Part shown: positions 1 to 64,000 of the stretch, piece by piece | Layout: each line of letters starts with the position of its first letter | Position numbering within the stretch: the first letter of the stretch is position 1 | NCBI RefSeq assembly: GCF_002886185.1 | Contig: NZ_KZ614146.1 | Coordinates: 2,030,930 to 2,094,929 of the forward strand | Origin: Salipaludibacillus neizhouensis | Lineage (GTDB): Bacteria; Bacillota; Bacilli; Bacillales; Salisediminibacteriaceae | Length of the DNA: 64,000 bases | Direction: 5' to 3' | Notes under the pieces: generated by a model | The model's input: only the letters and a program-made list of their open reading frames with translations | What the model was told of the DNA's origin: nothing | The model's database searches: none | Made by a program: the position numbers and the translations under genes

Positions 1-118
1 CGATAACACATTGTATGTATGTCTTCTATTTAAACAAGAAAACAGCCTGCTATTTTCAATTTGAGAAAATAACAGGCTGTTCAATTTAACTATCGGACTT
101 TTTCACTGGCCTCCTCAA
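1..118 (+). mobile_element. Terminal fragment of an IS1182-type insertion sequence
   Basis: This stretch matches 12231-12345, the downstream end of the IS1182-type remnant on the plus strand. Both contain a stem (AACAGCCTG at about 41 pairing with CAGGCTGTT) and both end in a GACTTTTTCA-type terminus followed by a CCTCCTC sequence. The transposase body would lie left of the window, so only the 3' end is visible. A few substitutions relative to the other copy suggest an old insertion. Confidence 0.6.
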
Positions 119-239
119 AAGTCAGCTTCTTTTTGAATAAAGTATGGCAATGGTTTCGTTCGCTCCGCGCTCGCTATGAGAAAACCGCTCATTGCGAGCT
201 TTAAAATGGAGCAATGTTGCTCATTGCTTTTACGGTGTC

Positions 240-1637
240 TCAAAAGGTTTTTTCGACTTTTTCAGACATCCTCGAACGAGAAATGTGAGAACCTTTACTT
301 TTGCCTTTTTTTCTTCTTCGCTTCTTCCTCTTTGGAGGGAACCCAGCTATACTCATGGCATACAGAAAGGGTGTACTCTTAACTTTAGGTGCTAACTTTG
401 GGTCTTCTACTGGATATACTTGCCTAAGATTCATCTCTAGGATCCAAACATGCAGGTTTTTGTCTACGACAAAATCGATGGCAATATCTCCGTAACTACC
501 TTTCTTGTCGATCGTTTTACAAGCACGAGTACAGATATCAATTATTTGTTTTTCTAGGGAGGAAGCACCTATCCTCCCTAGTTTGAAAATTCGTCGAAAG
601 GCTTTACGACCTGTTAGCCAATAATCCAAGTTTCGTATATTAGTTATAATGCTCCCAGGATTAGAAATCCGGGCGGTGATACCTGAGGATTTCCAATGTT
701 TGAATTTATTCTTTTGCATGTAGATACGAAAATCTATATTCCTTGATTGATGCTTAGTCGGCACGCCCTGTTGAACAAGATATGGTTTTGATCCGTTGAT
801 CCGCTTTTGAAGAATAGAGTGGTCCTCTAAATTTGTAACACTCGTTTTATTCTTTTTATCATTTGTGATGTGGATAATAGATCTATCACGCTCTAATTGC
901 ATAATTCCTCTACCTTCTGAACCTTTGATTGGTTTTAAATAAACGGAAGAATAAGTTCCAAGCATTTCCTTAACTTGTTCAATCGAGTTTACCTTTTTTG
1001 TGTAAGGAATGTATTTTTTTAAAGTTGAATCTGGGGACAACCATTCCCACATTTCCCACTTATTGAAAAAGTATGAATTAAATATGCTACCCTTGGTCAA
1101 CTTGTAGAGATGCTCATTTGCTGTTTTGGCTAGCGGTACTCTTTTATAAACAGCACCAGGAGAGGAAAAGGTTGCTTTTTTCCACTTTGAGTCCCCATTC
1201 GGCATTTGTGGTTGGAAATAGTACCCTTCAATCTTCTGTTTTTTGGTATTGATTCCCTCTTCAGCACAAATACAAATCATTCCTCTTACTTGAACATATT
1301 CTTCGATCCGTTTTTGTAATTTATTTAGTCTTTTGCTCAGTCGCTCATTCGTGTTGGCTGCAATCCATAATATCATTGGTCCTACTTGCAATGTTTTTTT
1401 TGTTATTCTGAACTCATAAGAAAGATCATCAGGAATGAAAAGTTCATTTTTAAGATTTTCAGATAGACCAATAGTGTCATCTGAAAGGTCTTTATCAAAT
1501 CGGACAGTCATCTTTCTACTCCAAGAACCAAAATGAAAATCAATCATCCCTGAGGAAATTTTTCCCTCACTTCGAAAGCTCACTGGCAAATGGATATCCC
1601 CATTTTTTTTTATACGTATATACTTTATTTTAAGCAT
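240..1637 (-). CDS. YheC/YheD-family ATP-grasp protein with basic tail
   Basis: This 465-residue protein is recognised as a YheC/YheD-type (endospore coat-associated) ATP-grasp protein. The N-terminal third is the family-specific region. The ATP-grasp fold follows, with SVYLKPIKGSEGRGIM (ATP-binding lysine and glycine loop, about residues 235-250), DFRIYMQ, and the metal-ligand segment IDFVVDKNLHVWILEMN near residue 400. The usual Glu-x-Asn reads E-M-N. The last 35 residues are a Lys/Arg/Ser-rich tail (KRKKRRRKKGKSKG), unlike the core domain. The start is supported by GGGAGG seven bases upstream. ATP-grasp enzymes ligate a carboxylate to an amine through an acyl-phosphate; the substrate here is unknown. 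A CATATAATA element upstream on the minus strand resembles a mother-cell sigma -10. It is the first of four family members in 13 kb. Confidence 0.85.
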   Translation of the reverse strand: MLKIKYIRIKKNGDIHLPVSFRSEGKISSGMIDFHFGSWSRKMTVRFDKDLSDDTIGLSENLKNELFIPDDLSYEFRITKKTLQVGPMILWIAANTNERLSKRLNKLQKRIEEYVQVRGMICICAEEGINTKKQKIEGYYFQPQMPNGDSKWKKATFSSPGAVYKRVPLAKTANEHLYKLTKGSIFNSYFFNKWEMWEWLSPDSTLKKYIPYTKKVNSIEQVKEMLGTYSSVYLKPIKGSEGRGIMQLERDRSIIHITNDKKNKTSVTNLEDHSILQKRINGSKPYLVQQGVPTKHQSRNIDFRIYMQKNKFKHWKSSGITARISNPGSIITNIRNLDYWLTGRKAFRRIFKLGRIGASSLEKQIIDICTRACKTIDKKGSYGDIAIDFVVDKNLHVWILEMNLRQVYPVEDPKLAPKVKSTPFLYAMSIAGFPPKRKKRRRKKGKSKGSHISRSRMSEKVEKTF

Positions 1638-1666
1638 CTAGGCGCCTCCCACCTTCTATTTTTTAA

Positions 1667-1675
1667 TATTATATG
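1667..1675 (-). promoter_or_regulatory. Possible sigma-E/K-type -10 element
   Basis: On the minus strand this reads CATATAATA, matching the CATANNNTA pattern of SigK -10 elements and also close to SigE. It lies about 30 bases upstream of the YheC/YheD start at 1637. No -35 AC at the ideal 16-base distance is visible, so this is tentative. Confidence 0.35.
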
Positions 1676-1858
1676 AACATACAGAAAGATCGGAGTGGAC
1701 GAAATAAAACTAAAGTATTTAATTGAGTAATTAAAATCAGAAGTTAACAAATTATATTAGCAGTAGCATATATGTGTTTAGAAGATCTAACTCGGTGGGT
1801 AACAAGATAACCCTTTACGTAACTTCCCCTTAGATGCAGCGAAAACGCACATATTTTA

Positions 1859-1926
1859 TTAATAGCCTAATAATCAATTCTACTAGTCAAAACACCAAGC
1901 ACAACATTTAATAATACATAGGATAA
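1859..1926 (+). repeat. Direct repeat copy 1, probable promoter module
   Basis: About 68 bp beginning TTAATAGCCTAATAATCA, with ACTAGTCAAA and ACCAAGCA, and ending in CATAGGATA (1917-1925), a SigK-like -10 sequence. A second diverged copy lies at 2498-2565 with its CATA at exactly the same offset (58 bases). Copy 1 lies just upstream of the small gene at 1960. Confidence 0.55.
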
Positions 1927-1959
1927 CGTACAAGAATAATTCTTAAGGGAGGAATAAAA

Positions 1960-2208
1960 ATGGGCGTAGCTAATTTAAGTCTAGTTAGTGTAGAGATTAC
2001 AGCGCTTGATGGGGTGGACCTTATTGAACCACTTACAGTTTTTACAGGCCAGTCATTTCCAGAAGTGAATGGGAATGTTATGTTTGAAGTATTTGGTGAG
2101 CAGATTATTGCGCCATCTCCAACAGTGGATCTTGTTGAAGAAGAAGATATTGATGTAGCAGGTATTGGAATACTTACTCTATCAATATCAGTTCAACACA
2201 TTGAATAG
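1960..2208 (+). CDS. Small acidic hypothetical protein, likely sporulation-linked
   Basis: I do not recognise this 82-residue protein. It has a good ribosome site (AAGGGAGG, eight bases before ATG), no cysteine, no signal peptide and no membrane span. It is acidic (a D-L-V-E-E-E-D-I-D-V run near residue 60) and alternates hydrophobic and polar residues, which suggests beta structure. A CATAGGATA element about 35 bases upstream resembles a SigK -10, and the upstream 68-bp module is shared with the ATP-grasp gene at 2732, so the two may be co-regulated. A structural or carrier role on the spore surface is possible but only inferred. Confidence 0.6.
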   Translation: MGVANLSLVSVEITALDGVDLIEPLTVFTGQSFPEVNGNVMFEVFGEQIIAPSPTVDLVEEEDIDVAGIGILTLSISVQHIE

Positions 2209-2725
2209 AAAAGTTCTTCTCCGTCTTTTGAAAAGCGATATGAATTTTAACAAATGCCTCCTCAAGAAAATGGATCAGCGAGGTAATTGTTCATAGAATC
2301 TAGAATATTTAATCTCCGTGTCCTTTCAGTAATTACTGAAGGAAAAGCTGCCTTCATTCAGTTACAATTCCCCCCATATAGCCATGGATGTATAACGGTA
2401 AATTCATGGTTCACCACCTACACCTCAACTATACAACAGTCATCTCCAAGTTTGCCACGCAAAAATTTTCTATCTCTTTTTAAACCCTTCTTATAATTTA
2501 ATAGCCTAATAATCACTCCAACTAGTCAAAGAACCAAGCAACGTTTATAAAAATGCATAAGATGGTTAAAGTCCAAAGAATAATGTTCAGGAAAAATGTT
2601 GCAATAGCAACCCATTTATTTAGTATCCTAAAGCATTAGCTTATAAGATCACTATATAAACATTATCAAATTGAGTAATTTTCTATTTACAGTAAAATAT
2701 AGATTAACAAAATTCGAGGTGTTGA
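2209..2725 (+). other. Intergenic region with second promoter-module copy
   Basis: I see no convincing gene here: an open frame at 2287-2496 lacks a ribosome site and any recognisable composition. The notable content is the second copy of the 68-bp repeat (2498-2565). Confidence 0.5.
2498..2565 (+). promoter_or_regulatory. Direct repeat copy 2 with SigK-like -10
   Basis: Diverged copy of 1859-1926 that shares TTAATAGCCTAATAATCA, ACTAGTCAAA and ACCAAGCA, and ends in CATAAGATG at 2556-2564. It lies about 165 bases upstream of the ATP-grasp gene at 2732. Conservation of the CATA position in both copies supports a promoter function. No canonical -35 AC is at the ideal distance. Confidence 0.45.
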
Positions 2726-2731
2726 TTGTCT

Positions 2732-4252
2732 ATGGCTAAAAAACCTTTAATTGGTATCTTAGTGAGAAACCCTACAAGGTTACGATATTATGAGATGACG
2801 AAGCCATTAAACGTTCATTTATTAATATTTAACTCTAAAGGAATAAATTGGACAAATAAAAGAATTGATGGTTTAGTATTCGACGGCACCAAATGGAAAA
2901 AAAAAAATTGTCCCTTCCCTTCCGTAATCTATAATCGGTGTTATTCTATAAAACAGCATTTGGTGACCAAATTAGACGAAGTTATTGGTAAAGGAAAAGT
3001 ATTTAATTGTATTACGAGATTTGACAAATGGAGAATTCATCAAATATTACAAAATAGTTCTGTAGGAAGTTATTTACCAAATACGCATCTATTTCACAAT
3101 AGCAATTTATTAGACCTACTATCAAAGTACAGAAAACTTATTCTTAAACCATGTATAGGAAACTTTGGAAGACGTGTTTACTTGATTGAACAGACTGATA
3201 ATAATAAATTTAAATTATTCATTAATATAAACAGGAAAAATATTAATGAGCAAATATCCAAAGATAATCTAAACCATTTTCACACCGAAAAATCAGTAGG
3301 TGAAACTAATAAAATAAATATACAGAAACTTCATGCATTAATAAATGATGAAGCGTTTTTAGACGCAGCAATAATAAATACTTCAAACCCCCAAAATTTC
3401 ACAAAAGGTATCGATGATTTAATAAAAAAAGAAAGGTTTTTAGTACAAAAGTTTATTCCTCTGGATCAAACCGATCAAAAGATCTATGATATCCGGATGT
3501 ACGTGCAAAAAAATGAGCAAGGAAAATGGATAGTTACTGGCGGGCTTAGTAGAGTTGCCCATCCCACTTCATACATTACTAATTTGTCAACAGAAATAAA
3601 AAGCTTTATTAACATCCTTGAACGTAATAACAACCTGTCTGTTATTATATTAAAAACCATGAAAACCTTAAGTGTACAAATTGCTCATGAAATTGAAAAG
3701 AAAATAGGTCATTTGGGCGAACTGAGTGTTGATTTTGGTTTAGACGAACAAGGAAATCCATGGCTTATAGAAGTAAATGGTAATCCACAAAGAAAAATTG
3801 TGGAACGAATAAATGATCCTAAATTAACTAAAGATCTATATGTTATGCCGATTAAATATGCTCTCTTTTTGGCATCCAATAAAATTAAAAAGCCTTTTTT
3901 GGTTAATTCACCTGTTTCTAATAACAATTTGTTACAAAAGGAACGAATGAAAGATCAAGAACCTATAAGCAAAATAAAACAATCCAGTAAAACCATGGAA
4001 ACTATCCTTAGTAAATCTGTTTTACTAGAGCAATTAACTTCTTCCAGTATCACAGGAAAAATTTTAATAAACTCAGCAACATTGGGACCTCTCCAGAAAA
4101 TACATCGCATCGGTCCGGCTAGGGCAAAGCAAATTATTGCTATGCGTGAGTCACACCCATTTAAATCGTACGACGACTTGCAAAACATCAAAGGTGTGGG
4201 TCCTACTTTAGCTAATGATATTAAAACACAAGGCTTAGTCTCTTTTGATTAG
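2732..4252 (+). CDS. YheC/YheD ATP-grasp protein fused to a helix-hairpin-helix domain
   Basis: A protein of about 506 residues. Residues 1-370 form a YheC/YheD-type ATP-grasp unit: LILKPCIGNFGRRVY (ATP-binding loop), YDIRMYVQK, and SVDFGLDEQGNPWLIEVNGNP with the Glu-x-Asn metal ligands. A linker of about 60 polar residues leads to a C-terminal segment (about 440-505) with two hairpin motifs, IHRIGPARAKQIIAMR and LQNIKGVGPTLANDIK, typical of ComEA-like helix-hairpin-helix DNA-binding domains. That fusion is unusual for the family. ATG 2732 (GAGGTG ten bases upstream) is preferred; an in-frame TTG at 2726 would add two residues but is only four bases from the ribosome site. A hairpin terminator follows at 4414. 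Confidence 0.85.
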   Translation: MAKKPLIGILVRNPTRLRYYEMTKPLNVHLLIFNSKGINWTNKRIDGLVFDGTKWKKKNCPFPSVIYNRCYSIKQHLVTKLDEVIGKGKVFNCITRFDKWRIHQILQNSSVGSYLPNTHLFHNSNLLDLLSKYRKLILKPCIGNFGRRVYLIEQTDNNKFKLFININRKNINEQISKDNLNHFHTEKSVGETNKINIQKLHALINDEAFLDAAIINTSNPQNFTKGIDDLIKKERFLVQKFIPLDQTDQKIYDIRMYVQKNEQGKWIVTGGLSRVAHPTSYITNLSTEIKSFINILERNNNLSVIILKTMKTLSVQIAHEIEKKIGHLGELSVDFGLDEQGNPWLIEVNGNPQRKIVERINDPKLTKDLYVMPIKYALFLASNKIKKPFLVNSPVSNNNLLQKERMKDQEPISKIKQSSKTMETILSKSVLLEQLTSSSITGKILINSATLGPLQKIHRIGPARAKQIIAMRESHPFKSYDDLQNIKGVGPTLANDIKTQGLVSFD

Positions 4253-4413
4253 TTTGTTAATGAAGCATGTTTTCGGTTTCTGACTGTATCAAGCGATTAT
4301 AATAACCCTTATATAAGTTTCTTGCCTAGATTGTCCCACTTTTTTTACTGTCACTTAGATTTCTGTGATGGTATTTATTAGCAGATTTTTTTCAAGCAAG
4401 TCACTTCTGGACG

Positions 4414-4450
4414 TTAGCACCTAAACCACTAGCATAGGTGCTAATTTTTT
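4414..4450 (+). terminator. Rho-independent terminator
   Basis: Perfect 10-bp stem TTAGCACCTA / TAGGTGCTAA with an 11-base loop, followed by six Ts. It lies 160 bases after the ATP-grasp gene ending at 4252. Related hairpins occur at 9801-9861 and 51277-51307. Confidence 0.7.
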
Positions 4451-4576
4451 CATCGTTTCGGAAATTATGGATTTATGAATGACGGATAGCTTTTAGAGTG
4501 AAGAGTGCCGTCTAGCTCGTCGCAGATAAACATTGCTATCTTAGGCGCTTGCGTTTTTGTTCTTAGACAAACCCAC

Positions 4577-5065
4577 TTATGCTTCATACTTCTTAATCGT
4601 TTGATACATTCTTAAATCATTTAAAAAACGAAATCCTTCAACTTTAGGAGTCCCGTTCACTTCAATGACCCAAACTTTCCCATTTCTATCTTCGCCAAAG
4701 TCGAACCCCAAAATGGTTTGTTTTGGAAATGATAAAGTTAAACATTTTGTAGCGTTTAAAGTCAGCCAGTTCAAATCGGATATGATTTTGTTTATAGCTG
4801 AATCTTTAACATTTGACTTTTAAAGGGCTTCTCTCACGGTAACTACACGGGCTCCTTTTTTCAAATTTGTAATAATAAATCCAGCTCGCGCTATTTCTCC
4901 ATATGTTCCTGTAATTACCCACTTCGTTTTCGTTCCTCTCCGCTGAACGATATAGCGAAAGTCGATTGGCTTTTTATTTACTTTTACCGATTCAGGGAAG
5001 TGGGGTGCTAGGTTCTTATTCTTGATTAAGAGTTTGTGTTTATCCAATTTACACTTTCTATTCAT
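4577..5065 (-). pseudogene. Truncated YheC/YheD ATP-grasp protein with an in-frame stop
   Basis: Only the C-terminal half of a YheC/YheD-type protein is left. It shows PIDFRYIVQR, the ARAGFIITNLKKGA segment, LGFDFGEDRNGKVWVIEVNG (Glu-x-Asn metal ligands) and FLNDLRMYQTIKKY. A single TAA at 4820-4822 interrupts an otherwise continuous frame: 81 codons precede it, and the same frame continues afterwards with KSNVKDSAINKIIS into the second half. The N-terminal ATP-binding half is missing, yet the remnant has its own start with GGGAGG upstream, which suggests a deletion followed by a nonsense mutation. Paralogue of the genes at 240, 2732 and 12435. Confidence 0.8.
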
Positions 5066-5167
5066 ATCTATTAATCCCTCCCCACATGAATGTTTCTTAT
5101 ACTATGGTTATATGAGTTTTTTACATAAATGATTGTATAAGTGACTCATTTTTATAAAAATAGGACA

Positions 5168-5428
5168 ATGCCGGATACATCTGAAGAGGAAAAGAATAGA
5201 GTATTAAATGTCGCAAGAAAAAATTTAAGAAGGGAGTTTGCTTTGAAGCCCCTATACACTCTTTTTGATATATTTGGACCTGGGTATATTTTTAATGGAA
5301 AAGGATCCTATCAAAAACAGTCAATGGCTTACCGATACACCATTTCGCAGAATTTATCAACGGGAAGATTATTAACTGCCACGGGAAAGACGCCTTTAAT
5401 TATTCATAAAAATGTAATCGCAATATGA
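5168..5428 (+). CDS. Small hypothetical protein
   Basis: An 86-residue protein of unknown function, hydrophilic and basic, containing FDIFGPGYIFNGKGSY and TGKTPLIIHKNVIAI. ATG 5168 is the more plausible start; an in-frame GTG at 5141 would add nine residues. The ribosome site is weak. It sits between the broken ATP-grasp gene and the Mur-ligase gene and could be a lineage-specific part of the island or a fragment. No domain is recognised. Confidence 0.4.
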   Translation: MPDTSEEEKNRVLNVARKNLRREFALKPLYTLFDIFGPGYIFNGKGSYQKQSMAYRYTISQNLSTGRLLTATGKTPLIIHKNVIAI

Positions 5429-5554
5429 TAATAAGAAAAAGTAATAAGGTCTTTTTAACGACAAACTGGGCCATTCATTGCACAAACTATCTTTTCAATA
5501 ATAATATGAAGTACTGATAGAAAAATAATATAACTCTTCCTAGGAGGGAAACTT

Positions 5555-6874
5555 ATGGCATCAATTGTTCCTAGAATTCCAGCGATTGGAGTGACAGGGA
5601 GTGCTGGAAAGTCAACAACCACCGCATTTATTTACGCTATTTTTAAAACCAGATGGAAACATGTATTGAAAACGCGTGGGAATCGTAATTTACCTCGTCA
5701 TACAAAGGAGAATGTCCAAAGGATTAGACCTTCTCATAAAGCAGTTATTTTAGAAATGGGCTTAGGCAGAGCAGCAGGAAAACATCATTTTCGTTATATT
5801 AAACCTAATATTGGAGTCATAACTAATGTCGGGACAGCTCATTATGGAAGACTAGGAAATAGTATAAAAGCAACCGCTAATGCAAAATCTTCCATGATTA
5901 AATATATGAATCCTAAAGGAACACTGTTGATAAATCAAGATGACCAAAATTCAAAATTGCTAACTACGCAGAAATTTAAAGGCAAGCTCGTGACAGTAGG
6001 TATAAAAAATAAAGCAAATTACCAAGCCAGAAATATTAAATATTTAAAAAATGGTATGACTTTTCAAGTTCCTTTAAATAGAAAGTTAGAAAGCTTTTTT
6101 ATTCCAACATTCGGGGACCATAATGTGATCAATGCATTGTTTGCAATTGCTATAGCCCATCGACTACGTTTTTCTCCATCCAAAATAAGAGTAGGGCTAA
6201 GAAAGTACAAAGCCCCGGCTCGTAGGTTAAATGTTATTCCTCTGCCTAAGAAATCTCTTTTAATAGATGATACGTTTAATGCCAATCCGCAATCAGTAAA
6301 AGCAGCGACTGATGTACTAGTAAAACTTGGCAAGGGTAAAAATAAAATAATAGTGGTAGGAAGTATGCTTGAATTAGGAAAGTATTCTACTAGAGGACAT
6401 CAAGAAGTAGGAAGATATTTAGCAAAAAAAGGAATTCATAGAATTTTCGTGTTTGGAAAAAAAGCGAGGGCGATAAGACGTGCGGCTATTGCTGCTGGAT
6501 ACCCTCCTAAAAGCATACACTCATTTACCAACCGTATACAATTACACAATATGTTAAAAATTCATGTCACACCTAATAGTGTCATTTTAGTAAAAGGATC
6601 ACACCGTATGAAAATGAAAGACACAGCCGGATTTTTAGCAAGATACAGTCTTAAATACAATCGAAAGACACGGTTGAAACATAAAGTTGATTTACCAACA
6701 AAAATGTCTCCGCAATCACCAAAGAGTATTGTAAAAAAAAACGTGGTTGTTTTTAAGGAAAAGGAAAAACCTGTTGAGAAAGTAATTGATGAATGTGAAA
6801 TATGCCAGGGTGAGAATATGTATATTAAAGGGACAAAAACCATTATGCCATGTCCATCATGTAATGCGACATAA
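5555..6874 (+). CDS. Mur-ligase-family protein with C-terminal Zn-ribbon-like tail
   Basis: A 439-residue MurF-like protein that begins directly at the central ATPase domain. The P-loop GSAGKSTTT is at residues 15-23, with ILEMGLG, ITNVGTAHYGRLG and LLINQDDQNSKLL, then the C-terminal Mur domain (IDDTFNANPQSVKAA, VVGSMLELGKYS, VLVKGSHRMKM). The N-terminal UDP-substrate-binding domain of true MurF is absent, so it is unlikely to be the housekeeping enzyme. After about residue 350 come 90 extra residues ending in C-E-I-C and C-P-S-C, a probable metal knuckle. AGGAGGG precedes ATG 5555. The family joins an amino acid or peptide to a carboxylate by way of an acyl-phosphate; the acceptor is unknown. 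Confidence 0.8.
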   Translation: MASIVPRIPAIGVTGSAGKSTTTAFIYAIFKTRWKHVLKTRGNRNLPRHTKENVQRIRPSHKAVILEMGLGRAAGKHHFRYIKPNIGVITNVGTAHYGRLGNSIKATANAKSSMIKYMNPKGTLLINQDDQNSKLLTTQKFKGKLVTVGIKNKANYQARNIKYLKNGMTFQVPLNRKLESFFIPTFGDHNVINALFAIAIAHRLRFSPSKIRVGLRKYKAPARRLNVIPLPKKSLLIDDTFNANPQSVKAATDVLVKLGKGKNKIIVVGSMLELGKYSTRGHQEVGRYLAKKGIHRIFVFGKKARAIRRAAIAAGYPPKSIHSFTNRIQLHNMLKIHVTPNSVILVKGSHRMKMKDTAGFLARYSLKYNRKTRLKHKVDLPTKMSPQSPKSIVKKNVVVFKEKEKPVEKVIDECEICQGENMYIKGTKTIMPCPSCNAT

Positions 6875-6967
6875 GGATACTTGTCATTTGAACCGAATCA
6901 AAATGAGACACGTTAGACCCTTAACGATATCGGTTTCTGTAGGACTACATTTATGAGGGGGTTAATT

Positions 6968-8044
6968 ATGAAACTAAAAGTTGGGTTACTTTTTGGAGGC
7001 AAGTCACCGGAACATCAGGTTTCTTTGCAGTCAGCAAAGAGTGTCTTTGAAGCCATCGATAAAGATAAATATGAGATTCTACTAATTGGAATTGATAAAG
7101 AAGGAAAATGGAACCTTTATGATAATTTAGACACATGTCTCTTAAATAACAATAACCCAAATTTAATAGAATTAAAAAAATCAGACAAGAGCATTGCACT
7201 TGTACCTGGAGAATTGAGTAATCAGTTTCTAGAATTACCCAGTGGTGCTTCATTAGGAAAAATTGATGTCATATTTCCTTTAGTGCATGGAGGTTTAGGC
7301 GAAGATGGCAGTATGCAAGGACTACTTCGATTTGCTAATATACCATTTGTCGGGCCCGGTGTTTTAGCGTCTGCTGTTAGTATGGATAAAGATGTTGCAA
7401 AACGGCTGCTCTCCGATGCTGGACTAAGAGTAGCCCATTCCTTGACATTTACAAGAAAAATGAAAGATACGATCGCCTTCAAGAAAGTAAAAAAGAAGCT
7501 AGGAACACCTATGTTTATTAAACCTGCTAACCATGGGTCATCAGTGGGAGTCAGTAAAGTCGAGTCAAAAGAAGAATTTTATCAGGGAATCAACCATGCA
7601 TTTTGTTATGATCAAAAAATCATAGTCGAAGAAGCGATAGTTGGAAGAGAAATAGAATGCGCTGTGTTAGGGAATGATGAGCCAATTTCATCCTTACCAG
7701 GAGAAATTCTAACCCAAAATACATTTTACTCTTATGATGCAAAATATATAGATGAAAAAGGAGCTCAATTAACTATTCCTGCTGTACTTGAGGATATTGT
7801 CATTCAAGAGATCAAAGAGAAAGCAATTAAAGCTTTTAAGGTCTTACATTGTGAAGGATTGGCCAGGATAGACTTCTTTTTAACCCAAAATCAAAAATTA
7901 ATTATCAATGAGATTAATACACTACCAGGATTTACAAAACAAAGTATGTATCCAAAATTATGGGAAGTTAGCGGAATACAATATAAAGAACTTATTAATA
8001 CGTTAATTAGTTTAGCGATCGAAAGACACCAAATAAGCATTTAA
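6968..8044 (+). CDS. ddl: D-alanine--D-alanine ligase family protein (island copy)
   Basis: A Ddl-type ATP-grasp enzyme of about 358 residues. Visible elements are VGLLFGGKSPEHQVSLQSA (N-terminal), GEDGSMQGLL and VGPGVLASAVSMDK, the ATP-binding MFIKPANHGSSVGVSKV, the loop FYSYDAKYIDEKGAQLTIPA (Tyr as in D-Ala-D-Ala enzymes rather than Phe of many D-Ala-D-Lac enzymes) and RIDFF...INEINTLPGFTKQSMYP with metal-binding residues. It starts at ATG 6968, after a GAGGGG-type ribosome site. Its position between two Mur-ligase paralogues, not beside a normal murF, suggests it supplies or couples a dipeptide for the island's pathway. A second housekeeping ddl may exist elsewhere (inference). Confidence 0.85.
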   Translation: MKLKVGLLFGGKSPEHQVSLQSAKSVFEAIDKDKYEILLIGIDKEGKWNLYDNLDTCLLNNNNPNLIELKKSDKSIALVPGELSNQFLELPSGASLGKIDVIFPLVHGGLGEDGSMQGLLRFANIPFVGPGVLASAVSMDKDVAKRLLSDAGLRVAHSLTFTRKMKDTIAFKKVKKKLGTPMFIKPANHGSSVGVSKVESKEEFYQGINHAFCYDQKIIVEEAIVGREIECAVLGNDEPISSLPGEILTQNTFYSYDAKYIDEKGAQLTIPAVLEDIVIQEIKEKAIKAFKVLHCEGLARIDFFLTQNQKLIINEINTLPGFTKQSMYPKLWEVSGIQYKELINTLISLAIERHQISI

Positions 8045-8148
8045 CACGATTATATTAGAATAGGATCCGCCTTTCACCATTATATATTCGCTCCTAAAAA
8101 TGTTTTTGCGTGATATCCCCCTATACTCATTGCCTTCATCCACATACA

Positions 8149-8157
8149 CATACAGTA
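8149..8157 (+). promoter_or_regulatory. Possible SigK-like -10 element
   Basis: CATACAGTA fits CATANNNTA and lies 57 bases upstream of the Mur-ligase-like start at 8214. No -35 AC lies 16 bases upstream, so support is weak. Confidence 0.25.
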
Positions 8158-8213
8158 CATGAAGTTATTCCAAAGTTAGCTCACTCAATAAATCGTCCTA
8201 AGGGGGAAAATTG

Positions 8214-9305
8214 ATGACTCGTCCGATTATAGCAATATCAGGTAGTGCAGGAAAATCAACAACAAAAGAAATGATTTCTTCTATCTTACAACAAAGGTGG
8301 AAAATTGTTAAAACCATAAGGAATAAAAATACGATACCAAATACGAAACTGCACGCCTAACGAATAAATCCATCACATAAGGCTATGGTTGTCGAATTCG
8401 GAATGAGTAGACATGGACACATTAGATCACACTTGCGTTATATTCGTCCAAATATAGGTGTAATCACCAATGTAGGTAGTGCGCATATTGGGAATTTTGG
8501 AGGTCGCGTGGAAGGATTAGCCAGAGCAAAATCAGAATTAATTAAAGGAATCACGTCTAATGGAACATTGTTAGTGAATGCCGACGACTCTAATTCAAAA
8601 TTACTTCATACGCAAAAATTTAAAGGAACAATGATAACGGTAGGTATTCATCATGAAAAGGCCAATTATCGTGCCACTAATATTGAATATACGAAAAAAG
8701 GCATGTCTTTTCAGCTAATATTAGACCGAAAATCACAAAAATTTCAGATTCCTATTTATGGTGAACACAATATTTATAATGCTATATTTGCCATTGCTGT
8801 CAACCATTATTTGGGGTTTTCACATACTGAAATCAATACAGGGTTAAAAAAATATCGAAAACTAAAAAGACGTTTAAACATCAGGCGTATTAGGTCTGGT
8901 ATAACCATTATAGATGATTCCTATAGCGCAAACCCTCATGCTGTGAAATCGGCTATTGATGTTTTATCACACATTGGAAAAGGCAGCAATAAAGTAGCTG
9001 TTTTAGGGAGCATGACTCGATTGGGTGCTTATCGCGTTAAAGGACACAAAGAAGTAGGGAAATATATTGTTGAACGAGATATACAGCACTTATATACCTA
9101 TGGGAAAGACGCTCAATGGATAAAGGATAGTGCAATAGAATACGGTTTTCCTAAACAGAACGCATACCATTTTACCGATAAACGAGCCTTACACTATCAT
9201 TTATTAAGAAAGATTGCCTCAGAATCGCAAACCACCATTTTAATAAAAGGTTCGAATAAAATGAAAATGGGTAAAACTGTGCAACTATTGATTAAACACA
9301 AATAA
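8214..9305 (+). pseudogene. Second Mur-ligase-like gene interrupted by one nonsense codon
   Basis: Paralogue of the Mur ligase at 5555. The frame opens at ATG 8214 (AAGGGGG upstream) with MTRPIIAISGSAGKSTTK, the intact P-loop, and runs 48 codons to TAA at 8358-8360. It then continues in the same frame with RINPSHKAMVVEFGMS through ITNVGSAHIGNFGGR, IIDDSYSANPHAVKSA and ILIKGSNKMKMG. Alignment to the paralogue (NVQRIRPSHKA against HA-stop-RINPSHKA) puts the stop at a Gln position, so CAA to TAA is the simplest explanation. It lacks the Cys-rich tail of its paralogue. An internal start at 8385 would lose the P-loop and could not be active. Confidence 0.85.
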
Positions 9306-9340
9306 TGAAGTAGGAAAATGCACCTCCCCCCCTTCATTAT
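9302..9340 (+). terminator. Hairpin after the Mur-ligase pseudogene
   Basis: ATAATGAAG pairs with CTTCATTAT across a 21-base loop directly after the stop at 9305. There is no T-run, so it may act as an mRNA-end structure rather than an intrinsic terminator. Confidence 0.35.
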
Positions 9341-9418
9341 CATGATCGTTAAAAGAAAAAATTCCGTTTTTCGTTTACTAATTATGGATTTCATTTTAAA
9401 GGCAAGGGGTTATACAAT

Positions 9419-9691
9419 ATGGAAAGATGTCATCTCATAGTTTATGGAAAAGTTCAGGGAGTAGGCTTTCGCCGCTACACTCGCAGAAAGGCTATTCTAT
9501 ATCAGATCAAAGGATGGATTTGTAATAAAGACAATGGCACCGTTGAAATAGTTGCTCAAGGTTCGCCCGTAAAAATGAGAAGTTTTATTAGGGCAGTAAA
9601 AAAGGGTTCTAAAAAATCAGAAGTTAATCGAATAAAGTTATTCAAATCTGATGACATAAATAGTTATCGGAAGTTTATAGTAAGGTATTAA
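9419..9691 (+). CDS. acyP: Acylphosphatase
   Basis: A 90-residue acylphosphatase, the normal family length. It shows the anion-binding and catalytic loop YGKVQGVGFRRYTRRKA (catalytic Arg in GFR) and GWICNKDNGTVEI, whose first Asn is the catalytic Asn position. An AAGGGG-type ribosome site precedes ATG 9419. The enzyme hydrolyses carboxyl-phosphate mixed anhydrides. Its place in an island of ATP-grasp and Mur ligases, which work through acyl-phosphates, suggests editing or clean-up of stalled intermediates, but that link is inference. The C-terminus (SYRKFIVRY) keeps the usual aromatic-rich end. Confidence 0.9.
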   Translation: MERCHLIVYGKVQGVGFRRYTRRKAILYQIKGWICNKDNGTVEIVAQGSPVKMRSFIRAVKKGSKKSEVNRIKLFKSDDINSYRKFIVRY

Positions 9692-9800
9692 TGTTATGCT
9701 ACAAATTAAATTCTTATGTATTGAGCCTTAACATGGTCGAAAACTTGTTAAGTATATGAACAAAAGCACAAGCACCTTGATCATCGACGTAGAAGCTCGG

Positions 9801-9861
9801 TTAGCACCAACTCCAGTAGTACCCATGAATGACGTGTAGGTGCTACTGGCAAGGGTGCTAA
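9801..9861. repeat. Compound palindrome
   Basis: Nested inverted repeats: TTAGCACC with GGTGCTAA outside, and CCAGTAGTACC with GGTGCTACTGG inside, around a central loop. The arms resemble the TAGCACCTA hairpins at 4414 and 51277. It lies between the acylphosphatase gene and the IS1182-type remnant. Confidence 0.5.
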
Positions 9862-9973
9862 AGATGAGGAGGTCTCATACCCGTGTCGATGTTTTAATTC
9901 GCTATTTTTAGCTTCAATTTTGTATCTGCTTTTTGATTTTTCTTTGAAAGGTTCTGAGTTTTGAAAGGCTCAA

Positions 9974-11198
9974 TTAACCGGCGTGTTCTTCTGATTTAAG
10001 AGAGACAGAGTATGTGTTTGATTTTGCCCCTGGTTTATAGCATCCCTCTTGCAATGGACATCGTTTACATTTTTCAACTTCGAAATAATAGGTATCGGTT
10101 TGGTTTTTCACAGTCCCTTTTTTACCGATACGTGCTTTGCGAATCGCTAAATGTCCTGCAGGACATACATACTTTCCAGCATCTTTATTAAATTCAAATT
10201 CATCTTCTTTTTTTCTCGTCCCTAGTACAGCCGGTTTGAGTTTTGCGACGAGCTTTATACCATGTTGACTTGTGTAGTAGATATTTTTTTTCTGAATAAG
10301 CTGCATCTCCAACAACGGATTCAACAACCATGCCCGCCTTTTGACTTTTTTCGATTAAAGTTTTCAGTTCTTTGCCATCATTCTTTTCTCCCGTTGTGAT
10401 CGTTGCTCCAGTGATGATCCGTTCGTCACTCATCGCAAGATGAGTCTTATACCCAAAGAAAGAAGAATTCTTGGATTTATGACCGACTCTGGCATCCGAA
10501 TCTTCCGATTCTCTTATAAAATGACGATCATCATCAAGGGTCTCTTTTAAAAGGTTAAGAGGCTCTTTTACTTTCGGATATGTAACAAGCTTTGGTTTAT
10601 CTTCTATGATTTTTACCAAGTCCTCTGTATAGGCTGCTTCGATCGTATCTTCTACAGGCTTTTTCGGGAATTTTTCTTTCATGGTATCATCAATGGAGTA
10701 GATCACTTTTCGTACTTGTTTCGATTGATTTCTCAATATTTCCTGAGGTGTCTTTTGGTTATACCGTACTTTTGTGTAAGTGGCATCTACGATTAATACA
10801 AGCGATTGAATAATTTCTTTTTCAATCGCACTTTCAACAGTTTTCTCGATCAGAAGGTCCAACAGGTTCATATCTTTCAATCGCTGACGACGAAATTTTG
10901 TTAAGGAACTCGAGTTAATTGGCCTGTCTTCTGACACCATATCTAGAAAGTATTTAAAGGACATATCCACTTGAACCCGTTCGATCAAATCCTGATCTGA
11001 CAGTGTCTAAATCGTCTTCAAAAGAAGATATTTAAACATGCTTAGATAATGGACGGCATTCCGTCCATTATCTAAGCAATACTTTTCTTTTAGTTCATCA
11101 TAAACAAATGAAAAATCGATGAGCTCATTAATTTTTCTTAAGAAATGATCCTCCGGAATAATCGCTTCATACAAACCGTTATAAACACTTAATTTCAT
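9974..11198 (-). pseudogene. IS1182-family transposase remnant, copy A
   Basis: Three pieces of one transposase lie in order on the minus strand. Piece one (11198-11007) holds the N-terminus and ends in KTI followed by a TAG where the family has a Tyr. Piece two (10988-10200) continues in frame with DLIERVQVDMSFKYFLD and the catalytic core. Piece three begins after a frameshift at the T8/A8 run near 10285 and carries AGHLAIRKA, CKRCPLQEGCYK and YSVSLKSEEHAG. The C-terminus is missing relative to copy B (11406-12036). Stop, frameshift and truncation together make it inactive. Confidence 0.8.
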
Positions 11199-11334
11199 TG
11201 AATGCTGGTGTTCTAATCATCAAATCCCCCACCTTAAGCTCGATTGTGTTCCTATCTCCAGTTGATTTTTAAAATTTTTGAGACGCCAGCGGGAAAAGCA
11301 ATGGGCGCAGACCCCGCAGGGTGATTTTTGAGTC

Positions 11335-12330
11335 CACTGAAAAAGTCTCCACCAACTCAATATTCTCGATTATAATTAAAATATTAGTTGGAAGGGGTGC
11401 GTCACATGATCCAGAATCTAGAAGAAATTAAATTGAGTCCACATATGGAGTTGTATGAGTTAGTCATTCCAAAAGATAATCAACTCCGTCAAATCAATGA
11501 ATTAGTAGACTTTTCATTTGTCCTATTCCGGTCACGAGAATTTAACGTTTGCGAAGAACTCCAAGTTTCGCCTTGTTTCTAAGTGACATCCGGTGATTAC
11601 ACATGGAAAAAGAGTAAAAGAAGATGAATTTATCTTCAATAAAGACGCCGGTTTATATATGTATCCGGCCGGCCATCTAGCAACCAAAAAATCGAACAAA
11701 AAACGAAAGAACCGCACCACATAATTAAAACATTACTTCAACATCAGTAAATGTCGCGTTTGTCCATTACGAGATGGATGTTACAAAGAAAATGCAAAAA
11801 CAAAAACGTATTCCATCACCATCAAATCTACTGAACACCTCGATCAAGCGACGTTTCAAAAAGCAGAAGCGTTTAAAGAACTCGCGAAAGAACGCTACAA
11901 GATCGAAGCGAAAAATAGTGAATTAAAGAATCGACACGGGTATAAAAAATCTTCAAGCTCGGGTCTCTTTAAACATGCAAATCCAGAGTGCAATCACTAT
12001 ATTCGTGGTAAATATAAAGCGAATATTGAAACTTAAAAACGAAAAAGAGTAAGAAATAAGATGAGATATAGGCCTGAATCATCGAGAATCTGGTTCAGCG
12101 AGTTCTATATCACTTTTTTTTACGTTTACACTCAATAAAACTGACTTTATCAGTGGCCTCGTGATTTTTCCCGAGGAGGCTAAGGCATAGCCCGCGGCAA
12201 GCGAATAAATTTTCAAAATCGATCCGATAACACATTGTGTATGTTTTCTATTGTGACAAGAAAACAGCCTGCTATTTTCAATTTGAGTAAATAACAGGCT
12301 GTTCAATTTAACTATCGGACTTTTTCAGTG
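11335..12330 (+). mobile_element. Internally deleted IS1182-type element, copy B
   Basis: The element is bounded by inverted ends CACTGAAAAAGTC (11335-11347) and GACTTTTTCAGTG (12318-12330). It keeps a transposase N-terminus from 11406 (LYELVIPKDNQLRQINELVDFSFV), then jumps to C-terminal sequence (YMYPAGHLATKKS, CRVCPLRDGCYKENA, KNRHGYKKSSSSGLFKHA) ending near 12036, with a further stop in between. Most of the DDE core is deleted. Two hairpins lie near the right end. It faces copy A head to head. Confidence 0.75.
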
Positions 12331-12434
12331 CCCTCCTCTAGGTAGAGGGGTTTTTCGATTCTTTGATATGGAACTCTCTTTTTGTTGAGTAAAATTAGAT
12401 GCTAAGCCTTCGAAGGGAGTTTCTAGAGGTGCAT

Positions 12435-13577
12435 TTAAAAGATTCTATTCTCTTGTTTATGAAGATAAATACAGTATTCTAAAGGATTAATAAATGCGCT
12501 TCTTATAGTTTGCTGTGGTGATTTTGCAACTAGATAAGCTAATTTAGTAGATGTAGAATTACATTCAATAAACCACAATTGCTGGTTTGAATCTAAGGCA
12601 AAATCTATGGCAGTTTCACCTAGAGAACCATAAATTCTTTCTATACTTTCATGAAATTTTCTAAGAAAGACTTCTATTTTCTGTTTTAATAAGTCTGCTT
12701 CTTCCTCTGAATAATTTAAATAGGAACGAATAAAAGGATCGAAGCGAAAAAACTCTGCACCGGAAGGTAAATTTGTAATAGGTGAGTTTTCGGCTCCGAT
12801 TCGCGAAAAAATATCTATAACTTTTAACTTACCATTCCCTGTTCTTTGTATCTCAGCACGCATATCTGTCATCCTGTTATTGTTAACTTTAATAGAATTA
12901 ATCGCCGACTGCATTATTGCTTTTTTATTTCTTAATATTCTTCTGATGACTTTTGTTAACTCATTATATGTTTTTACCTTACGATATACTAACCTTCCTG
13001 AAAAATATTTATATTCATAACCCTGCCCAGGAACCATCCTCACGTGAATGATACTATTGCCTAGTCTTCCTACCCTCGGTTTTATATAAACTGAATGATT
13101 ATAAGCAAACATTTTTCTTAGATCTGTTGGGTGGTTGTACAGCATAGTAATGGGTAAATATTTTGAAACTTCTTCATCTTTTAACAGCTCTTGGTAAACA
13201 TTCCATTTGTCAAAGGCGCTTCGTGCATTTAAAAAGTAAACGCCATTTTTTATTAAACTCTCACGAAGTTTCATATTTACGTTATTATTAATTTCACGCG
13301 TTCGACTGTATAATACATCGGGGTATGAGTATTCTTTTCTACGCCATTTTTCGGATTGAATATCAAAATAAACGCCATTTATTGTTAATTCCACAAGGTT
13401 TATATCTTTTCGTGAAAAGAAAAATAATTCAGTATTATTTAATCCATTATTCGCTCTCACAAGCTCTCTGACTGTAAATTTATATTCTTGTTTTATATAT
13501 ATATTGTGAATAGCTTTTGTGCTTATATATACTCCTATTCTAACTTTCTTAGGTTGTAGGGATCGAAAAAGATTCAT
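12435..13577 (-). CDS. YheC/YheD-family ATP-grasp protein
   Basis: A YheC/YheD-family protein of about 380 residues. Features are VRIGVYISTKAIHN at the N-terminus, YPDVLYSR and FDKWNVYQEL, HSVYIKPRVGRLGNSII (ATP-binding loop), MTDMRAEIQR, SRIGAENSPITNLPSGA, and ETAIDFALDSNQQLWFIECN with Glu-x-Asn metal ligands. ATG 13577 has AAAGGAG eight bases upstream; the in-frame GTG at 13586 overlaps that ribosome site and is less likely. It lacks the basic or helix-hairpin-helix tails of its paralogues. It is separated from the rest of the island by the IS1182 remnants and precedes the glycan locus. Confidence 0.85.
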   Translation of the reverse strand: MNLFRSLQPKKVRIGVYISTKAIHNIYIKQEYKFTVRELVRANNGLNNTELFFFSRKDINLVELTINGVYFDIQSEKWRRKEYSYPDVLYSRTREINNNVNMKLRESLIKNGVYFLNARSAFDKWNVYQELLKDEEVSKYLPITMLYNHPTDLRKMFAYNHSVYIKPRVGRLGNSIIHVRMVPGQGYEYKYFSGRLVYRKVKTYNELTKVIRRILRNKKAIMQSAINSIKVNNNRMTDMRAEIQRTGNGKLKVIDIFSRIGAENSPITNLPSGAEFFRFDPFIRSYLNYSEEEADLLKQKIEVFLRKFHESIERIYGSLGETAIDFALDSNQQLWFIECNSTSTKLAYLVAKSPQQTIRSAFINPLEYCIYLHKQENRIF

Positions 13578-13586
13578 GATTTCCAC

Positions 13587-14099
13587 TCCTTTCTCTTGCT
13601 ACCTTTTTCTAACGTGATTTCCCACTAGCTCAGAATGAACAAAATCTGCTCCTGCGGATACTCGTTGCAGATAAACATTGCTACTTTTTAATGGACTTCC
13701 GTCCGTCGCCTCGTTATGCTCACGCTTTATTTCTTAGAGAGTTAGTTTCAGAGCTAAAGGGATAATCACTTTTTCTAATAGTACATGTTATGAATAAAAG
13801 CGCGTATAGTTCTCAAAAAAGGTAACTGCCCTAAGCCCTAATCATTCAGGTGTTTTCATCAATAATAGAGAAGTTGATATTTAATGTGAATGTAAAACGG
13901 ATACAAATTTCATAAGCTGAAACTAGATCAGAATGTTTACCAATAAAAAGACGACTCTAAATTCACTAATGAATTTAGAGTCGTCTTTTTAAATCAGCGA
14001 TTACATCATATTGGAAATCGAAGGTTTGTCATGTTTCTTCTTCCTTCATTTTTCTCTTCAATATAAAAAAACTCTTATCTATATAAATTTATCTTGTTA
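13587..14099. other. Intergenic region with short repeat and terminator
   Basis: No gene is seen. It contains GCAGATAAACATTGCTA at about 13668, also found near 4521 (a short dispersed repeat), and the strong bidirectional terminator at 13945-13990. Confidence 0.4.
13945..13990 (-). terminator. Bidirectional rho-independent terminator
   Basis: Perfect long stem: AAAAAGACGACTCTAAATTC and its complement around the loop ACTAAT, with A-run and T-run flanks on each side. It ends the minus-strand nonulosonate operon (last stop at 14100). Confidence 0.85.
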
Positions 14100-15236
14100 T
14101 CATTTATTCTGCTCGTTAAAAAGTGTATCCATAAATTTGATCATTTCTTCAGCAGGTGAATTTACGACATTATAAGGGTTTTTTTTGTGACTATTAATTT
14201 GGGATAATGCCTTTTGTATTTTCTTTTTAATATTTGACGAATTATAGTCTACATGAAGAACATTATCACCGTGTTCCCGATTCTTTTGTCTATTTCCTAT
14301 ATTGATAAAAGGCAGATTAAAAAAAGGCGCTTCTATAATACCACTACTGCTATTACCAACCAATACATTTACCTGAGACAACAAAAACAAATATTCATCT
14401 GCAGGGAGAGAATGAAAATAAGTAGCATTCTTATTTTGGGCCACAAATTCATTAATATATTTACTAAATACTTCCCCTCCAGCATCACTGTTAGTTCCTA
14501 ATAGAATGAGCTGTGTCTCAGTAAACTCCCTTAAAGCAGCTAAAGTCGTATTAATTTGACTGGAAATAGGGGTACTTTCTTTAGAATCTGGGTGCATAAT
14601 AAATAAAATCTTTTTTTTACTTCCAGATAACTTTAATTTTTTACTAAGGAATTGTTTTTGAGTGTCGTTCATATTTTTAATTTTTTGAATGTCATGTTTT
14701 CGTAAAGAACCAATAACGAATATGTTTGAAGGTTTTTCTTGCATCGAAATTAAGCGGATTTTTGATTCAAATGAAGAGACAAAATGAAAGTTGGATAACT
14801 TGGATATTGCATGCCTGACTGCATCATCTGCAGATCCTGACTTCTCCCCCCCATGCAGATGAAAGATCAAGACATTTAAGTAGTGAGCTGATATGGCAGC
14901 GGATAACATTTCTCCTCTATCTCCTAGAATAAGAATTGCATCAGGTTCAGCTTGATCAATAATGTCTGCAAAATATATTGTAGCCAACCCTATAGACTTA
15001 GACATTGCTCCTCTAGAATCTCCCTTCAATAAAATAGAGGGAGTAGAAAGGATATAAAAAGGATCTTCTCGCAGTTCATTAATTGTTTTTCCGTATTCCT
15101 CCAAAAGATGCATACCTGTTACAACAAGCTGTACATCTAAAAATGAGCATTTTTCTATTTCGAATAAGAAAGGCCTGTAGATACCATAGTCTGCTCGAGT
15201 TCCTGTGAAACATAAAATTTTCTTATTTTCCCCCAA
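14100..15236 (-). CDS. neuC: UDP-N-acetylglucosamine 2-epimerase (hydrolysing), NeuC/LegG type
   Basis: A 378-residue hydrolysing 2-epimerase of the NeuC/LegG kind. Signatures are FTGTRADYGIYRPF at the N-terminus, HLHGGEKSGSADDAVRHAIS, ILFIMHPDSKE, and GNSSSGIIEAPFFNLPFINIG with the UDP-binding Ser/Glu residues. It would remove the nucleotide and epimerise C2 to give the free ManNAc-type or 2,4-diacetamido sugar used by the synthase encoded just upstream (gap 18 bases). The start is TTG 15236, with AAAGGAAGGTG upstream. It is the last gene of a three-gene minus-strand operon. Confidence 0.9.
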   Translation of the reverse strand: MGENKKILCFTGTRADYGIYRPFLFEIEKCSFLDVQLVVTGMHLLEEYGKTINELREDPFYILSTPSILLKGDSRGAMSKSIGLATIYFADIIDQAEPDAILILGDRGEMLSAAISAHYLNVLIFHLHGGEKSGSADDAVRHAISKLSNFHFVSSFESKIRLISMQEKPSNIFVIGSLRKHDIQKIKNMNDTQKQFLSKKLKLSGSKKKILFIMHPDSKESTPISSQINTTLAALREFTETQLILLGTNSDAGGEVFSKYINEFVAQNKNATYFHSLPADEYLFLLSQVNVLVGNSSSGIIEAPFFNLPFINIGNRQKNREHGDNVLHVDYNSSNIKKKIQKALSQINSHKKNPYNVVNSPAEEMIKFMDTLFNEQNK

Positions 15237-15254
15237 AATGCACCTTCCTTTATT

Positions 15255-16292
15255 TCATGTTTCTAAGTCCTCCCATAATAAAGGTGATCCGATTGGTTTA
15301 TCACATTTAATTTTTTTACCTATTATATTTTTAAATTGCTTCGCCTCAATATGTGTGGCAGGTCTTAGGTACGACAAATCTTCTTCAGATAATCTGTGAC
15401 CTTTAGTGACTTCCTTACCAAGATAGATACCTCTTCTTACCGTTTTTTTAGTATCTAATTCAGAGGGTGTAACATGCTTTACTGTACTGCCCAATGCTGC
15501 CTCTATCTGTCTTATACCTTTAACCATTATTTTGAAATCTTCCGTGTTCAAAGAGGATTTGTGGTCTGGTCCTTCCATGGTATTATCCAAAGTAAGGTGC
15601 TTTTCAATTATTTTATATCCTAAACTTGTTGCTGCATAAGGTATTTCTATCCCTAAAGTGTGATCTGAATAACCAACTATACAATCAAAGTGCTCTTTAA
15701 AGGTTTCGATTACTCTTAAGTGAACTTCATTGTAAGGAGCGGGGTATGCTGACGTACAATGTAACAGCGCCAGTTGAGTATGTTTCGGGAAAATTTGTAC
15801 CGCGTCTTGGATATCCTGCAAGGTTGCCATCCCAGTTGAAAGTATGATTGGCTTATTATAAGTTGCAAGCTGTTGAAGCAAAGAGTAATGTGTTAAATCA
15901 CCACTTCCAATCTTATATGCAACTACATTCATTTCTTCCAACAGCTCCGCACTTTTCTTATCAAAAGGAGTTGAAATAAAAGTGATACCAAGATCATCAC
16001 AAAACTTTTTCACCTCTTCAAACTCTTGTCTATTTAATTGATATTTTTTTAGCATGTCAAACTGTGAAGTATAATTCGTACTTTTTTGGTATATTGCTAA
16101 TTTACTTTTTGGAGTTACTAATTGATCAGTTTGATAAGTCTGAAACTTTACAGCATCTGCACCTGCCTTTTTGGCTGCGTTTATAAGTTGTTTTGCCATG
16201 TTTACAGACCCGTTATGATTTACTCCTATTTCTGCAATGATATACACGCTTCCTTTATCGGTTACTGCAATATTACCAATCTTGAAAGGCAT
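15255..16292 (-). CDS. neuB: N-acylneuraminate/legionaminic acid synthase, NeuB family
   Basis: A nonulosonic-acid synthase of about 345 residues that condenses a six-carbon sugar with phosphoenolpyruvate. It shows YIIAEIGVNHNGS, AGADAVKFQTYQTDQLVTP, FISTPFD, VAYKIGSGDLTHYSLL, STGMATLQDI, LHCTSAYPAP, VGYSDHTLGIEIP and EKHLTLDNTMEGPDHKSS. A C-terminal SAF/antifreeze-like domain follows (RRGIYLGKEVTKGHRLSEED). ATG 16292 has GGAAAGGA eight bases upstream and gives the usual MPFKIGN start; an upstream in-frame start at 16325 has no ribosome site. It lies between the aminotransferase and the 2-epimerase. The exact sugar cannot be read from sequence. Confidence 0.92.
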   Translation of the reverse strand: MPFKIGNIAVTDKGSVYIIAEIGVNHNGSVNMAKQLINAAKKAGADAVKFQTYQTDQLVTPKSKLAIYQKSTNYTSQFDMLKKYQLNRQEFEEVKKFCDDLGITFISTPFDKKSAELLEEMNVVAYKIGSGDLTHYSLLQQLATYNKPIILSTGMATLQDIQDAVQIFPKHTQLALLHCTSAYPAPYNEVHLRVIETFKEHFDCIVGYSDHTLGIEIPYAATSLGYKIIEKHLTLDNTMEGPDHKSSLNTEDFKIMVKGIRQIEAALGSTVKHVTPSELDTKKTVRRGIYLGKEVTKGHRLSEEDLSYLRPATHIEAKQFKNIIGKKIKCDKPIGSPLLWEDLET

Positions 16293-16326
16293 TTTCTCAA
16301 TCCTTTCCAACAAATTAATCATCACA

Positions 16327-17430
16327 CTACAATGCTTTTTTTAATGCCTTAATGACGTATAGTTGTTCATCGAACGTAATAGTGGAGTAAAATGGGATAG
16401 CTAAGGTACGATTGGACATTTCTTCGCTAACAGGAAAGTCCCCTGCTTGAAATCCGTACAGAAATCTAAAACTATTCTGCAAATGGATAGAAGGAAAATA
16501 AGGTTTAGCTTGAACACCACTCTTTTCCAGGACGGCTATCACTAAATCTCTGTTTGTATCCTTAGGGAGAATCACTATAAAAACAAACCAACTTATCTTA
16601 CATTTGTTTAGTAAAGTTGGCAAAGTTACAGGAAGAAAATATTTATTAATTAATTCGATATAACGTAAAGCTGCTTTTTCTCGTTTCTCAAGAATTTCCG
16701 TCAGACGTTCCATTTGTGCTAATCCTACAGCAGCTTGCAGTTCCGACATGCGGTAATTGTAACCAATATAATCATGTTCTAACCATTGGCTGTTTACACT
16801 TCTGCCTTGGTTTCTTAAAGCGGAAGCCATTTTAAAGATATCCTCTCCGTTAGTAACCAAGATTCCGCCCTCTCCAGTAGTAATTTGCTTATTTGGATAA
16901 AATGCAAATACACCAGCATCTCCTAAAAGTCCAACTGGTGTTCCTTCCCATTCCGCCCCAATTGCTTCACAAGCATCTTCTATCACTAACAGATTATATT
17001 CGTTCGCTAACCTCATAATGTCATCCATTTTGCAAGGTTGCCCAAATATATGCACCGCTAATATTGCCTTTGTTTTAGAAGTAATAGCTTGTTCTATTTT
17101 TGATACATCCATATTTAGTGTGCTTGAGTCAATATCGACAAAAACAGGTACTACCCCTTCATAAACTAAGCAATTGCCGGAAGCAATAAAACTATAAGGG
17201 GAAGTTATGACTTCGTCTCCAGCGTTTAATCCAAGTGTTTTTACAGCCACATGTAAGGCGCTTGTTCCACTATTCATGGCAACAGCATAGCGGGCATTAA
17301 ATTTGGTTTTAAACATGTTTTCAAATCCTTGCGTTTTCGTTCCCATACTTAATTGACCCGATTCTAAAACCTCTTTCACATAATTTTTTTCTAGTTCAGA
17401 AATGTCGGGCTTCGAAAGTGGAATAATCAT
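16327..17430 (-). CDS. DegT/DnrJ/EryC1/StrS aminotransferase (LegC/PseC/SpsC-like)
   Basis: A 367-residue PLP-dependent sugar aminotransferase. Landmarks are MNSGTSALHVAVKTLGL, EVITSPYSFIASGNC, VIEDACEAIGAEW and the PLP-lysine segment VFAFYPNKQITTGEGGIL. In legionaminic or pseudaminic pathways it aminates C4 of the 4-keto sugar made by the dehydratase; that enzyme is encoded divergently at 17616. The ribosome site AAGGAGGAGG is strong. It is the first gene of the minus-strand operon, followed by the neuB-type gene with a gap of about 34 bases. Confidence 0.9.
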   Translation of the reverse strand: MIIPLSKPDISELEKNYVKEVLESGQLSMGTKTQGFENMFKTKFNARYAVAMNSGTSALHVAVKTLGLNAGDEVITSPYSFIASGNCLVYEGVVPVFVDIDSSTLNMDVSKIEQAITSKTKAILAVHIFGQPCKMDDIMRLANEYNLLVIEDACEAIGAEWEGTPVGLLGDAGVFAFYPNKQITTGEGGILVTNGEDIFKMASALRNQGRSVNSQWLEHDYIGYNYRMSELQAAVGLAQMERLTEILEKREKAALRYIELINKYFLPVTLPTLLNKCKISWFVFIVILPKDTNRDLVIAVLEKSGVQAKPYFPSIHLQNSFRFLYGFQAGDFPVSEEMSNRTLAIPFYSTITFDEQLYVIKALKKAL

Positions 17431-17615
17431 TCTTAACCTCCTCCTTCACCAATCATCATTCCTTACTCATCTTATTAAGCTTAAAGCGTACATAGACCTC
17501 TCAACATACACCCATTTTAATATATATTTTCTAAAAGTAGTTTTTTAGCTTGTGCATCAGCAATTTTCCAATCATACCCTGCTATAAGTAAGTAACTAAA
17601 AGAGAGGTGTTTTTT

Positions 17616-18635
17616 ATGGATGACCAATCATTAATCAACAATTACTTTAAAGGGAAAATGATACTAGTTACCGGTGGAACGGGGTCCATCGGCCAACGGA
17701 TCGTTTCGACTTTATTAAAATGTGAACCAAGAAAAATTATTATTTTAAACAAAGATGACAGTAAACAATATTTAATGAAACAAAATTATGTCAACTGTCC
17801 AAATGTTAGCTTTCTATTAGGTGATATCCGTGATTATGACTGTGTAGAATATGCGACAAGAGGGATAGATATTGTTTTTCATGCAGCTGCCTTAAAACAA
17901 GTGCCCATTTGTGAAGAACACCCCTTTGAAGCAGTAAAAACTAATGTTATAGGAAGCGAGAATGTAGTCAAGGCTAGTATCTTTAATAAAGTCAAAAAAG
18001 TAATAAACGTTAGTACAGATAAAGCGGTTAATCCTACTAACACCTTAGGAGTTACAAAGCTTTTATCAGAAAAGATTTTCTATAATGCAAACTTGTCATT
18101 AAACAATAATGAAACAATTTTTTGTTCCGTACGCTTTGGAAATGTGATTAACTCTAGGGGATCTGTTATTCCTCTATTTATTGATCAAGCTAAGTCTGGA
18201 AAAGCAATAACAGTCACTGACCCTAAGATGACACGATTCATCATGAGTATTTCCGATGCAGCAAAACTAACCCTAAAATCGGCGTTTTATTCAAAAGGAG
18301 GAGAAACGTTCATTTTTAAAATGCAATCTCTGGAAATATTAAAACTAGCTAAAACCATTAAAGAATATTATAAAAAGAAAGGAATCAACACACCTCCAAT
18401 AAAATCAATAGGTAAAAGAAGCGGTGAGAAACTCTGTGAAGAACTAATATGGGTTCATGAAAAGGAACGTGTGGTAGAAGACAAAGAATTATATGTAGTG
18501 CTCCCAGAGGATGTTTCCTCTTTTTATCACTTTACCAAAACATCAATGCCTATTTTTCGATCTGATCAAATAGAACCAATTGATCAAAGGGAGATTATAA
18601 AATTATTAGATGGATATGAAAGTAAATCAAGGTGA
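17616..18635 (+). CDS. NAD-dependent sugar-nucleotide 4,6-dehydratase (LegB/PseB/CapD-like)
   Basis: A protein of about 339 residues from the extended SDR polysaccharide-biosynthesis family. The Rossmann motif is ILVTGGTGSIGQRI. It also has VFHAAALKQVPICEEHPFEAVKTNVIGS, NVSTDKAVNPTNTLGVTK (where PseB/CapD-type enzymes replace YxxxK by a Lys-containing segment) and VRFGNVINSRGSVIPLF. It would convert a UDP- or GDP-GlcNAc-type sugar to the 4-keto-6-deoxy form. ATG 17616 has AGAGAGG eight bases upstream; the in-frame GTG at 17607 overlaps this site. Transcribed divergently from the aminotransferase operon. Confidence 0.85.
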   Translation: MDDQSLINNYFKGKMILVTGGTGSIGQRIVSTLLKCEPRKIIILNKDDSKQYLMKQNYVNCPNVSFLLGDIRDYDCVEYATRGIDIVFHAAALKQVPICEEHPFEAVKTNVIGSENVVKASIFNKVKKVINVSTDKAVNPTNTLGVTKLLSEKIFYNANLSLNNNETIFCSVRFGNVINSRGSVIPLFIDQAKSGKAITVTDPKMTRFIMSISDAAKLTLKSAFYSKGGETFIFKMQSLEILKLAKTIKEYYKKKGINTPPIKSIGKRSGEKLCEELIWVHEKERVVEDKELYVVLPEDVSSFYHFTKTSMPIFRSDQIEPIDQREIIKLLDGYESKSR

Positions 18636-19124
18636 TTGCAACGGAGAAAAAAATGAAGTTATATGGTCGTGCACTCTAGAATTCTTTTCCCTTTTTCACC
18701 ATATAAAATATGCACGTGTTCCTATTGCACTACCATTATTAAGAGATTTCCAAAAATATATGAAACACCACTAGTGTTGCATAAAATTTTACATTCATCC
18801 TTTTTAGAGCCAAAAAGGTTTCGTGAGTAACTGAAGTAGCCTGGAGATGCTTCCAATTATGTTACTGGGTAAAACATTGTCGTAGATGGGGGTCTTTCTC
18901 CTTGGTAATAAAATATCGGGGTTCCAGTAATAATGAATCTAATATTGCTGGTTGTTCGTTGACAGAGTTGTTCGAATATTGTCTAGAAAATAAGCTTAAT
19001 TGTTGGGTTCTTGTCCGTTTCATGCTTCTATACAAAGAATATAATAGTATCAATATTAGTTTAATTTAAAATTAGAGAAAGAGAACCATTTATCATTGAC
19101 AAGAAAGGATGGTTTAGGTTTATT
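18636..19124. other. Intergenic region, no recognisable gene
   Basis: About 490 bases without a convincing coding frame. A minus-strand open frame at 18862-19053 has no ribosome site and no recognisable domain. AT-rich sequence before 19125 probably includes the promoter of the next gene (TATAAT at 19040-19045, no clear -35). Confidence 0.3.
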
Positions 19125-20681
19125 ATGTTGAAAAAACAAACAAAATGGATTTATATACCAATAGAATTGCCTACAAGGGAAATAGATGGAAAACTTCTTT
19201 TAGCATATTTCGCAGTAAAAAATAATTACCGTGTAATTATTGGTGAACAACGAAATATATATGATTTTGCGCGATTTTTTCCACCAGGTATTTTTTTATC
19301 AAAGGGATATCCAAACATAAATAAGTATAAGACTAGCCACTTATTTAATATAAAAAAGCAAGGTCACTCTATTGTTGAATTGGACGAAGAGGGATTATTT
19401 CTGAATTTATTCCGTGATAGAACGAGTAATGAAAATCTTAAAATACTCAACCAAATATATTGTTGGGGAGATGTTCAAAAGAAAACTCTTGTAAATACTT
19501 ATCCCCATTTTAAAAATAGATTTTCCATAACAGGTCATCCTCGTTTTGATTTATTAAGGGAAAAGTACCGCAGCGTACACAATCATGATGTTGAACAAAT
19601 AAAAAAGAAATATGGAGATTTTATTTTAGTCAATACGAGATTCGGTTTCTACAATCATATAAGCAGAATAAAAGGAATTATGAAACGTAGAAATAAAGAT
19701 TTATATGACGACTCAAAGACTCTATATCATCATTTTATTAAAATGGTTAAGGGATTAAGTAAAAGCTACCCAAACTTTAACATTGTTATCCGTCCTCATC
19801 CAAGTGAAAGTAAGGTTGAATATCAAAGAGAATTTATGGACTATAACAATGTGTTTATTGAACATGCAGGAACTGTAGCGAAATGGATTTTAGCTTCTAA
19901 ATTAATGATTCACAATAATTGCACTACAGGTGTCGAAGCATTTTTACTGAACAAACCTGTTATTTCATACATGCCGATTAAACCGAAACTTAATGTATAT
20001 TTAGCAAATGCAGTTAGCTATAAAGCTACTAATTTAGTTGAGGTAACTACTTTTATTGATTCATATATCTCTACAGGAAAGATCAATAATATTATTGATG
20101 ACCTTAAATACACTGAGAAAGGAAAAAAAATACTATCTAACCATTATGGAGCTATGGATGGAAGTTATGCTTATGAAAAAATTATTCGTGAGCTAAACAA
20201 AATTAAGATAAATAGAAGTTCGGCATTACGAACAAAGGCAATCAAGGAAAAACGTGTAAAACGCTCAAAATTAGTGGTTACAGAAGCGAAAATTAAATCC
20301 TTTTTTAATAAATTAGATAGGATCGAAAGCGTTGATAATAAATTAACTGTTCGTCGACTCAAACCAAACCTTCTTTATCTCATAGAACCTAACGAGATTA
20401 AGATAAAAAGTAGTGCGCCATTACGAACAAAAGCAATCAAGAAAAAACGCCGAAAAAGTGCTCCATTACGATCAAAAGCAATCAAGAAAAAACGCCGAAA
20501 AAGTGCTCCATTACGATCAAAAGCAATCAAGAAAAAACGCCGAAAAAGTGCTCCATTACGAACAAAGGCAATCAAGAAAAAACGCCGAAAAAGTGCTCCA
20601 TTACGAACAAAAGCAATCAAGAAAAAACGCCGAAAAAGTGCGCCATTACAAACAAAAGCAATCAAGAAAAAACGTGGATAA
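19125..20681 (+). CDS. Surface-carbohydrate biosynthesis protein (SpsB-like) with Lys/Arg-rich repeat tail
   Basis: A 518-residue protein. Residues 1-350 resemble the surface-carbohydrate / CDP-glycerol-glycerophosphotransferase-like family: WIYIPIELPTREIDGKLLLA, GHPRFDLLREKY, IVIRPHPSESK, and HNNCTTGVEAFLLNKPVISYMP, a GT-B-like nucleotide-sugar binding region. From about residue 363 it becomes strongly basic. After a linker (IKSFFNKLDRIESVD, LTVRRLKPNLLYLIEPNE) come six near-identical 15-residue units (SAPLRTKAIKKKRRK) to the C-terminus. SpsB of the Bacillus spore-coat polysaccharide operon is a plausible relative (inference). The tail would give a very high local positive charge, as in CotG/CotB-type coat proteins. 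The ribosome site AAAGGATGG is rather far from ATG 19125. Confidence 0.75.
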   Translation: MLKKQTKWIYIPIELPTREIDGKLLLAYFAVKNNYRVIIGEQRNIYDFARFFPPGIFLSKGYPNINKYKTSHLFNIKKQGHSIVELDEEGLFLNLFRDRTSNENLKILNQIYCWGDVQKKTLVNTYPHFKNRFSITGHPRFDLLREKYRSVHNHDVEQIKKKYGDFILVNTRFGFYNHISRIKGIMKRRNKDLYDDSKTLYHHFIKMVKGLSKSYPNFNIVIRPHPSESKVEYQREFMDYNNVFIEHAGTVAKWILASKLMIHNNCTTGVEAFLLNKPVISYMPIKPKLNVYLANAVSYKATNLVEVTTFIDSYISTGKINNIIDDLKYTEKGKKILSNHYGAMDGSYAYEKIIRELNKIKINRSSALRTKAIKEKRVKRSKLVVTEAKIKSFFNKLDRIESVDNKLTVRRLKPNLLYLIEPNEIKIKSSAPLRTKAIKKKRRKSAPLRSKAIKKKRRKSAPLRSKAIKKKRRKSAPLRTKAIKKKRRKSAPLRTKAIKKKRRKSAPLQTKAIKKKRG

Positions 20682-20812
20682 CGTCGAAAATAAGTGGTTA
20701 CAAAAAACGAAAATTAAATCCTTTTTTAATATTATTAGATAGGATCGAAAGCGTTGATAATAAATTAACTGTTCGTCGACTCAAACGAAACCTTTATCTC
20801 ATAGAACCTAAC
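20268..20812 (+). repeat. Long direct duplication flanking the repeat array
   Basis: Bases 20268-20394 (inside the gene) and 20687-20812 (just after its stop) are near-identical, about 125 bp each. Both hold AAATCCTTTTTTAATA, GATAGGATCGAAAGCGTTG and CTGTTCGTCGACTCAAAC. The downstream copy is out of frame and untranslated. The 45-bp array sits between them, so the array region seems to have grown by duplication that moved the original 3' end beyond a new stop. Confidence 0.75.
20412..20681 (+). repeat. 45-bp coding minisatellite (six units)
   Basis: Six head-to-tail units starting at 20412, 20457, 20502, 20547, 20592 and 20637, each encoding SAPLR(T/S)KAIKKKRRK. The last reads SAPLQTKAIKKKRG and stops. 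Units are nearly identical at DNA level, mostly differing in T/S codons and a CGC or CTC start, so expansion is recent. Confidence 0.9.
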
Positions 20813-20820
20813 AAGTGATA

Positions 20821-21789
20821 TCAGAGATGAAAACCTATCTTCTTTTGAAGGACTGCGTATTTTTTCGACGACTGTAGGGACCAAATCGTCCTACCATTCA
20901 AAATTTTTTTGAATGGGTTCATAAATAAACCGACACTTTTTTTATCGATCCGGTTTCCCTGTCTGATGATCTTCGTACTAAAAGTAGACAGAGTTATAGT
21001 CATTCTTTTCAATTCGATATTCGGCAATAGCTGGTCTAGCCAAATATCTCCCAATATATTTAGCTGCTCCTTTCGCATTTTTCATTTTCTTTTTTGCATT
21101 CACATAAAAGCCATGAGGATATCGTATGTATAACTGATCTATTAACTCTTTTACATCGTCCCGATTTGGGTACCATTTCATCATTAAATCCATCAATAAC
21201 TTTTGCCAAGAGTTGCTTAAATAATTGTAAGGAATATAGTCAACTGGAGCCCTATTTCTGTTTATCAATAGCGCCTTCAGTAACCAATGCATGAGGGTTA
21301 AATTTCAGGTCTCTTCCAAACGTATGAACAACTGTTATAACACCAACTTCTAACTGTCTTTTCTTATTTTTCTTCTTGTACCAATAATCAAATACTTGTG
21401 CTACTTCTTGAGCTAGTTCATTTAACTTTTTCCTGTCTTTGAAAAATACCTGACAAAGTTCTTTAGGAACAGTAAAAATCATATGTCGATGAGGAACATC
21501 TAATATGCATTCCACTTGTTTTCTGCCCATTCGTCCGTAGATTTCTTCTCACAACGATGACAAAAGCGACGCTACAAGTAAAACATACGAAAACAGGCCT
21601 GGATTCTCTTCCCCCCCCTAGACACTCATATTTTGCATATCCAATGTCTTTTGCACCGCAATGCATTGCTTTTTCAACCGTTTCTTCAATATCCTTTTGT
21701 AATTCTTTTGGAAATAAGCGATTATAGCGCTTCTAAAATCCATCAAAGTGACCTTTTAGAATTTGTTTGACAATGCCTTGCTTCTTCAC
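20821..21789 (-). pseudogene. IS91-family (HUH) transposase pseudogene
   Basis: Overlapping frames together spell an IS91-type Y2 transposase on the minus strand: FPKELQKDIEETVEKAMHCG and YAKYECLG (Zn-binding N-terminus), VPHRHMIFTVPKELCQVFF, VGVITVVHTFGRDLKFNPHALVTEG, SNSWQKLLMDLM and KGAAKYIGRYLARPAIAEYRI. It is broken by a TAG near 21735, a frameshift in the Zn region, another near 21270 and one near 21000. The metal-binding HUH segment reads FNPHALV, apparently two residues shorter than the family's FNPH-x-HAL. Confidence 0.8.
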
Positions 21790-22268
21790 CACATAGAAAA
21801 GTTATTTGGGTTTTAATCCAAACAAAAGAAAAAGCAATAAAAAAGTTGAATTCTTGCTGTTGTATCCAAGAAAGTCCTTAATAGATCATATGTTCAATTT
21901 AATTATATGACATAATTTACTCTTTTTTAACTAAAATTACAGAACAGGTCCTAACAAATAATGACCTCATTAGTTTGAGAATATGAAAGGTTTTAGTCCG
22001 TTGGTAAAAGTTTTTTTATTCACAACAAATTGTTATCTTTAATAAAGATGTTAGTAACAATATTTATAATATTTGATGAAGCAAAAATACTCGAACTACC
22101 ATACTTTTTTTTATTTCGCTTTTTCATATTCCATGTGGCTACTCTTAAGGGAGTGACAGTAGTTGAAGGTTATGCTTCAAAGCTAAAAAGACTTAGAAAT
22201 TTAACAAAAGATGTTCTGCTATTTTCACGATTTTTGATCAAGCCGAGCGAATTAAGGAGGTGTAAAGT
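21790..22268. other. Intergenic region before the plus-strand glycan operon
   Basis: No gene is supported. An open frame at 22030-22272 overlaps the next gene's ribosome site and has no site of its own. The AT-rich stretch probably contains the operon promoter, but I cannot place one confidently. Confidence 0.3.
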
Positions 22269-22991
22269 ATGAGCGATAACGACAGGACAGTTGCATTGAT
22301 TCCTGCCAGAGGCGGCAGTAAAACTATTCCCTATAAAAACATCAAAATGTTTTTAGGGAAACCTTTAATTGCCTGGACAATTGAAGTTGCATTAAGTACA
22401 AAAGGCATTGACAGAGTAATCGTTTCTACTGATGATTTGAAAATTGCAGAAATCGCCAAGCATTATAATGCAGAAGTGTTTTTGCGTGAAAAACATTTAG
22501 CTTTAGATGATTCTATGCCAATTGATGTGATAAAAAGTGTGATAACTAGATTGAGGAAAGAAGGTGATAGCGCGTCGTACATGGTTTATCTTGAACCAAC
22601 GAGCCCCCTCCGGATTCAATCTGATATAGAACAAAGTCTAAAGCTTTTACGTGATTCAAGTAACTCCTTTAAATCTGTTGCCACTTATACTGAAGCAGAG
22701 TTAAACCCGCACCGAGCATGGAAAATAGAAGATGATATCCCGAAAGTATTTATTCCCGGAGCCAACCCTTGGCTACCTAGGCAAGTCCAACCAAGAGCTT
22801 TTCAATTGAACGGAGCTGTGTACACTTTTTCTATTCATGACATTCTTCACCATGCGCAACATCTTCTCCCCGAACCTTCTGGAGCTATCCTAATGCCAAA
22901 AAACCGGTCAATTGATATAGACGATGAAGTTGACTTTTTACTTGGTGAATTACTTCTTAAAAGGAGGTTAGACAGTGAATGCTCTAAGTGA
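22269..22991 (+). CDS. CMP-nonulosonate cytidylyltransferase (NeuA/LegF/SpsF-like), copy 1
   Basis: A 240-residue acylneuraminate cytidylyltransferase-family protein. It has the CTP-binding signature ALIPARGGSKTIPYKNIKMFLGKPLI, RVIVSTDDLKIAEIA, YLEPTSPLR, FQLNGAVYTF and the C-terminal SIDIDDEVDFLLGE with metal-binding Asp residues. It activates the nonulosonic acid as its CMP sugar. AAGGAGG lies upstream of ATG 22269. It overlaps the next gene by 17 bases, indicating translational coupling. A second, diverged copy is at 25813. Confidence 0.9.
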   Translation: MSDNDRTVALIPARGGSKTIPYKNIKMFLGKPLIAWTIEVALSTKGIDRVIVSTDDLKIAEIAKHYNAEVFLREKHLALDDSMPIDVIKSVITRLRKEGDSASYMVYLEPTSPLRIQSDIEQSLKLLRDSSNSFKSVATYTEAELNPHRAWKIEDDIPKVFIPGANPWLPRQVQPRAFQLNGAVYTFSIHDILHHAQHLLPEPSGAILMPKNRSIDIDDEVDFLLGELLLKRRLDSECSK

Positions 22992-23772
22992 TTTATTCTC
23001 TTTGAAAGGGAAAACCGCTCTCGTTACTGGGGGAGCTGGGTATTTAGGGAGTGAAATTAGTATAACGTTAGCAGAACTAGGAGCAAGAGTGATAATTGCA
23101 AGTAGAGATATTAAAAAATGTAAAGATAAATGTAACGAGATAAATAAGCAGCTTGGAAATGATTGCGACATTCACTTTCTTGAATTAGATTTAATGAAAA
23201 AAAAATCAATATTGCATTGTTTCAAACAGATAGATTTACAATTTGGTGGTCTCGATATTTTAGTAAATAATGCTTGGTCTGGGAATAAAAATTCATTTGA
23301 ATCTATTACTGATGAAGATTGGGAATACGATATTAATATGAGTTTAAATTCGGTCTTTTACTGTATTAAGCGTGCTTTACCAGGATTAAAAAAAAATAAA
23401 GGGGTTATTTTAAATATTACTTCTATGTACGGACATGTAGCCCCGGATTACCGCATTTATGAGGGGACAGAATTTACCAACCCTCCGAGTTACGGGGTAG
23501 CAAAAGCAGGAGTCATTCAATTCACAAAGTATTTAGCCAGCTTTTTAGCTCCTGATCATATCCGTGTAAATTGTCTTAGTCCCGGCCCCTTCCCTCACGA
23601 AGTAACACAGCATAATCAGGAATTCATTAAAAAAATATCATCTAAAAATCCTTTGAATCGAATTGGCAAACCACATGAAATTAAAGGAGCGGTGGCTCTA
23701 TTGTGCACAGATGCATCGAGTTATATGACTGGACAAAATATCTGCGTTGATGGTGGGTGGTCTATATGGTAA
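22975..23772 (+). CDS. SDR-family oxidoreductase 1 (PtmA-like)
   Basis: A 265-residue classical short-chain dehydrogenase. Features are ALVTGGAGYLGSEI (NAD(P) binding), ILVNNAW, the catalytic Ser in ITSMYGHVAPDYRIYEG, Tyr and Lys in SYGVAKAGVIQFTKYLA, and MTGQNICVDGGWSIW at the C-terminus. The start is GTG 22975 with AGGAGG upstream, overlapping the preceding gene. The family includes PtmA in legionaminic-acid loci; the exact substrate is not readable. Paralogue of the SDR at 24682. Confidence 0.85.
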   Translation: MNALSDLFSLKGKTALVTGGAGYLGSEISITLAELGARVIIASRDIKKCKDKCNEINKQLGNDCDIHFLELDLMKKKSILHCFKQIDLQFGGLDILVNNAWSGNKNSFESITDEDWEYDINMSLNSVFYCIKRALPGLKKNKGVILNITSMYGHVAPDYRIYEGTEFTNPPSYGVAKAGVIQFTKYLASFLAPDHIRVNCLSPGPFPHEVTQHNQEFIKKISSKNPLNRIGKPHEIKGAVALLCTDASSYMTGQNICVDGGWSIW

Positions 23773-24698
23773 TGAAGGTTGGTATCGTGGGGTTCAATGA
23801 AAGTAACGGACATCCTTTTTCATTTTCCGCTATTATTAATGGGTATAGACCTAATGCAATTTCAAACGCAGGATGGAGGGTGATCCAAAAATACCTTGAT
23901 TTAAGAGATCAATCTGAGTTTGGGTTTGAAGGTATAAATATTACACATGCTTGGACACAGGACACCGCATTTACAAAAGAACTGTGCTATGCATGCAAAA
24001 TCCCTAATCCACTATCGAAAATAACAAACATGCTTGAGGAAGTAGATGCCGTCATTATCGCTCGTGATGATTACCAGAGTCACAAAGGTCTGGCTTCTCT
24101 TTTTTTAGAGCAGGATATTCCTACTTTTATTGATAAACCACTATCATTAAAGGAGAAAGAACTGACTTATTTTAAACCTTACCTTAAAACTGGCAAACTT
24201 ATGTCTTGTTCGGCTATGCGATTTGCTAAAGAATTAGATCGCTTTCATAGGGATCCTTCCCTTTATGGAAATTTGTATCTAATTCGCGCGATAGGGCCTT
24301 TATCTTGGGAAAAATACGGTATACATTTCCTTGAAGCTATCATACCCTTTCTTTCAACGGAACCCCATTCTGTGAAGTCTTTAACAACTAAGTATGATTC
24401 AATGGTAATTTCTTTGAAGGATAATACCTTGTTTCAAGTAAATACGGCAAAAGAACAAACACATAACTTTCTGCCTTTCTTTATTGATTTTTGTGGGTCC
24501 AAAGCATACTCACAGGTCACAGTAGGTGATAACTTTTCTATGTTTAGGAGAACACTTTGGTATTTCTTTCAATCTGTTAAAACCAAAACTCCCGCCATTG
24601 CCCCGGACTCTACATTAATGTTAATGAAAGTATTAATAGCTGGACAACGTTCAAAATTAGAAAACAGAGAGGTATTCATTGATGAAGTCATCATTTAA
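23766..24698 (+). CDS. Gfo/Idh/MocA-type oxidoreductase
   Basis: A protein of about 310 residues with an N-terminal nucleotide-binding fold (MKVGIVGFNESNGHPFSFSA), AVIIARDDYQSHKGLASLFL, and TFIDKPLSL, equivalent to the EKP motif that positions the catalytic Lys. It probably reduces or oxidises a sugar or sugar nucleotide in the glycan pathway. The start is unsettled: ATG 23766 and ATG 23772 (overlapping the previous stop as TAATG) are both possible, with GGTGG nearby. It overlaps the next gene by 17 bases, so five genes here look tightly coupled. Confidence 0.75.
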   Translation: MVMKVGIVGFNESNGHPFSFSAIINGYRPNAISNAGWRVIQKYLDLRDQSEFGFEGINITHAWTQDTAFTKELCYACKIPNPLSKITNMLEEVDAVIIARDDYQSHKGLASLFLEQDIPTFIDKPLSLKEKELTYFKPYLKTGKLMSCSAMRFAKELDRFHRDPSLYGNLYLIRAIGPLSWEKYGIHFLEAIIPFLSTEPHSVKSLTTKYDSMVISLKDNTLFQVNTAKEQTHNFLPFFIDFCGSKAYSQVTVGDNFSMFRRTLWYFFQSVKTKTPAIAPDSTLMLMKVLIAGQRSKLENREVFIDEVII

Positions 24699-25503
24699 AG
24701 AACTATTTCAGTTACACGAAAAAGTCGCAGTTGTTACTGGAGCTCTTGGTATTTTAGGGAGACAATTTTCTTCCGGCCTGGCAGAGTTTGGTGCCAACGT
24801 CGTCATCGTAGATGTAGATGAAGAACTCTGTAAACAATTTGCTAAACAATTGTCTGATCAATACAAAGTAAAATGCTTCGGAATCGGATGTGATGTTTCA
24901 TCTCCTCAGCAGGTTAAGAATATGGTGAAAAGAATAATAGAGAAATATAAAAAAATTGATATTCTGCACAACAATGCTGCAACGAAAACCTCAGATCTGA
25001 AAGCTTACTTTACAGCATTTGAAGACTATGATTTGGCACAATGGAGAGACGTGATGGCTGTTAATATTGATGGAATGTTTCTAGCGGCACAACAAGTAGG
25101 AAAAGAAATGGTTAAACAAAAAAAAGGTACTATTATCCAAACTTCTTCCATATACGGAATCATTGCCCCGGATCATCGCATTTATGAAAAGTCTCATTAC
25201 TTAGGGACAACAATTAATACGCCTGCCGTTTACGCTGCTTCTAAAGCTGCTGTCTGGGGATTGACAAAATATCTTGCTACTTACTGGGCTGAGCAGGGGA
25301 TAAGGGTGAATATGCTAACACCCGGAGGGATGGAGAGCGGCCAAAATGAAAAATTCAAACAGAATTACTCATACAGAACTCCCATGGCTCGTATGGGAAA
25401 CCCAGATGAATTAGTAGGTGCACTCATCTACCTTGCTTCTGATGCTTCTTCTTATGTTACGGGACAAAATATGATCGTTGATGGAGGATTAAGCATTTGG
25501 TGA
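24682..25503 (+). CDS. SDR-family oxidoreductase 2
   Basis: A 273-residue classical SDR. Motifs are AVVTGALGILGRQFSSGLAE, ILHNNAA, TSSIYGIIAPDHRIYEKSHY (catalytic Ser), AVYAASKAAVWGLTKYLATYW (Tyr/Lys) and YVTGQNMIVDGGLSIW. It is clearly related to SDR 1 (same APD-RIYE segment and DGG-SIW end), so the pair probably acts on similar substrates. ATG 24682 with GAGAGG nine bases upstream is preferred over TTG 24679. It overlaps the upstream oxidoreductase gene. Confidence 0.85.
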   Translation: MKSSFKELFQLHEKVAVVTGALGILGRQFSSGLAEFGANVVIVDVDEELCKQFAKQLSDQYKVKCFGIGCDVSSPQQVKNMVKRIIEKYKKIDILHNNAATKTSDLKAYFTAFEDYDLAQWRDVMAVNIDGMFLAAQQVGKEMVKQKKGTIIQTSSIYGIIAPDHRIYEKSHYLGTTINTPAVYAASKAAVWGLTKYLATYWAEQGIRVNMLTPGGMESGQNEKFKQNYSYRTPMARMGNPDELVGALIYLASDASSYVTGQNMIVDGGLSIW

Positions 25504-25559
25504 ATCTTAACAAAATAACTTCTTAAATTTAATACTGATAATGAGGAGGTTTGTTTAGT

Positions 25560-25787
25560 ATGTATGGTAATAACATTTTTAACAACAATTTAGTACTAAG
25601 GTATAGCCTAACAAAGGAATTTTTTGATTCATTCAAATCACTTAAGTATTCAAGTATAGAGTTACCATTAACAATGGTGAAAAACTTTCATAACTATATA
25701 AAAGGTTATGTCGATACCCATCATAGAAATATAAACCTAATTATAAAAATGAAAAAAATGCACTCATTTATTTCATTTTTTTCATGA
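25560..25787 (+). CDS. Small hypothetical protein within the glycan operon
   Basis: A 75-residue, Asn- and Phe-rich protein (MYGNNIFNNNLVLRYSL...). ATG 25560 is preceded by a strong GAGGAGG ten bases away, which argues that it is translated. No domain, signal peptide or membrane span is clear. It sits between SDR 2 and the second cytidylyltransferase. It may be the N-terminal remnant of a larger enzyme, since glycan operons rarely carry such short genes; unrecognised. Confidence 0.5.
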   Translation: MYGNNIFNNNLVLRYSLTKEFFDSFKSLKYSSIELPLTMVKNFHNYIKGYVDTHHRNINLIIKMKKMHSFISFFS

Positions 25788-25812
25788 ACTAATAAAGAGG
25801 AGGAATTAATAA

Positions 25813-26496
25813 ATGATTTTGGGTATAATTCCGGCAAGAGGCGGATCAAAAAGATTGCCTAATAAAAATGTTTCTTCTCTTAATGGAAAACCATTAATTG
25901 AGTATTCCATCCTTACAGCAAATAATTCGACACACATTAACCGAGTGGTTGTTTCAACTGAAAATAAAGAGATTGCACACATTTCTAGAAACGCAGGTGC
26001 TGATATACCTTTCTTAAGACCATCAGAACTAGCCGAAGACAACTCTAACGTTATTGATACTTGCCTGCATCTGTTGAAAGAATTAAAGCAAAGCGAACTC
26101 TATGTACCAGATATAATCATTTTACTTCAACCCACTTCCCCTTTACGTTCATCCGACCACATTGATGAAGCAATTGAACTCCTATTGAAAGAGAAAGCAG
26201 ATACCGTACTCAGCGTTTCCCCTCTCGAATATGCTTTGAATACACTGATGAAGGTGAATACCAGCGGGTGTATGACGCCATATCTTGCTAATAATTCATT
26301 CAACAAAACTGATCAAATCTATCGATTAAATGGTGCAATCTATGTAGTCAGAGTCCAAACCATTATTGAAAATAAGTCATTTTCCAGTAGCCATTCGATT
26401 CCTTATATCATGCCATTAGACAAAAGCGTTGATATAGATACTGCGTTCGATTTTCAACTTGTTTCGTTTTTAATGAAAAAGGAACAGAACGATTAA
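25813..26496 (+). CDS. CMP-nonulosonate cytidylyltransferase, copy 2
   Basis: A 227-residue NeuA/LegF-type enzyme with LGIIPARGGSKRLPNKNVSSLNGKPLIEYS, RVVVSTENKEIAHIS, LLQPTSPLRSS, YRLNGAIYVV and KSVDIDTAFDFQL. It differs considerably from copy 1 at 22269, so the locus may activate two different acids or the copies may have split roles. AGGAGG precedes ATG 25813. It is followed after 12 bases by the NeuD-type acetyltransferase gene. Confidence 0.9.
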   Translation: MILGIIPARGGSKRLPNKNVSSLNGKPLIEYSILTANNSTHINRVVVSTENKEIAHISRNAGADIPFLRPSELAEDNSNVIDTCLHLLKELKQSELYVPDIIILLQPTSPLRSSDHIDEAIELLLKEKADTVLSVSPLEYALNTLMKVNTSGCMTPYLANNSFNKTDQIYRLNGAIYVVRVQTIIENKSFSSSHSIPYIMPLDKSVDIDTAFDFQLVSFLMKKEQND

Positions 26497-26508
26497 AGGA
26501 GGAACTGC

Positions 26509-27141
26509 ATGATTGGGATCATAGGGTCTGGTGGCCATGCAAAAGTTATTTTGGATATATTTTTAAAGTCTCTTCCTTTTGAGCAGATAACATTTTTCAG
26601 TTCAAATCCATCTGTACAAACCTTTGAAGGGTTTCCTTTATATACTGATTCAATTGAAAATCATCACCTTATAGATTCAAAGATTGATACGTGGCACATA
26701 GCTATTGGAGATCAAAATATTCGTAAAGAAAAAATAACATTCCTGCTTAACAAAAATTTTTTCATGACTTCAGCAATCCACCATAAAAGTATTATTTCAG
26801 AGTCTTCAAAAATAGGTAATGGAACTTCTATCATGGCAGGGGCCGTAGTGAACCCACAAACAACAATTGGAAAAGGTTGCGTAATTAACACTTCTGCAAG
26901 TGTTGATCACGACTGTAAAATTGACGATTATGTTAATGTTGGTCCTGGCAGTATACTAACTGGAAACGTTTATATTGGAAAATTAACGGACATTGGAGCT
27001 GGAGTAACAATCATCCCAAATATTAAAATAGGAAAAAATTGTAGAATAGGAGCTGGAGCTGTGGTAATTTCTAATATCCCAGATAATAGTGTTTGCGTTG
27101 GTGTTCCGGCAAAAGTTATTAGAACTAATAAACCCCTTTAA
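26509..27141 (+). CDS. neuD: NeuD/PglD-type sugar O- or N-acetyltransferase
   Basis: A 210-residue acetyltransferase. The N-terminal Rossmann-like domain starts IGIIGSGGHAKVILDIF. The C-terminal left-handed beta-helix of hexapeptide repeats runs from SSKIGNGTSIMAGAVVNP to IGKNCRIGAGAVVISNIP and ends VCVGVPAKVI. The conserved His of the family lies in TSASVDHDCKI. It could perform the LegH/PseH-type N-acetylation or an O-acetylation. AAAGGAGG precedes ATG 26509. Last intact gene of the plus-strand operon. Confidence 0.88.
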   Translation: MIGIIGSGGHAKVILDIFLKSLPFEQITFFSSNPSVQTFEGFPLYTDSIENHHLIDSKIDTWHIAIGDQNIRKEKITFLLNKNFFMTSAIHHKSIISESSKIGNGTSIMAGAVVNPQTTIGKGCVINTSASVDHDCKIDDYVNVGPGSILTGNVYIGKLTDIGAGVTIIPNIKIGKNCRIGAGAVVISNIPDNSVCVGVPAKVIRTNKPL

Positions 27142-27243
27142 GGGGATGTTCAATAAGGTTACATTTGAACATTCTTCTTAAAGAAAACAATTATATTACA
27201 ACGTTTGTTCGTCTTCATCTTATCGCAGTAACACGTTTATTTA

Positions 27244-27620
27244 TCCTTAATTAAAAATTCGATGAGCTTACGAATGCGATAGGATGCTGATCCTCCTTGT
27301 TTTAATATTTCTTTTTAAAAAACCTGACCTAGTTTCATTAAGTTATTTTTATACTGTTTATTTTCAGTTAACTTTTTCACTATTGAACTTAAATCCCCTC
27401 ATTATAAGCAGCACAACCTACAGACCCTTTTATTAAATATCGATGCTAACCATTATAATTAATGATAAATTCATACGGTATTTTTGGTTGTAAAACAATA
27501 ATTCCCTTTTTAAACATAGCAGCTTCTACAGCAGTAGTGGAGGATATAGTCATGCAGTAGTCTGATTTCTTTAAAAGATCAAATAATTTATATCCTGGTG
27601 CTGTCGAACCCACTTATCAA
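27244..27620 (-). pseudogene. C-terminal relic of a glycosyltransferase-like protein
   Basis: Reading the minus strand across two frames gives GYKLFDLLKKSDYCMTISS, TTAVEAAMFKKGIIVLQPK, KGSVGCAAYNE, then after a frameshift DLSSIVKKLTENKQYKNN and QGGSASYRIRKLIEFLIKDK to a stop at 27244. The serine-rich TTAVEA segment followed by a hydrophobic strand resembles the nucleotide-sugar region of the 19125 protein. Stops and the shift mark decay, and the N-terminal part is absent. It suggests the glycan locus once extended here. Confidence 0.6.
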
Positions 27621-28073
27621 AGGTTGATGGTGTCAGTTCGTTTGGTCATTTTGGGTTCTCCTGAGCTTTTATTTGAACCAAGTTTATATGTCCTTAACTG
27701 ATTTGTCTAATCAAGTGTAACCTATTCATTTTCCCGAACTGTGCTTGAATGCTAGACTTCAACTCTTTATGGCCCTCCATTTCCTCCCACCTTCCGAATA
27801 GCGTTTAGTCATTCTCTTTATCTTAGTTTTTTATATTGTGCAACTGTTCAAAGAAGTTATCTCTAACACTAACTTCGATAACCCCATTAAAAAAACCCAT
27901 CGTTCTTCGAGTGTGTCATAGTAGTGGTAATGAAGACTGTAAATGCATGAAAATGCACCTCACAAATTGGTATTTTTGGTTGTTTGTCTCTCCCATTTTA
28001 CCATTTTTTCGCAAGGTCTATTTTATCCTGCACAGGATTTTCACCACCAAGTTGTAAGACAAGCCGCCACGTC
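27621..28073. other. Intergenic region, no supported gene
   Basis: Only frames with stops are seen. The minus strand has patches (PKIPICEVHFHAF, THSKNDGF) that look like decayed coding sequence, but I cannot assign a family. Confidence 0.25.
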
Positions 28074-28075
28074 AT

Positions 28076-28106
28076 AAAAAAGGATTGTAGAAATTCTACA
28101 ATCCTT
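28076..28106 (-). terminator. Rho-independent terminator
   Basis: Palindrome AAGGATTGTAGAA / TTCTACAATCCTT (28080-28106) followed on the minus strand by a run of Ts. It lies just after the reductase gene that ends at 28123. Confidence 0.75.
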
Positions 28107-28122
28107 CAATCAACCTTTTCAA

Positions 28123-28668
28123 TTAACCACGAACTGTTTTTAGTGCAGTAGACCACTTGTTCACTTGATCTAACATACCATTTACATTTTCCAGATGTAG
28201 TTCAGCTGGTTTGAAAACAGTACCATTTTCAAAATCTGTAAACAATGATAATGTTGGATGAACACGAACGTCAGCCACTTGTACTTCTCCTAAAATTCCA
28301 CGCAGATGCTCAACTGCACGAGCACCACCTGTAGAACCATAGCTCACAAAACCAGCTGCTTTATTGTTCCACTGTTCACCTGCAGTATCAATGGCATTTT
28401 TCAATGCTCCCGAAATACTGTGATTATATTCCTGAACAATAAAGACAAAACCATCTAGGCTTGAGAGTTTGTCGTGCCAAGCTTTAATACCTGGCTCTTC
28501 TCCATCTGTTGTAAATACGAATGGTAAATTGAAATCTGCAATATCCACGATCTCATAATTTGCATCTCCACGTTTGTCCGCAATATCTTTCACCCATGCG
28601 CCAACCTGTGGACTAACTCGTCCTTGACGTGTACTACCTAATATAATTCCGATGTTTAATTTTTCCAT
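28123..28668 (-). CDS. NADPH-dependent FMN reductase family protein
   Basis: A 181-residue flavodoxin-like reductase with LNIGIILGSTRQGRVSPQVG (FMN phosphate loop), YEIVDIADFNLPF, FVFIVQEYNHSISGALKNAID and AAGFVSYGSTGGARAVEHLR. It probably reduces FMN or quinone/azo-type substrates with NADPH in the cytoplasm. ATG 28668 has AAGGAGG upstream; the frame extends to 28734 but without a ribosome site. It is unrelated to the neighbouring glycan genes. Confidence 0.85.
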   Translation of the reverse strand: MEKLNIGIILGSTRQGRVSPQVGAWVKDIADKRGDANYEIVDIADFNLPFVFTTDGEEPGIKAWHDKLSSLDGFVFIVQEYNHSISGALKNAIDTAGEQWNNKAAGFVSYGSTGGARAVEHLRGILGEVQVADVRVHPTLSLFTDFENGTVFKPAELHLENVNGMLDQVNKWSTALKTVRG

Positions 28669-28734
28669 TGTTATTTCCTCCTTAGAATCTCTTTTACCTA
28701 ATATTTTTTCTAAAAAACGCATGCTAGACACCAA

Positions 28735-29117
28735 CTCTGTTTAAAATAAGTACCTTCCCCAATGAGAATAGTTCCTCTTCATTGTCCTTACCTTCTTATA
28801 CTTAGAGACTTTAATTGTTAACCTTGAATTTAATTTTCAAGCGAACAAAAACGAAAAATCAATTCCGCTTATCTCTAATTTATATAGTACTACATAATAT
28901 ATTACGATTTCAAGACATTTGACTTTATTTTTGTAAGTAATATTAAAAAAGTACGTTAATAGTGTTTTTAGACTAAGAACTCACTTCGCAGTTTGTGAAT
29001 AGAAGTGAAACACTTCAACTCTAGAGAGAAAAACGCGTAGCTGTTTTATGCGACGTATTAAGATGAAGATCACGAGGGATCTTCTTGTCCACATAGAATA
29101 CTACTTTATTTACCCGA
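28735..29117. other. Intergenic region
   Basis: AT-rich sequence without a gene. It includes AAAAACGCGTAGC at about 29029, a short dispersed motif also seen at 55950 and 63258. Confidence 0.3.
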
Positions 29118-29126
29118 CATACTATA
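29118..29126 (+). promoter_or_regulatory. SigK-like promoter
   Basis: CATACTATA matches CATANNNTA, and AC at 29100-29101 lies exactly 16 bases upstream, as in SigK promoters. It stands 20-25 bases before the start region of the small open frame at 29143. Confidence 0.5.
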
Positions 29127-29142
29127 GATATGTAAAAGGGAG

Positions 29143-29325
29143 GTGTTTCAAATAGAAAAATTTGAAAACAGGCAATATCTGCGAAATAATGAAACCAATG
29201 AAGAATTAAATATTGATAATGTAAATAAGGAATTTGGGAATGAAGATGGACCCCCAGAATTAAATAAAAATAATCGGAGTAATCTTAGAAATGGTCGATC
29301 AGAAAACGATAATAAAATCAAATGA
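29143..29325 (+). CDS. Small Asn/Glu-rich hydrophilic protein, putative sporulation gene
   Basis: A frame of about 60 residues rich in Asn, Glu and Lys (LRNNETNEELNIDN, LNKNNRSNLRNGRS), with no hydrophobic core. AAGGGAGG is present, but the GTG at 29143 overlaps it, and no ATG stands at ideal spacing; a non-standard start a few codons later is possible. The SigK-like promoter just upstream supports a late mother-cell gene. Composition resembles small coat or spore-associated proteins, without a specific match. Confidence 0.4.
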   Translation: MFQIEKFENRQYLRNNETNEELNIDNVNKEFGNEDGPPELNKNNRSNLRNGRSENDNKIK

Positions 29326-29432
29326 AAATGTAAAGAAGCAGAAACATCTCAGTCTTGCCCTTTAGTTTCAGTCATTCTATCGGGAAACTTCAGGGGCTTT
29401 ATCACCATCTGCAGTAGACTTCTTCTCGAACT

Positions 29433-29515
29433 AAAACCCCAGAACCTATACAGCACTCTGAGGTTAATCCCATTAAAAATTACTCATGTTCTGGTGAACT
29501 TGTGTACGAAACATG
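29433..29515 (-). other. attL: Relic of the glnA 3' end / left prophage attachment site
   Basis: The 19 bases AAAACCCCAGAACCTATAC at 29433-29451 are identical to 43872-43890 at the glnA terminator. Beyond them a degenerate copy of the glnA 3' end continues on the minus strand (MFRTQVH then a decayed tail, compared with [18 protein letters not shown] in glnA). This is the pattern left when a phage integrates into the 3' end of a gene and displaces the original end. Confidence 0.7.
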
Positions 29516-29660
29516 TAAACCTTTAATTAAGCTTAAATTCACCGTTGTATACGTATAATTTATCAAGGTTTAATAAATATAACTTCAAGGAAATTTAAAC
29601 CTAGGAAGATTAAACGTTATAAAAGCTAGAAGTTTAAAACTTCTAGCTTATGTTCATAAT

Positions 29661-29986
29661 TTAAGCATTAAATAAAAATCCTTTTCTGTCGATCAACCCT
29701 AAATCATATGCTTTCTCAACGTAACTGAAAGTTTCTGCTTTAAATGATTGATTATTACCCATTCTTATTTGAAGATCACTATGAGATGTCTGCCAGCCAT
29801 CTACTCCTCTTGATAGATTAGGATCTTTAACTTCACCGCTCTTTAGTTGGTCGAAAAGTCCTTAAACCCTCCTGATGATTTAATATGAGAAACATCTTGC
29901 CCACCCATCTTAGCTTGATGCCTTGCCTCGAGTGTTAACCTTGTAAATGCAGAAAATGCACTTCTATTAGAATCATTTATCATCAT
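29661..29986 (-). pseudogene. Frameshifted small gene of unknown function
   Basis: The minus strand opens at 29986 (GAGAGGAAG upstream) with MMINDSNRSAFSAFTRLTL and EARHQAKMGGQDVSHIKSS. It shifts frame near 29865 and continues as QLKSGEVKDPNLSRGVDGW, SHSDLQIRMGNNQSFKAE and YDLGLIDRKGFLFNA to a stop at 29661. The whole would be about 108 residues. The good ribosome site and protein-like sequence on both sides suggest a recently broken gene. I do not recognise the family. Confidence 0.55.
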
Positions 29987-30519
29987 TTTATTTACTTCCT
30001 CTCTATTTAATTATTAATCCTCAGCTACTCCCAATCAATTTGAAAACTTTAAAATGTGTTCTTCTATTAATATCGACTGAAATATTACAAATTTAACCTT
30101 TTTATTCAAAGAGTTTTCTATTTAGATGATATAAGTATTTTAAGGTAATAGTAATAACTTTTTTTATAGTACACTACACTTAACAATTTGAGTGATAACG
30201 ACCATAAGAATGTACCGCTTCTGTCATATTTTTTACCAGCTATCGCCAATGCATTTATCAATGGGTGACATCAGTACGCGTATTTAAAACGTTAAGGATT
30301 TTGAAAGATAAAAAATCCTAATCCCTCCGTATTTTTAGCGAGGAATTAGGTACTAAAGGGCAGCTAGCATCTTACACTAAAGCTAACCCGTTACTTTAAG
30401 TGTAATCATTCACAATACCAAAAAGAACCAATATAGTTTAATGGCTATCTAATCCTTTTCATAAAATACAGTTTTTCGCACATAATAAACCCAACTTTAT
30501 ATTATAGAGGAGGTATGTA
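29987..30519. other. Intergenic region
   Basis: No gene found. An imperfect palindrome (AAAAAATCCTAATCCCTCC pairing with GCGAGGAATTAGG near 30310-30350) could be a terminator-like structure. The promoter of the DUF3231 gene probably lies near its right end. Confidence 0.3.
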
Positions 30520-31545
30520 ATGAATGAAAAGAAAATATATCTAACATCTGCTGAAATTGCTTCGCTTTGGACTGGGTATATGAATGATAGTATGTCGAAA
30601 CGTGTATTAGGTTTTATGCTGAAGCATATAGAAGACACGGATATAAAACCGGTTGTTCAGTATGCCTATGATATTTCATCCAATCATCTGGAACAGTTAC
30701 TTGCTATATTTCAAAATGAAAATTACGCTATTCCATACGGGTTTACCGAAGAAGACGTAAACATGAACGCACCATGGCTTTTTACGGATACATTTTGTTT
30801 AACCTATGTGAACCACATGTCGAAAGTGGGTTTGTTAACCTACAGTGGGTTTGTTTCTATGAGTTATAAAGGAGAGGTACGAGGTTACTTTACACAAGCA
30901 ATAAACGAAACAGCTACGCTTTATAACAAAACGACCGAAATTGCCCTTTCAAAAGGAGTAAATGCAAGACATCCTTATATTGAAGTTCCGAAAGAAACGG
31001 ATTACGTGGACAGTAAAAAATATTTTAGCGGGCTAAATCCATTTAATGACAAACGCCCATTAAACGCCATTGAAATTTCTTATTTGTATATGAATATACT
31101 TACAAACTCAACTGGCATGAAATTGTGCCTTGCATTTGCTCAAACTTCGCCGTCCAAAGATATACAAGATTTTATGTTGCGAGGAAAAGATATCTCGCAA
31201 AAGCATATTAAAATTTTTGTCGATACACTGCTAAAAGATGATATTGAAGCTCCGCAGGTACCTGATACATCTGTAGCTGATTCAACAACCCAAACATTTT
31301 CAGATAAATTAATGATGTTTCATATGTCTCTAATCGTTGCTGCAGGAATTGGAAACTATGCCACGGCTGCTGCTACCAGTCAACGAAGCGATTTAATGGT
31401 CAATTATGAACGATTATCGTTAGAAATTGCCCGACTTGCTAAAAGTGGAGCCGATATCATGATTAAACACAATTGGCTGGAACAACCACCGGGAATTAAA
31501 AATCGAGAAAAGCTCACAAGAAATAAAGAAAAAGCTAATCACTAA
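30520..31545 (+). CDS. DUF3231 family protein (two tandem domains)
   Basis: A 341-residue protein recognised as DUF3231. It is two similar helical halves of about 165 residues: the first opens LTSAEIASLWTGYMNDSMS, the second ALNAIEISYLYMN-like (LNAIEISYLYMNILTNSTG). Each continues with an aromatic-rich four-helix pattern that resembles ferritin-like or CotF-type bundles. Bacilli often carry several such genes, some spore-associated; molecular function is not established. GAGGAGG lies upstream and a terminator follows at 31529. It lies inside the inferred prophage borders but is not a typical phage gene. Confidence 0.8.
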   Translation: MNEKKIYLTSAEIASLWTGYMNDSMSKRVLGFMLKHIEDTDIKPVVQYAYDISSNHLEQLLAIFQNENYAIPYGFTEEDVNMNAPWLFTDTFCLTYVNHMSKVGLLTYSGFVSMSYKGEVRGYFTQAINETATLYNKTTEIALSKGVNARHPYIEVPKETDYVDSKKYFSGLNPFNDKRPLNAIEISYLYMNILTNSTGMKLCLAFAQTSPSKDIQDFMLRGKDISQKHIKIFVDTLLKDDIEAPQVPDTSVADSTTQTFSDKLMMFHMSLIVAAGIGNYATAAATSQRSDLMVNYERLSLEIARLAKSGADIMIKHNWLEQPPGIKNREKLTRNKEKANH

Positions 31546-31562
31546 ATGGTTAGCCTTTTTTC
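31529..31562 (+). terminator. Rho-independent terminator
   Basis: AAAAAGCTAA pairs with TTAGCCTTTTTT (one bulged base), directly overlapping the 3' end of the DUF3231 gene, with a T-run. Confidence 0.6.
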
Positions 31563-31765
31563 TTATAATTTTTGTAATAGAAATCCGACAAACAACCCCG
31601 GAATGACACTTAATATTGGAAGTCAATTTGAGCGAGTGTTATGATTTTATATCCTAATAAAAAAATATTTCAAATAAATTCATTGTCGAAATTTAGGGAT
31701 GGATATATAATAAAAATGTACTTCGCCGGGGGCTTTGTGCGAAGAAATTAGGTGTTTTGTGATGG

Positions 31766-31797
31766 GAGTCGCCCCTGAAAGAAGGGTGGCTCTTTTT
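31766..31797 (+). terminator. Hairpin terminator
   Basis: GAGTCGCCCC / GGGTGGCTC with a short loop and TTTTT. It fits a rho-independent terminator on the plus strand, but no intact plus-strand gene precedes it closely; it may belong to lost phage genes. Confidence 0.45.
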
Positions 31798-31871
31798 GTG
31801 TGTAGAAGCAGAGGCATAGCGCCCCTGCTCTTTTTCATTACTTTCTTGGGTAATTGGTAGTCTGTCCAATA

Positions 31872-32425
31872 TTACCCAAACATATGAGAAAAAGTTTGTG
31901 GTCCAGCAATGCCATCTTTAGCAAGGTTATTTACGCTTTGAAAGTTACGGACAGCATTACGTGTTCGAGTGCCGAATACTCCGTCAATCTTGCCTAACTT
32001 AAATCCTCTGCAATGAAGAATAGCTTGTAGGATCCACGTTAGATTTCCTCTAGCTCCTCGCTTGAGGTTAATACAAGCTTCACGAGTATTAGATCCAAAC
32101 TTACCATCAACGACTAAACGTGCTGACGTCTGCCTATTTAACTCTGTTTGTAGTCCACGGACGAGAGCACCTTTTGTTTCGTCACCATAGATATTATCTA
32201 CAGAAATCTTTAATCTGTAGCGACTGTTTAGGGTTGATTGGATGGTTGCAGTTGTACCAGTAACTGTCTTTGGTTTGCTTTGTTTGACTGGTGTAGGTTT
32301 CGAAACTTTAACTTTCCCAAGACTGATAACTTGTCCAATCTTTAATTTACTAGGATTCACATCTTTATTATATTCGATCACTTCATCAATCGTAATCCCG
32401 TCAATTTCGTTCGCAATCGACCAGC
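31872..32425 (-). pseudogene. Phage lysin C-terminus (LysM plus peptidoglycan-binding domains), 5' truncated
   Basis: The minus-strand frame carries a LysM segment (WSIANEIDGITIDEVIEYNK...KLKIGQVISL), a linker, then peptidoglycan-binding repeats (DETKGALVRGLQTELNRQ, VDGKFGSNTREACINL, GKIDGVFGTRTRNAVRNFQ, LAKDGIAGPQTF). The catalytic amidase part is missing: at about 32425 the sequence turns into the VapE relic in another frame. The apparent start at 32453 lies in VapE sequence and is not a real start. Confidence 0.7.
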
Positions 32426-33100
32426 ACTCATTTCTCCGATCTCCACGATCCATACGCCTTGTAATAGTTCAGCTGCTTCTATTCCTTCAAACGATTCCAC
32501 ACTATTTGTAAACCAGAACTGCCCCATCTTTTGAATCAACGTCGTTTTACCAAGTCCCTGGGCACCGATTAAAACTGGCATGGTATCGTGTTTACATCAG
32601 GGACTCATCGCTCTTGCAACAGCTGCAGTAAATGATTTACGTGTGACTGCTCTAGTGTACTCCGTATCGGCAGCACCCAAGTAATCGATGAATAGAGAAT
32701 CTAGCCGCTTCACTCCGTCCCACTTTAATCCGTTTAAATAGTTCGTCACTGGATTGAATCGGTTCTTAGCGGAACACGTAACCAAGGCGTCATTAATAAT
32801 GTCCCGGACTCTGAAGTTTAAGATTTTTTCTAAGTATCCTCATAGTCCGGCATCGTCTGTATCCGTCCAAGAGAAAACACTGTGATCCTCTTCTCGAGGT
32901 GCCCATGGGAAAGGACCTTCTCCGAGGATGACGTCCGCAAACGTATCCATTCGTATACGTCCTTTTAAGTTTGGATCATGATCTAAGGCAACCAAAGCGT
33001 TTTGAATTGTTTTTAATGGTTGTCCAGTAGTAGGACTGATCTTCAGCTCCTTGATCCAATTGAAATCATCCTTCGTAGCAGGAGTTGTATTTGATTCCGT
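32426..33100 (-). pseudogene. VapE/VirE-type phage primase-helicase fragment
   Basis: The minus strand reads SPTTGQPLKTIQNALVALD, LKGRIRMDTFADVILGEG, a stop where DAGL is followed by TGA (near 32838), GYLEKIL, NRFNPVTNYLNGLKWDGVK, YTRAVTRKSFTAAVARAMSP, another TGA where a Gly is expected (near 32600), then MPVLIGAQGLGKTTLIQKM with an intact Walker A, and AAELLQGVWIVEIGEMSA. It is cut there and joined to the lysin relic. This is the virulence-associated-E family common in phage replication modules. Confidence 0.75.
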
Positions 33101-33451
33101 TCGGCAACTGCAGCTGTTTGAATCAGTTCATCATATAAGTTATCTGCATCAGTATTCTTTTCACTCATCATGCCCTGTTGCATAGCTTCGGCAACCTCAC
33201 CTAACTCTTCTACTAGGATTGGAAGCCAAGTACCATGCGAATGCCTTTGAATGCCTCACTTTCTGTTTTGTCGTTCATGTTCCTGGAGCACGTCATATAA
33301 CGCGTTACTTGTTTTGGAGTTTTGGAGCTTTGGTTCATTGGTTTGTCTCCCTTCATCGTTTTCTCGGACTGCGACATTTGAAAAATGACTAAAGCACCCA
33401 TCGCATTTAATTAATTCCATCATAAAATAACTACAAGAAGGAGTGGGTTTG
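33101..33451. other. Decayed phage sequence
   Basis: The minus strand holds patches of coding character (MSEKNTDADNLYDELIQTAA; LIKCDGCFSHFSNVAVREND) in shifting frames, probably the N-terminal part of the VapE gene and a small upstream phage gene. No intact gene. Confidence 0.35.
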
Positions 33452-33643
33452 GTGGAATCAGAATTAGATATTATTGATGAAGTACTTCCTCTTCTCGACA
33501 TTATTACAATATTAATAATTGAAGCTGATCCAATAATCGGTATTGTTCTTGTAGCCCTGCTTAAACTTGTTACTGAGGATAGAATTGCTAAAATTTCCTT
33601 AATATTATTAGTGATTGTCTTAGGTACTATAAATGTTGAGTGA
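33452..33643 (+). CDS. Small membrane protein, unknown
   Basis: GTG 33452 with AAGGAG nine bases upstream gives 63 residues: an acidic N-terminus (MESELDIIDEVLPLLD), then two hydrophobic stretches rich in Ile, Leu and Val separated by KLVTEDRIAK. This looks like a two-span helical-hairpin membrane protein. Orientation is opposite to the surrounding phage relics. It could be a holin-like or spore-membrane microprotein; neither is supported further. Confidence 0.4.
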   Translation: MESELDIIDEVLPLLDIITILIIEADPIIGIVLVALLKLVTEDRIAKISLILLVIVLGTINVE

Positions 33644-33839
33644 GAATTGTAGTAGCATAAAGTATATGCGTCTTATTAACCTATTAAGTTTCATAAAAAT
33701 ACATTTTTTCTATGAAAAGTTATTATTACACTGACTTGACTCCTAATGGACCCAAATGAAGATTTTATATGGAGTTTTTTTGTGTCATAATTTTCGTCAT
33801 TTCTGTATTACCTCCTAATCAAGTAACCTTTTCTCGATA

Positions 33840-34068
33840 TCATTCATTCGTTAAAAATTTCTTCACTAGGGGAATGTGATTATTCTCAACTGCATACTGA
33901 ATGTACTTCTTCTCAATCTTCCATTCTGCGTCAAGATAATCGCATAGATCGACTAACAATCCTTATAAAAAGTACTTGATATTAGATTCGGACTATTCAT
34001 TAATCGTCGTTTTGTTTATCAATCCAAAACATTCGACTGACACAACATGCGTCTAAAATACGTTCCAT
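33840..34068 (-). pseudogene. Two fused phage gene fragments (methyltransferase N-terminus and small protein)
   Basis: At 34068-34000 the minus strand begins MERILDACCVSRMFWIDKQ, the typical N-terminus of a phage SAM-dependent methyltransferase, and stops after 22 codons. Overlapping it (TAATGA) another frame starts MNSPNLISSTFYKD, shifts, and runs VDLCDYLDAEWKIEKKYIQ then ENNHIPLVKKFLTNE to a stop at 33840. Both are remnants and extend the phage debris left of the transposon. Confidence 0.55.
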
Positions 34069-34171
34069 TAATCATTACCCCTTTGTTACACAATCTCGGT
34101 CATTTCTCAGACTGCTCATCAGCCAATGTCTTCCTCATTTGTCCATGATTAATTCGACTGTTTTTTTCTAT

Positions 34172-34266
34172 CTATCCGCAATCAACTACATCGTTTTTAC
34201 CTTATTACCATAAGATGTACTATCCGCAATCAACTACATCGTTTTTACCTTATTACATAAGATGTA
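34172..34266 (+). repeat. 48-bp tandem direct repeat upstream of the YjcZ-like gene
   Basis: Two adjacent copies (34172-34219 and 34220-34266, the second one base shorter) of a unit starting CTATCCGCAATCAACTACA and containing CATAAGATG, a SigK-like -10. A third partial copy begins at 34267. The array ends 28 bases before the microprotein start. Confidence 0.8.
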
Positions 34267-34293
34267 CTATCCCTATCGAAGGGGGGGTTACTA

Positions 34294-34365
34294 ATGTTTG
34301 TCTTGATTGTAGTCTTATTTATTTTGTTGATTATTGTCGGTACAGTTTTCGTTAAACATTGCTAG
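34294..34365 (+). CDS. YjcZ-like sporulation microprotein
   Basis: A 23-residue peptide, almost entirely one membrane helix: MFVLIVVLFILLIIVGTVFV then KHC. The LIVVLFILLIIVG core matches the YjcZ family of tiny spore-associated membrane proteins, although the usual Gly/Tyr-rich N-terminal segment is missing here. AAGGGGGGG lies seven bases upstream and a strong terminator follows, so it is a complete transcription unit. Too short for most gene finders. Confidence 0.75.
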   Translation: MFVLIVVLFILLIIVGTVFVKHC

Positions 34366-34375
34366 AATTTTTGAT

Positions 34376-34408
34376 GCGAGCACTTATTTAGAAGCGCTCG
34401 CTTTTTTT
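34376..34408 (+). terminator. Rho-independent terminator
   Basis: GCGAGC / GCTCGC stem (34376-34401) followed by seven Ts, just after the YjcZ-like gene. Confidence 0.75.
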
Positions 34409-34645
34409 ATCCTCATTCCTGATTTTCATGATTCAATTTTTTATAACTTCGCTTTATCCGGCTTTAGTCCTTGAAGTCTCGGACTGTGCAATACAAGTCA
34501 CTGAACATTCATGTTAGCAGGATCCTTCATATTGAAACTATTCTCCAAAAGTTAAATGCCGTCTTTTATTGACCAAACAGTTACATTTATTTAAATTTCC
34601 GCATTAATTTTAGGAGCTTTGTCCTCTACACCTTCTTTTCTATTT

Positions 34646-34654
34646 CATATATTA
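34646..34654 (+). promoter_or_regulatory. SigK-like promoter
   Basis: CATATATTA fits CATANNNTA, and AC at 34628-34629 lies 16 bases upstream. It stands 35 bases before the start of the small gene at 34689. Confidence 0.5.
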
Positions 34655-34688
34655 ATATAGTCACATAAGAATGGAGGTAGGAAAATAT

Positions 34689-34892
34689 ATGGGTTCATCA
34701 TACTATCACACAGCTTGTAAATATAAAGGTAGGCCTGTGGAAATTAGGGATTGTTATGGAAAATGTTATCGGGGTACTATAGAATATGTTACACCACACG
34801 GTGTCTATCTTAGTACAGGATCTGGTGGAATATTCTTCCCATTCTTCGCTATTGTTTCTTTAGTACTGTTAGCCTCGTTGTTCTTTTTTTAA
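34689..34892 (+). CDS. Small protein with SH3-like N-terminus and C-terminal membrane helix
   Basis: A 67-residue protein. The first 45 residues (YYHTACKYKGRPVEIRDCYG, CYRGTIEYVTPHGVYL) look like a small beta-barrel with three Cys; the end (FFPFFAIVSLVLLASLFFF) is a membrane helix. ATG 34689 is preferred (GGAGG eleven bases upstream); ATG 34671 would overlap that site. The SigK-like promoter supports a late sporulation gene. Similar short proteins are common in bacilli as hypothetical or spore-associated proteins; role unknown. Confidence 0.6.
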   Translation: MGSSYYHTACKYKGRPVEIRDCYGKCYRGTIEYVTPHGVYLSTGSGGIFFPFFAIVSLVLLASLFFF

Positions 34893-35212
34893 GTAACTAA
34901 TCACTTTAACAGTAAAAAACATTAATGGTATAACAACGTTGCTACATCATTGTTTTTTCAGAAAGGCTTATGGTACTAAATTTGGTAGACATTCAGAAGG
35001 GAAAGCATCTCCTTCTGAATGTTATACATAGAATTTTCATGACACTCTAAGAATTTGGTTTACCTTATCTGATTGATCTTTTATTGATCAGTAAGTTAGA
35101 TCATTTAGCGTATGTTACATATAAATTATAAGAATCGCTTGATCGTGGAATATTGTAAACGAGCACAATATTCCGGATACTCTTTTTCACATTAATCCAG
35201 GTGTAAATCTGA
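34893..35212. other. Intergenic region with palindromes near the transposon end
   Basis: No gene. A perfect palindrome GGAATATTGT / ACAATATTCC lies near 35146-35175 and its arm resembles the transposon terminal sequence, as does GGATTAATGTG on the minus strand near 35190-35199. Confidence 0.4.
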
Positions 35213-35300
35213 AATAATGTGCTATTTTTTTCACGGTATTTCGGAATGTGCAAAAACATGTTCAAATTACTCCAGCGTATATTTACAGAAAAGAAAACCC

Positions 35301-35558
35301 CTAAAAAGGGGCATTAACTAGCATGTAATTTTCTATGTTTATTCGAACCTTGTACACCTCGAATGTGTGGAGAACAAACCTTACTTCACTTTCCAGAGTG
35401 ACAAACCAGTCAGAATCTCTCTCCAAATATGCATGGAGGTACCAGTTCTGTATCCGTAACTCAAATGCATAGCCTTGTTCTATCCAGTAAGGCTGTTGTC
35501 CGATCCATACTCTCCATTCTTGCTGATGATGGTCATATACTAAGATCCCTCGCCTCAT
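35301..35558 (-). CDS. DUF5348 family protein
   Basis: An 85-residue protein starting RGILVYDHHQQEWRVWIGQQ, with WYLHAYLERDSDWFVTLE and EVYKVRINI. The pattern matches DUF5348, a small beta-rich family often found behind ExeA-type ATPases in Bacillales transposons. Its start overlaps the ATPase stop (ATGA type), so it is translationally coupled. Function unknown; an accessory role in transposition or immunity is a guess from context. Confidence 0.7.
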   Translation of the reverse strand: MRRGILVYDHHQQEWRVWIGQQPYWIEQGYAFELRIQNWYLHAYLERDSDWFVTLESEVRFVLHTFEVYKVRINIENYMLVNAPF

Positions 35559-36358
35559 GATAAGCCATGATCCTCTATAGCTAATCTTACGATTTCCTCA
35601 TCTATCTGTTCCTTCTTTAGTTGAAATCCATATAATAAACTGTTAATTGTTAAGGTATTTAGAACTCGAGGCCAGCCCTGGGATCGTAATGCAATCGCTT
35701 CTACTGCTGTTTCCGTAAAGATGGGCATCTTTGCCCCTGCTAACTTCATGTGATGATGAATGTAATTGGAAACTTCCTCCCTAGTTAAGGGTTGAATCTC
35801 ATATTTCATAATCATTCTCTGAGAAAGGGGACGATGATGATTTAACGCTAATCGTGTCTTTAAATGCGGTAAACCAGCTAAGACTAAGATAAAAGGATTC
35901 ATTGAATCCATTTGAAAATTAAATAAAATGGCGATATCCTGTAAAAAAGCATCCTTTGCCATATGCATTTCATCCAAAATGAAAACGGGGGTAATCTTTC
36001 GTTCTCCCGACATTCGTTCAATCCCGTGTTGAATTTGTCTGAAAAGATCAACCTTACGGAACTTCGGTTCCTCCCCCAATCCGTATACCAATCCACGATA
36101 GAAATCCATTACACCACCCGTTGAAAGAGGAAAATAAACGACATGATATAAGGAAGGATTCAATGACTCCTTAAAGGACCGTAAGATAAACGTTTTCCCC
36201 GCACCGGGATCTCCAATAAGGAGACCCATGCCCTTTGTTTTTTGTAAATAATTTAATGCCTGTAATGACCCTTGATAATCATTGGAAGGAAACGCATCCG
36301 AAGGTCGTATATCTTTTGAAAATGGTGTCCGAGCTAAGGAGTAAAAAGATTTATACAT
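35555..36358 (-). CDS. ExeA/TnsC-like AAA ATPase of the transposon
   Basis: A 267-residue AAA ATPase beginning YKSFYSLARTPFSKDI, with Walker A GLLIGDPGAGKTFIL, Walker B PVFILDEMHMA, a sensor-like LVLAGLPHLK and RMIMKYEIQPLT. Such proteins pair with DDE transposases (TnsB/TnsC, TniA/TniB, IstA/IstB) and select or activate targets. AAGGAGG precedes the start; the start overlaps the last codons of the transposase frame (ATGTATAA). It looks intact. Confidence 0.85.
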   Translation of the reverse strand: MYKSFYSLARTPFSKDIRPSDAFPSNDYQGSLQALNYLQKTKGMGLLIGDPGAGKTFILRSFKESLNPSLYHVVYFPLSTGGVMDFYRGLVYGLGEEPKFRKVDLFRQIQHGIERMSGERKITPVFILDEMHMAKDAFLQDIAILFNFQMDSMNPFILVLAGLPHLKTRLALNHHRPLSQRMIMKYEIQPLTREEVSNYIHHHMKLAGAKMPIFTETAVEAIALRSQGWPRVLNTLTINSLLYGFQLKKEQIDEEIVRLAIEDHGLS

Positions 36359-37609
36359 GAGCTTGTTCCTCCTTCACATCGGGCTTTTGAGACAATGAAA
36401 ATGGCGAGCGAACCCGTTTTACATGTGCATTATCTTTCATGGATACGAGAGCTGCTTCAGCCACTTTCTTATCCTCCTCAAAGATATAGACCCCTTTTTC
36501 GTCTAGCCTCACATCGATAGAATGACCAATAAAACGTGATGGTACTTCATAGAGTTGTTTATTTAAGGTGATTGTACTATCTACTTTTACTTTCCGTGCT
36601 CTCTTTTTAGAAAAATCGTTTCAAGAACAGACAAATCCTCCAGAAATGTGAGATCCTTCAGTTGAGATTGAAACATTTCATGTGGTGTTTTACCTTCTAA
36701 AGAGGCGTGAACTCTTCGATGATAATTTACCTCTAACCAGCTCCAAAATCGTTCATTTAACTCTTCTAGTGAATGCACGGGATCGACTTGTAATAATGGA
36801 TAAAACCTCGTTTGGATCGTTTTAAATAGCCTTTCTACCTTCCCTTTAGCACGGGGGTCATACGGCTGCGTGTGAGCTAATGTAATCCCGAGTTGGGCAC
36901 ATGCATATTGAAGTGTTTCAGATCGATAGATCTTGCCATTATCGGCGTATATAATGGTTGGTTTTCCTCGTCGAATCAAGGCCTCTTTCGTTACTACTCT
37001 CAAACCATCAAACTTCTCTGACGAGAAAAATTGCGCATACGGAACCAGCCGAGAACAATCATCAATATAAGCAATTAAAAAGGTTTTTGTCTTTTTCCCA
37101 TTGTTGGGCACATAAGGGCCGTGTGATAAATCAGCCTGCCACAACACGTTCACCTTTTCGTGAGCGAACCGTTTTCTTTCAGGTGTCGCCACCATTTGTT
37201 TCCCAACAAGGTTGTGTTTTTTTAGTAAACGAATTATAGTAGAGTAAGATATTTGGTTTCTTTGTATCTCTCCACGCTCGATTAGTTGTTCGTAGAAAAC
37301 ACTAACCGGCATATGGAGAGATTTTTTTCGTGTTTCTAGGACGAGATCTTGATCATCCGGGGATAGCCGTCGAGAATTTCCTCGATCCATACGCTTCTTA
37401 GGCTTTAAAGCTTCAAATCCATTCCTCCGATAATGAAGAAGCCACTCTTTTATTGTTTTCTCTGCAATTTTCCTTTCTCCATAATAAGGAACAGAATGAA
37501 CTTTCCCTTCCAGTCCTTTAAAATATTCCTTAGGATCTACTTGTCCGTTTAACAGGGGCGCTATTAACCCGTACCTGAAATAGGGCCACTTGTTCACGAG
37601 TTTTTTCAT
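36351..37609 (-). pseudogene. DDE transposase (Mu/IS481/TnsB-like), frameshifted near its 3' end
   Basis: Residues 1-340 (37609-36587) contain an N-terminal HTH and the integrase core with all three acidic residues: VLWQADLSHGP (D), IIYADNGKIYRS (D) and AKGKVERLFKT (E). The frame ends early at KREHGK. A one-base slip in the A-run near 36606 restores RARKVKVDSTITLNKQLYE, RFIGHSIDVRLDEKGVY and the natural end at 36351, which overlaps the ATPase start. So the Mu-C-type beta-barrel domain is encoded in the -1 frame: a frameshift mutation or, less likely, programmed slippage. Confidence 0.8.
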
Positions 37610-37747
37610 TCATGGAATCTTCCTCCTTTTTTATCGAAGGACGACCGGTCATCCATGGTTATTATTCTACTTTTTCAGATAAATTCTGACTATGAAAAAG
37701 GTATGTGGGATAATCAATATTTTTTAAATCGGCTAAATATGGTAGAA

Positions 37748-38278
37748 TTAACGTGCCATAAAGTATGTTGATAAGTGACCCCATGACCTTCGTAAGAAGG
37801 GTGATTCGCCAAAATCAAGGATCATTTTCATATATTTTGTGGCTTCTTTTATAATATCCCGCGACATTCCACTGATTTCCCCTAAGCTGATAAAGAAGCT
37901 ATGAGTCCAATTTATGATCTTGAGGTATCGATGAAGATAAAATCTCGCTAACTGACAGTTTCCTTTTATGCTTTTACTCTGAAGAATCTTGTTTATTCTC
38001 TCTAAAACCGTATGGATCGTATGTTGAAAATAAGGGATTAGAAAGTCTGGAAGGATAGAAATATTAACTTCACATTGTAAACATCTTAAGCGACTAATCG
38101 GGATCCGTTGGATTGTCACTTCCGTTATTCCATACCGCCAGTAATATCCATTACGATGAAGATTTCCGTGTGCCTGACATTTGCAGTTAGGGCATACATC
38201 AAACAATGGAAATCCGTTCTTTTTCCCTCTTTCACCGTATTCCACTAAGCTAATACCAAAATCATGAGAAATGATCAT
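37748..38278 (-). CDS. DUF6431-like Zn-ribbon protein of the transposon
   Basis: A protein of about 176 residues. The N-terminal half carries CPNCKCQAHGNLHRNGYYWR and RLRCLQCEVNISILPDF, a pair of Cys motifs forming a probable zinc ribbon. The C-terminal half is helical (LARFYLHRYLKIINWTHSFF). AAGGGGGAG precedes ATG 38278. Such proteins accompany this transposon type and resemble the DNA-binding part of transposase-associated factors; the exact role is unknown. Confidence 0.65.
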   Translation of the reverse strand: MIISHDFGISLVEYGERGKKNGFPLFDVCPNCKCQAHGNLHRNGYYWRYGITEVTIQRIPISRLRCLQCEVNISILPDFLIPYFQHTIHTVLERINKILQSKSIKGNCQLARFYLHRYLKIINWTHSFFISLGEISGMSRDIIKEATKYMKMILDFGESPFLRRSWGHLSTYFMAR

Positions 38279-38323
38279 AAAAAAACTCCCCCTTCTAATA
38301 TGCAAAAAATTTAGCACATTATT

Positions 38324-38636
38324 CCAGAGAAGTATAGATAGAATTCCGTAGGATTTTGGAAATATAAGCGGTAATCATGAGGATATAAAGTGACTGTTTA
38401 CAGGAAAATGATTACTGCACAATAGCCGTCATTTATACATTACCTACTAATAAAGCAACCTTTGAAACTTACTGGATATTACAATCGTTGTTTCTTTCGT
38501 CTATTACGTTCCTGGTTACCTCTGACGTGAGACTCATTTGTCATGGTGCAACGCTGCCACTAAACTGTTTCACCACAGGGAGGAAAGTGTCTCTCTATCT
38601 TTTGGCATACATTATTTTTGCTTTATTATTCATCCT
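38324..38636. other. Phage-derived noncoding or decayed sequence
   Basis: No gene is supported. The minus strand near 38420-38455 resembles the sequence near 33790-33830 (AAGGTTGCTTTATTAGTAGGTAAT against AAGGTTACTTGATTAGGAGGTAAT), perhaps a repeated phage translation-initiation region. Confidence 0.3.
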
Positions 38637-38780
38637 TCACCGCCAGTCACCCTTTTTTCGATACTTATAAATCCCCCACTCTTTACGCCAACGAGCCAAC
38701 CCTGTTACTGACATGCCTAATTCTTGTGCACTATCGATTTCTCTCATGCCTTTCTTTTTTATTTTCTTATACACATTCAC
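38637..38780 (-). CDS. Small HTH-like phage protein
   Basis: A 47-residue basic protein starting at GTG 38780, overlapping the upstream stop (GTGA). The sequence MREIDSAQELGMSVTGLARW...EWGIYKYRKKG resembles a short helix-turn-helix. Its coupling to the Zn-finger gene fits a phage regulatory pair. It could also be the continuation of that protein after a frameshift. Confidence 0.4.
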   Translation of the reverse strand: MNVYKKIKKKGMREIDSAQELGMSVTGLARWRKEWGIYKYRKKGDWR

Positions 38781-38983
38781 GTGAGGTTTTTAAATTTCGG
38801 TCCACCAGGTTTAGATTCACCCTCCAATAACGCACCAAACTTTCTCAGCTTGACACCGTGTTTACACCCTCTGTTACAATACGCCGTGTTTCTTTTAGGA
38901 TTTTGACAACCGTTACAATGGTTATGTACGATGATGTCCACTTGTTTGAATATCTCAATCCGCTTTTCTTTATCTCGAAGCAT
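38777..38983 (-). CDS. Phage Zn-finger domain protein
   Basis: A 68-residue protein: LRDKEKRIEIFKQVDIIVHN, then CNGCQNPKRNTAYCNRGCKHG with four Cys forming a probable zinc site, then a basic tail. It follows the polymerase gene after about 15 bases on the same strand, as in many Bacillales phage replication modules. The ribosome site is moderate (GAGAGTGG). Confidence 0.6.
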   Translation of the reverse strand: MLRDKEKRIEIFKQVDIIVHNHCNGCQNPKRNTAYCNRGCKHGVKLRKFGALLEGESKPGGPKFKNLT

Positions 38984-38998
38984 GGTTTCACCACTCTC

Positions 38999-40958
38999 TT
39001 AATAATCAGAGACAAAACCATCAGCCGTTAAAGGTAGATCCGGTGCCCAACTAATGGACTCACCCATGATCGCATTCACACTCTCTAAATCTGCTTGGTC
39101 TTTCGGCACGTCCAACACCACTTCATCGTGAACAAGGATCACTGATTGGTAATGGTTATTCTTCAATCTGATGATGGCTTCTGCTAAACAATCACGGGCA
39201 ATGGCTTGGGCCACGTTCTCCGTTAATTTACCGCCATAGGTGTTCATCTTGCTCCACTTCTTTGTGGTTTGATCCATGCCCCAGTAATGGACTGCTTCCT
39301 TGCCAAAATCATTCTCAGATAAAAAAGGTTTGGCATAGAATAACTTCCTCCTTCCGCTTGGCAGTGTAATAGTTAGAAAATCCAATCCGTTGATAATGTC
39401 GCTTTCTCTATTAAGAAGGAGCCCTTTCACTCCTTGCGGTTGTCCGGTTCTCATAACAGCAAGTGCTGCGTTTTCTATGCTGTACCACAGATCAACGATC
39501 CTTTTGTTCGTGCTTCTCCACCGTCTTACAACATCCGGGAGTTCACCTTCTTGTAATCCCATGTTCAACGCGCCCATTTGGATCAGTGCACCAACGGCAC
39601 CCTGGTAACCTAAAGCAAGTTCTGATACTTTCCCTTTGCTTCGTAGTTCGTACTCTGGGTTTCCTTTTTTGATTAACTCGAGGGGGAACTCCAAACATCT
39701 GGGAAGCAGATGCCTCATATATTTTGCCGTGTGTCTTAAAAACTTCCATACGCCATGTTTCACCTGCTAGCCAAGCAATCACTCTCGCTTCGATAGCGTT
39801 GAAGTCACTGACTAACAGCACGTTCCCTTCACTGGGTACAAAAGCTGTACGGATTAATTCAGATAAGGTATTAGGCACGTTTCCATAGATCAACTTGATT
39901 GCATCGCTTTTCTTTTCTTGAACGAGTTGACGAGCATAAGATAGAGTATCCAAATAATTACGAGGTAAGTTTTGGACCTGGACTAATCGACCTGCCCATC
40001 GTCCTGTACGGTTTACCCCGTAAAACTGAAGCAGTCCTCTGACTCGACCATCTTCTCCTTTTGCTTCTTTCATGGCTAGGTATTTTTTCACACTAGTTTT
40101 AGACAGCTCCAAGCGGATCTGTAACATCCGTTTGACGTCTCCTTCTAACGAGTTAACCAGTTCTTCCACGATAGCTTTCTGAAGGTTTTCAACTTCAACA
40201 CCTTTTGAAGCAAGCCATTTTGTAAGTTGTTGTGTGCTGTTGGGATTATCTAATCCTGTTATTTGCGTAGCTTCGGCAGTTAACTCTTTCGTCGATAGAT
40301 GACTGACATACAGAGCGCCTTCAATAAGTGGTGTGTCTACGGCTACCCCGTAAGCATTCATTTCCTGATCGATCTCCCACAGTTTTTGTTCTGCAGCTGG
40401 TATCGGAAAATTACTTAACCAACGTTCGACTTCCATTTCTGTTACAACGTCCTGGATGCAATACTCTATGAATAGATCCCATTTTTCAGGCTCATGGTGT
40501 GGCAACGTTTCTGTTCTTCCGCTGTTCTTCTTGGTGGGTTTAGTTGGTGTGCAAAATAATCGAATTAAAGAGGTTCCAGTACTTAATTTCCTTTTATCGT
40601 TTGGTAGCCCTAGCGCTACGCCTGTAGGCGATAACCCCGCTGTGTATCCGCAATATAAACCGTGGAACATTGTACATCTCCACTGATTTAAAGGAGTATT
40701 TGTTATCGTATTCAAGCAATACCACTCGAAAGCAGCGTTATACGCGTGCTTTGTAACTGCCGGATCTCCGAGAGCCTTCATAACTTCATCAGGAATAGTT
40801 TCATCTTCTGCTAGGTCAACAATTTCTACTGGCTGCCCATCAATAGAGTAAGCAAAGAGTAATATTTTAAAAGCAGGGGACTGTACACTTCTGTACAATC
40901 CCGCTTTTCTAATGTCTATATCACTAAACGTTTCAATGTCTATATTTAACGATTTCAT
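38999..40958 (-). pseudogene. Phage PolA-type DNA polymerase, frameshifted
   Basis: The N-terminal part has a DEDD exonuclease motif (LNIDIETFSDIDIRKAG) and YCIQDVVTEMEVERWL; the polymerase part has GLLQFYGVNRTGRWAGRLVQ, LLVSDFNAIEARVIAWLAG, then after a shift RSKGKVSELALGYQGAVG and VILVHDEVVLDVP. The shift lies at the C5/G5 run near 39685, where GVP should read on into LELIKKGNPEYELR. Two overlapping frames (40958-39543 and 39763-38999) together cover a full polymerase of about 650 residues. Confidence 0.85.
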
Positions 40959-41587
40959 ATCCCATACACGCCACCGTTGTTAACTGGTGCGCCTGTGATC
41001 GGATCGTACTGCAGTTGTTGCTGTGGTGCTTGTCCTCCACCGAAATCAGAATCAGCAGCAGGAGCAGAAGTACCAAGCGCTTCTCCATCACGTGTTTTCT
41101 GTACGTTGGTACTGATATAGCAACCAACGCCCTTTTTACCTGAGAACATGTAAGGACTAAAGTTAATCGCAATACGGCCATACATACCGCTATAGATTTC
41201 TGTTGCATCCATGATCGGCTGTGCGTTTACATCAACTACTTTTGGCGGGTAATCAACCCCGGTTGAAGCCGTGAAGGCCCAGTGTCCTTTGCACTCTTCA
41301 CCAAATGGCATTCCGTCTGAAGGTCTGACACCGTCACCGTCATGAACTGGAATAGCTACGTTAGGAGGAACAACCCCGTTCCACTGCTTGGCTTTCCCTC
41401 TTTCTTTCGCAGCTTCAAGAGCGGCATCAATTTTTTGCTTTGTCTGTACATCTGACTTCGGAAGTAAAACAACCGCGCTGTATTTTGGTGCGCCCCCGTG
41501 TTGGTTTTCACGTGGAGTTAATAGATTTACAAAGCTGAAACGTACCTCACCAGTTACTACTCTTGTTTGGTTTGCTTGATTTTCCAT
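40955..41587 (-). CDS. DUF2815 phage protein
   Basis: A 210-residue protein with VVTGEVRFSFVNLLTPREN, KYSAVVLLPKSDVQTK, AFTASTGVDYPPKVVDV, IYSGMYGRIAINFSPYMFSG and a Gly/Gln-rich acidic C-terminus (DFGGGQAPQQQLQ), as in ssDNA-binding-like proteins. DUF2815 lies between DUF2800 and polymerase genes in phage. ATG 41587 has AAGGAGG upstream. The frame stays open to 41770, adding 61 basic residues that begin exactly at the DUF2800 stop (TAATG); this could be a separate small gene fused by loss of a stop. Confidence 0.75.
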   Translation of the reverse strand: MENQANQTRVVTGEVRFSFVNLLTPRENQHGGAPKYSAVVLLPKSDVQTKQKIDAALEAAKERGKAKQWNGVVPPNVAIPVHDGDGVRPSDGMPFGEECKGHWAFTASTGVDYPPKVVDVNAQPIMDATEIYSGMYGRIAINFSPYMFSGKKGVGCYISTNVQKTRDGEALGTSAPAADSDFGGGQAPQQQLQYDPITGAPVNNGGVYGI

Positions 41588-41769
41588 GTTTACATTCCTC
41601 CTTTTAGGTTCTATTTGTATTTTTCGCTTACGTACTTCAAACCGGTACCTGTATGAATCTTTACCAATCTTCTTGAACAATTCTTTTCGTGCTTTGCTTT
41701 TAGTAGACTCCAATATTCCAAATACATCTTTTTTAGAGACCGTACTGAAAACTGCATATTGATAATCCA

Positions 41770-42945
41770 TTACTGAAAATCGTCTTTCGCATCCACGTCA
41801 TTTGTTACTGCTTCACGTTTGTCCGAAGTAGGAGCAAGCGTAGGTTTTCCTGGTGACTTTTGCACGTGCCCTGGTTCTTCTAGCAAACTACGGTATTCTT
41901 TGGCTCCAAGTTCTTTCTCAAGCTTTGCAACAGTCAATGGGACACGGTCATATAAAACAGCTTCATCGATCCCGCTTATCGTTAAATGTTGAAAAGCTTT
42001 GTCCAGGTCCACGTATGATCGTGATCCTCTACCTGCAACAACCTTCCACCCGGTAATCTCTTTACCTTTCAAACTTTCTTTCAGTACATGATCCTTCAAC
42101 GCCTTGATCCACGAAGCAATGTGTTCTCCTTTTTCAAGAATGGCACCTACTTCTTCATCAGAGATTAAAGGCGGTTTCATCTGTTTAAAATCATCTAAAG
42201 CAGTGAACTGATCCGCTCTCGCACGACACGTTACCTTTGCTTTACAAAACTTGCAGTGTTCTCCTGGTACAAACTCGCCTTCCCCTTCAAAAGCTTTGCG
42301 GGCTATCGGCTTGATCTCTTCTCCCCAGTCCAACAACTCTTGAAGTGGGATCTTATACTCAGAAGCATCGCTGAATAGACGAGGTTGAACGACCACCATT
42401 TGAACGTGTTCAATATTGTGTAGAAAACCATATTCGAGATAAGCACCAAGTGCAAGTTTCATCTGTGGATTTTCTTCTGCACTAACAGGCACCCCCTTCC
42501 CATACTTAAAATCAATCACGTAAAGGGTAGATCCACCGATAACAATGCAGTCCCCGGTTCCAAATCCTTCTGGAACGTAGGTACTAAAATCTAACTTCTT
42601 CTCCACGGCTACAAATGGGGCATAACTAAATCCGTGCGTAATGCCTTGAATGTACTCCAGGTATGTTTCCGTGTGCTTTAACATTTCGTCTTGGAACAAC
42701 TCATTTTCTTTAAATTTCTTGATACGGTTATTAAATTTACGAATGCCCATAGGTTCGGTATAGTGCTTACGTAATCGTAATTCCGCTATCTAATGGGCAA
42801 GTGTTCCTTCTTCAGCAAAGCTAGAAGTTTCATCTTCGAACTTTTCTTCCACACGGGCACTTGGCGTACACGTTAACCAACTAGTTGCACCGCTTGCCGA
42901 TAATAACGCATGGGCACGCTCAGAGTGGGCAATATTATTGCTCAT
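41770..42945 (-). pseudogene. DUF2800 (PD-(D/E)XK nuclease-like) phage gene with nonsense codon
   Basis: It starts at 42945 with MSNNIAHSERAHALLSASGA and AEEGTLAH, meets TAG at 42790-42792 where the family has Glu (EGTLAH-E-IAELRL), and continues in frame for 326 codons. The body shows GTGDCIVIGGSTLYVIDFKYGKG (nuclease core), MVVVQPRLFSD, and a Cys cluster (GEHCKFCKAKVTC) typical of Cas4/AddB-like Fe-S nucleases. Its start overlaps the stop of the upstream phage gene (ATGA). Confidence 0.8.
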
Positions 42946-43157
42946 ATTTTAGCGCCCTTTTCACGAAGCTTTGTTGCAAATGCCCCATATTGCTCCTGTG
43001 GAAGTGCTGTTAATGCTTGTGCTCCGAATGATTCCAATAGAGAAACCAGTTCTTCCCTCTTGCCCTGATCAACTAATTGCGTAGCTGCTACTGCTAATTG
43101 ATCCATTGTGTAAGCTGGCGCAGAATTTGATAGAAAACAAGGCATGGACCGGGACAT
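42942..43157 (-). CDS. Small phage protein, 5' truncated
   Basis: The frame encodes TMDQLAVAATQLVDQGKREE and SFGAQALTALPQEQYGAFAT, a small helical phage protein that normally precedes DUF2800; the stop overlaps the next start. Its first 20 or so residues (MSRSMPCFLSN) are unlike the rest and overlap the opposite-strand repressor fragment, so the true 5' end was probably lost in a deletion. Confidence 0.5.
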   Translation of the reverse strand: MSRSMPCFLSNSAPAYTMDQLAVAATQLVDQGKREELVSLLESFGAQALTALPQEQYGAFATKLREKGAKI

Positions 43158-43299
43158 CAGAGTTATTCAGCGGGCTGCAACTGAAATGACCCCAGAACAA
43201 CGAAGAGAAGCATTAAAAATGTGGGACTTCCTTTTTAAAGAAGTGATCGATGACGCTAAGAAGCAAGAGGATGTGAATGGCGATGACGAGGAAGATTAA
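43144..43299 (+). pseudogene. C-terminal fragment of a phage-type XRE repressor
   Basis: The plus strand reads MDRDIRVIQRAATEMTPEQR and REALKMWDFLFKEVIDDAKK, then an acidic end. This matches the C-terminal tail common to small helix-turn-helix repressors of Bacillales phages. The HTH part is missing: the left border joins the truncated opposite-strand gene, marking a deletion through the lysogeny switch. Confidence 0.55.
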
Positions 43300-43675
43300 T
43301 TTTGAGAAATTAAACAGAGTAATTAAATGCCCACATTGCGACAACGAAGAAATTTTAGGAGATATTTGTCATGTTTGTAATCTCCCAACTGTAAATAAAT
43401 GTAGCGGCTTTGACAAGAAATATTTGCAAGATATCTATGACGGTCCATGGCTAACGTTTGAGAAAAGTTGTGGGAAAATTCTACCAACAAATGCCCGTTA
43501 CTGCTATAGTTGCAATTCAACGTCTACATTTATAGAATGCGGTCATCTTGTTCACCATGAAGAAGAAATGGAGTATTTAAAAGGATTAGACGCAAATAAA
43601 GAAAGAACACCGTTGAATAGAGATGATTACAATGAATTGAGTTCTATTGGTCTAATAGGAAATCAGAATTACTAA
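43277..43675 (+). CDS. Zn-ribbon protein of unknown function (prophage)
   Basis: A 132-residue protein with six Cys in pairs: VIKCPHCDNEEILGDICHVC, NKCSGFDKKYLQD, KSCGKILPTNARYCYSCNST and ECGHLVHH. This suggests two zinc ribbons, the second like a CxxC pair followed by C-G-H. It overlaps the repressor fragment at its start. It is located between repressor and integrase remnants, where phages often carry immunity or anti-repressor genes. No function assigned. Confidence 0.6.
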   Translation: MAMTRKINFEKLNRVIKCPHCDNEEILGDICHVCNLPTVNKCSGFDKKYLQDIYDGPWLTFEKSCGKILPTNARYCYSCNSTSTFIECGHLVHHEEEMEYLKGLDANKERTPLNRDDYNELSSIGLIGNQNY

Positions 43676-43677
43676 CC

Positions 43678-43791
43678 TTAGGTCACAGAAGTATGCAGAT
43701 CACAGCAAATGTATATTCTCATATCAGTGAAAAGATAGAAAAGAACAGTATGGATAAATTCGAGGAATATACCAAAAACATATTTGAGTGA
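43678..43791 (+). pseudogene. int: C-terminal relic of a tyrosine integrase
   Basis: The plus strand encodes LGHRSMQITANVYSHISEK then IEKNSMDKFEEYTKNIFE and a TGA at 43789. LGHxSxQIT...YSH is the box that holds the last catalytic His/Arg-type residues and the nucleophilic Tyr of phage integrases. The upstream 300 or so codons are gone. It ends 80 bases from the attachment core at 43872, as expected for an integrase beside its attachment site. Confidence 0.8.
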
Positions 43792-43867
43792 TATTTTTTG
43801 TCATATTTTTAGGTCAAATTTAAGTCAATAAAAATCGTAATTATATTTTAAAGCGTTTGACCTAAAC

Positions 43868-43900
43868 AAAGAAAACCCCAGAACCTATACGGCTCTGGGG
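43868..43900 (-). terminator. attR: glnA terminator and right prophage attachment core
   Basis: On the minus strand CCCCAGAGCC / GGTTCTGGGG with a 5-base loop is followed by TTTTCTTT, ten bases after the glnA stop. The same stretch (43872-43890) is the 19-bp sequence duplicated at 29433, so phage integration regenerated the glnA 3' end and its terminator. Confidence 0.75.
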
Positions 43901-43909
43901 CTAATCCTA

Positions 43910-45247
43910 TTAATAAGTGTTCATGTACTGCTCGCGCTCCCAAGGGTGAACTTGTGTGCGGAACATATCCCACTCGATTTCTTTAAGTTCAATAAAGTGC
44001 TCAAGTGCGTGTGAACCAAGTGACTTTGTAATAATTTCGTTTCTTCGTAATGCTTCAGTTGCTTCTCCTAGATTCGCAGGTAATGCTTGGATTCCTTCTG
44101 CTTTACGCTCTTCAAGGTCCATTGCATAGATGTTGCGATTCGTTTCAGGTGGTGGTGTCAAGTTATTTCTGATACCATCAAGGCCAGCTGCAAGCATTGC
44201 TGCCATAGCTAAGTATGGGTTAGCTGCCGGGTCTGGACTACGAACCTCAATACGCGTACTCAAGCCTCTTGAAGACGGAATACGAACTAATGGGGAACGA
44301 TTTCTCATAGACCACGCTATGTAACATGGTGCTTCATAGCCAGGTACAAGTCTCTTATACGAGTTCACTGTCGGGTTAGTGATTGCAGTGAATGCATCCG
44401 CGTGCTTAAGGATACCGCCTAAGAATTGCATTGCTGTTTTACTTAATTGTGAGTCAGTTGTCTCATCATAGAAAGCATTTACGTTACCTTCTGTGAATAA
44501 AGACATATTAGCGTGCATTCCGCTTCCGTTTACGCCAAACAATGGTTTAGGCATAAATGTCGCATGCAAGCCATGCTTTCTAGCAATTGTTTTAACAACT
44601 AGCTTGAACGTTTGAATGTTGTCGCAAGTTGTAACTGCGTCTGCATATTTAAAGTCAATTTCATGTTGGCCAGGAGCAACCTCATGGTGAGATGCTTCAA
44701 TTTCAAAGCCCATATCTTCAAGCTCTAAAACGATATCTCGACGGCAGTTTTCCCCTAAATCTGTAGGAGCAAGGTCAAAATAACCACCTTTATCATTTAG
44801 ATCAAGTGTTGGTTCGCCATCTGAGTCAATTTTGAATAAGAAGAATTCAGGCTCTGGTCCGATATTGAAATCCGAATATCCAAGGTCTTTTGCTTCTTTA
44901 AGTACTCTTTTTAATACGCCACGCGGGTCCCCATCAAACGGAGTTTGATCTGGGCTATAAATATCACAAATTAATCTAGCTACTTTTCCTTTTTCCGGAG
45001 TCCAAGGGAAGATTACCCAAGTATCAAGATCTGGAAATAAGTACATATCCGATTCTTCAATTCTTACAAAACCTTCTATGGATGAACCATCAAACATCAT
45101 CAAGTTATCCAATGCTTTTGTTAATTGACCTACAGGAATCTCAACATTCTTAATAATACCTAAGATGTCTGTGAACTGTAATCGAATAAATCTTACATTT
45201 TCCTCTTCTGCCATGCGTAAAATGTCTTCTCTAGCGTATTTACTCAT
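43910..45247 (-). CDS. glnA: Glutamine synthetase type I
   Basis: A 445-residue GSI enzyme that makes glutamine from glutamate, ammonia and ATP. Landmarks are [44 protein letters not shown] (metal-binding Glu), [12 protein letters not shown] (ATP site), [23 protein letters not shown] and [18 protein letters not shown] at the end. ATG 45247 has AAGGAGGAG upstream; a longer open frame to 45316 lacks a site. A GlnR/TnrA-type palindrome lies about 175 bases upstream. In most bacilli glnR precedes glnA; here the upstream gene is ynbB-like and glnR is missing. Confidence 0.95.
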
Positions 45248-45418
45248 TCGTATAGTCTCCTCCTTCAAATTTACTGCTACTAATGTAGCAGGGGTACTTT
45301 TACAAATCTCCTTCATCGAACAAAAGGATGCTCATGCTTAACGATGAACATTCAATTTTTTCGATTTATCTAAGGATAGTTTTATGATACCGAAGATTTT
45401 TCATTCTTTGTATAACCT

Positions 45419-45435
45419 TGTCAGATAATCTGACA
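45419..45435 (-). promoter_or_regulatory. GlnR/TnrA operator of glnA
   Basis: TGTCAGATAATCTGACA is a perfect match to TGTNAN7TNACA and itself a palindrome. A second, weaker half (TGTCAGAAAATTTCTTT on the minus strand, 45435-45451) lies next to it, as in the two-operator arrangement of Bacillus glnRA. It overlaps a possible -35 TTGTCA with TATACA downstream on the minus strand. Confidence 0.8.
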
Positions 45436-45523
45436 AAGAAATTTTCTGACAAAGAAAGATATAGTTCCCCTTTTTCATAATACCCAAATCTACAATTTCC
45501 TAATCTACCTTTTAATTTACACG

Positions 45524-46777
45524 TCATTTTTCTATTAATTTGAGCGCTGCATCGAACACTGCAATCTTTACATGTTCAAATGTTAGACCACCCTGAACGT
45601 ATGCTGTATACGGAACTCTAATTGGTCCATCAGCGGTTAGCTCCATACTCGCTCCTTGAATAAATGTTCCCGCAGCCATGATCACGTCGTCTTCATAGCC
45701 CGGCATATAACTAGGGTGTGGTTTAACGTGTGCATCTACTGGTGATGCTGCTTGAATCGCCTGACAAAATGAAACCATGGCTTCTTTCGTTGGAAAGGAA
45801 ACCGATTGTATTAAATCCGTTCGTGGCTCTTCCCAGGAAGGCGAAGTCGTCATCCCTAATTCACTCAGAAATCTAGCGGTATACAATGCCCCTTTTAAGG
45901 CTTCATTCACGACATGAGGTGCCAGGAAAAAACCTTGATACATTTCCAGCAGTGAATAGAGGCTTGCTCCACCTTCCAGGCCGATACCTGGAGAAGTCAA
46001 GCGGTTCCCACACAGTGTAATTAAATCTTCTCTGCCAGCAATGTATCCCCCGGTTTTTGCAAGTCCACCGCCTGGGTTTTTAATAAGCGAGCCGGCAATA
46101 AGGTCTGCGCCTACATTCGTTGGTTCAAGTTTTTCAACAAACTCACCATAGCAATTATCCACAAATACAATGATAGCAGGATCTATCTTTTTCACTTTTT
46201 CAACCATCTCTTCAATTTGTTTAATTGTAAACGACGGCCTATCTGCATAACCTTTTGATCGTTGAATCCCTATTACTTTTGTATTTGGCGAAAATTGATA
46301 TTCTACCTCTGCAAAATCTACCTCATTATCCTTCAAGGCAATTTCTTTATAACTGATATCAAAATCTGCCAAGGAACCTGTCCCTTTTTCTCCGCGTTTA
46401 CCGATTACTTCTTCCAGCGTGTCATAAGGGGCACCTGTAATATACATAAGTTCGTCTCCAGGTCTTAAAATACCAAAGAGACTTGTACTAATTGCATGCG
46501 TGCCGGAAATAATTTGTGGACGAACAATTGCTGCGTCTGTATGAAACACATCTGCGTAAACTTTTTCCAAGGTATCTCTTCCTAAATCGTCGTATCCATA
46601 CCCCGTAGATCCTTGAAAGTGAAAGTCCGATACTTCATTTTTCTTAAATGCTGATAACACTTTTCGTTGGTTATGTTCCGCTATCTCACCTCGTTTATAA
46701 AAGGCATCTTGTAATATAAACATGGTTTCACTACTAATTTTCTCTAGCTTGTCTCTTGTAAGTAATTGTGACTGCAT
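45524..46777 (-). CDS. ynbB: YnbB-like PLP-dependent enzyme (methionine gamma-lyase/aluminium-resistance family)
   Basis: A 417-residue fold-type I PLP protein, the usual family length. It shows STGYGYDDLGRDTLEKVYAD, RPQIISGTHAISTSLFGIL, VFVDNCYGEFVE, and the PLP-lysine segment AGSLIKNPGGGLAKTGGYIAG. The family is placed beside hflX and glnRA in bacilli; its physiological substrate is not settled. AGGGGAG precedes ATG 46777. It follows hflX by 11 bases and probably shares its transcript. Confidence 0.88.
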   Translation of the reverse strand: MQSQLLTRDKLEKISSETMFILQDAFYKRGEIAEHNQRKVLSAFKKNEVSDFHFQGSTGYGYDDLGRDTLEKVYADVFHTDAAIVRPQIISGTHAISTSLFGILRPGDELMYITGAPYDTLEEVIGKRGEKGTGSLADFDISYKEIALKDNEVDFAEVEYQFSPNTKVIGIQRSKGYADRPSFTIKQIEEMVEKVKKIDPAIIVFVDNCYGEFVEKLEPTNVGADLIAGSLIKNPGGGLAKTGGYIAGREDLITLCGNRLTSPGIGLEGGASLYSLLEMYQGFFLAPHVVNEALKGALYTARFLSELGMTTSPSWEEPRTDLIQSVSFPTKEAMVSFCQAIQAASPVDAHVKPHPSYMPGYEDDVIMAAGTFIQGASMELTADGPIRVPYTAYVQGGLTFEHVKIAVFDAALKLIEK

Positions 46778-46788
46778 GATTTTCTCCC

Positions 46789-48045
46789 CTAGTCGTTCTT
46801 TCTGTCTTGTAACTCATGATAAATTCCCGATTCAACTGGCGCATATCCTCTAATAATATAGTTTTCCGTTGCTTCATCGAATTGCCTCTCTATTTGGATT
46901 GTTTCTTTTTGTATTCGATGAAGAATTTTTCCATCGGAAGCATGTACATACACGATAAAAGAATCAAAGTATTCTTCCATCGCGGCCTCGATTTTGTTTT
47001 TTAGAATAACCATATCGTCATCGTTATGTGCACTAATTAAAACAGATGCCCCTTTGCTGTGCGAAAAGAAATCTCCTTCAATCTGATCGCGTTTATTATA
47101 AACCGTTAACATTGGTATTTGCTCTGCTTCTAAATCCAGTAGAATTTTTTCCACAGTTTCTTCGTGATTAACAAAGTCAGGACTCGAACTATCTACCACG
47201 TGTAAGATCAGGTCCGCTTCTTTTACTTCTTCTAGTGTCGATCTGAAGGCAGCAATAAGGGCTGTTGGCAACTGCTGTATGAATCCAACTGTATCGGTCA
47301 GAAGAACTTCCATTCCGGACGGCAGTTTTAATTTTTTTGTAGTCGGATCTAATGTTGCAAACAATTCATCCTCCATATAAGCTTCGGCCTGTGTAATTTT
47401 ATTTAATATCGTCGATTTACCGGCATTTGTATATCCTACCAAGGAAATTTGATAGGCTTGGTTCTTTTTCCTGCGCTCACGGTATCTTTCACGGTGCGCA
47501 ACAATTTGTGATAACTGCTTCTTTATTTCATCCATCCGGCCTCGAATGTGGCGCTGGTCAATTTCAAGTTGTGTTTCACCAGGTCCACGAGTACCAATTC
47601 CACCCCCGAGACGAGAGAGAACGTGTCCCTGTCCTCTCAAGCGCGGAAGTAGGTAACTTAACTGGGCTAATTCTACTTGCAGTTTACCTTCTCTGGACCT
47701 GGCTCTATTCGCAAAAATATCTAATATTAGCTGTGTTCGGTCGATCACGAGAATATCTAATTCATTTGTTACATTTCGAAGCTGTGAAGGCGTTAATTCA
47801 TCATTAAAGATAACAACATCCGCTTCTTTTTCTTCTACTAGTAATTGTAATTCTTCCACTTTACCGCGGCCTATATAAGTACCCGATTGGGGACGTTCCA
47901 ATCCTTGAATGAGGCTTGCTATAACTACTCCTCCTGCAGTATTCGTTAACGCAGTAAGTTCTTCCATACGATACTGAAAGTCTTCTTCATTTGCTGATTT
48001 GAGTTTGACTCCTACTACAATAACTCTTTCTTTACTCGCTTTCAT
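46789..48045 (-). CDS. hflX: GTPase HflX
   Basis: A 418-residue ribosome-associated GTPase. The N-terminal HflX domain ends in SRLGGGIGTRGPGETQLE; the GTPase part has QISLVGYTNAGKSTILNK (G1), DTVGFIQQLPTALIAAFRST (G3) and TVYNKRDQ (G4). It splits or rescues stalled ribosomes under stress. The ribosome site (GAAGGTGAT) is about 14 bases from ATG 48045, which is longer than usual, so initiation may be weak. Confidence 0.92.
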   Translation of the reverse strand: MKASKERVIVVGVKLKSANEEDFQYRMEELTALTNTAGGVVIASLIQGLERPQSGTYIGRGKVEELQLLVEEKEADVVIFNDELTPSQLRNVTNELDILVIDRTQLILDIFANRARSREGKLQVELAQLSYLLPRLRGQGHVLSRLGGGIGTRGPGETQLEIDQRHIRGRMDEIKKQLSQIVAHRERYRERRKKNQAYQISLVGYTNAGKSTILNKITQAEAYMEDELFATLDPTTKKLKLPSGMEVLLTDTVGFIQQLPTALIAAFRSTLEEVKEADLILHVVDSSSPDFVNHEETVEKILLDLEAEQIPMLTVYNKRDQIEGDFFSHSKGASVLISAHNDDDMVILKNKIEAAMEEYFDSFIVYVHASDGKILHRIQKETIQIERQFDEATENYIIRGYAPVESGIYHELQDRKND

Positions 48046-48074
48046 ATTTGACTGAATAACAAATCACCTTCTTT

Positions 48075-49028
48075 TTAGGATTCCCCTAGAATATTATGGA
48101 ACGCTCTCTCAAAATCGATTCTTCTTAACGTTGCAAGTATATCCCGGCTATATTCCTTTTCCTGCAACAGGCGGACAGCCTGAATACGAATTGCTTTCTC
48201 TAGCAAGTTCCGGATAAATCGCCCATTACTGAACCTTCCATGTTCATATTCTTTTGCAATGATTAAAAGTTCATTCATATAGGTCATAGATTCATCATCA
48301 AGTTCATAGTCTCGCTGTGCTGCCATACTTTTCGTCATTTTCAACAGCTCTTCTACCGAGTAATTGGGAAAAGTCAGTACCATTGGAAATCTTGACGGCA
48401 ATCCTGGATTTAATCTCATAAACCGGTCCATCTCGACCGGATAGCCAGCAAGGATTAAGACAAAATTATGTTGTTGATCTTCCATTACCTTAACAAGAGC
48501 ATCGATGGCCTCTTTTCCAAAATCTTTTTCTCCGCCCCTCGCTAGTGAATACGCCTCATCAATAAACAAAACTCCACCGAGAGCTTTTTCTACTAAGTTA
48601 CGTGTTTTCTGTGCGGTGTGTCCTATATATTCTCCGACTAAATCTGCTCTTTCCACTTCAATAAAGTGACCCTTTTCTAGTACATTTAAGTCTCTCAACA
48701 TGGTAGCTATTAATCTTGCCACGGTTGTTTTACCTGTTCCTGGATTTCCTTTAAAAATCATATGAAGTGCTTGTTGACCGGTCTTTAACCCTTTATCCTG
48801 TCTAATATTATTAATGTAAATCCAAGAATAAATTTCGTGAACAAATGACTTAATGGATTCTAATCCTACATAGTCGTCAAAAGACTTCATGACATTGCGA
48901 TATTCAACATGATCTATCGGCGGATAATTGCCTTCCCGCCCCCATATTGAATCGTTCTTCTCTCTCTCTTCAGAGTTGATAACAATATTTATTTGTCCTC
49001 TTTTTTTCATTTTAGCTGACTGTAACAT
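48075..49028 (-). CDS. spoVK: Stage V sporulation protein K (AAA ATPase)
   Basis: An AAA ATPase of about 317 residues of the CbxX/CfqX type. Walker A is IFKGNPGTGKTTVARLIATM, Walker B GGVLFIDEAYSLARGG, with FVLILAGYPVEMDRF (sensor 1) and RFSNGRFIRNLLEKAI near the end. SpoVK is a mother-cell sporulation protein. It keeps the Bacillus neighbourhood between hfq and hflX. ATG 49028 (MLQSAK) is slightly favoured over ATG 49040, whose codon abuts the AGAGG sequence. Confidence 0.88.
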   Translation of the reverse strand: MLQSAKMKKRGQINIVINSEEREKNDSIWGREGNYPPIDHVEYRNVMKSFDDYVGLESIKSFVHEIYSWIYINNIRQDKGLKTGQQALHMIFKGNPGTGKTTVARLIATMLRDLNVLEKGHFIEVERADLVGEYIGHTAQKTRNLVEKALGGVLFIDEAYSLARGGEKDFGKEAIDALVKVMEDQQHNFVLILAGYPVEMDRFMRLNPGLPSRFPMVLTFPNYSVEELLKMTKSMAAQRDYELDDESMTYMNELLIIAKEYEHGRFSNGRFIRNLLEKAIRIQAVRLLQEKEYSRDILATLRRIDFERAFHNILGES

Positions 49029-49192
49029 CGAAGTCACCATCCTCTATCTTAAAGGGAATTCCTATCTGTCACAATCACTATACGCATGAACTTTATAGAC
49101 GTGACAAATGCCCACAAGAAAAAAGGATCTAACATTCTATAAAGCAACAGAAGCTCAGCAAAAAAAGAAGGCTACGCTCGCGGCATCAAAAG

Positions 49193-49229
49193 GGCACTGA
49201 AAAAGTTAAAAATCGACTTTTCCAGTGCC
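49193..49229 (-). terminator. Palindrome after hfq, related to IS1182 ends
   Basis: GGCACTGAAAAAGT and ACTTTTCCAGTGCC pair across a short loop just after the hfq stop. The arms match the terminal inverted repeat of the IS1182-type element at 11335-12330 (CACTGAAAAAGTC). It may act as a terminator (TTTT follows on the minus strand) and could derive from an IS end pair; see also 63478. Confidence 0.55.
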
Positions 49230-49236
49230 ATTCCTC

Positions 49237-49470
49237 TTACTTACTTTCCTGATTTAATTGAACATTTCGCTGAGGTGAGAACGTTGAAATTGCGTGCTTA
49301 TAGACCAATTGTTGTTTACCGTCTGTATCTAGTATAACGGTAAAATTGTCAAAGCTCTTCACATGTCCCCTGAGCTGGAATCCGTTAAGTAAAAATACAG
49401 TAACCGGAATATTTTCTTTCCTCAATTGATTTAAGAATTGATCTTGTATGTTCACTGATTGTTGTTTCAT
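49237..49470 (-). CDS. hfq: RNA chaperone Hfq
   Basis: A 77-residue Sm-like protein. Sm1 contains [39 protein letters not shown] and [16 protein letters not shown] (the YKHA RNA-binding motif). ATG 49470 has GAGGGGG nine bases upstream; the upstream in-frame start at 49494 is unsupported. It follows miaA as in most Bacillales. The C-terminal tail is short, as expected for Gram-positive Hfq. Confidence 0.93.
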
Positions 49471-49515
49471 ATATGTGCAGCCCCCTCTATTCACATTATT
49501 AACTATATTCTAGAT

Positions 49516-50445
49516 TTAAAACAACTTTCCTTCTAAATATAGAATAATTTCTTCTATTTTTTCTTCCCGGTCGTCTGTCATATCAAACCATTCTATGTCC
49601 ATCTTGTTACGGAACCATGTTAATTGCCGTTTAGCAAAGCGTCTGGAATTTTGTTTTAAATTATCAATCGCCTCTTCCTTTGAACAATCTCCAAGTATAT
49701 ACGGAGTAATCTCTTTATATCCAATCGCTTGCATCGATTGCACCGAAGCAAATCCTTCATTTGTTAACTTCTTCACTTCTTCAATCAACCCATCTTGGAT
49801 CATTTGCTCCACCCGTAAGTTAATTCGTTCATATAATTTGTCTCTATCCATCGTTAATCCTATAACATAGAAATCATATGAGGAAGACCGGTTTTCTTCT
49901 TTATCACTCCGTAAAGGTTTACCTGTAAGGTGATAGACTTCTAATGTCCGAATCACACGACGGCGATTGTTTGGGTGAAGTTCCTGGTAACTTTCTGGAT
50001 CAATATCCTTAAGCTGGCTATGTAATGCTTCGTTCCCATTTTCTTCCGCATACTGCTCTAACCTCTCACGAAATGCTGTGTCTTCCCCTTTTTCTGAAAA
50101 ATCATAGTTATATAATACAGCGTTCACATATAACCCTGTACCTCCCACAATAAAAGGAATCCGTCCTTTTTCGTATATTTTATGTATAGCAGTGTTTGCC
50201 GCAGATTGAAAGTCAGCAACCGAAAAAGAGTCTTGCGGATTTATAATATCTATTAGATGATGGGGTACATCTTCCATTTCCTCTGGCGTTATTTTAGCAG
50301 TACCTATGTCCATGTCACGATATACTTGCATGGAATCCCCACTAATAATTTCACCGTTGAAATGTTGGGCTAGTTGAATACTCGTTGCGGTTTTCCCAAC
50401 GGCTGTAGGGCCAACAACTACAATCAATGGTTTACGTGTTGTCAT
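49516..50445 (-). CDS. miaA: tRNA dimethylallyltransferase MiaA
   Basis: A 309-residue enzyme that transfers a dimethylallyl group to A37 of tRNAs reading UNN codons. It has the P-loop IVVVGPTAVGKTATSIQLA, ISGDSMQVYRDMDIGTAKI, DVPHHLIDI, PFIVGGTGLYVNAVLY, HPNNRRRVIRTLEVY and QSMQAIGYKE. It starts two bases after the methyltransferase stop with AGAGGGAATAACA upstream, indicating an operon with mutL. MiaB at 57532 adds the later methylthio group to the same base. Confidence 0.94.
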   Translation of the reverse strand: MTTRKPLIVVVGPTAVGKTATSIQLAQHFNGEIISGDSMQVYRDMDIGTAKITPEEMEDVPHHLIDIINPQDSFSVADFQSAANTAIHKIYEKGRIPFIVGGTGLYVNAVLYNYDFSEKGEDTAFRERLEQYAEENGNEALHSQLKDIDPESYQELHPNNRRRVIRTLEVYHLTGKPLRSDKEENRSSSYDFYVIGLTMDRDKLYERINLRVEQMIQDGLIEEVKKLTNEGFASVQSMQAIGYKEITPYILGDCSKEEAIDNLKQNSRRFAKRQLTWFRNKMDIEWFDMTDDREEKIEEIILYLEGKLF

Positions 50446-50447
50446 TG

Positions 50448-51242
50448 TTATTCCCTCTCTTCCAAATCAATAATACCATAGTGGAAAACTGAAGATGGTC
50501 TGACTTGAACATGAAAACCATATAAAGCAAAGCGGGTACTCTTAAAATGGTCCTTCAATACTACTTTCTTTCTTGCTACTCTTATAGCATCGATGATCAT
50601 TTGTTCAAAATCACCTTCGTATAACCCATATTGTTTCAAAGTTTCGATACCATCTGATGAGACTTCTTCTTGAAACATAGGATCGAAATAAACCACGTCA
50701 ACACTTGCGTCTGGCTGTTCCTTTAACCAGTTTTCTGCGTTTGTATGAATAACTTTTATTCTTCTCATTGCTTCGTTTAAAGGCAGAAGGGAACTTTCAT
50801 ACGATTGAAGCCCTTCTTCTACGATAGTAAAAATAACCTCTGATGCTTCTAATCCAATAACATTGCCTTGCTTCCCTATAGCTAAACTTGCAAGTTGTAC
50901 ATCAGATCCAAGACCCAGCGTTGCATCCACTAGAATATCACCTTCTCGTAAATCACACGCTGATACGAAAGGGTCCTCTTGATGATAAAGCCATCTTTTC
51001 GCCCGAAACATCGCAGCATTTGGATGAAAGAAGAAAGGCTGACTTCCCTCTTTACGATATACTTCAATTCTAGTAGTTGTAACTACGTATGCAGGCCCGC
51101 CACATTCACGGATTAACTTGTCAATCGGTTGTTTTCTTCTTACAACATAAGGAAGTGACCACTTTTCAGCTAACTTTCGCCCCCACTTTTTTATATCTTC
51201 TGCTGCTTTCGAAGATGACGTTACAAATCCGTCTCGCTCCAT
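50448..51242 (-). CDS. SAM-dependent methyltransferase, RsmJ-like
   Basis: A 264-residue methyltransferase. The SAM-binding core is ILVDATLGLGSDVQLASLAI, NVIGLEASEVIFTIVEEGL and DVVYFDPMFQEEV, where DPMF resembles the DPMFP motif of RsmJ-type 16S rRNA guanine methyltransferases. The N-terminal 80 residues (LPYVVRRKQPIDKLIRECGG) are typical of the family. AGAGGAGG precedes ATG 51242. It lies between mutL and miaA, a common Bacillales arrangement. Substrate inferred, not proven. Confidence 0.7.
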   Translation of the reverse strand: MERDGFVTSSSKAAEDIKKWGRKLAEKWSLPYVVRRKQPIDKLIRECGGPAYVVTTTRIEVYRKEGSQPFFFHPNAAMFRAKRWLYHQEDPFVSACDLREGDILVDATLGLGSDVQLASLAIGKQGNVIGLEASEVIFTIVEEGLQSYESSLLPLNEAMRRIKVIHTNAENWLKEQPDASVDVVYFDPMFQEEVSSDGIETLKQYGLYEGDFEQMIIDAIRVARKKVVLKDHFKSTRFALYGFHVQVRPSSVFHYGIIDLEERE

Positions 51243-51276
51243 ACGAATCCTCCTCTACCTGGGATGACTAAAACTA

Positions 51277-51307
51277 GTAGCACCTACACACAGAACATAG
51301 GCGCTAC
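51277..51307 (-). terminator. Hairpin after mutL
   Basis: GTAGCACCTA pairs with TAGGCGCTAC (one G-T type mismatch) directly after the mutL stop; only four Ts follow on the minus strand. Its arms match the TAGCACCTA hairpins at 4414 and 9801, suggesting a recurring element. Confidence 0.45.
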
Positions 51308-53196
51308 TACATTATCCTCTTAAACATTTTTTCGATGTCATAGGTGGAATAATGAATAAGAATGGGTCTGCCGTGAGGACACGTGTATGGATCTTCACAT
51401 GTGCGTAACGTCTCTAAAAGTTGGAACATTTCATCCTTTGTTAAATGACGATTTGCTTTAATAGCAGCCTTACAGGACATAAGAATAGCTGCTTCCTCGC
51501 GTAGTTTTCCGATATGAATCGTTTGCTCATTTCTTAATTGTTCGAGCATTTCTGAAATAACTTCCTCTTCCTGACCTTCCGGAAACCAAGTAGGATGAGA
51601 CCTTACAATATACGTACGAGAACCAAATGGTTCCAGAAATAACCCTACGTCTTCTAATTCCTTTTGGTATTCTGTCATCAATGATTCTTCTGATTGTGTA
51701 AATTCGAATTGAAGTGGCACGAGTAGCTCTTGCAGCTGGTTATTTGTTAACGAGAGTTTATCTCGGAAATACTCGTATTTAATTCGCTCTTGTGCAGCGT
51801 GTTGATCTACCATATATAAGCCTTGGTCGTTTTGTGCCATTATATACGTGCCATGCAATTGGCCGATCGGATAGAGCACTGGTACATTGGCTTTGGTGAC
51901 ATTTCCCTCTTGGCTTGATTCTTCTGATTCTTGTGAAAATGGTGGTTCAACAACAGGTTCCCTTTCCAATTCCCAAATGTCCGCTTCTGCTGCTTTTTGC
52001 TTATTGATCGTTTGAAAATCTGATTCTCTCACTTCACCCGTCATATCATTTTCAGGTTGCTGAAAAAAACTAGATTCTTGCGCATTTTCGGTCTCTTCCT
52101 TCTCCCTTTGATTATTCAGTGACTGCGCACGATGCTCGAAAGAAAAGGCCATTTGTTCCGAATTAGGTTTATTGTTTGAATATTTTCTTTCTAATACATC
52201 TGGGATTAACTGAATTCCTTTAAAAACATCTTTAATACTTCCTGTAACGAGCTCCTGTAACGCTTTTTCTTTACTAATTCTCACTTCAAGTTTTGAGGGA
52301 TGGACATTGACATCCACCAGTAAAGGGTTCATCTCAACATGCAGCACTACTAATGGGAATTTCCCGATCGGTAAAAGGGTGTGATACCCTTCTTGAATCG
52401 CTTTTATGAGTGAGTAATTTTTCACGTATCTACCATTTAAAATAGTAGACATATACGAACGATTCGACCTAGTTACTTCAGGCTTAGCAATAAATCCTTT
52501 CAAAGTAAAATCTAACGTTTCCGCTTCAATAGGAACCATTTTTTTTGCCATGGCTGATCCATAAATAGAAGCGATCACGCGAGCAAGATCCCCATTTCCC
52601 ACTGTTTGCAGCAAAGTTTTTTGATTGTGCGTAAGAATGAACGCTATTTCCGGATGGGACAATGCCATTCTATTGATGATATCTGAGATGTGACCAAGTT
52701 CCGTATGAATCGTTCGTAAATACTTTAAGCGAGCCGGTGTATTATAAAACAAATCTGTAACAATGATTTCCGTTCCTTTCCGTGGAGTGGCCGTCTTTTC
52801 GTGTTTCACGTGCCCCCCTTCAAGCCGGATTTCTTGTCCCTCTGTTCCACCCGTGCTCGATTTCAAGGTGAGTTTTGAAACGGAAGCAATACTCGGCAAT
52901 GCTTCTCCGCGAAAACCCAGTGTCTTTATTCGAAACAAATCTGCATCATGTTGAATTTTACTAGTAGCATGTCGGAAAAAAGCCATTCGGAAGTCGTCTT
53001 TCTCAAGTCCATCTCCGTCGTCTAAAACCCTTATTAATGACAATCCACCCTCTTCAATATCGATCCGAATCTGGGTACTATTCGCATCAATCGCATTTTC
53101 TACAAGCTCCTTCACAACAGAAGATGGTCTTTCAACCACTTCCCCAGCAGCAATTTTGTTTGATAGCAATTCATCGAGCTGAAAAATCTTCGCCAT
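51307..53196 (-). CDS. mutL: DNA mismatch repair protein MutL
   Basis: A 629-residue MutL. The GHKL ATPase region has [47 protein letters not shown] and [20 protein letters not shown]. The linker is acidic (about 360-430). The C-terminal part carries [15 protein letters not shown], the DQHA-x2-E-x4-E endonuclease motif, and [12 protein letters not shown]. It nicks the nascent strand, as in organisms without MutH. AAGGAGGTGTGACTA precedes the start; 17 bases separate it from mutS, so they form one operon. Confidence 0.95.
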
Positions 53197-53213
53197 TAGT
53201 CACACCTCCTTTT

Positions 53214-55862
53214 TTATTTGGTTAATTTTCGTTGCAGCTTGTCCAATAATTGAATGGCTTCAATTGGTGTTATATGAAGGAGATTCGCTGACGTTAACTC
53301 AGTAATCACCTTATCTTCCGTACGTGTTCTTTTATTTTTTGATTTTTGCAGCGGAAGACTCTCTTCCTCAAAGAGCGTTAATTGTTGCGGACCATTCTCC
53401 TCTTTCTTCTCGAAAAATGGAACTTCCTTGTGGATTTCAGAATCAGGCTCAGGTGAATAATTCGTTACAGGTTTTCGAATTTGAGGTTCTCCTGCTTCAA
53501 ATTCTTTTAAGATCATTTTTGCACGTGCAATCAGCTTGGGTGGCAGTTCTGCCAGTTCTGCAACATAAATTCCATAGCTTCGATCCGCCGCGCCTTCGAT
53601 CACTTTATGAAGAAACACGACTGTCCCGTTCTCTTCTTTTGCTGAGACATGAACATTTTTCAATCGCGGTAACGCTGACTCAAGCGTTGTCAGCTCGTGA
53701 TAATGCGTAGAAAATAACGTTTTTGCTCCAATATCATCATGAATATATTCCATAATCGCTTGCGCTAAACTCATTCCATCGTACGTAGATGTGCCTCTTC
53801 CAATTTCATCCAACAGAATGAGGCTCTGTTTTGTAGCCTTCGATACGGCATGCTTTGTCTCCAACATTTCCACCATAAATGTACTCTGTCCCTGCGCCAG
53901 GTCATCTGCCGCTCCAATCCGCGTAAATATTTGATCAAACACTGGTATTTGGGCTTGATGAGCCGGAATATAACTCCCAATTTGTGTCATAATCGAGATG
54001 AGAGCCAGTTGTCGCATATACGTGCTCTTACCAGCCATATTTGGCCCCGTCACAAGTAAAAGCTCCCGATCTTCGCCTAAATAGATATCATTAGGCACGT
54101 AATCTCCTTCATCAATCATTTTTTCCACTACAGGGTGTCGGCTCTCACGAATATCAACTGTACCTTCTGAAATTAAGGTTGGCTTTACATACCGATTTTC
54201 TTCCGCTATTGCCGCAAAGCTTTGCAGGACATCAAAAGTGCTGACCACACTCGCAAGTTGTTGTAAGGAAGGAATATACGCCTTGACTTGTTCGCGAATT
54301 TTCATAAAAAGCTCGTATTCTAGCTTTTCGCTTTTTTCTTCCGCTTCTAAAATCAATACTTCTTTTTCTTTTAATTCTTCCGTAATATATCTTTCTGCAT
54401 TCGTCAGAGTTTGTCTTCTTTCATAACGTCCCTCGGGAATTTGCGGTAGATTTGGTTTCGTAACTTCAATATAATATCCAAAAACTTTATTGAAACCTAT
54501 CTTTAACGAACGGATACCAGTGACTTCTTTTTCTTGTTTCTCCAACGCGGCGATCCATGTTTTACCGTTTCTCATAGCATCGCGGTATTCATCCAATTGT
54601 TCAGAATATCCATCTTTAATGAGACCGCCATCCGTAATTCCGACAGGACAATCCTCGTTAATGCTGCCTTCTAATAGGTGCCGTAAATCCTGACAATCAA
54701 CGATCCCGTGCATTAAGGAGTTTCCGTAATCACTGTTTAGTGATCGTACCGTCTGGAAAATGGTTGGAACCTTTTCCAATGATTTTTTTAACTGAATCAA
54801 GTCACGACCATTCACATTACCGAAAGCTACTCTTCCCGAAAGTCGTTCTAAATCATAGACTCCTTGCAGGTGTTCTTTTAACGCCTCTCGTTCAAAAAAG
54901 CGTTCAATAAGTTTCCCGACTAATTCATGTCGTTTCGCGATCGTACCCTGATTGAGAAGGGGTCTTTCAATCCATTGCTTAAGCATTCTTCCTCCCATAG
55001 CAGTTTCTGTGCGATCCAAAACCCATAGAAGAGATCCTTGTTTCTTCTTTTCTCTCAATGTTTCTACTAACTCTAAATTTCTCTTGGAATGAACATCCAT
55101 TGTCATATATTCTCGCGGTAAATAAAATCTAGCAGCCTGTAAGTGATCTAATGAACGTTTTGTTGTTCTCTTTAAATACCAGATAAGCTGATAGCTCGTT
55201 TCTTTTGTTTTCCCATCTGAAAGAGCTTGAACAAGCCCAGTGCCTTCATCTAGTGGCTCCGTATGATCCTCATTCGACAGTGTCACGTGAAGTCTAGCTT
55301 CTAATTCGTTTCGCCTTCCCTGCTCAAATGAAGAAGGAATAATCACTTCCCGCGGACGAAAACCTGCCATTTCATCAATTAACTCACTAAAACTACCAGT
55401 CATCGTGGTAACAAGGAATTCTCCAGTAGTCATATCAGCAGCAGCAAGCCCGTATTCATCGCCTTCAAAAGGAGTGACAGATAGAAGATAATTATTATCT
55501 TTTTCCCCAATAGCTCTGCCTTCCATCACTGTTCCAGGAGTGATAATTTGCACCACTTCCCGCCTGACAACCCCCTTAGCCTCTGCTGGATCCTCTGTTT
55601 GTTCACAAATAGCTACTTTATAGCCCTTCTCTATTAATTGTGCTATGTAATTTGCTGCTGCATGGTGGGGAACACCACACATGGGAATTCCAGCTTCCCC
55701 TTTTCCACGAGCAGTTAATGTAATTTCTAATTCCTTCGCTGCCTTTTTTGCATCCTCATAGAACATCTCATAAAAGTCACCTAAGCGGAAAAACAAAAAA
55801 GCATCTTCATGTTCCGCTTTTATGCGTAAATATTGTTCCATCATTGGGGTAATTGTAGCCAT
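53214..55862 (-). CDS. mutS: DNA mismatch repair protein MutS
   Basis: A MutS1 of about 882 residues. The mismatch-binding Phe-x-Glu is in FLFFRLGDFYEMFYEDA; the ATPase has LLVTGPNMAGKSTYMRQLAL, SLILLDEIGRGTSTYDGMSL and TLFSTHYHELTTLE. The last 90 residues are a polar linker and a beta-clamp or tetramer-type tail (QQLTLFEEE). The family usually starts MAxxTPMM, so ATG 55862 is chosen over ATG 55871; AAAGG is the nearest ribosome site to either. It is the first gene of the mutS-mutL-methyltransferase-miaA-hfq series. Confidence 0.95.
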   Translation of the reverse strand: MATITPMMEQYLRIKAEHEDAFLFFRLGDFYEMFYEDAKKAAKELEITLTARGKGEAGIPMCGVPHHAAANYIAQLIEKGYKVAICEQTEDPAEAKGVVRREVVQIITPGTVMEGRAIGEKDNNYLLSVTPFEGDEYGLAAADMTTGEFLVTTMTGSFSELIDEMAGFRPREVIIPSSFEQGRRNELEARLHVTLSNEDHTEPLDEGTGLVQALSDGKTKETSYQLIWYLKRTTKRSLDHLQAARFYLPREYMTMDVHSKRNLELVETLREKKKQGSLLWVLDRTETAMGGRMLKQWIERPLLNQGTIAKRHELVGKLIERFFEREALKEHLQGVYDLERLSGRVAFGNVNGRDLIQLKKSLEKVPTIFQTVRSLNSDYGNSLMHGIVDCQDLRHLLEGSINEDCPVGITDGGLIKDGYSEQLDEYRDAMRNGKTWIAALEKQEKEVTGIRSLKIGFNKVFGYYIEVTKPNLPQIPEGRYERRQTLTNAERYITEELKEKEVLILEAEEKSEKLEYELFMKIREQVKAYIPSLQQLASVVSTFDVLQSFAAIAEENRYVKPTLISEGTVDIRESRHPVVEKMIDEGDYVPNDIYLGEDRELLLVTGPNMAGKSTYMRQLALISIMTQIGSYIPAHQAQIPVFDQIFTRIGAADDLAQGQSTFMVEMLETKHAVSKATKQSLILLDEIGRGTSTYDGMSLAQAIMEYIHDDIGAKTLFSTHYHELTTLESALPRLKNVHVSAKEENGTVVFLHKVIEGAADRSYGIYVAELAELPPKLIARAKMILKEFEAGEPQIRKPVTNYSPEPDSEIHKEVPFFEKKEENGPQQLTLFEEESLPLQKSKNKRTRTEDKVITELTSANLLHITPIEAIQLLDKLQRKLTK

Positions 55863-56009
55863 CGTTATCATCCAACCTTTAGCTTAACTTCTCTAGTAAA
55901 TACGGACTTATTATAACATAATCAGCGTTAGTCTTAGTAAGAAAAACGATCTAGCTGATTTAGTTAAGAAAAACGCAAAGCGTCTTTTGTTAAATACAGC
56001 GTCAGCTTC

Positions 56010-56060
56010 CGCCGCCATCTTTTAAGTATCAAGGGTGGGTTTCCCTTGATACTTGCGGCG
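56010..56060. repeat. Strong palindrome between mutS and cotE
   Basis: A perfect 12-bp stem AAGTATCAAGGG / CCCTTGATACTT with a 7-base loop, extended by CGCCGC and GCGGCG at the flanks. No T-run follows on either strand, so it is not a simple terminator. It lies in a 368-base gap also containing AAAAACGCAAAGCGTCTTTT (about 55952). Confidence 0.6.
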
Positions 56061-56179
56061 TGAAGATAGCTATCAAAGCTTACAGAAGTTTTCGTAAGTT
56101 TCGAAGCTTAGATAAGAAGTTTTCTGAAGCGCAAGACCCCGGGATCCCTGGATGAATAACCCGCGTAAATCTTAAAACA

Positions 56180-56222
56180 AAACACATCCTTACGAAGTTT
56201 TAATTCCTTCGTAAGGATGTGC
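56180..56222 (-). terminator. cotE terminator
   Basis: CACATCCTTACGAAG and its complement (56183-56221), with TTTTGTTTT on the minus strand after the stem, 18 bases past the cotE stop. Confidence 0.8.
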
Positions 56223-56239
56223 CTGATTCTCCCAAGATC

Positions 56240-56809
56240 CTATTCTTCAAGATCACCCATTAAAAAATTAGGATCGAGGTCTTCAAAATCTCCATCTTTT
56301 ATTTGATCGCTATCTAGGTCATCGTCAAAATCTGATGTTGCGGTAGGATCCACTAAGACTGTTATTTTTGTTTCCCCAATTACCTCAACCATGAATTCTT
56401 TTTCTACTTGGATCTCCACGTCTTTTTCATTAGATGCAATAAGGGCTTCTAGCGTATTTGGTTGCTGCACCATTCGTGCGACAACTTCTATATCTCCTGA
56501 CAAGATATCACTGTCTTGCATGACTAATGGTACGACATCTGTATATTTCACAGTTTCGGTCGCCACTTTTGTCTTCGTATTACCGGAGTAAGAATACCAA
56601 ATATTGATATCATATGAACCCCGCATTTCTACTGCATCACCCTTTTTTTTCGCAGCATATTTGTGATTGATAATCCAACAACCAAGAATACTGGTAGGCT
56701 GATCTTCTGGTGCTACAATATGCTTGGTTTCCGAAAACTTTCTTCCTTTTCCACAAACAGCTTTCGTAATTATTTCCCTGTAGTGTTGATCGTTATCTGA
56801 AGCTGACAT
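56240..56809 (-). CDS. cotE: Outer spore coat morphogenetic protein CotE
   Basis: A 189-residue CotE that organises the outer coat. It shows YREIITKAVCGKGRKFSE, QPTSILGCWIINHKYAAKK, YDINIWYSYSGNTKTKVA, and an acidic C-terminus (DFDDDLDSDQIKDGDFEDLD) known to recruit coat proteins. AAGGAGGG precedes ATG 56809. A CATAGGATG element upstream fits late mother-cell transcription. The gene keeps its conserved place between ricA and mutS. Confidence 0.94.
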   Translation of the reverse strand: MSASDNDQHYREIITKAVCGKGRKFSETKHIVAPEDQPTSILGCWIINHKYAAKKKGDAVEMRGSYDINIWYSYSGNTKTKVATETVKYTDVVPLVMQDSDILSGDIEVVARMVQQPNTLEALIASNEKDVEIQVEKEFMVEVIGETKITVLVDPTATSDFDDDLDSDQIKDGDFEDLDPNFLMGDLEE

Positions 56810-56868
56810 CGAATTCCCTCCTTGCACGTAAATAAACTACGTGACATTCTCTAAAAACCTCTCGCTTG

Positions 56869-56877
56869 CATCCTATG
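56869..56877 (-). promoter_or_regulatory. Possible SigK-type promoter of cotE
   Basis: On the minus strand this reads CATAGGATG, near CATANNNTA, with AC 15-17 bases upstream (in the GTGTGT stretch at 56893-56897). B. subtilis cotE has SigE and SigK promoters, so this fits by analogy. Confidence 0.4.
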
Positions 56878-57049
56878 CAAGACAAATACCTAGTGTGTTA
56901 TTTTTAATAAATAAATAAGTGATCGCCTGTTCAATGATGTATATGTCCCTTTTCTTGAAAAAATGATAAGAAAAACTGCATTGCAAATTTTTGTGTCCTT
57001 TTTTCTATTTTGTTGCTTTTGTTATTACGGAAGGTTGTTTGGAAGAATT

Positions 57050-57083
57050 AAAAAAAGTCATTTCCAAATTGGAAATGACTTTT
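57050..57083 (-). terminator. ricA terminator
   Basis: AAAAGTCATTTCCA / TGGAAATGACTTTT with a 3-base loop and a T-run on the minus strand, 22 bases after the ricA stop. Confidence 0.8.
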
Positions 57084-57104
57084 CTCTACTCTAGAATATT
57101 TTTA

Positions 57105-57530
57105 TTAGCAACCGCCTGATTTTAAAGGGTTTTTATTTGTTGTCCCTTGAAGAAGATCTCCACCAGTAGATTCAATAATTTTTGTTGTCACTGTATTCGA
57201 AATGGTATTACTCACTAATTGCATTAATTCATTAACTTCTGTTTGTGATTGTTTAAACTCTTCAACCAATGGGATACCCTCTAATTCATCTTGAAGGGCA
57301 TCAATTTTAGCATCCGTTGCCTTCAAAGCTTCTGTTTTTTGATAATGTTTTAAATTAACAGCTTCTTTTTGTAAAGCCTTGATTTTCCCAATAATTTCCT
57401 GAACGCGTAAATGATCATTAATCTGTGATTCCGCGCGTTTGAAAAAATCTACTTCTTCCGTTTCAGCCATCATTGCCGCCAATTCTCTAGCTTTTTTTAC
57501 GATATCTTGTTTTGTATATGTTCCACTCAT
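57105..57530 (-). CDS. ricA: RicA (YmcA) / YlbF family regulator
   Basis: A 141-residue helical protein of the RicA/YlbF family: DIVKKARELAAMMAETEEVD, VQEIIGKIKALQKEAVNLKH and LEGIPLVEEFKQSQTEVNEL. The C-terminal end is NPLKSGGC with the conserved Cys. RicA works with RicF and RicT in RNA processing, sporulation and competence. The start overlaps the miaB stop region (TAATATG), with GGGGTG upstream, so it is translated with miaB. Confidence 0.88.
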   Translation of the reverse strand: MSGTYTKQDIVKKARELAAMMAETEEVDFFKRAESQINDHLRVQEIIGKIKALQKEAVNLKHYQKTEALKATDAKIDALQDELEGIPLVEEFKQSQTEVNELMQLVSNTISNTVTTKIIESTGGDLLQGTTNKNPLKSGGC

Positions 57531-57531
57531 A

Positions 57532-59076
57532 TTAATTCACCCCAACCGTTTCTACAACTTCGCCATCTAATGACCATGTTTTTGCATTTGTTACTTTCAC
57601 TTGAATAAGTGTACCAATGGACGCATCGGTCCCTCGAAAGTTCACTAATTTATTCGTACGGGTTCTACCCATAAGTACGTCCTCATTTTTCTTACTGACA
57701 CCTTCTACTAATACTTCAACCACTTTTCCTTGGTAAGCAAGGTTATTGGCTGCAGACATTTCATTAACTAAGGCATTTAAACGCTGTAATCTTTCCTTCT
57801 TCACTTCCATTGGCACGTTGTCTTCCATCTTAGCTGCTGGCGTGCCATCTCTCGGAGAATAAATATACGTATACGCACTGTCATAGTTCATTTCCCTCAT
57901 TAATGAGAGTGTATCCTCGAATTGTTCTTCGGTCTCATTTGGAAACCCTACGATGATATCTGTTGTAAACGATGCATGCGGAATTGCCGTCTTGATCTTG
58001 TTAGCCAGTTCCACATAATGCTCACGGGTATACTTTCTAGCCATTAATTTCAAAACAGCATTACTACCGCTTTGTACCGGTAAATGAATATGCTCAACCA
58101 TATTCCCGCCTTTAGCTAAAACTTCGATTAAGTGATCATCGAAATCTCTTGGGTGACTCGTTGTAAATCGAACGCGAGGAATATCTATTTTCCGGATTTC
58201 TTCCATTAAATCTCCGAGACCGTATTCCATGTCCACAAGATCTTTTCCGTAGGCATTTACATTTTGACCAAGCAATGTGATATCTTTATAACCGCTTCTT
58301 GCAAGGTGACGGACCTCTTCGATAACGTCTTCAGGCCGTCTACTCCTCTCCTTGCCTCTTGTATAAGGTACAATACAATACGTACAGAACTTATCACAGC
58401 CATACATGATATTTACCCAGCCTTGAATCTTACCTTTTCTTGCGCGAGGCATATTTTCAATAATATCGCCCTCTTTGGACCAAACCTCAACCACCATCTC
58501 TTTACTGAAGATAGCATTTTTCAAGAGATCAGGCAATCGGTGAATGTTGTGAGTACCGAAAATTAAATCCACGTGCGGGTGCTTTTGAAGAATACGGTTT
58601 ACGACCGATTCTTCTTGTGACATACAGCCACAAACCCCGACAATTAGACCTGGGTTTTCCAATTTCATCGGTTTTAAATTTCCAATTTCACCAAACACTT
58701 TATTTTCTGCGTTTTCCCGAATAGCACACGTATTCAAAAGAATAATATCAGCATTTTCTGCAACTGCTGTTGATTCAAAACCCATTTGCAACAGAATCCC
58801 CGCTATATTCTCTGAATCGTGTTCATTCATCTGGCAACCATATGTTCGAATTAAGAATTTTTTCCCTTTACCAATCCCTTGCATATCTTCCGGGATATCA
58901 AAGTTATATAAGATAGATACATCTTCTTTTCCACGCTTTTTTGCCTGCTTTAAATCAGGCGGAGTGTAGCTCGTTTGAAAGTATTGAGAGTAATCTTTAT
59001 TCTGGTCGGATTTTACGTCCGCAGAAGAAGTCCCCTCCATCGCTTTCACTTGTTGTTTTTTCTGATCTTCATTCAT
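57532..59076 (-). CDS. miaB: tRNA-2-methylthio-N6-dimethylallyladenosine synthase MiaB
   Basis: A 514-residue radical-SAM methylthiotransferase. The N-terminal UPF0004 domain has [39 protein letters not shown] and [11 protein letters not shown] (three cluster cysteines). The radical-SAM loop is [20 protein letters not shown] (CxxxCxxC). A TRAM domain ends the protein ([20 protein letters not shown]). About 65 charged residues precede the first domain, as in other bacilli. AAAGGAG is 13 bases from the start. Confidence 0.95.
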
Positions 59077-59347
59077 TTGCCATTCAATCTCCTTTACTAA
59101 TTAACATACCGTATAAAGTATAAAGGGTTTTAAAGCGTTATACAACCATTTGTATAGAGATAGCAATTGCCTTCCGTTAGCAAGACCGATAACTGCTAGT
59201 GACCACATCAAGCATTCGAGATATATGCTAAGTAATCTCTAATCATTCTCATTAAAAGTTCATAAAAAACTCTCTTCCTCTTTAGTGAACTGTATAGTAG
59301 ACTCAATGGGTAACTGTCTACACTCTCTAAAGAAAGGTGCTGACACG

Positions 59348-60988
59348 ATGAAAGATTTCTTAAATACAGCAAATAAAAAGCACCTTGTAAAACCACATTC
59401 AAAAATGACCCTTAAGATAAAACTGATTTTCCTTATCACACTGCTAATAACTGGTATGTTTTTAATCCTAGGTTTACTTATCAATTATTTGTTTACGAAT
59501 ACATTAGAAGAAAGTATGGGCGAACAAGCCTTAAATGTTGCCGAAAGTGTTGCACACATACCAGAATTAATTCAAGCGTTTGAGGATGAGGATCCAGCAT
59601 CTACAATCCAACCTATCGCTTCTGATATTCGTGAAGCAACTGGTGCGGAATTTATCGTCGTTGGTAATAAAGAGGAAATACGATATTCTCATCCAAATCA
59701 TTCCCAAATCGGCAAAAAAATGGTCGGTGAAGATAACCACCGAGCACTAGCACTCGGTGAATCCTATGTATCAACTGCTCTCGGCTCGTTAGGACAATCT
59801 TTGCGAGGGAAAGTTCCTGTCCTGTCTAATAATGGAGAGATTATTGGTGTTGTTTCCGTCGGATTTTTAGCTAAGGATGTTGAAAATGTTATTCAGGCTC
59901 ATAGTAAAGAGATATGGCTTGTTTTGATCATCATAGGATTAATAGGTATTATCGGTGCAACTTTCGTTTCTAACTATATTAAAAGGATACTATTCGGTTT
60001 AGAACCAGAGGAAATTTCCCACCTGTTATTACAAAAAGAAACCATTTTACAATCGACACATGAAGGTATTATCGCTGTTAATCAAAAGGGTACGATTACA
60101 TTAATCAATGCATCGGCACAAAAATTACTATTTGATGCAGAGTCAATTCATTATATAGGAACCCAAATAAGTGATGTTTTACCGGAATCTCAACTTCCAG
60201 AAGTGTTAAAAGATGGACAAAGCCAATTTAACCGTGAAATGCAAGTTAGGAGCGTTAGTATCTTAGTTAACAGGGTGCCTATTTACTATGAAAATATGTT
60301 AATTGGTGCTGTTGCCACATTCCGTGATAAAACAGAAATGGAAACGTTGACGATGGAGCTCACTAGAGTTAAACAATATGCTGAAGCGTTGCGAGCGCAA
60401 ACACACGAGTTTTCGAATAAACTTTCTATCATTTTTGGCTTGCTACAATTAAAACATACCAAAGAAGCGATAGAATTTATTAAGAAGGAAAGTAATCTCC
60501 AACAGGAGTGGATCAGGATTGTTATTGAAAAAATATCCGATCCACTATTAAGTGCCCTCATCTTAGGTAAATTAAATCAAGCAAGTGAAAGACAAATTTC
60601 ATTATCCATCCACCCTGATAGTCAACTTACGGCCCATATGTCTGATCGAAAGCGAGAAGCACTGCTTACGGCACTAGGTAATGTAATTGATAACGCCATG
60701 GATGCCGTCCAACTCAAAATAAGAACAGAACGGAAAATATCTATCTTTTTTACTGATCTGGGAGATGATGTCTTAATTGAAGTGGACGATTCGGGGTCAG
60801 GGGTGTCATTAGATGATATGGAAGAAATATTTCGCCAAGGCTTCTCAACGAAAAAAGGATACCATCGAGGTGTTGGACTAGCCCTTTCAAAGCAAATAAT
60901 ATCTGAAGTTAACGGAGATATATTTCTTGAAGAAACAGACCTTGGTGGGGCCTGCTTTGTTATCACCATACCTAAATTAGAAGACTAA
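59348..60988 (+). CDS. CitA/DcuS-type sensor histidine kinase
   Basis: A 546-residue membrane sensor. A membrane helix at about 25-50 (IFLITLLITGMFLILGLL) is followed by an extracytoplasmic sCache/CitA-like domain (EFIVVGNKEEIRYSHPN, MVGEDNHRALALGESYVST), a second helix (IWLVLIIIGLIGIIGATFV), a PAS domain (IIAVNQKGTITLINASAQ), the H-box RAQTHEFSNKLSIIFGLLQL and HATPase (GNVIDNAMDAVQ, VGLALSKQI). ATG 59348 has AAAGGTG upstream. With the downstream regulator and CitMHS transporter it resembles CitST-CitM citrate sensing. Orientation is opposite to the housekeeping genes. Confidence 0.87.
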   Translation: MKDFLNTANKKHLVKPHSKMTLKIKLIFLITLLITGMFLILGLLINYLFTNTLEESMGEQALNVAESVAHIPELIQAFEDEDPASTIQPIASDIREATGAEFIVVGNKEEIRYSHPNHSQIGKKMVGEDNHRALALGESYVSTALGSLGQSLRGKVPVLSNNGEIIGVVSVGFLAKDVENVIQAHSKEIWLVLIIIGLIGIIGATFVSNYIKRILFGLEPEEISHLLLQKETILQSTHEGIIAVNQKGTITLINASAQKLLFDAESIHYIGTQISDVLPESQLPEVLKDGQSQFNREMQVRSVSILVNRVPIYYENMLIGAVATFRDKTEMETLTMELTRVKQYAEALRAQTHEFSNKLSIIFGLLQLKHTKEAIEFIKKESNLQQEWIRIVIEKISDPLLSALILGKLNQASERQISLSIHPDSQLTAHMSDRKREALLTALGNVIDNAMDAVQLKIRTERKISIFFTDLGDDVLIEVDDSGSGVSLDDMEEIFRQGFSTKKGYHRGVGLALSKQIISEVNGDIFLEETDLGGACFVITIPKLED

Positions 60989-61006
60989 AGAAAAGAGGCA
61001 TGAATA

Positions 61007-61726
61007 ATGACTGAAGACTTTCGTGTTTTAATTGTTGAAGATGATTTTCGGATTGCTGATATTACAAGTGAATTCATTTCAAAACTAGATGATTTTTCAA
61101 TTGTTGGTTTGACAAAGTCTGGTGAAGAGACGCTCGAGTTTTTGAAAAAAAACACCCCTTTACCTCACATCATTTTGTTAGACGTTTATATTCCGGATGT
61201 TAAAGGGTTAGATTTATTTTGGAGTATTCGAAAAACTTATCATCAAATCGACATTATCATGGTAACAGCAACAAAAGAAGTAACGATGATTGAGGACACC
61301 CTTCGAGGAGGAATTTTTGATTACATTGTTAAACCGGTAGATTTTTCTAGATTAAAAGCAACGTTGGATAGATTTAAAGAACGCCGAACATTTTTGGATT
61401 CTAAAAGTACGATGGACCAGAAAGAGATTGATATGTTAACCGGTGTCCAGGAGTCAATGAGGTATGAAAATGCCTCTCACGCTAAAATACTCCCTAAAGG
61501 GATCGATGGAATGACTCTTGATAAAATCAGGGAAATATTACAGCCTCTTAACCGTGAAGGTGTGACAGCGGTAGAGGTTAGTAAAAAGCTAGGTGCCAGC
61601 CGTTCTACGGTGAGGCGTTATTTGGAATATATGACCTCCATTAATGAATTAAAGGTTAAACAAAGCTATGGGGAAGTTGGTCGACCAGAAAGACGTTACA
61701 TCTGTGAACAAAATGAACAAAACTAA
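61007..61726 (+). CDS. CitT/DctR-type response regulator
   Basis: A 239-residue regulator. The receiver domain has VLIVEDDFRIADITSEFIS, the phospho-acceptor Asp in HIILLDVYIPDVKGLDLF and DIIMVTATKEV with the conserved Thr and Lys (YIVKPVDF). The C-terminal HTH domain has EGVTAVEVSKKLGASRSTVR and GRPERRY. The gene starts 18 bases after the kinase and is followed by a transporter gene it probably controls. Confidence 0.88.
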   Translation: MTEDFRVLIVEDDFRIADITSEFISKLDDFSIVGLTKSGEETLEFLKKNTPLPHIILLDVYIPDVKGLDLFWSIRKTYHQIDIIMVTATKEVTMIEDTLRGGIFDYIVKPVDFSRLKATLDRFKERRTFLDSKSTMDQKEIDMLTGVQESMRYENASHAKILPKGIDGMTLDKIREILQPLNREGVTAVEVSKKLGASRSTVRRYLEYMTSINELKVKQSYGEVGRPERRYICEQNEQN

Positions 61727-61903
61727 CAAAATAGTTTTTAATCGATTTATATAACTAATCTGCCCCCTCTTTTCTTTGTATGGTATCTTTTTCTTACAAG
61801 CAACAAGATGAGAAGAGGGAAGTATAATAATTATGCAATTAATTTGTATGCGCTTCCATTATATTCCCTCTTCAACTTACTTTTTTATGATGGAGGGAAA
61901 AGC

Positions 61904-63247
61904 ATGTTAAGTATTATAGCCTTTACTACTATTTTCGCAATCGTATTTTTACTTATTAAAGGAAAGATCAGTCCGATTATCGGTCTTGTTATTATCCCTA
62001 TTTTAGGTGCACTCTTAGCGGGATTTGGTATCTCGGAAATCGGTGAATTTTTTAATGAGGGAATTGATAGCGTTATCAACGTTGTCATCATGTTCATTTT
62101 TGCTATCCTTTATTTCGGTGTCATGCAAGACGCTGGACTTTTTGATCCAATTATTAATAAAATGATCAAATTCTCCAGGGGAAACGTTATTGCCGTTGCA
62201 GTAGGTACGGTGATCATTGGTGCCATTGCTCATCTTGATGGATCCGGGGCTTCCACGTTCCTTATCACTATTCCAGCTTTATTGCCTCTTTATAAGCGTT
62301 TGAAAATGAGCCCGTACCTTCTTCTTTTATTAGTTGGTACAAGTGCCAGTATTATTAATATGGTACCCTGGGGCGGTCCTCTTGGTCGTACAGCAGCAGT
62401 TTTGGGAGTTGATCCTTCAGAACTTTGGAGACCTCTCATTCCTTTACAAATCATTGCTTTGTTATTACTAGTTGGTATGGCTATTATTCTAGGAATGCGT
62501 GAGCAGCGCAGAATAAGCAAGTTAGGTCCTCAAACTAGTCTTGATTCAGAGGCTGCTGCAGCTCTTGAATTGGATGAATCTGATATGAGTGATGATTCAT
62601 TAGAAAAACAAAACACAAATAACTTACTTCGTCCTAAATTGCTATGGATTAATTTGCTTTTAACAGTCGGTTTGATCGCGATGCTTGTATGGGGAATCAT
62701 TCCAGCCGGCTTTGTCTTTATGATTGGCTTAAGCATTGCTTTACCGTTAAATTATCCAAAGGTAGATAAGCAGATGGAACGAATCAAAGCACATGCTCCA
62801 AATGCACTGTTAATGGCATCCATTATTTTGGCTGCAGGTTCATTTTTAGGTATTTTGACTGGAACAGGCATGTTGGATTCGTTAGCAACAGATTTAGTCC
62901 TGATTTTACCAGCTTTACTTGTCCCTTACTTGCATATCATAATCGGCGTATTCGGTGTCCCTTTTGAATTAATATTAAACACTGACGCTTACTATTTTGC
63001 TTTACTTCCAGTCGTAGAACAAATTGTTACTAGCTATGGGGTGGAAGGTGTATCTGCTGCCTATGCGATGATGATTGGAAATATTATTGGAACGTTTATA
63101 AGTCCCTTTTCCCCTGCTCTCTGGCTCGCACTTGGATTAGCCGGTCTTGAAATGGGTAAACATATTCGTTACTCTTTTTTCTGGATGTGGGGTTTCAGTA
63201 TTGTATTATTTGGCGTAGCGATCATGATGGGGATTATTTCTTTATAG
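61904..63247 (+). CDS. CitMHS-family citrate/divalent-metal transporter
   Basis: A 447-residue membrane protein with about twelve hydrophobic spans in two halves separated by a charged loop (SLDSEAAAALELDESDMSDD). Family landmarks are IAHLDGSGASTFLITIPALL and NMVPWGGPLGRTAAVLG in the first half, and EMGKHIRYSFFWMWG near the end. It would import citrate (with Mg or other divalent ion) by proton symport. ATG 61904 has GGAGGG upstream; the longer open frame from 61808 has no such site. Probable target of the upstream two-component system. Confidence 0.86.
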   Translation: MLSIIAFTTIFAIVFLLIKGKISPIIGLVIIPILGALLAGFGISEIGEFFNEGIDSVINVVIMFIFAILYFGVMQDAGLFDPIINKMIKFSRGNVIAVAVGTVIIGAIAHLDGSGASTFLITIPALLPLYKRLKMSPYLLLLLVGTSASIINMVPWGGPLGRTAAVLGVDPSELWRPLIPLQIIALLLLVGMAIILGMREQRRISKLGPQTSLDSEAAAALELDESDMSDDSLEKQNTNNLLRPKLLWINLLLTVGLIAMLVWGIIPAGFVFMIGLSIALPLNYPKVDKQMERIKAHAPNALLMASIILAAGSFLGILTGTGMLDSLATDLVLILPALLVPYLHIIIGVFGVPFELILNTDAYYFALLPVVEQIVTSYGVEGVSAAYAMMIGNIIGTFISPFSPALWLALGLAGLEMGKHIRYSFFWMWGFSIVLFGVAIMMGIISL

Positions 63248-63601
63248 TAGCCTAAGAAAAACGCGTAGCGTCTTTTGTATCTATTTTGTTTTGTTATCAT
63301 TGAAGGTTGTTTGGAAGAATTTCAGCTCCCTTTCCGTGGATGATCCGCTAGCCACCTCGAGCAAACAACAATTTTTTAGAAAGGCAGTTGCGGAAAACAA
63401 TAATATCTAAAAACAAGAATTTTGTGCTTCTTACCTGTTAAAATAGGAAAACATATAAATTCTGATATTATCAAAAAGGGCACTAAAAAAGTAAAAACTC
63501 TACTTTTTCAGTGCCCTTCCGTCTGTGTTCGAGGAGGCTGATTTCTTCTATCTTTAGGGGAGCATATAAGTAATGCAAAAGTTATTTTTACCCACTAGCA
63601 A
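63248..63601. other. Intergenic region with dispersed repeats
   Basis: No gene. It holds AAAAACGCGTAGCGTCTTTT (63257-63276), a hairpin-forming motif also at 55952, a segment near 63293-63334 resembling 57018-57056 (GGTTGTTTGGAAGAATT), and the palindrome at 63478. Confidence 0.45.
63478..63516. repeat. Palindrome related to IS1182 ends
   Basis: GGGCACTAAAAAAGTA and TACTTTTTCAGTGCCC pair around a short loop (arms 63478-63493 and 63501-63516). The arm matches the terminal repeat of the IS1182-type element (ACTTTTTCAGTGCCC against 12321-12335) and the palindrome after hfq. Together they look like a MITE-like or solo-end family. Confidence 0.55.
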
Positions 63602-64000
63602 TTACATAAATTCCGCCGCTAGTTGTTCAAATTCTTCTTTTTTTAGCGATAATTCCTGTGAAGCAAGTGATTCTTCTTTAAATCCTTTCACCATCGATTC
63701 ATAGGACGGTTTTTGTTTGTTTTGGTAAATTAATCCTGTTACAAGGCCATCGTATGTCATTAGTGTATTCATTGCCTTCATACGATTTTCAGGATCATAG
63801 TCTTCAACCGTTGATAGTGAGATCAAGTTCTCTTTGAACCAAGCGTACGTGTTGATTTTATTAAAAGTTACACATGGACTAAATACATTGATTAAAGAAA
63901 ACCCTTTGTGATTCATTCCTTGTTCGATAAGAGACGTTAGTTCTTTTAAATCACTGGAGAAACTTTGAGCAACAAATCCTGCTCCAGAAGCTAAGGCCAG
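63602..64000 (-). CDS. korB: 2-oxoacid:ferredoxin oxidoreductase beta subunit, C-terminal part
   Basis: The frame runs off the right edge of the window; 133 residues are visible. Segments ASGAGFVAQSFSSDLKELTS, NHKGFSLINVFSPCVTFNK and LVTGLIYQNKQKPSYES match the C-terminal half of the KorB-type thiamine-diphosphate subunit. It catalyses CoA-dependent decarboxylation of 2-oxoacids with ferredoxin, together with KorA. In bacilli korA-korB stands just before miaB; here the citrate-type genes lie between. Confidence 0.82.
   Translation of the reverse strand: MALASGAGFVAQSFSSDLKELTSLIEQGMNHKGFSLINVFSPCVTFNKINTYAWFKENLISLSTVEDYDPENRMKAMNTLMTYDGLVTGLIYQNKQKPSYESMVKGFKEESLASQELSLKKEEFEQLAAEFM

Follow-up and report, generated by a model that had tools for sequence, protein, structure and literature searches.

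In the genome of Salipaludibacillus neizhouensis, a stretch of 64,000 nucleotides (in the following "the window") carries a dense group of genes for ligases that use acyl-phosphates, raising the question whether these enzymes form one system and what this system would make. The original prediction had counted four YheC/D ATP-grasp genes (one broken), two truncated Mur ligase genes (one broken), a Ddl-type ligase and an acylphosphatase. This gene content was confirmed by Pfam, and the island was found to extend beyond the window. The features are given below with position and strand.

240-1637, minus strand: YheC/D ATP-grasp ligase, 465 aa, intact (PF14398, 205 bits; ExN motif kept)
1960-2208, plus strand: small protein, 82 aa, predicted all-beta, without Pfam match
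2726-4252, plus strand: YheC/D ATP-grasp protein, 508 aa, with a C-terminal ComEA-like helix-hairpin-helix (PF14398, 196.1 bits; PF12836, 42.7 bits)
4577-5065, minus strand: broken YheC/D remnant in two ORF pieces (PF14398, 43.5 bits on 4820-5065)
5555-6874, plus strand: MurF-type ligase without UDP-binding N-domain, 439 aa (PF08245, 122 bits; PF02875, 68 bits)
6953-8044, plus strand: second D-Ala-D-Ala ligase, DdlA type, 78 bp past the Mur gene (Dala_Dala_lig_N and C; NF002525, 534.7 against a cut-off of 457)
8214-9305, plus strand: second truncated Mur gene, broken (Mur_ligase_M and C without N-domain; in-frame stop at codon 49)
9419-9691, plus strand: acylphosphatase, 90 aa (PF00708, 87.7 bits against a cut-off of 22.5)
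9974-12030, no strand assigned: what looks like transposase debris, within the island but outside the system (beyond 10200-10988 by reading)
10200-10988: transposase piece (Pfam match to DDE_Tnp_1)
12435-13586, minus strand: YheC/D ATP-grasp ligase, 383 aa, intact (PF14398, 211.5 bits)

By Pfam and a profile search of the own genome, the island was delimited to 22 kb with 11 YheC/D genes (1 broken), 2 MurF-like genes without the UDP-binding domain (1 broken), 1 DdlA-type ligase gene and 1 acylphosphatase gene. The region G000:C1:2022404-2044500 contains 12 of the 17 PF14398 matches of the genome, corresponding to 11 genes or remnants; 7 of these lie upstream of the window, whose edge cuts the island, with about half of the 22 kb upstream. 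According to the Pfam text, the YheC/D family has reportedly been predicted by Iyer 2009 to act in spore-wall or capsule modification. The curated Pfam cut-off for PF14398 (26.8 bits) was passed by all three intact genes of the window and by the remnant, in which one TAA lies inside the genome-level match. The metal-binding ExN motif of ATP-grasp enzymes was present in 15 of 15 open YheC/D genes examined in this genome. Since the second Mur gene and one YheC/D gene of the window are both broken, selection may be weak here. Decayed Mur and Ddl pieces at G000:C1:257804-258812 were considered as a third copy and rejected, the Mur piece giving no truncated-Mur match at E ≤ 1e-60.

The intact Mur protein begins at about MurF residue 100-120 and lacks the UDP-binding N-terminal domain, as does the Mur part of the YheCD-Mur fusion described below. 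P-loop and catalytic Glu and Lys are invariant across 19 aligned rows, housekeeping MurF among them. MurF is the closest Mur family, but the MurF model TIGR01143 (cut-off 288.6) was not reached by the window protein (246.3) or by the fusion (251). In a quick Mur tree without bootstrap, with 11 of 110 rows omitted as duplicate, broken, partial or distant, the truncated proteins formed a clade of their own, apart from housekeeping MurF. Because the UDP-binding domain is missing, the enzyme should not act on a nucleotide-linked peptidoglycan precursor. At the locus L203, the Mur frame is overlapped by another ORF. The active-site columns of the adjoining Ddl are conserved in an alignment with solved Ddls and the other Ddl of the genome, and the mur-ddl spacing is 55-136 bp in 5/5 loci of the window's family. 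The earlier statement that no peptidoglycan precursor genes are nearby must be qualified, since ddl itself is one. For the acylphosphatase, the best NCBIfam model was NF010995 with 86, below its cut-off of 110; the genome encodes one further acylphosphatase.

Around truncated Mur genes of relatives, YheC/D was present in 23 of 30 loci (all except L060, L061, L064, L065, L070, L085 and L089) versus an expected 0.93, so that chance clustering of the two was rejected. Fusion of both into a single protein was seen repeatedly and in two orders (YheCD-Mur in 14/30 loci, Mur-YheCD in two), and the fusions sit on separate branches of the quick tree. The predicted fold of a fusion combines a RimK-like with a MurF-like ligase. 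At the Mur match, 11 further genomes of the class have an uninterrupted reading frame as long as a fusion (707-892 aa). The co-occurrence proposed in the original prediction thereby recurs for Mur with YheC/D, whereas the full set with Ddl and acylphosphatase was restricted to the window's family (window, L062, L063 and L066). In L061, mur-ddl is present while YheC/D and acylphosphatase are absent, and among 23 order-level loci, Ddl or acylphosphatase adjoined Mur only in L066, a member of this family. This restriction among the loci seen counts against reading the four parts as one module. Recurrent neighbours are an L-amino-acid ligase, an NlpC/P60 peptidase, a CotZ-like coat protein and an Asp/Glu racemase, the latter fused to acylphosphatase in one case.

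At class level, YheC/D was missing over a distance of up to 20 kb around the truncated Mur gene in 18 of 20 loci; apart from one, these are the 19 loci of other genomes closest to the query, so that its own branch is over-represented. The truncated Mur thus also works without YheC/D there, which speaks against a fixed pathway. Among the loci listed in a profile search of genome contigs, 9 of 80 were relatives at ≥44% identity; the other 71 (L099-L169) had YheC/D in 0/71, a weak control since they are mostly from non-spore-formers.

The distribution of the truncated Mur links it to spore-formers, as none of the genomes sampled had it without SpoIVA: SpoIVA was found in 72/72 Mur-positive genomes versus 269 of all 398 (class draw, E ≤ 1e-70, uncorrected for phylogeny). 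When the 18 of these 72 with weaker or partial matches were left out, all 54 remaining Mur-positive genomes had SpoIVA. Upstream of island-set genes from 46 sources, the core CATANNNTA was found in 45/231 cases versus 30/416 for other ORFs (p = 5e-6), and a full SigK-like -35/-10 pattern in 31/231 versus 24/416 (p = 0.001); in these counts related genes are non-independent, some genes enter twice owing to the overlap of L002 with the window and the duplication of L060 in L090, and each start codon was taken as the first one available. The proposal of SigK-like motifs upstream of several genes therefore stands as a statistical enrichment over relatives, but in the window the full pattern matched one set gene only (1960-2208). 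The closest coat-type gene in the window is far off (CotE at 56240). In B. subtilis, YheC and YheD are known to be controlled by sigma-E/SpoIIID and located in the coat (PMC517825, PMC7911427, PMC3533761). These proteins have PF14398 in common with the window genes, which differ by their many paralogs per genome (17 PF14398 matches) and by the partnership with Mur. In the open-licence literature, no publication was found for YheD with ATP-grasp or for YheC and YheD with both ATP-grasp and spore, nothing for Mur ligase with ATP-grasp and spore coat, and only unrelated titles for spore coat with ATP-grasp.

We consider it rather likely that the island is a spore-specific, UDP-free amide-ligation module, and the cluster probably builds or decorates a spore-surface peptide. 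RimK-like YheC/D ligases would add amino acids via an acyl-phosphate to the carboxylate of a spore-envelope protein, a peptide or a growing polymer, and the MurF-type ligase would join a second amine onto the same product. Since relatives carry them as a single protein, both ligases would share one product, in parallel with cyanophycin synthetase. In the window's family, the second amine would probably be D-Ala-D-Ala from the adjacent second Ddl, while the acylphosphatase may remove stray acyl-phosphates. The original idea that ligases using acyl-phosphates form a recurrent group in spore-formers, with cyanophycin-like logic, is borne out by fusions, neighbours, SpoIVA, tree and folds, and the earlier interpretation overall is partly supported. 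A more specific and considerably less likely version is that spore-formers have a second, nucleotide-free use of D-Ala-D-Ala. In the mother cell, the MurF without UDP domain might cap with it a YheC/D-built peptide or polymer destined for the spore surface, and in other lineages a D,D-carboxypeptidase that shows no evident signal peptide might trim the cap. If so, a ligase pair like cyanophycin synthetase would have moved peptidoglycan-type chemistry onto coat material. Fusions and operons give the multi-copy, spore-associated YheC/D proteins a partner and a chemistry, i.e. amide ligation with a MurF-type enzyme. If the module reading is right, spore envelopes carry non-ribosomal amino-acid or peptide modifications missed by ordinary coat proteomics, and MurF/Ddl chemistry operates outside the cell wall.

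It is rather unlikely, yet the best of the alternatives, that the truncated Mur serves in making or turning over a polymer similar to poly-gamma-glutamate (PgsB/CapB), in a system which YheC/D joined in some lineages only, being dispensable for the chemistry. PgsB, too, is a Mur ligase that lacks the UDP domain, a PGA_cap (CapA/PgsA-like) gene adjoins the truncated Mur on the opposite strand in 12/28 mostly YheC/D-free loci (assigned by Pfam on 2 of the 12), and nearby NlpC/P60 peptidases could be polymer hydrolases. However, the window Mur scored 35.6 with the PgsB model TIGR04012 (cut-off 222.7), no PGA_cap was found beside it or in the neighbour clusters conserved in at least 3 of the 30 loci collected first, and the YheC/D fusions argue against this explanation.

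Spare wall-precursor enzymes are an improbable explanation, with a MurF/Ddl duplicate recycling peptides by adding D-Ala-D-Ala onto free murein peptides and YheC/D marking a zone of spore-gene accretion. The separate clade of the truncated Mur, the repeated fusion in two orders and the coat proteins among the neighbours oppose it, although the Ddl is ordinary by NCBIfam, the window Mur is closest to MurF, and the Mur genes of L188, L196, L198, L199 and L200 each overlap with a gene for a D,D-carboxypeptidase.

The original prediction is to be amended by the helix-hairpin-helix at 2726-4252 and by the 82-aa reading frame, which had gone unmentioned. Relatives of the small protein lie 5' of YheC/D genes on the same strand in L005 and L174; a constant position before a helix-hairpin-helix YheC/D gene was rejected, as this domain is found in the window gene only and those of L005 and L174 end otherwise. 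A fold search gave nothing at E ≤ 0.001 (best 0.19). The protein is a candidate substrate or coat component. Its position just 5' of YheC/D in three loci would suit a graspetide-like maturation of a ribosomal peptide, with this or a similar protein as YheC/D substrate, which we regard as very unlikely: it occurs in only 3/35 family genomes, its copy in G025 has no YheC/D nearby, no leader/core repeat was seen, and Mur would be left unexplained. Hardly credible is a glycopeptide- or cycloserine-tolerance set of altered ligase, MurF2 and D,D-carboxypeptidase, for although the truncated Mur has Ddl and MurF-like genes beside it, and D,D-carboxypeptidase genes in other genomes, the Ddl fits the ordinary equivalog and stayed below every Van cut-off among the best 25 of 61 rows (top VanG, 343.3 versus 495), the MurF UDP domain is absent, and Ddl and S11 never shared a locus among those seen.

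Compared with known systems, the proteins stand apart from the CphA, MurF, PgsB and Van families, membership being rejected by NCBIfam cut-offs (for Van, in the best 25 of 61 rows). For RimK, LysX-ArgX and glutathione synthetase, identity is 12-18%, and the protein at 2726-4252 scored 24.3 with rimK_fam (cut-off 143.4). MurF, the D-Ala-D-Ala-adding enzyme, resembles the window Mur in middle and C domains, catalytic columns and the adjoining Ddl, but differs by its UDP-binding N-domain, the window Mur remaining under the TIGR01143 cut-off in its own clade. PgsB/PgsA is similar in the Mur ligase without UDP domain and in PGA_cap near solo Mur, and differs in that the window Mur falls under the PgsB model and has no such neighbour. 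Cyanophycin synthetase makes (Asp-Arg)n; with its model TIGR02068 (cut-off 850), the window Mur reached 56.7 and the fusions 69.6 and 60. Foldseek aligned the predicted fusion model to the CphA1 structures 7lgj, 7lgq and 7lgn (ranks 10, 13 and 27), though CphA was not among 50 rows of another fold comparison. Like CphA1, the fusions of the order YheCD-Mur join an ATP-grasp to a following Mur-type ligase in a single polypeptide that has no UDP domain, while their Mur half is nearer MurF and their ATP-grasp is YheC/D (PF14398); in the window both are separate genes, and the system is one of spore-formers.

Pfam and NCBIfam scans bore out the gene set of the original prediction: three intact YheC/D genes (ATP-grasp ligases of PF14398) and one remnant, a Ddl, an acylphosphatase, and two MurF-like ligases without the UDP-binding N-terminal domain (truncated Mur), one intact and one interrupted. 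The island is cut by the window edge, with seven more open YheC/D genes upstream of it. The own genome has 17 PF14398 matches, 12 of which (11 genes or remnants) fall inside C1:2022404-2044500 on the window's contig. It also carries a second pair, a truncated Mur adjoining a short YheC/D (C1:2368983-2371125), and a full-length MurF together with another Ddl (C1:1209889-1212024). Elsewhere in this genome, a decayed Ddl piece follows a decayed Mur-ligase piece (G000:C1:257804-258812; loci L013, L021).

Features of the window, with relatives of the small protein in two fetched loci
1960-2208 (+): predicted all-beta small protein (82 aa; 78-82 aa over the three places), 5′ of a YheC/D gene
L005:5415-5654 (-): relative of this small protein, 5′ of a YheC/D gene
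L174:5733-5966 (-): relative of this small protein, 5′ of a YheC/D gene
2726-4252: YheC/D ATP-grasp fused to a ComEA-like DNA-binding helix-hairpin-helix (residues 445-500)
5555-6874 (+): truncated Mur
6953-8044 (+): Ddl
8214-9305 (+): interrupted truncated Mur
9419-9691 (+): acylphosphatase
14100-27141: UDP-GlcNAc 2-epimerase, NeuB, DegT aminotransferase, 4,6-dehydratase-like protein, two cytidylyltransferases, PglD-like acyltransferase

In L005 and L174, the paralogs of the 2726-4252 protein have KWWxFWK tails where that protein has its helix-hairpin-helix. A weaker relative of the small protein occurs in L175, with YheC/D not nearby. The nonulosonic-acid-type sugar genes directly after the island could serve a spore-crust glycan or a flagellar one.

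Using L007:1981-3075 as query, truncated Mur matches were found in 8/35 family genomes (E≤1e-60), and in 23/397 order-drawn and 72/398 class-drawn genomes (E≤1e-70). The family and order matches outside the own genome gave 30 loci, two of them below 20 kb, which were annotated with HMMs made from own-genome genes. The co-occurrence recurs in related genomes: YheC/D lies within the locus in 23 of the 30, against 0.93 expected from each genome's YheC/D count (P=6e-31 assuming independent loci, which related genomes are not).

In 14/30 loci both ligases form one protein of 618-750 aa in the order YheCD-Mur (the YheCD half looks split in L067), while L071 and L087 encode the reverse order in about 800 aa; a Pfam scan bears out one fusion of each. 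Fusion probably occurred at least twice. Among the matches listed, fusions in named records belong to three Lysinibacillus (L094-L096) and Lederbergia citrisecunda (L097); Desulfosporosinus sp. Tol-M (L098) has YheC/D and Mur as separate adjoining genes. At L070:8538-10688 (+), in a genome that lacks YheC/D matches altogether, a truncated Mur carries an L-amino-acid-ligase-like N-terminal part in place of YheCD. A third Mur clade in the tree (28 rows, ~460 aa) has about 100 extra N-terminal residues, which matched no Pfam domain in the one protein scanned; such Murs (e.g. L068:13319-14761 (-)) clustered with fusions. Among Mur rows matched by pattern, which leaves some rows out, the C-domain motif reads HSHP, HAHP or HAFP for the YheCD-Mur clade together with its neighbours. 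Window-type Murs, solo Murs and those of the reverse fusions have a motif of (N/S)ANP or SSNP type. Judging by these motifs, the amine substrate may differ between groups.

Ddl follows mur by 55-136 bp on the same strand in the window, L061, L062, L063 and L066, whose Mur rows group together in the tree (SH-aLRT 89). YheC/D and acylphosphatase are near all of these but L061; inside the YheC/D cluster of L063, a 340-aa Asp/Glu racemase protein (11599-12621 (+)) has acylphosphatase as its C-terminal part. Identity to the window Ddl is 58-76% for mur-adjacent Ddls vs 47% for the own genome's other Ddl. Of the 35 family genomes, those with a Ddl at least 61% identical are the five with mur-ddl and two others (G009, G011); in these two it is the sole match at E≤1e-60, with no truncated Mur found nearby.

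Other genes that recur across the 30 loci encode an L-amino-acid-ligase-type ATP-grasp (19), NlpC/P60 (15), a CotZ-like protein (11; the single one scanned, PF10612 26.1 bits vs cut-off 24), Asp/Glu racemase (5; the single one scanned passes the cysteate racemase model) and the BMQ_0737 morphogenetic coat protein (3). At L006:2700-5196, a gene for a collagen-like surface protein with GPP repeats adjoins YheC/D.

YheC/D is absent from 18/20 class-level loci with truncated Mur, which argues against a fixed pathway; we infer that truncated Mur is able to work by itself, and that certain lineages acquired or retained YheC/D as its partner. These 20 and eight earlier loci make up 28 mostly YheC/D-free loci. 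A PGA_cap protein adjoins Mur on the opposite strand in 12 (Pfam run on two), and a D-Ala-D-Ala carboxypeptidase (S11) gene overlaps the Mur gene end by 4-19 bases in five (L188, L196, L198, L199, L200; Pfam run on two). The overlapped Mur is solitary in all five. By eye, no signal peptide was evident in PGA_cap or S11 proteins beside Mur.

Every one of the 29 genomes in which the family and order searches found truncated Mur has SpoIVA, as do 72/72 class-drawn Mur-positives vs 269/398 overall (hypergeometric 1.5e-14, kinship ignored). A sigma-E/K-like -10 core is commoner upstream of set genes (45/231) than of others (30/416). One study describes B. subtilis YheD as self-associating and covering the spore, with no function known (PMC7911427); another lists it in the basal spore-coat layer (PMC3533761). 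The outer-coat morphogenetic protein CotE is encoded in the window at 56240-56827 (-) (PF10628, 272 bits).

The analysis observed which genes are present and in what order, their motifs and the folds predicted for them; all substrates named here are inferred. ATP-grasp and Mur ligases both activate a carboxylate as acyl-phosphate and then join it to an amine, and RimK-like enzymes attach amino acids to a protein or peptide. Keeping the MurF middle and C domains, truncated Mur would retain the ATP and amine sites and take another carboxylate. For the window-type enzyme, D-Ala-D-Ala is the amine suggested by the adjoining Ddl in one family and by the overlapping D,D-carboxypeptidase in another. 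The acylphosphatase would dispose of acyl-phosphates that go astray, and a D-amino acid would come from the racemase. Among the open-licence papers searched, a set without Iyer 2009, the most relevant one, none was found that joins YheC/D with a Mur ligase. Each part of the module comes from a known family. Its likeness to cyanophycin synthetase (CphA) is the two-ligase logic. The YheC/D-Mur fusions suggest that both ligases serve one product, as in CphA.
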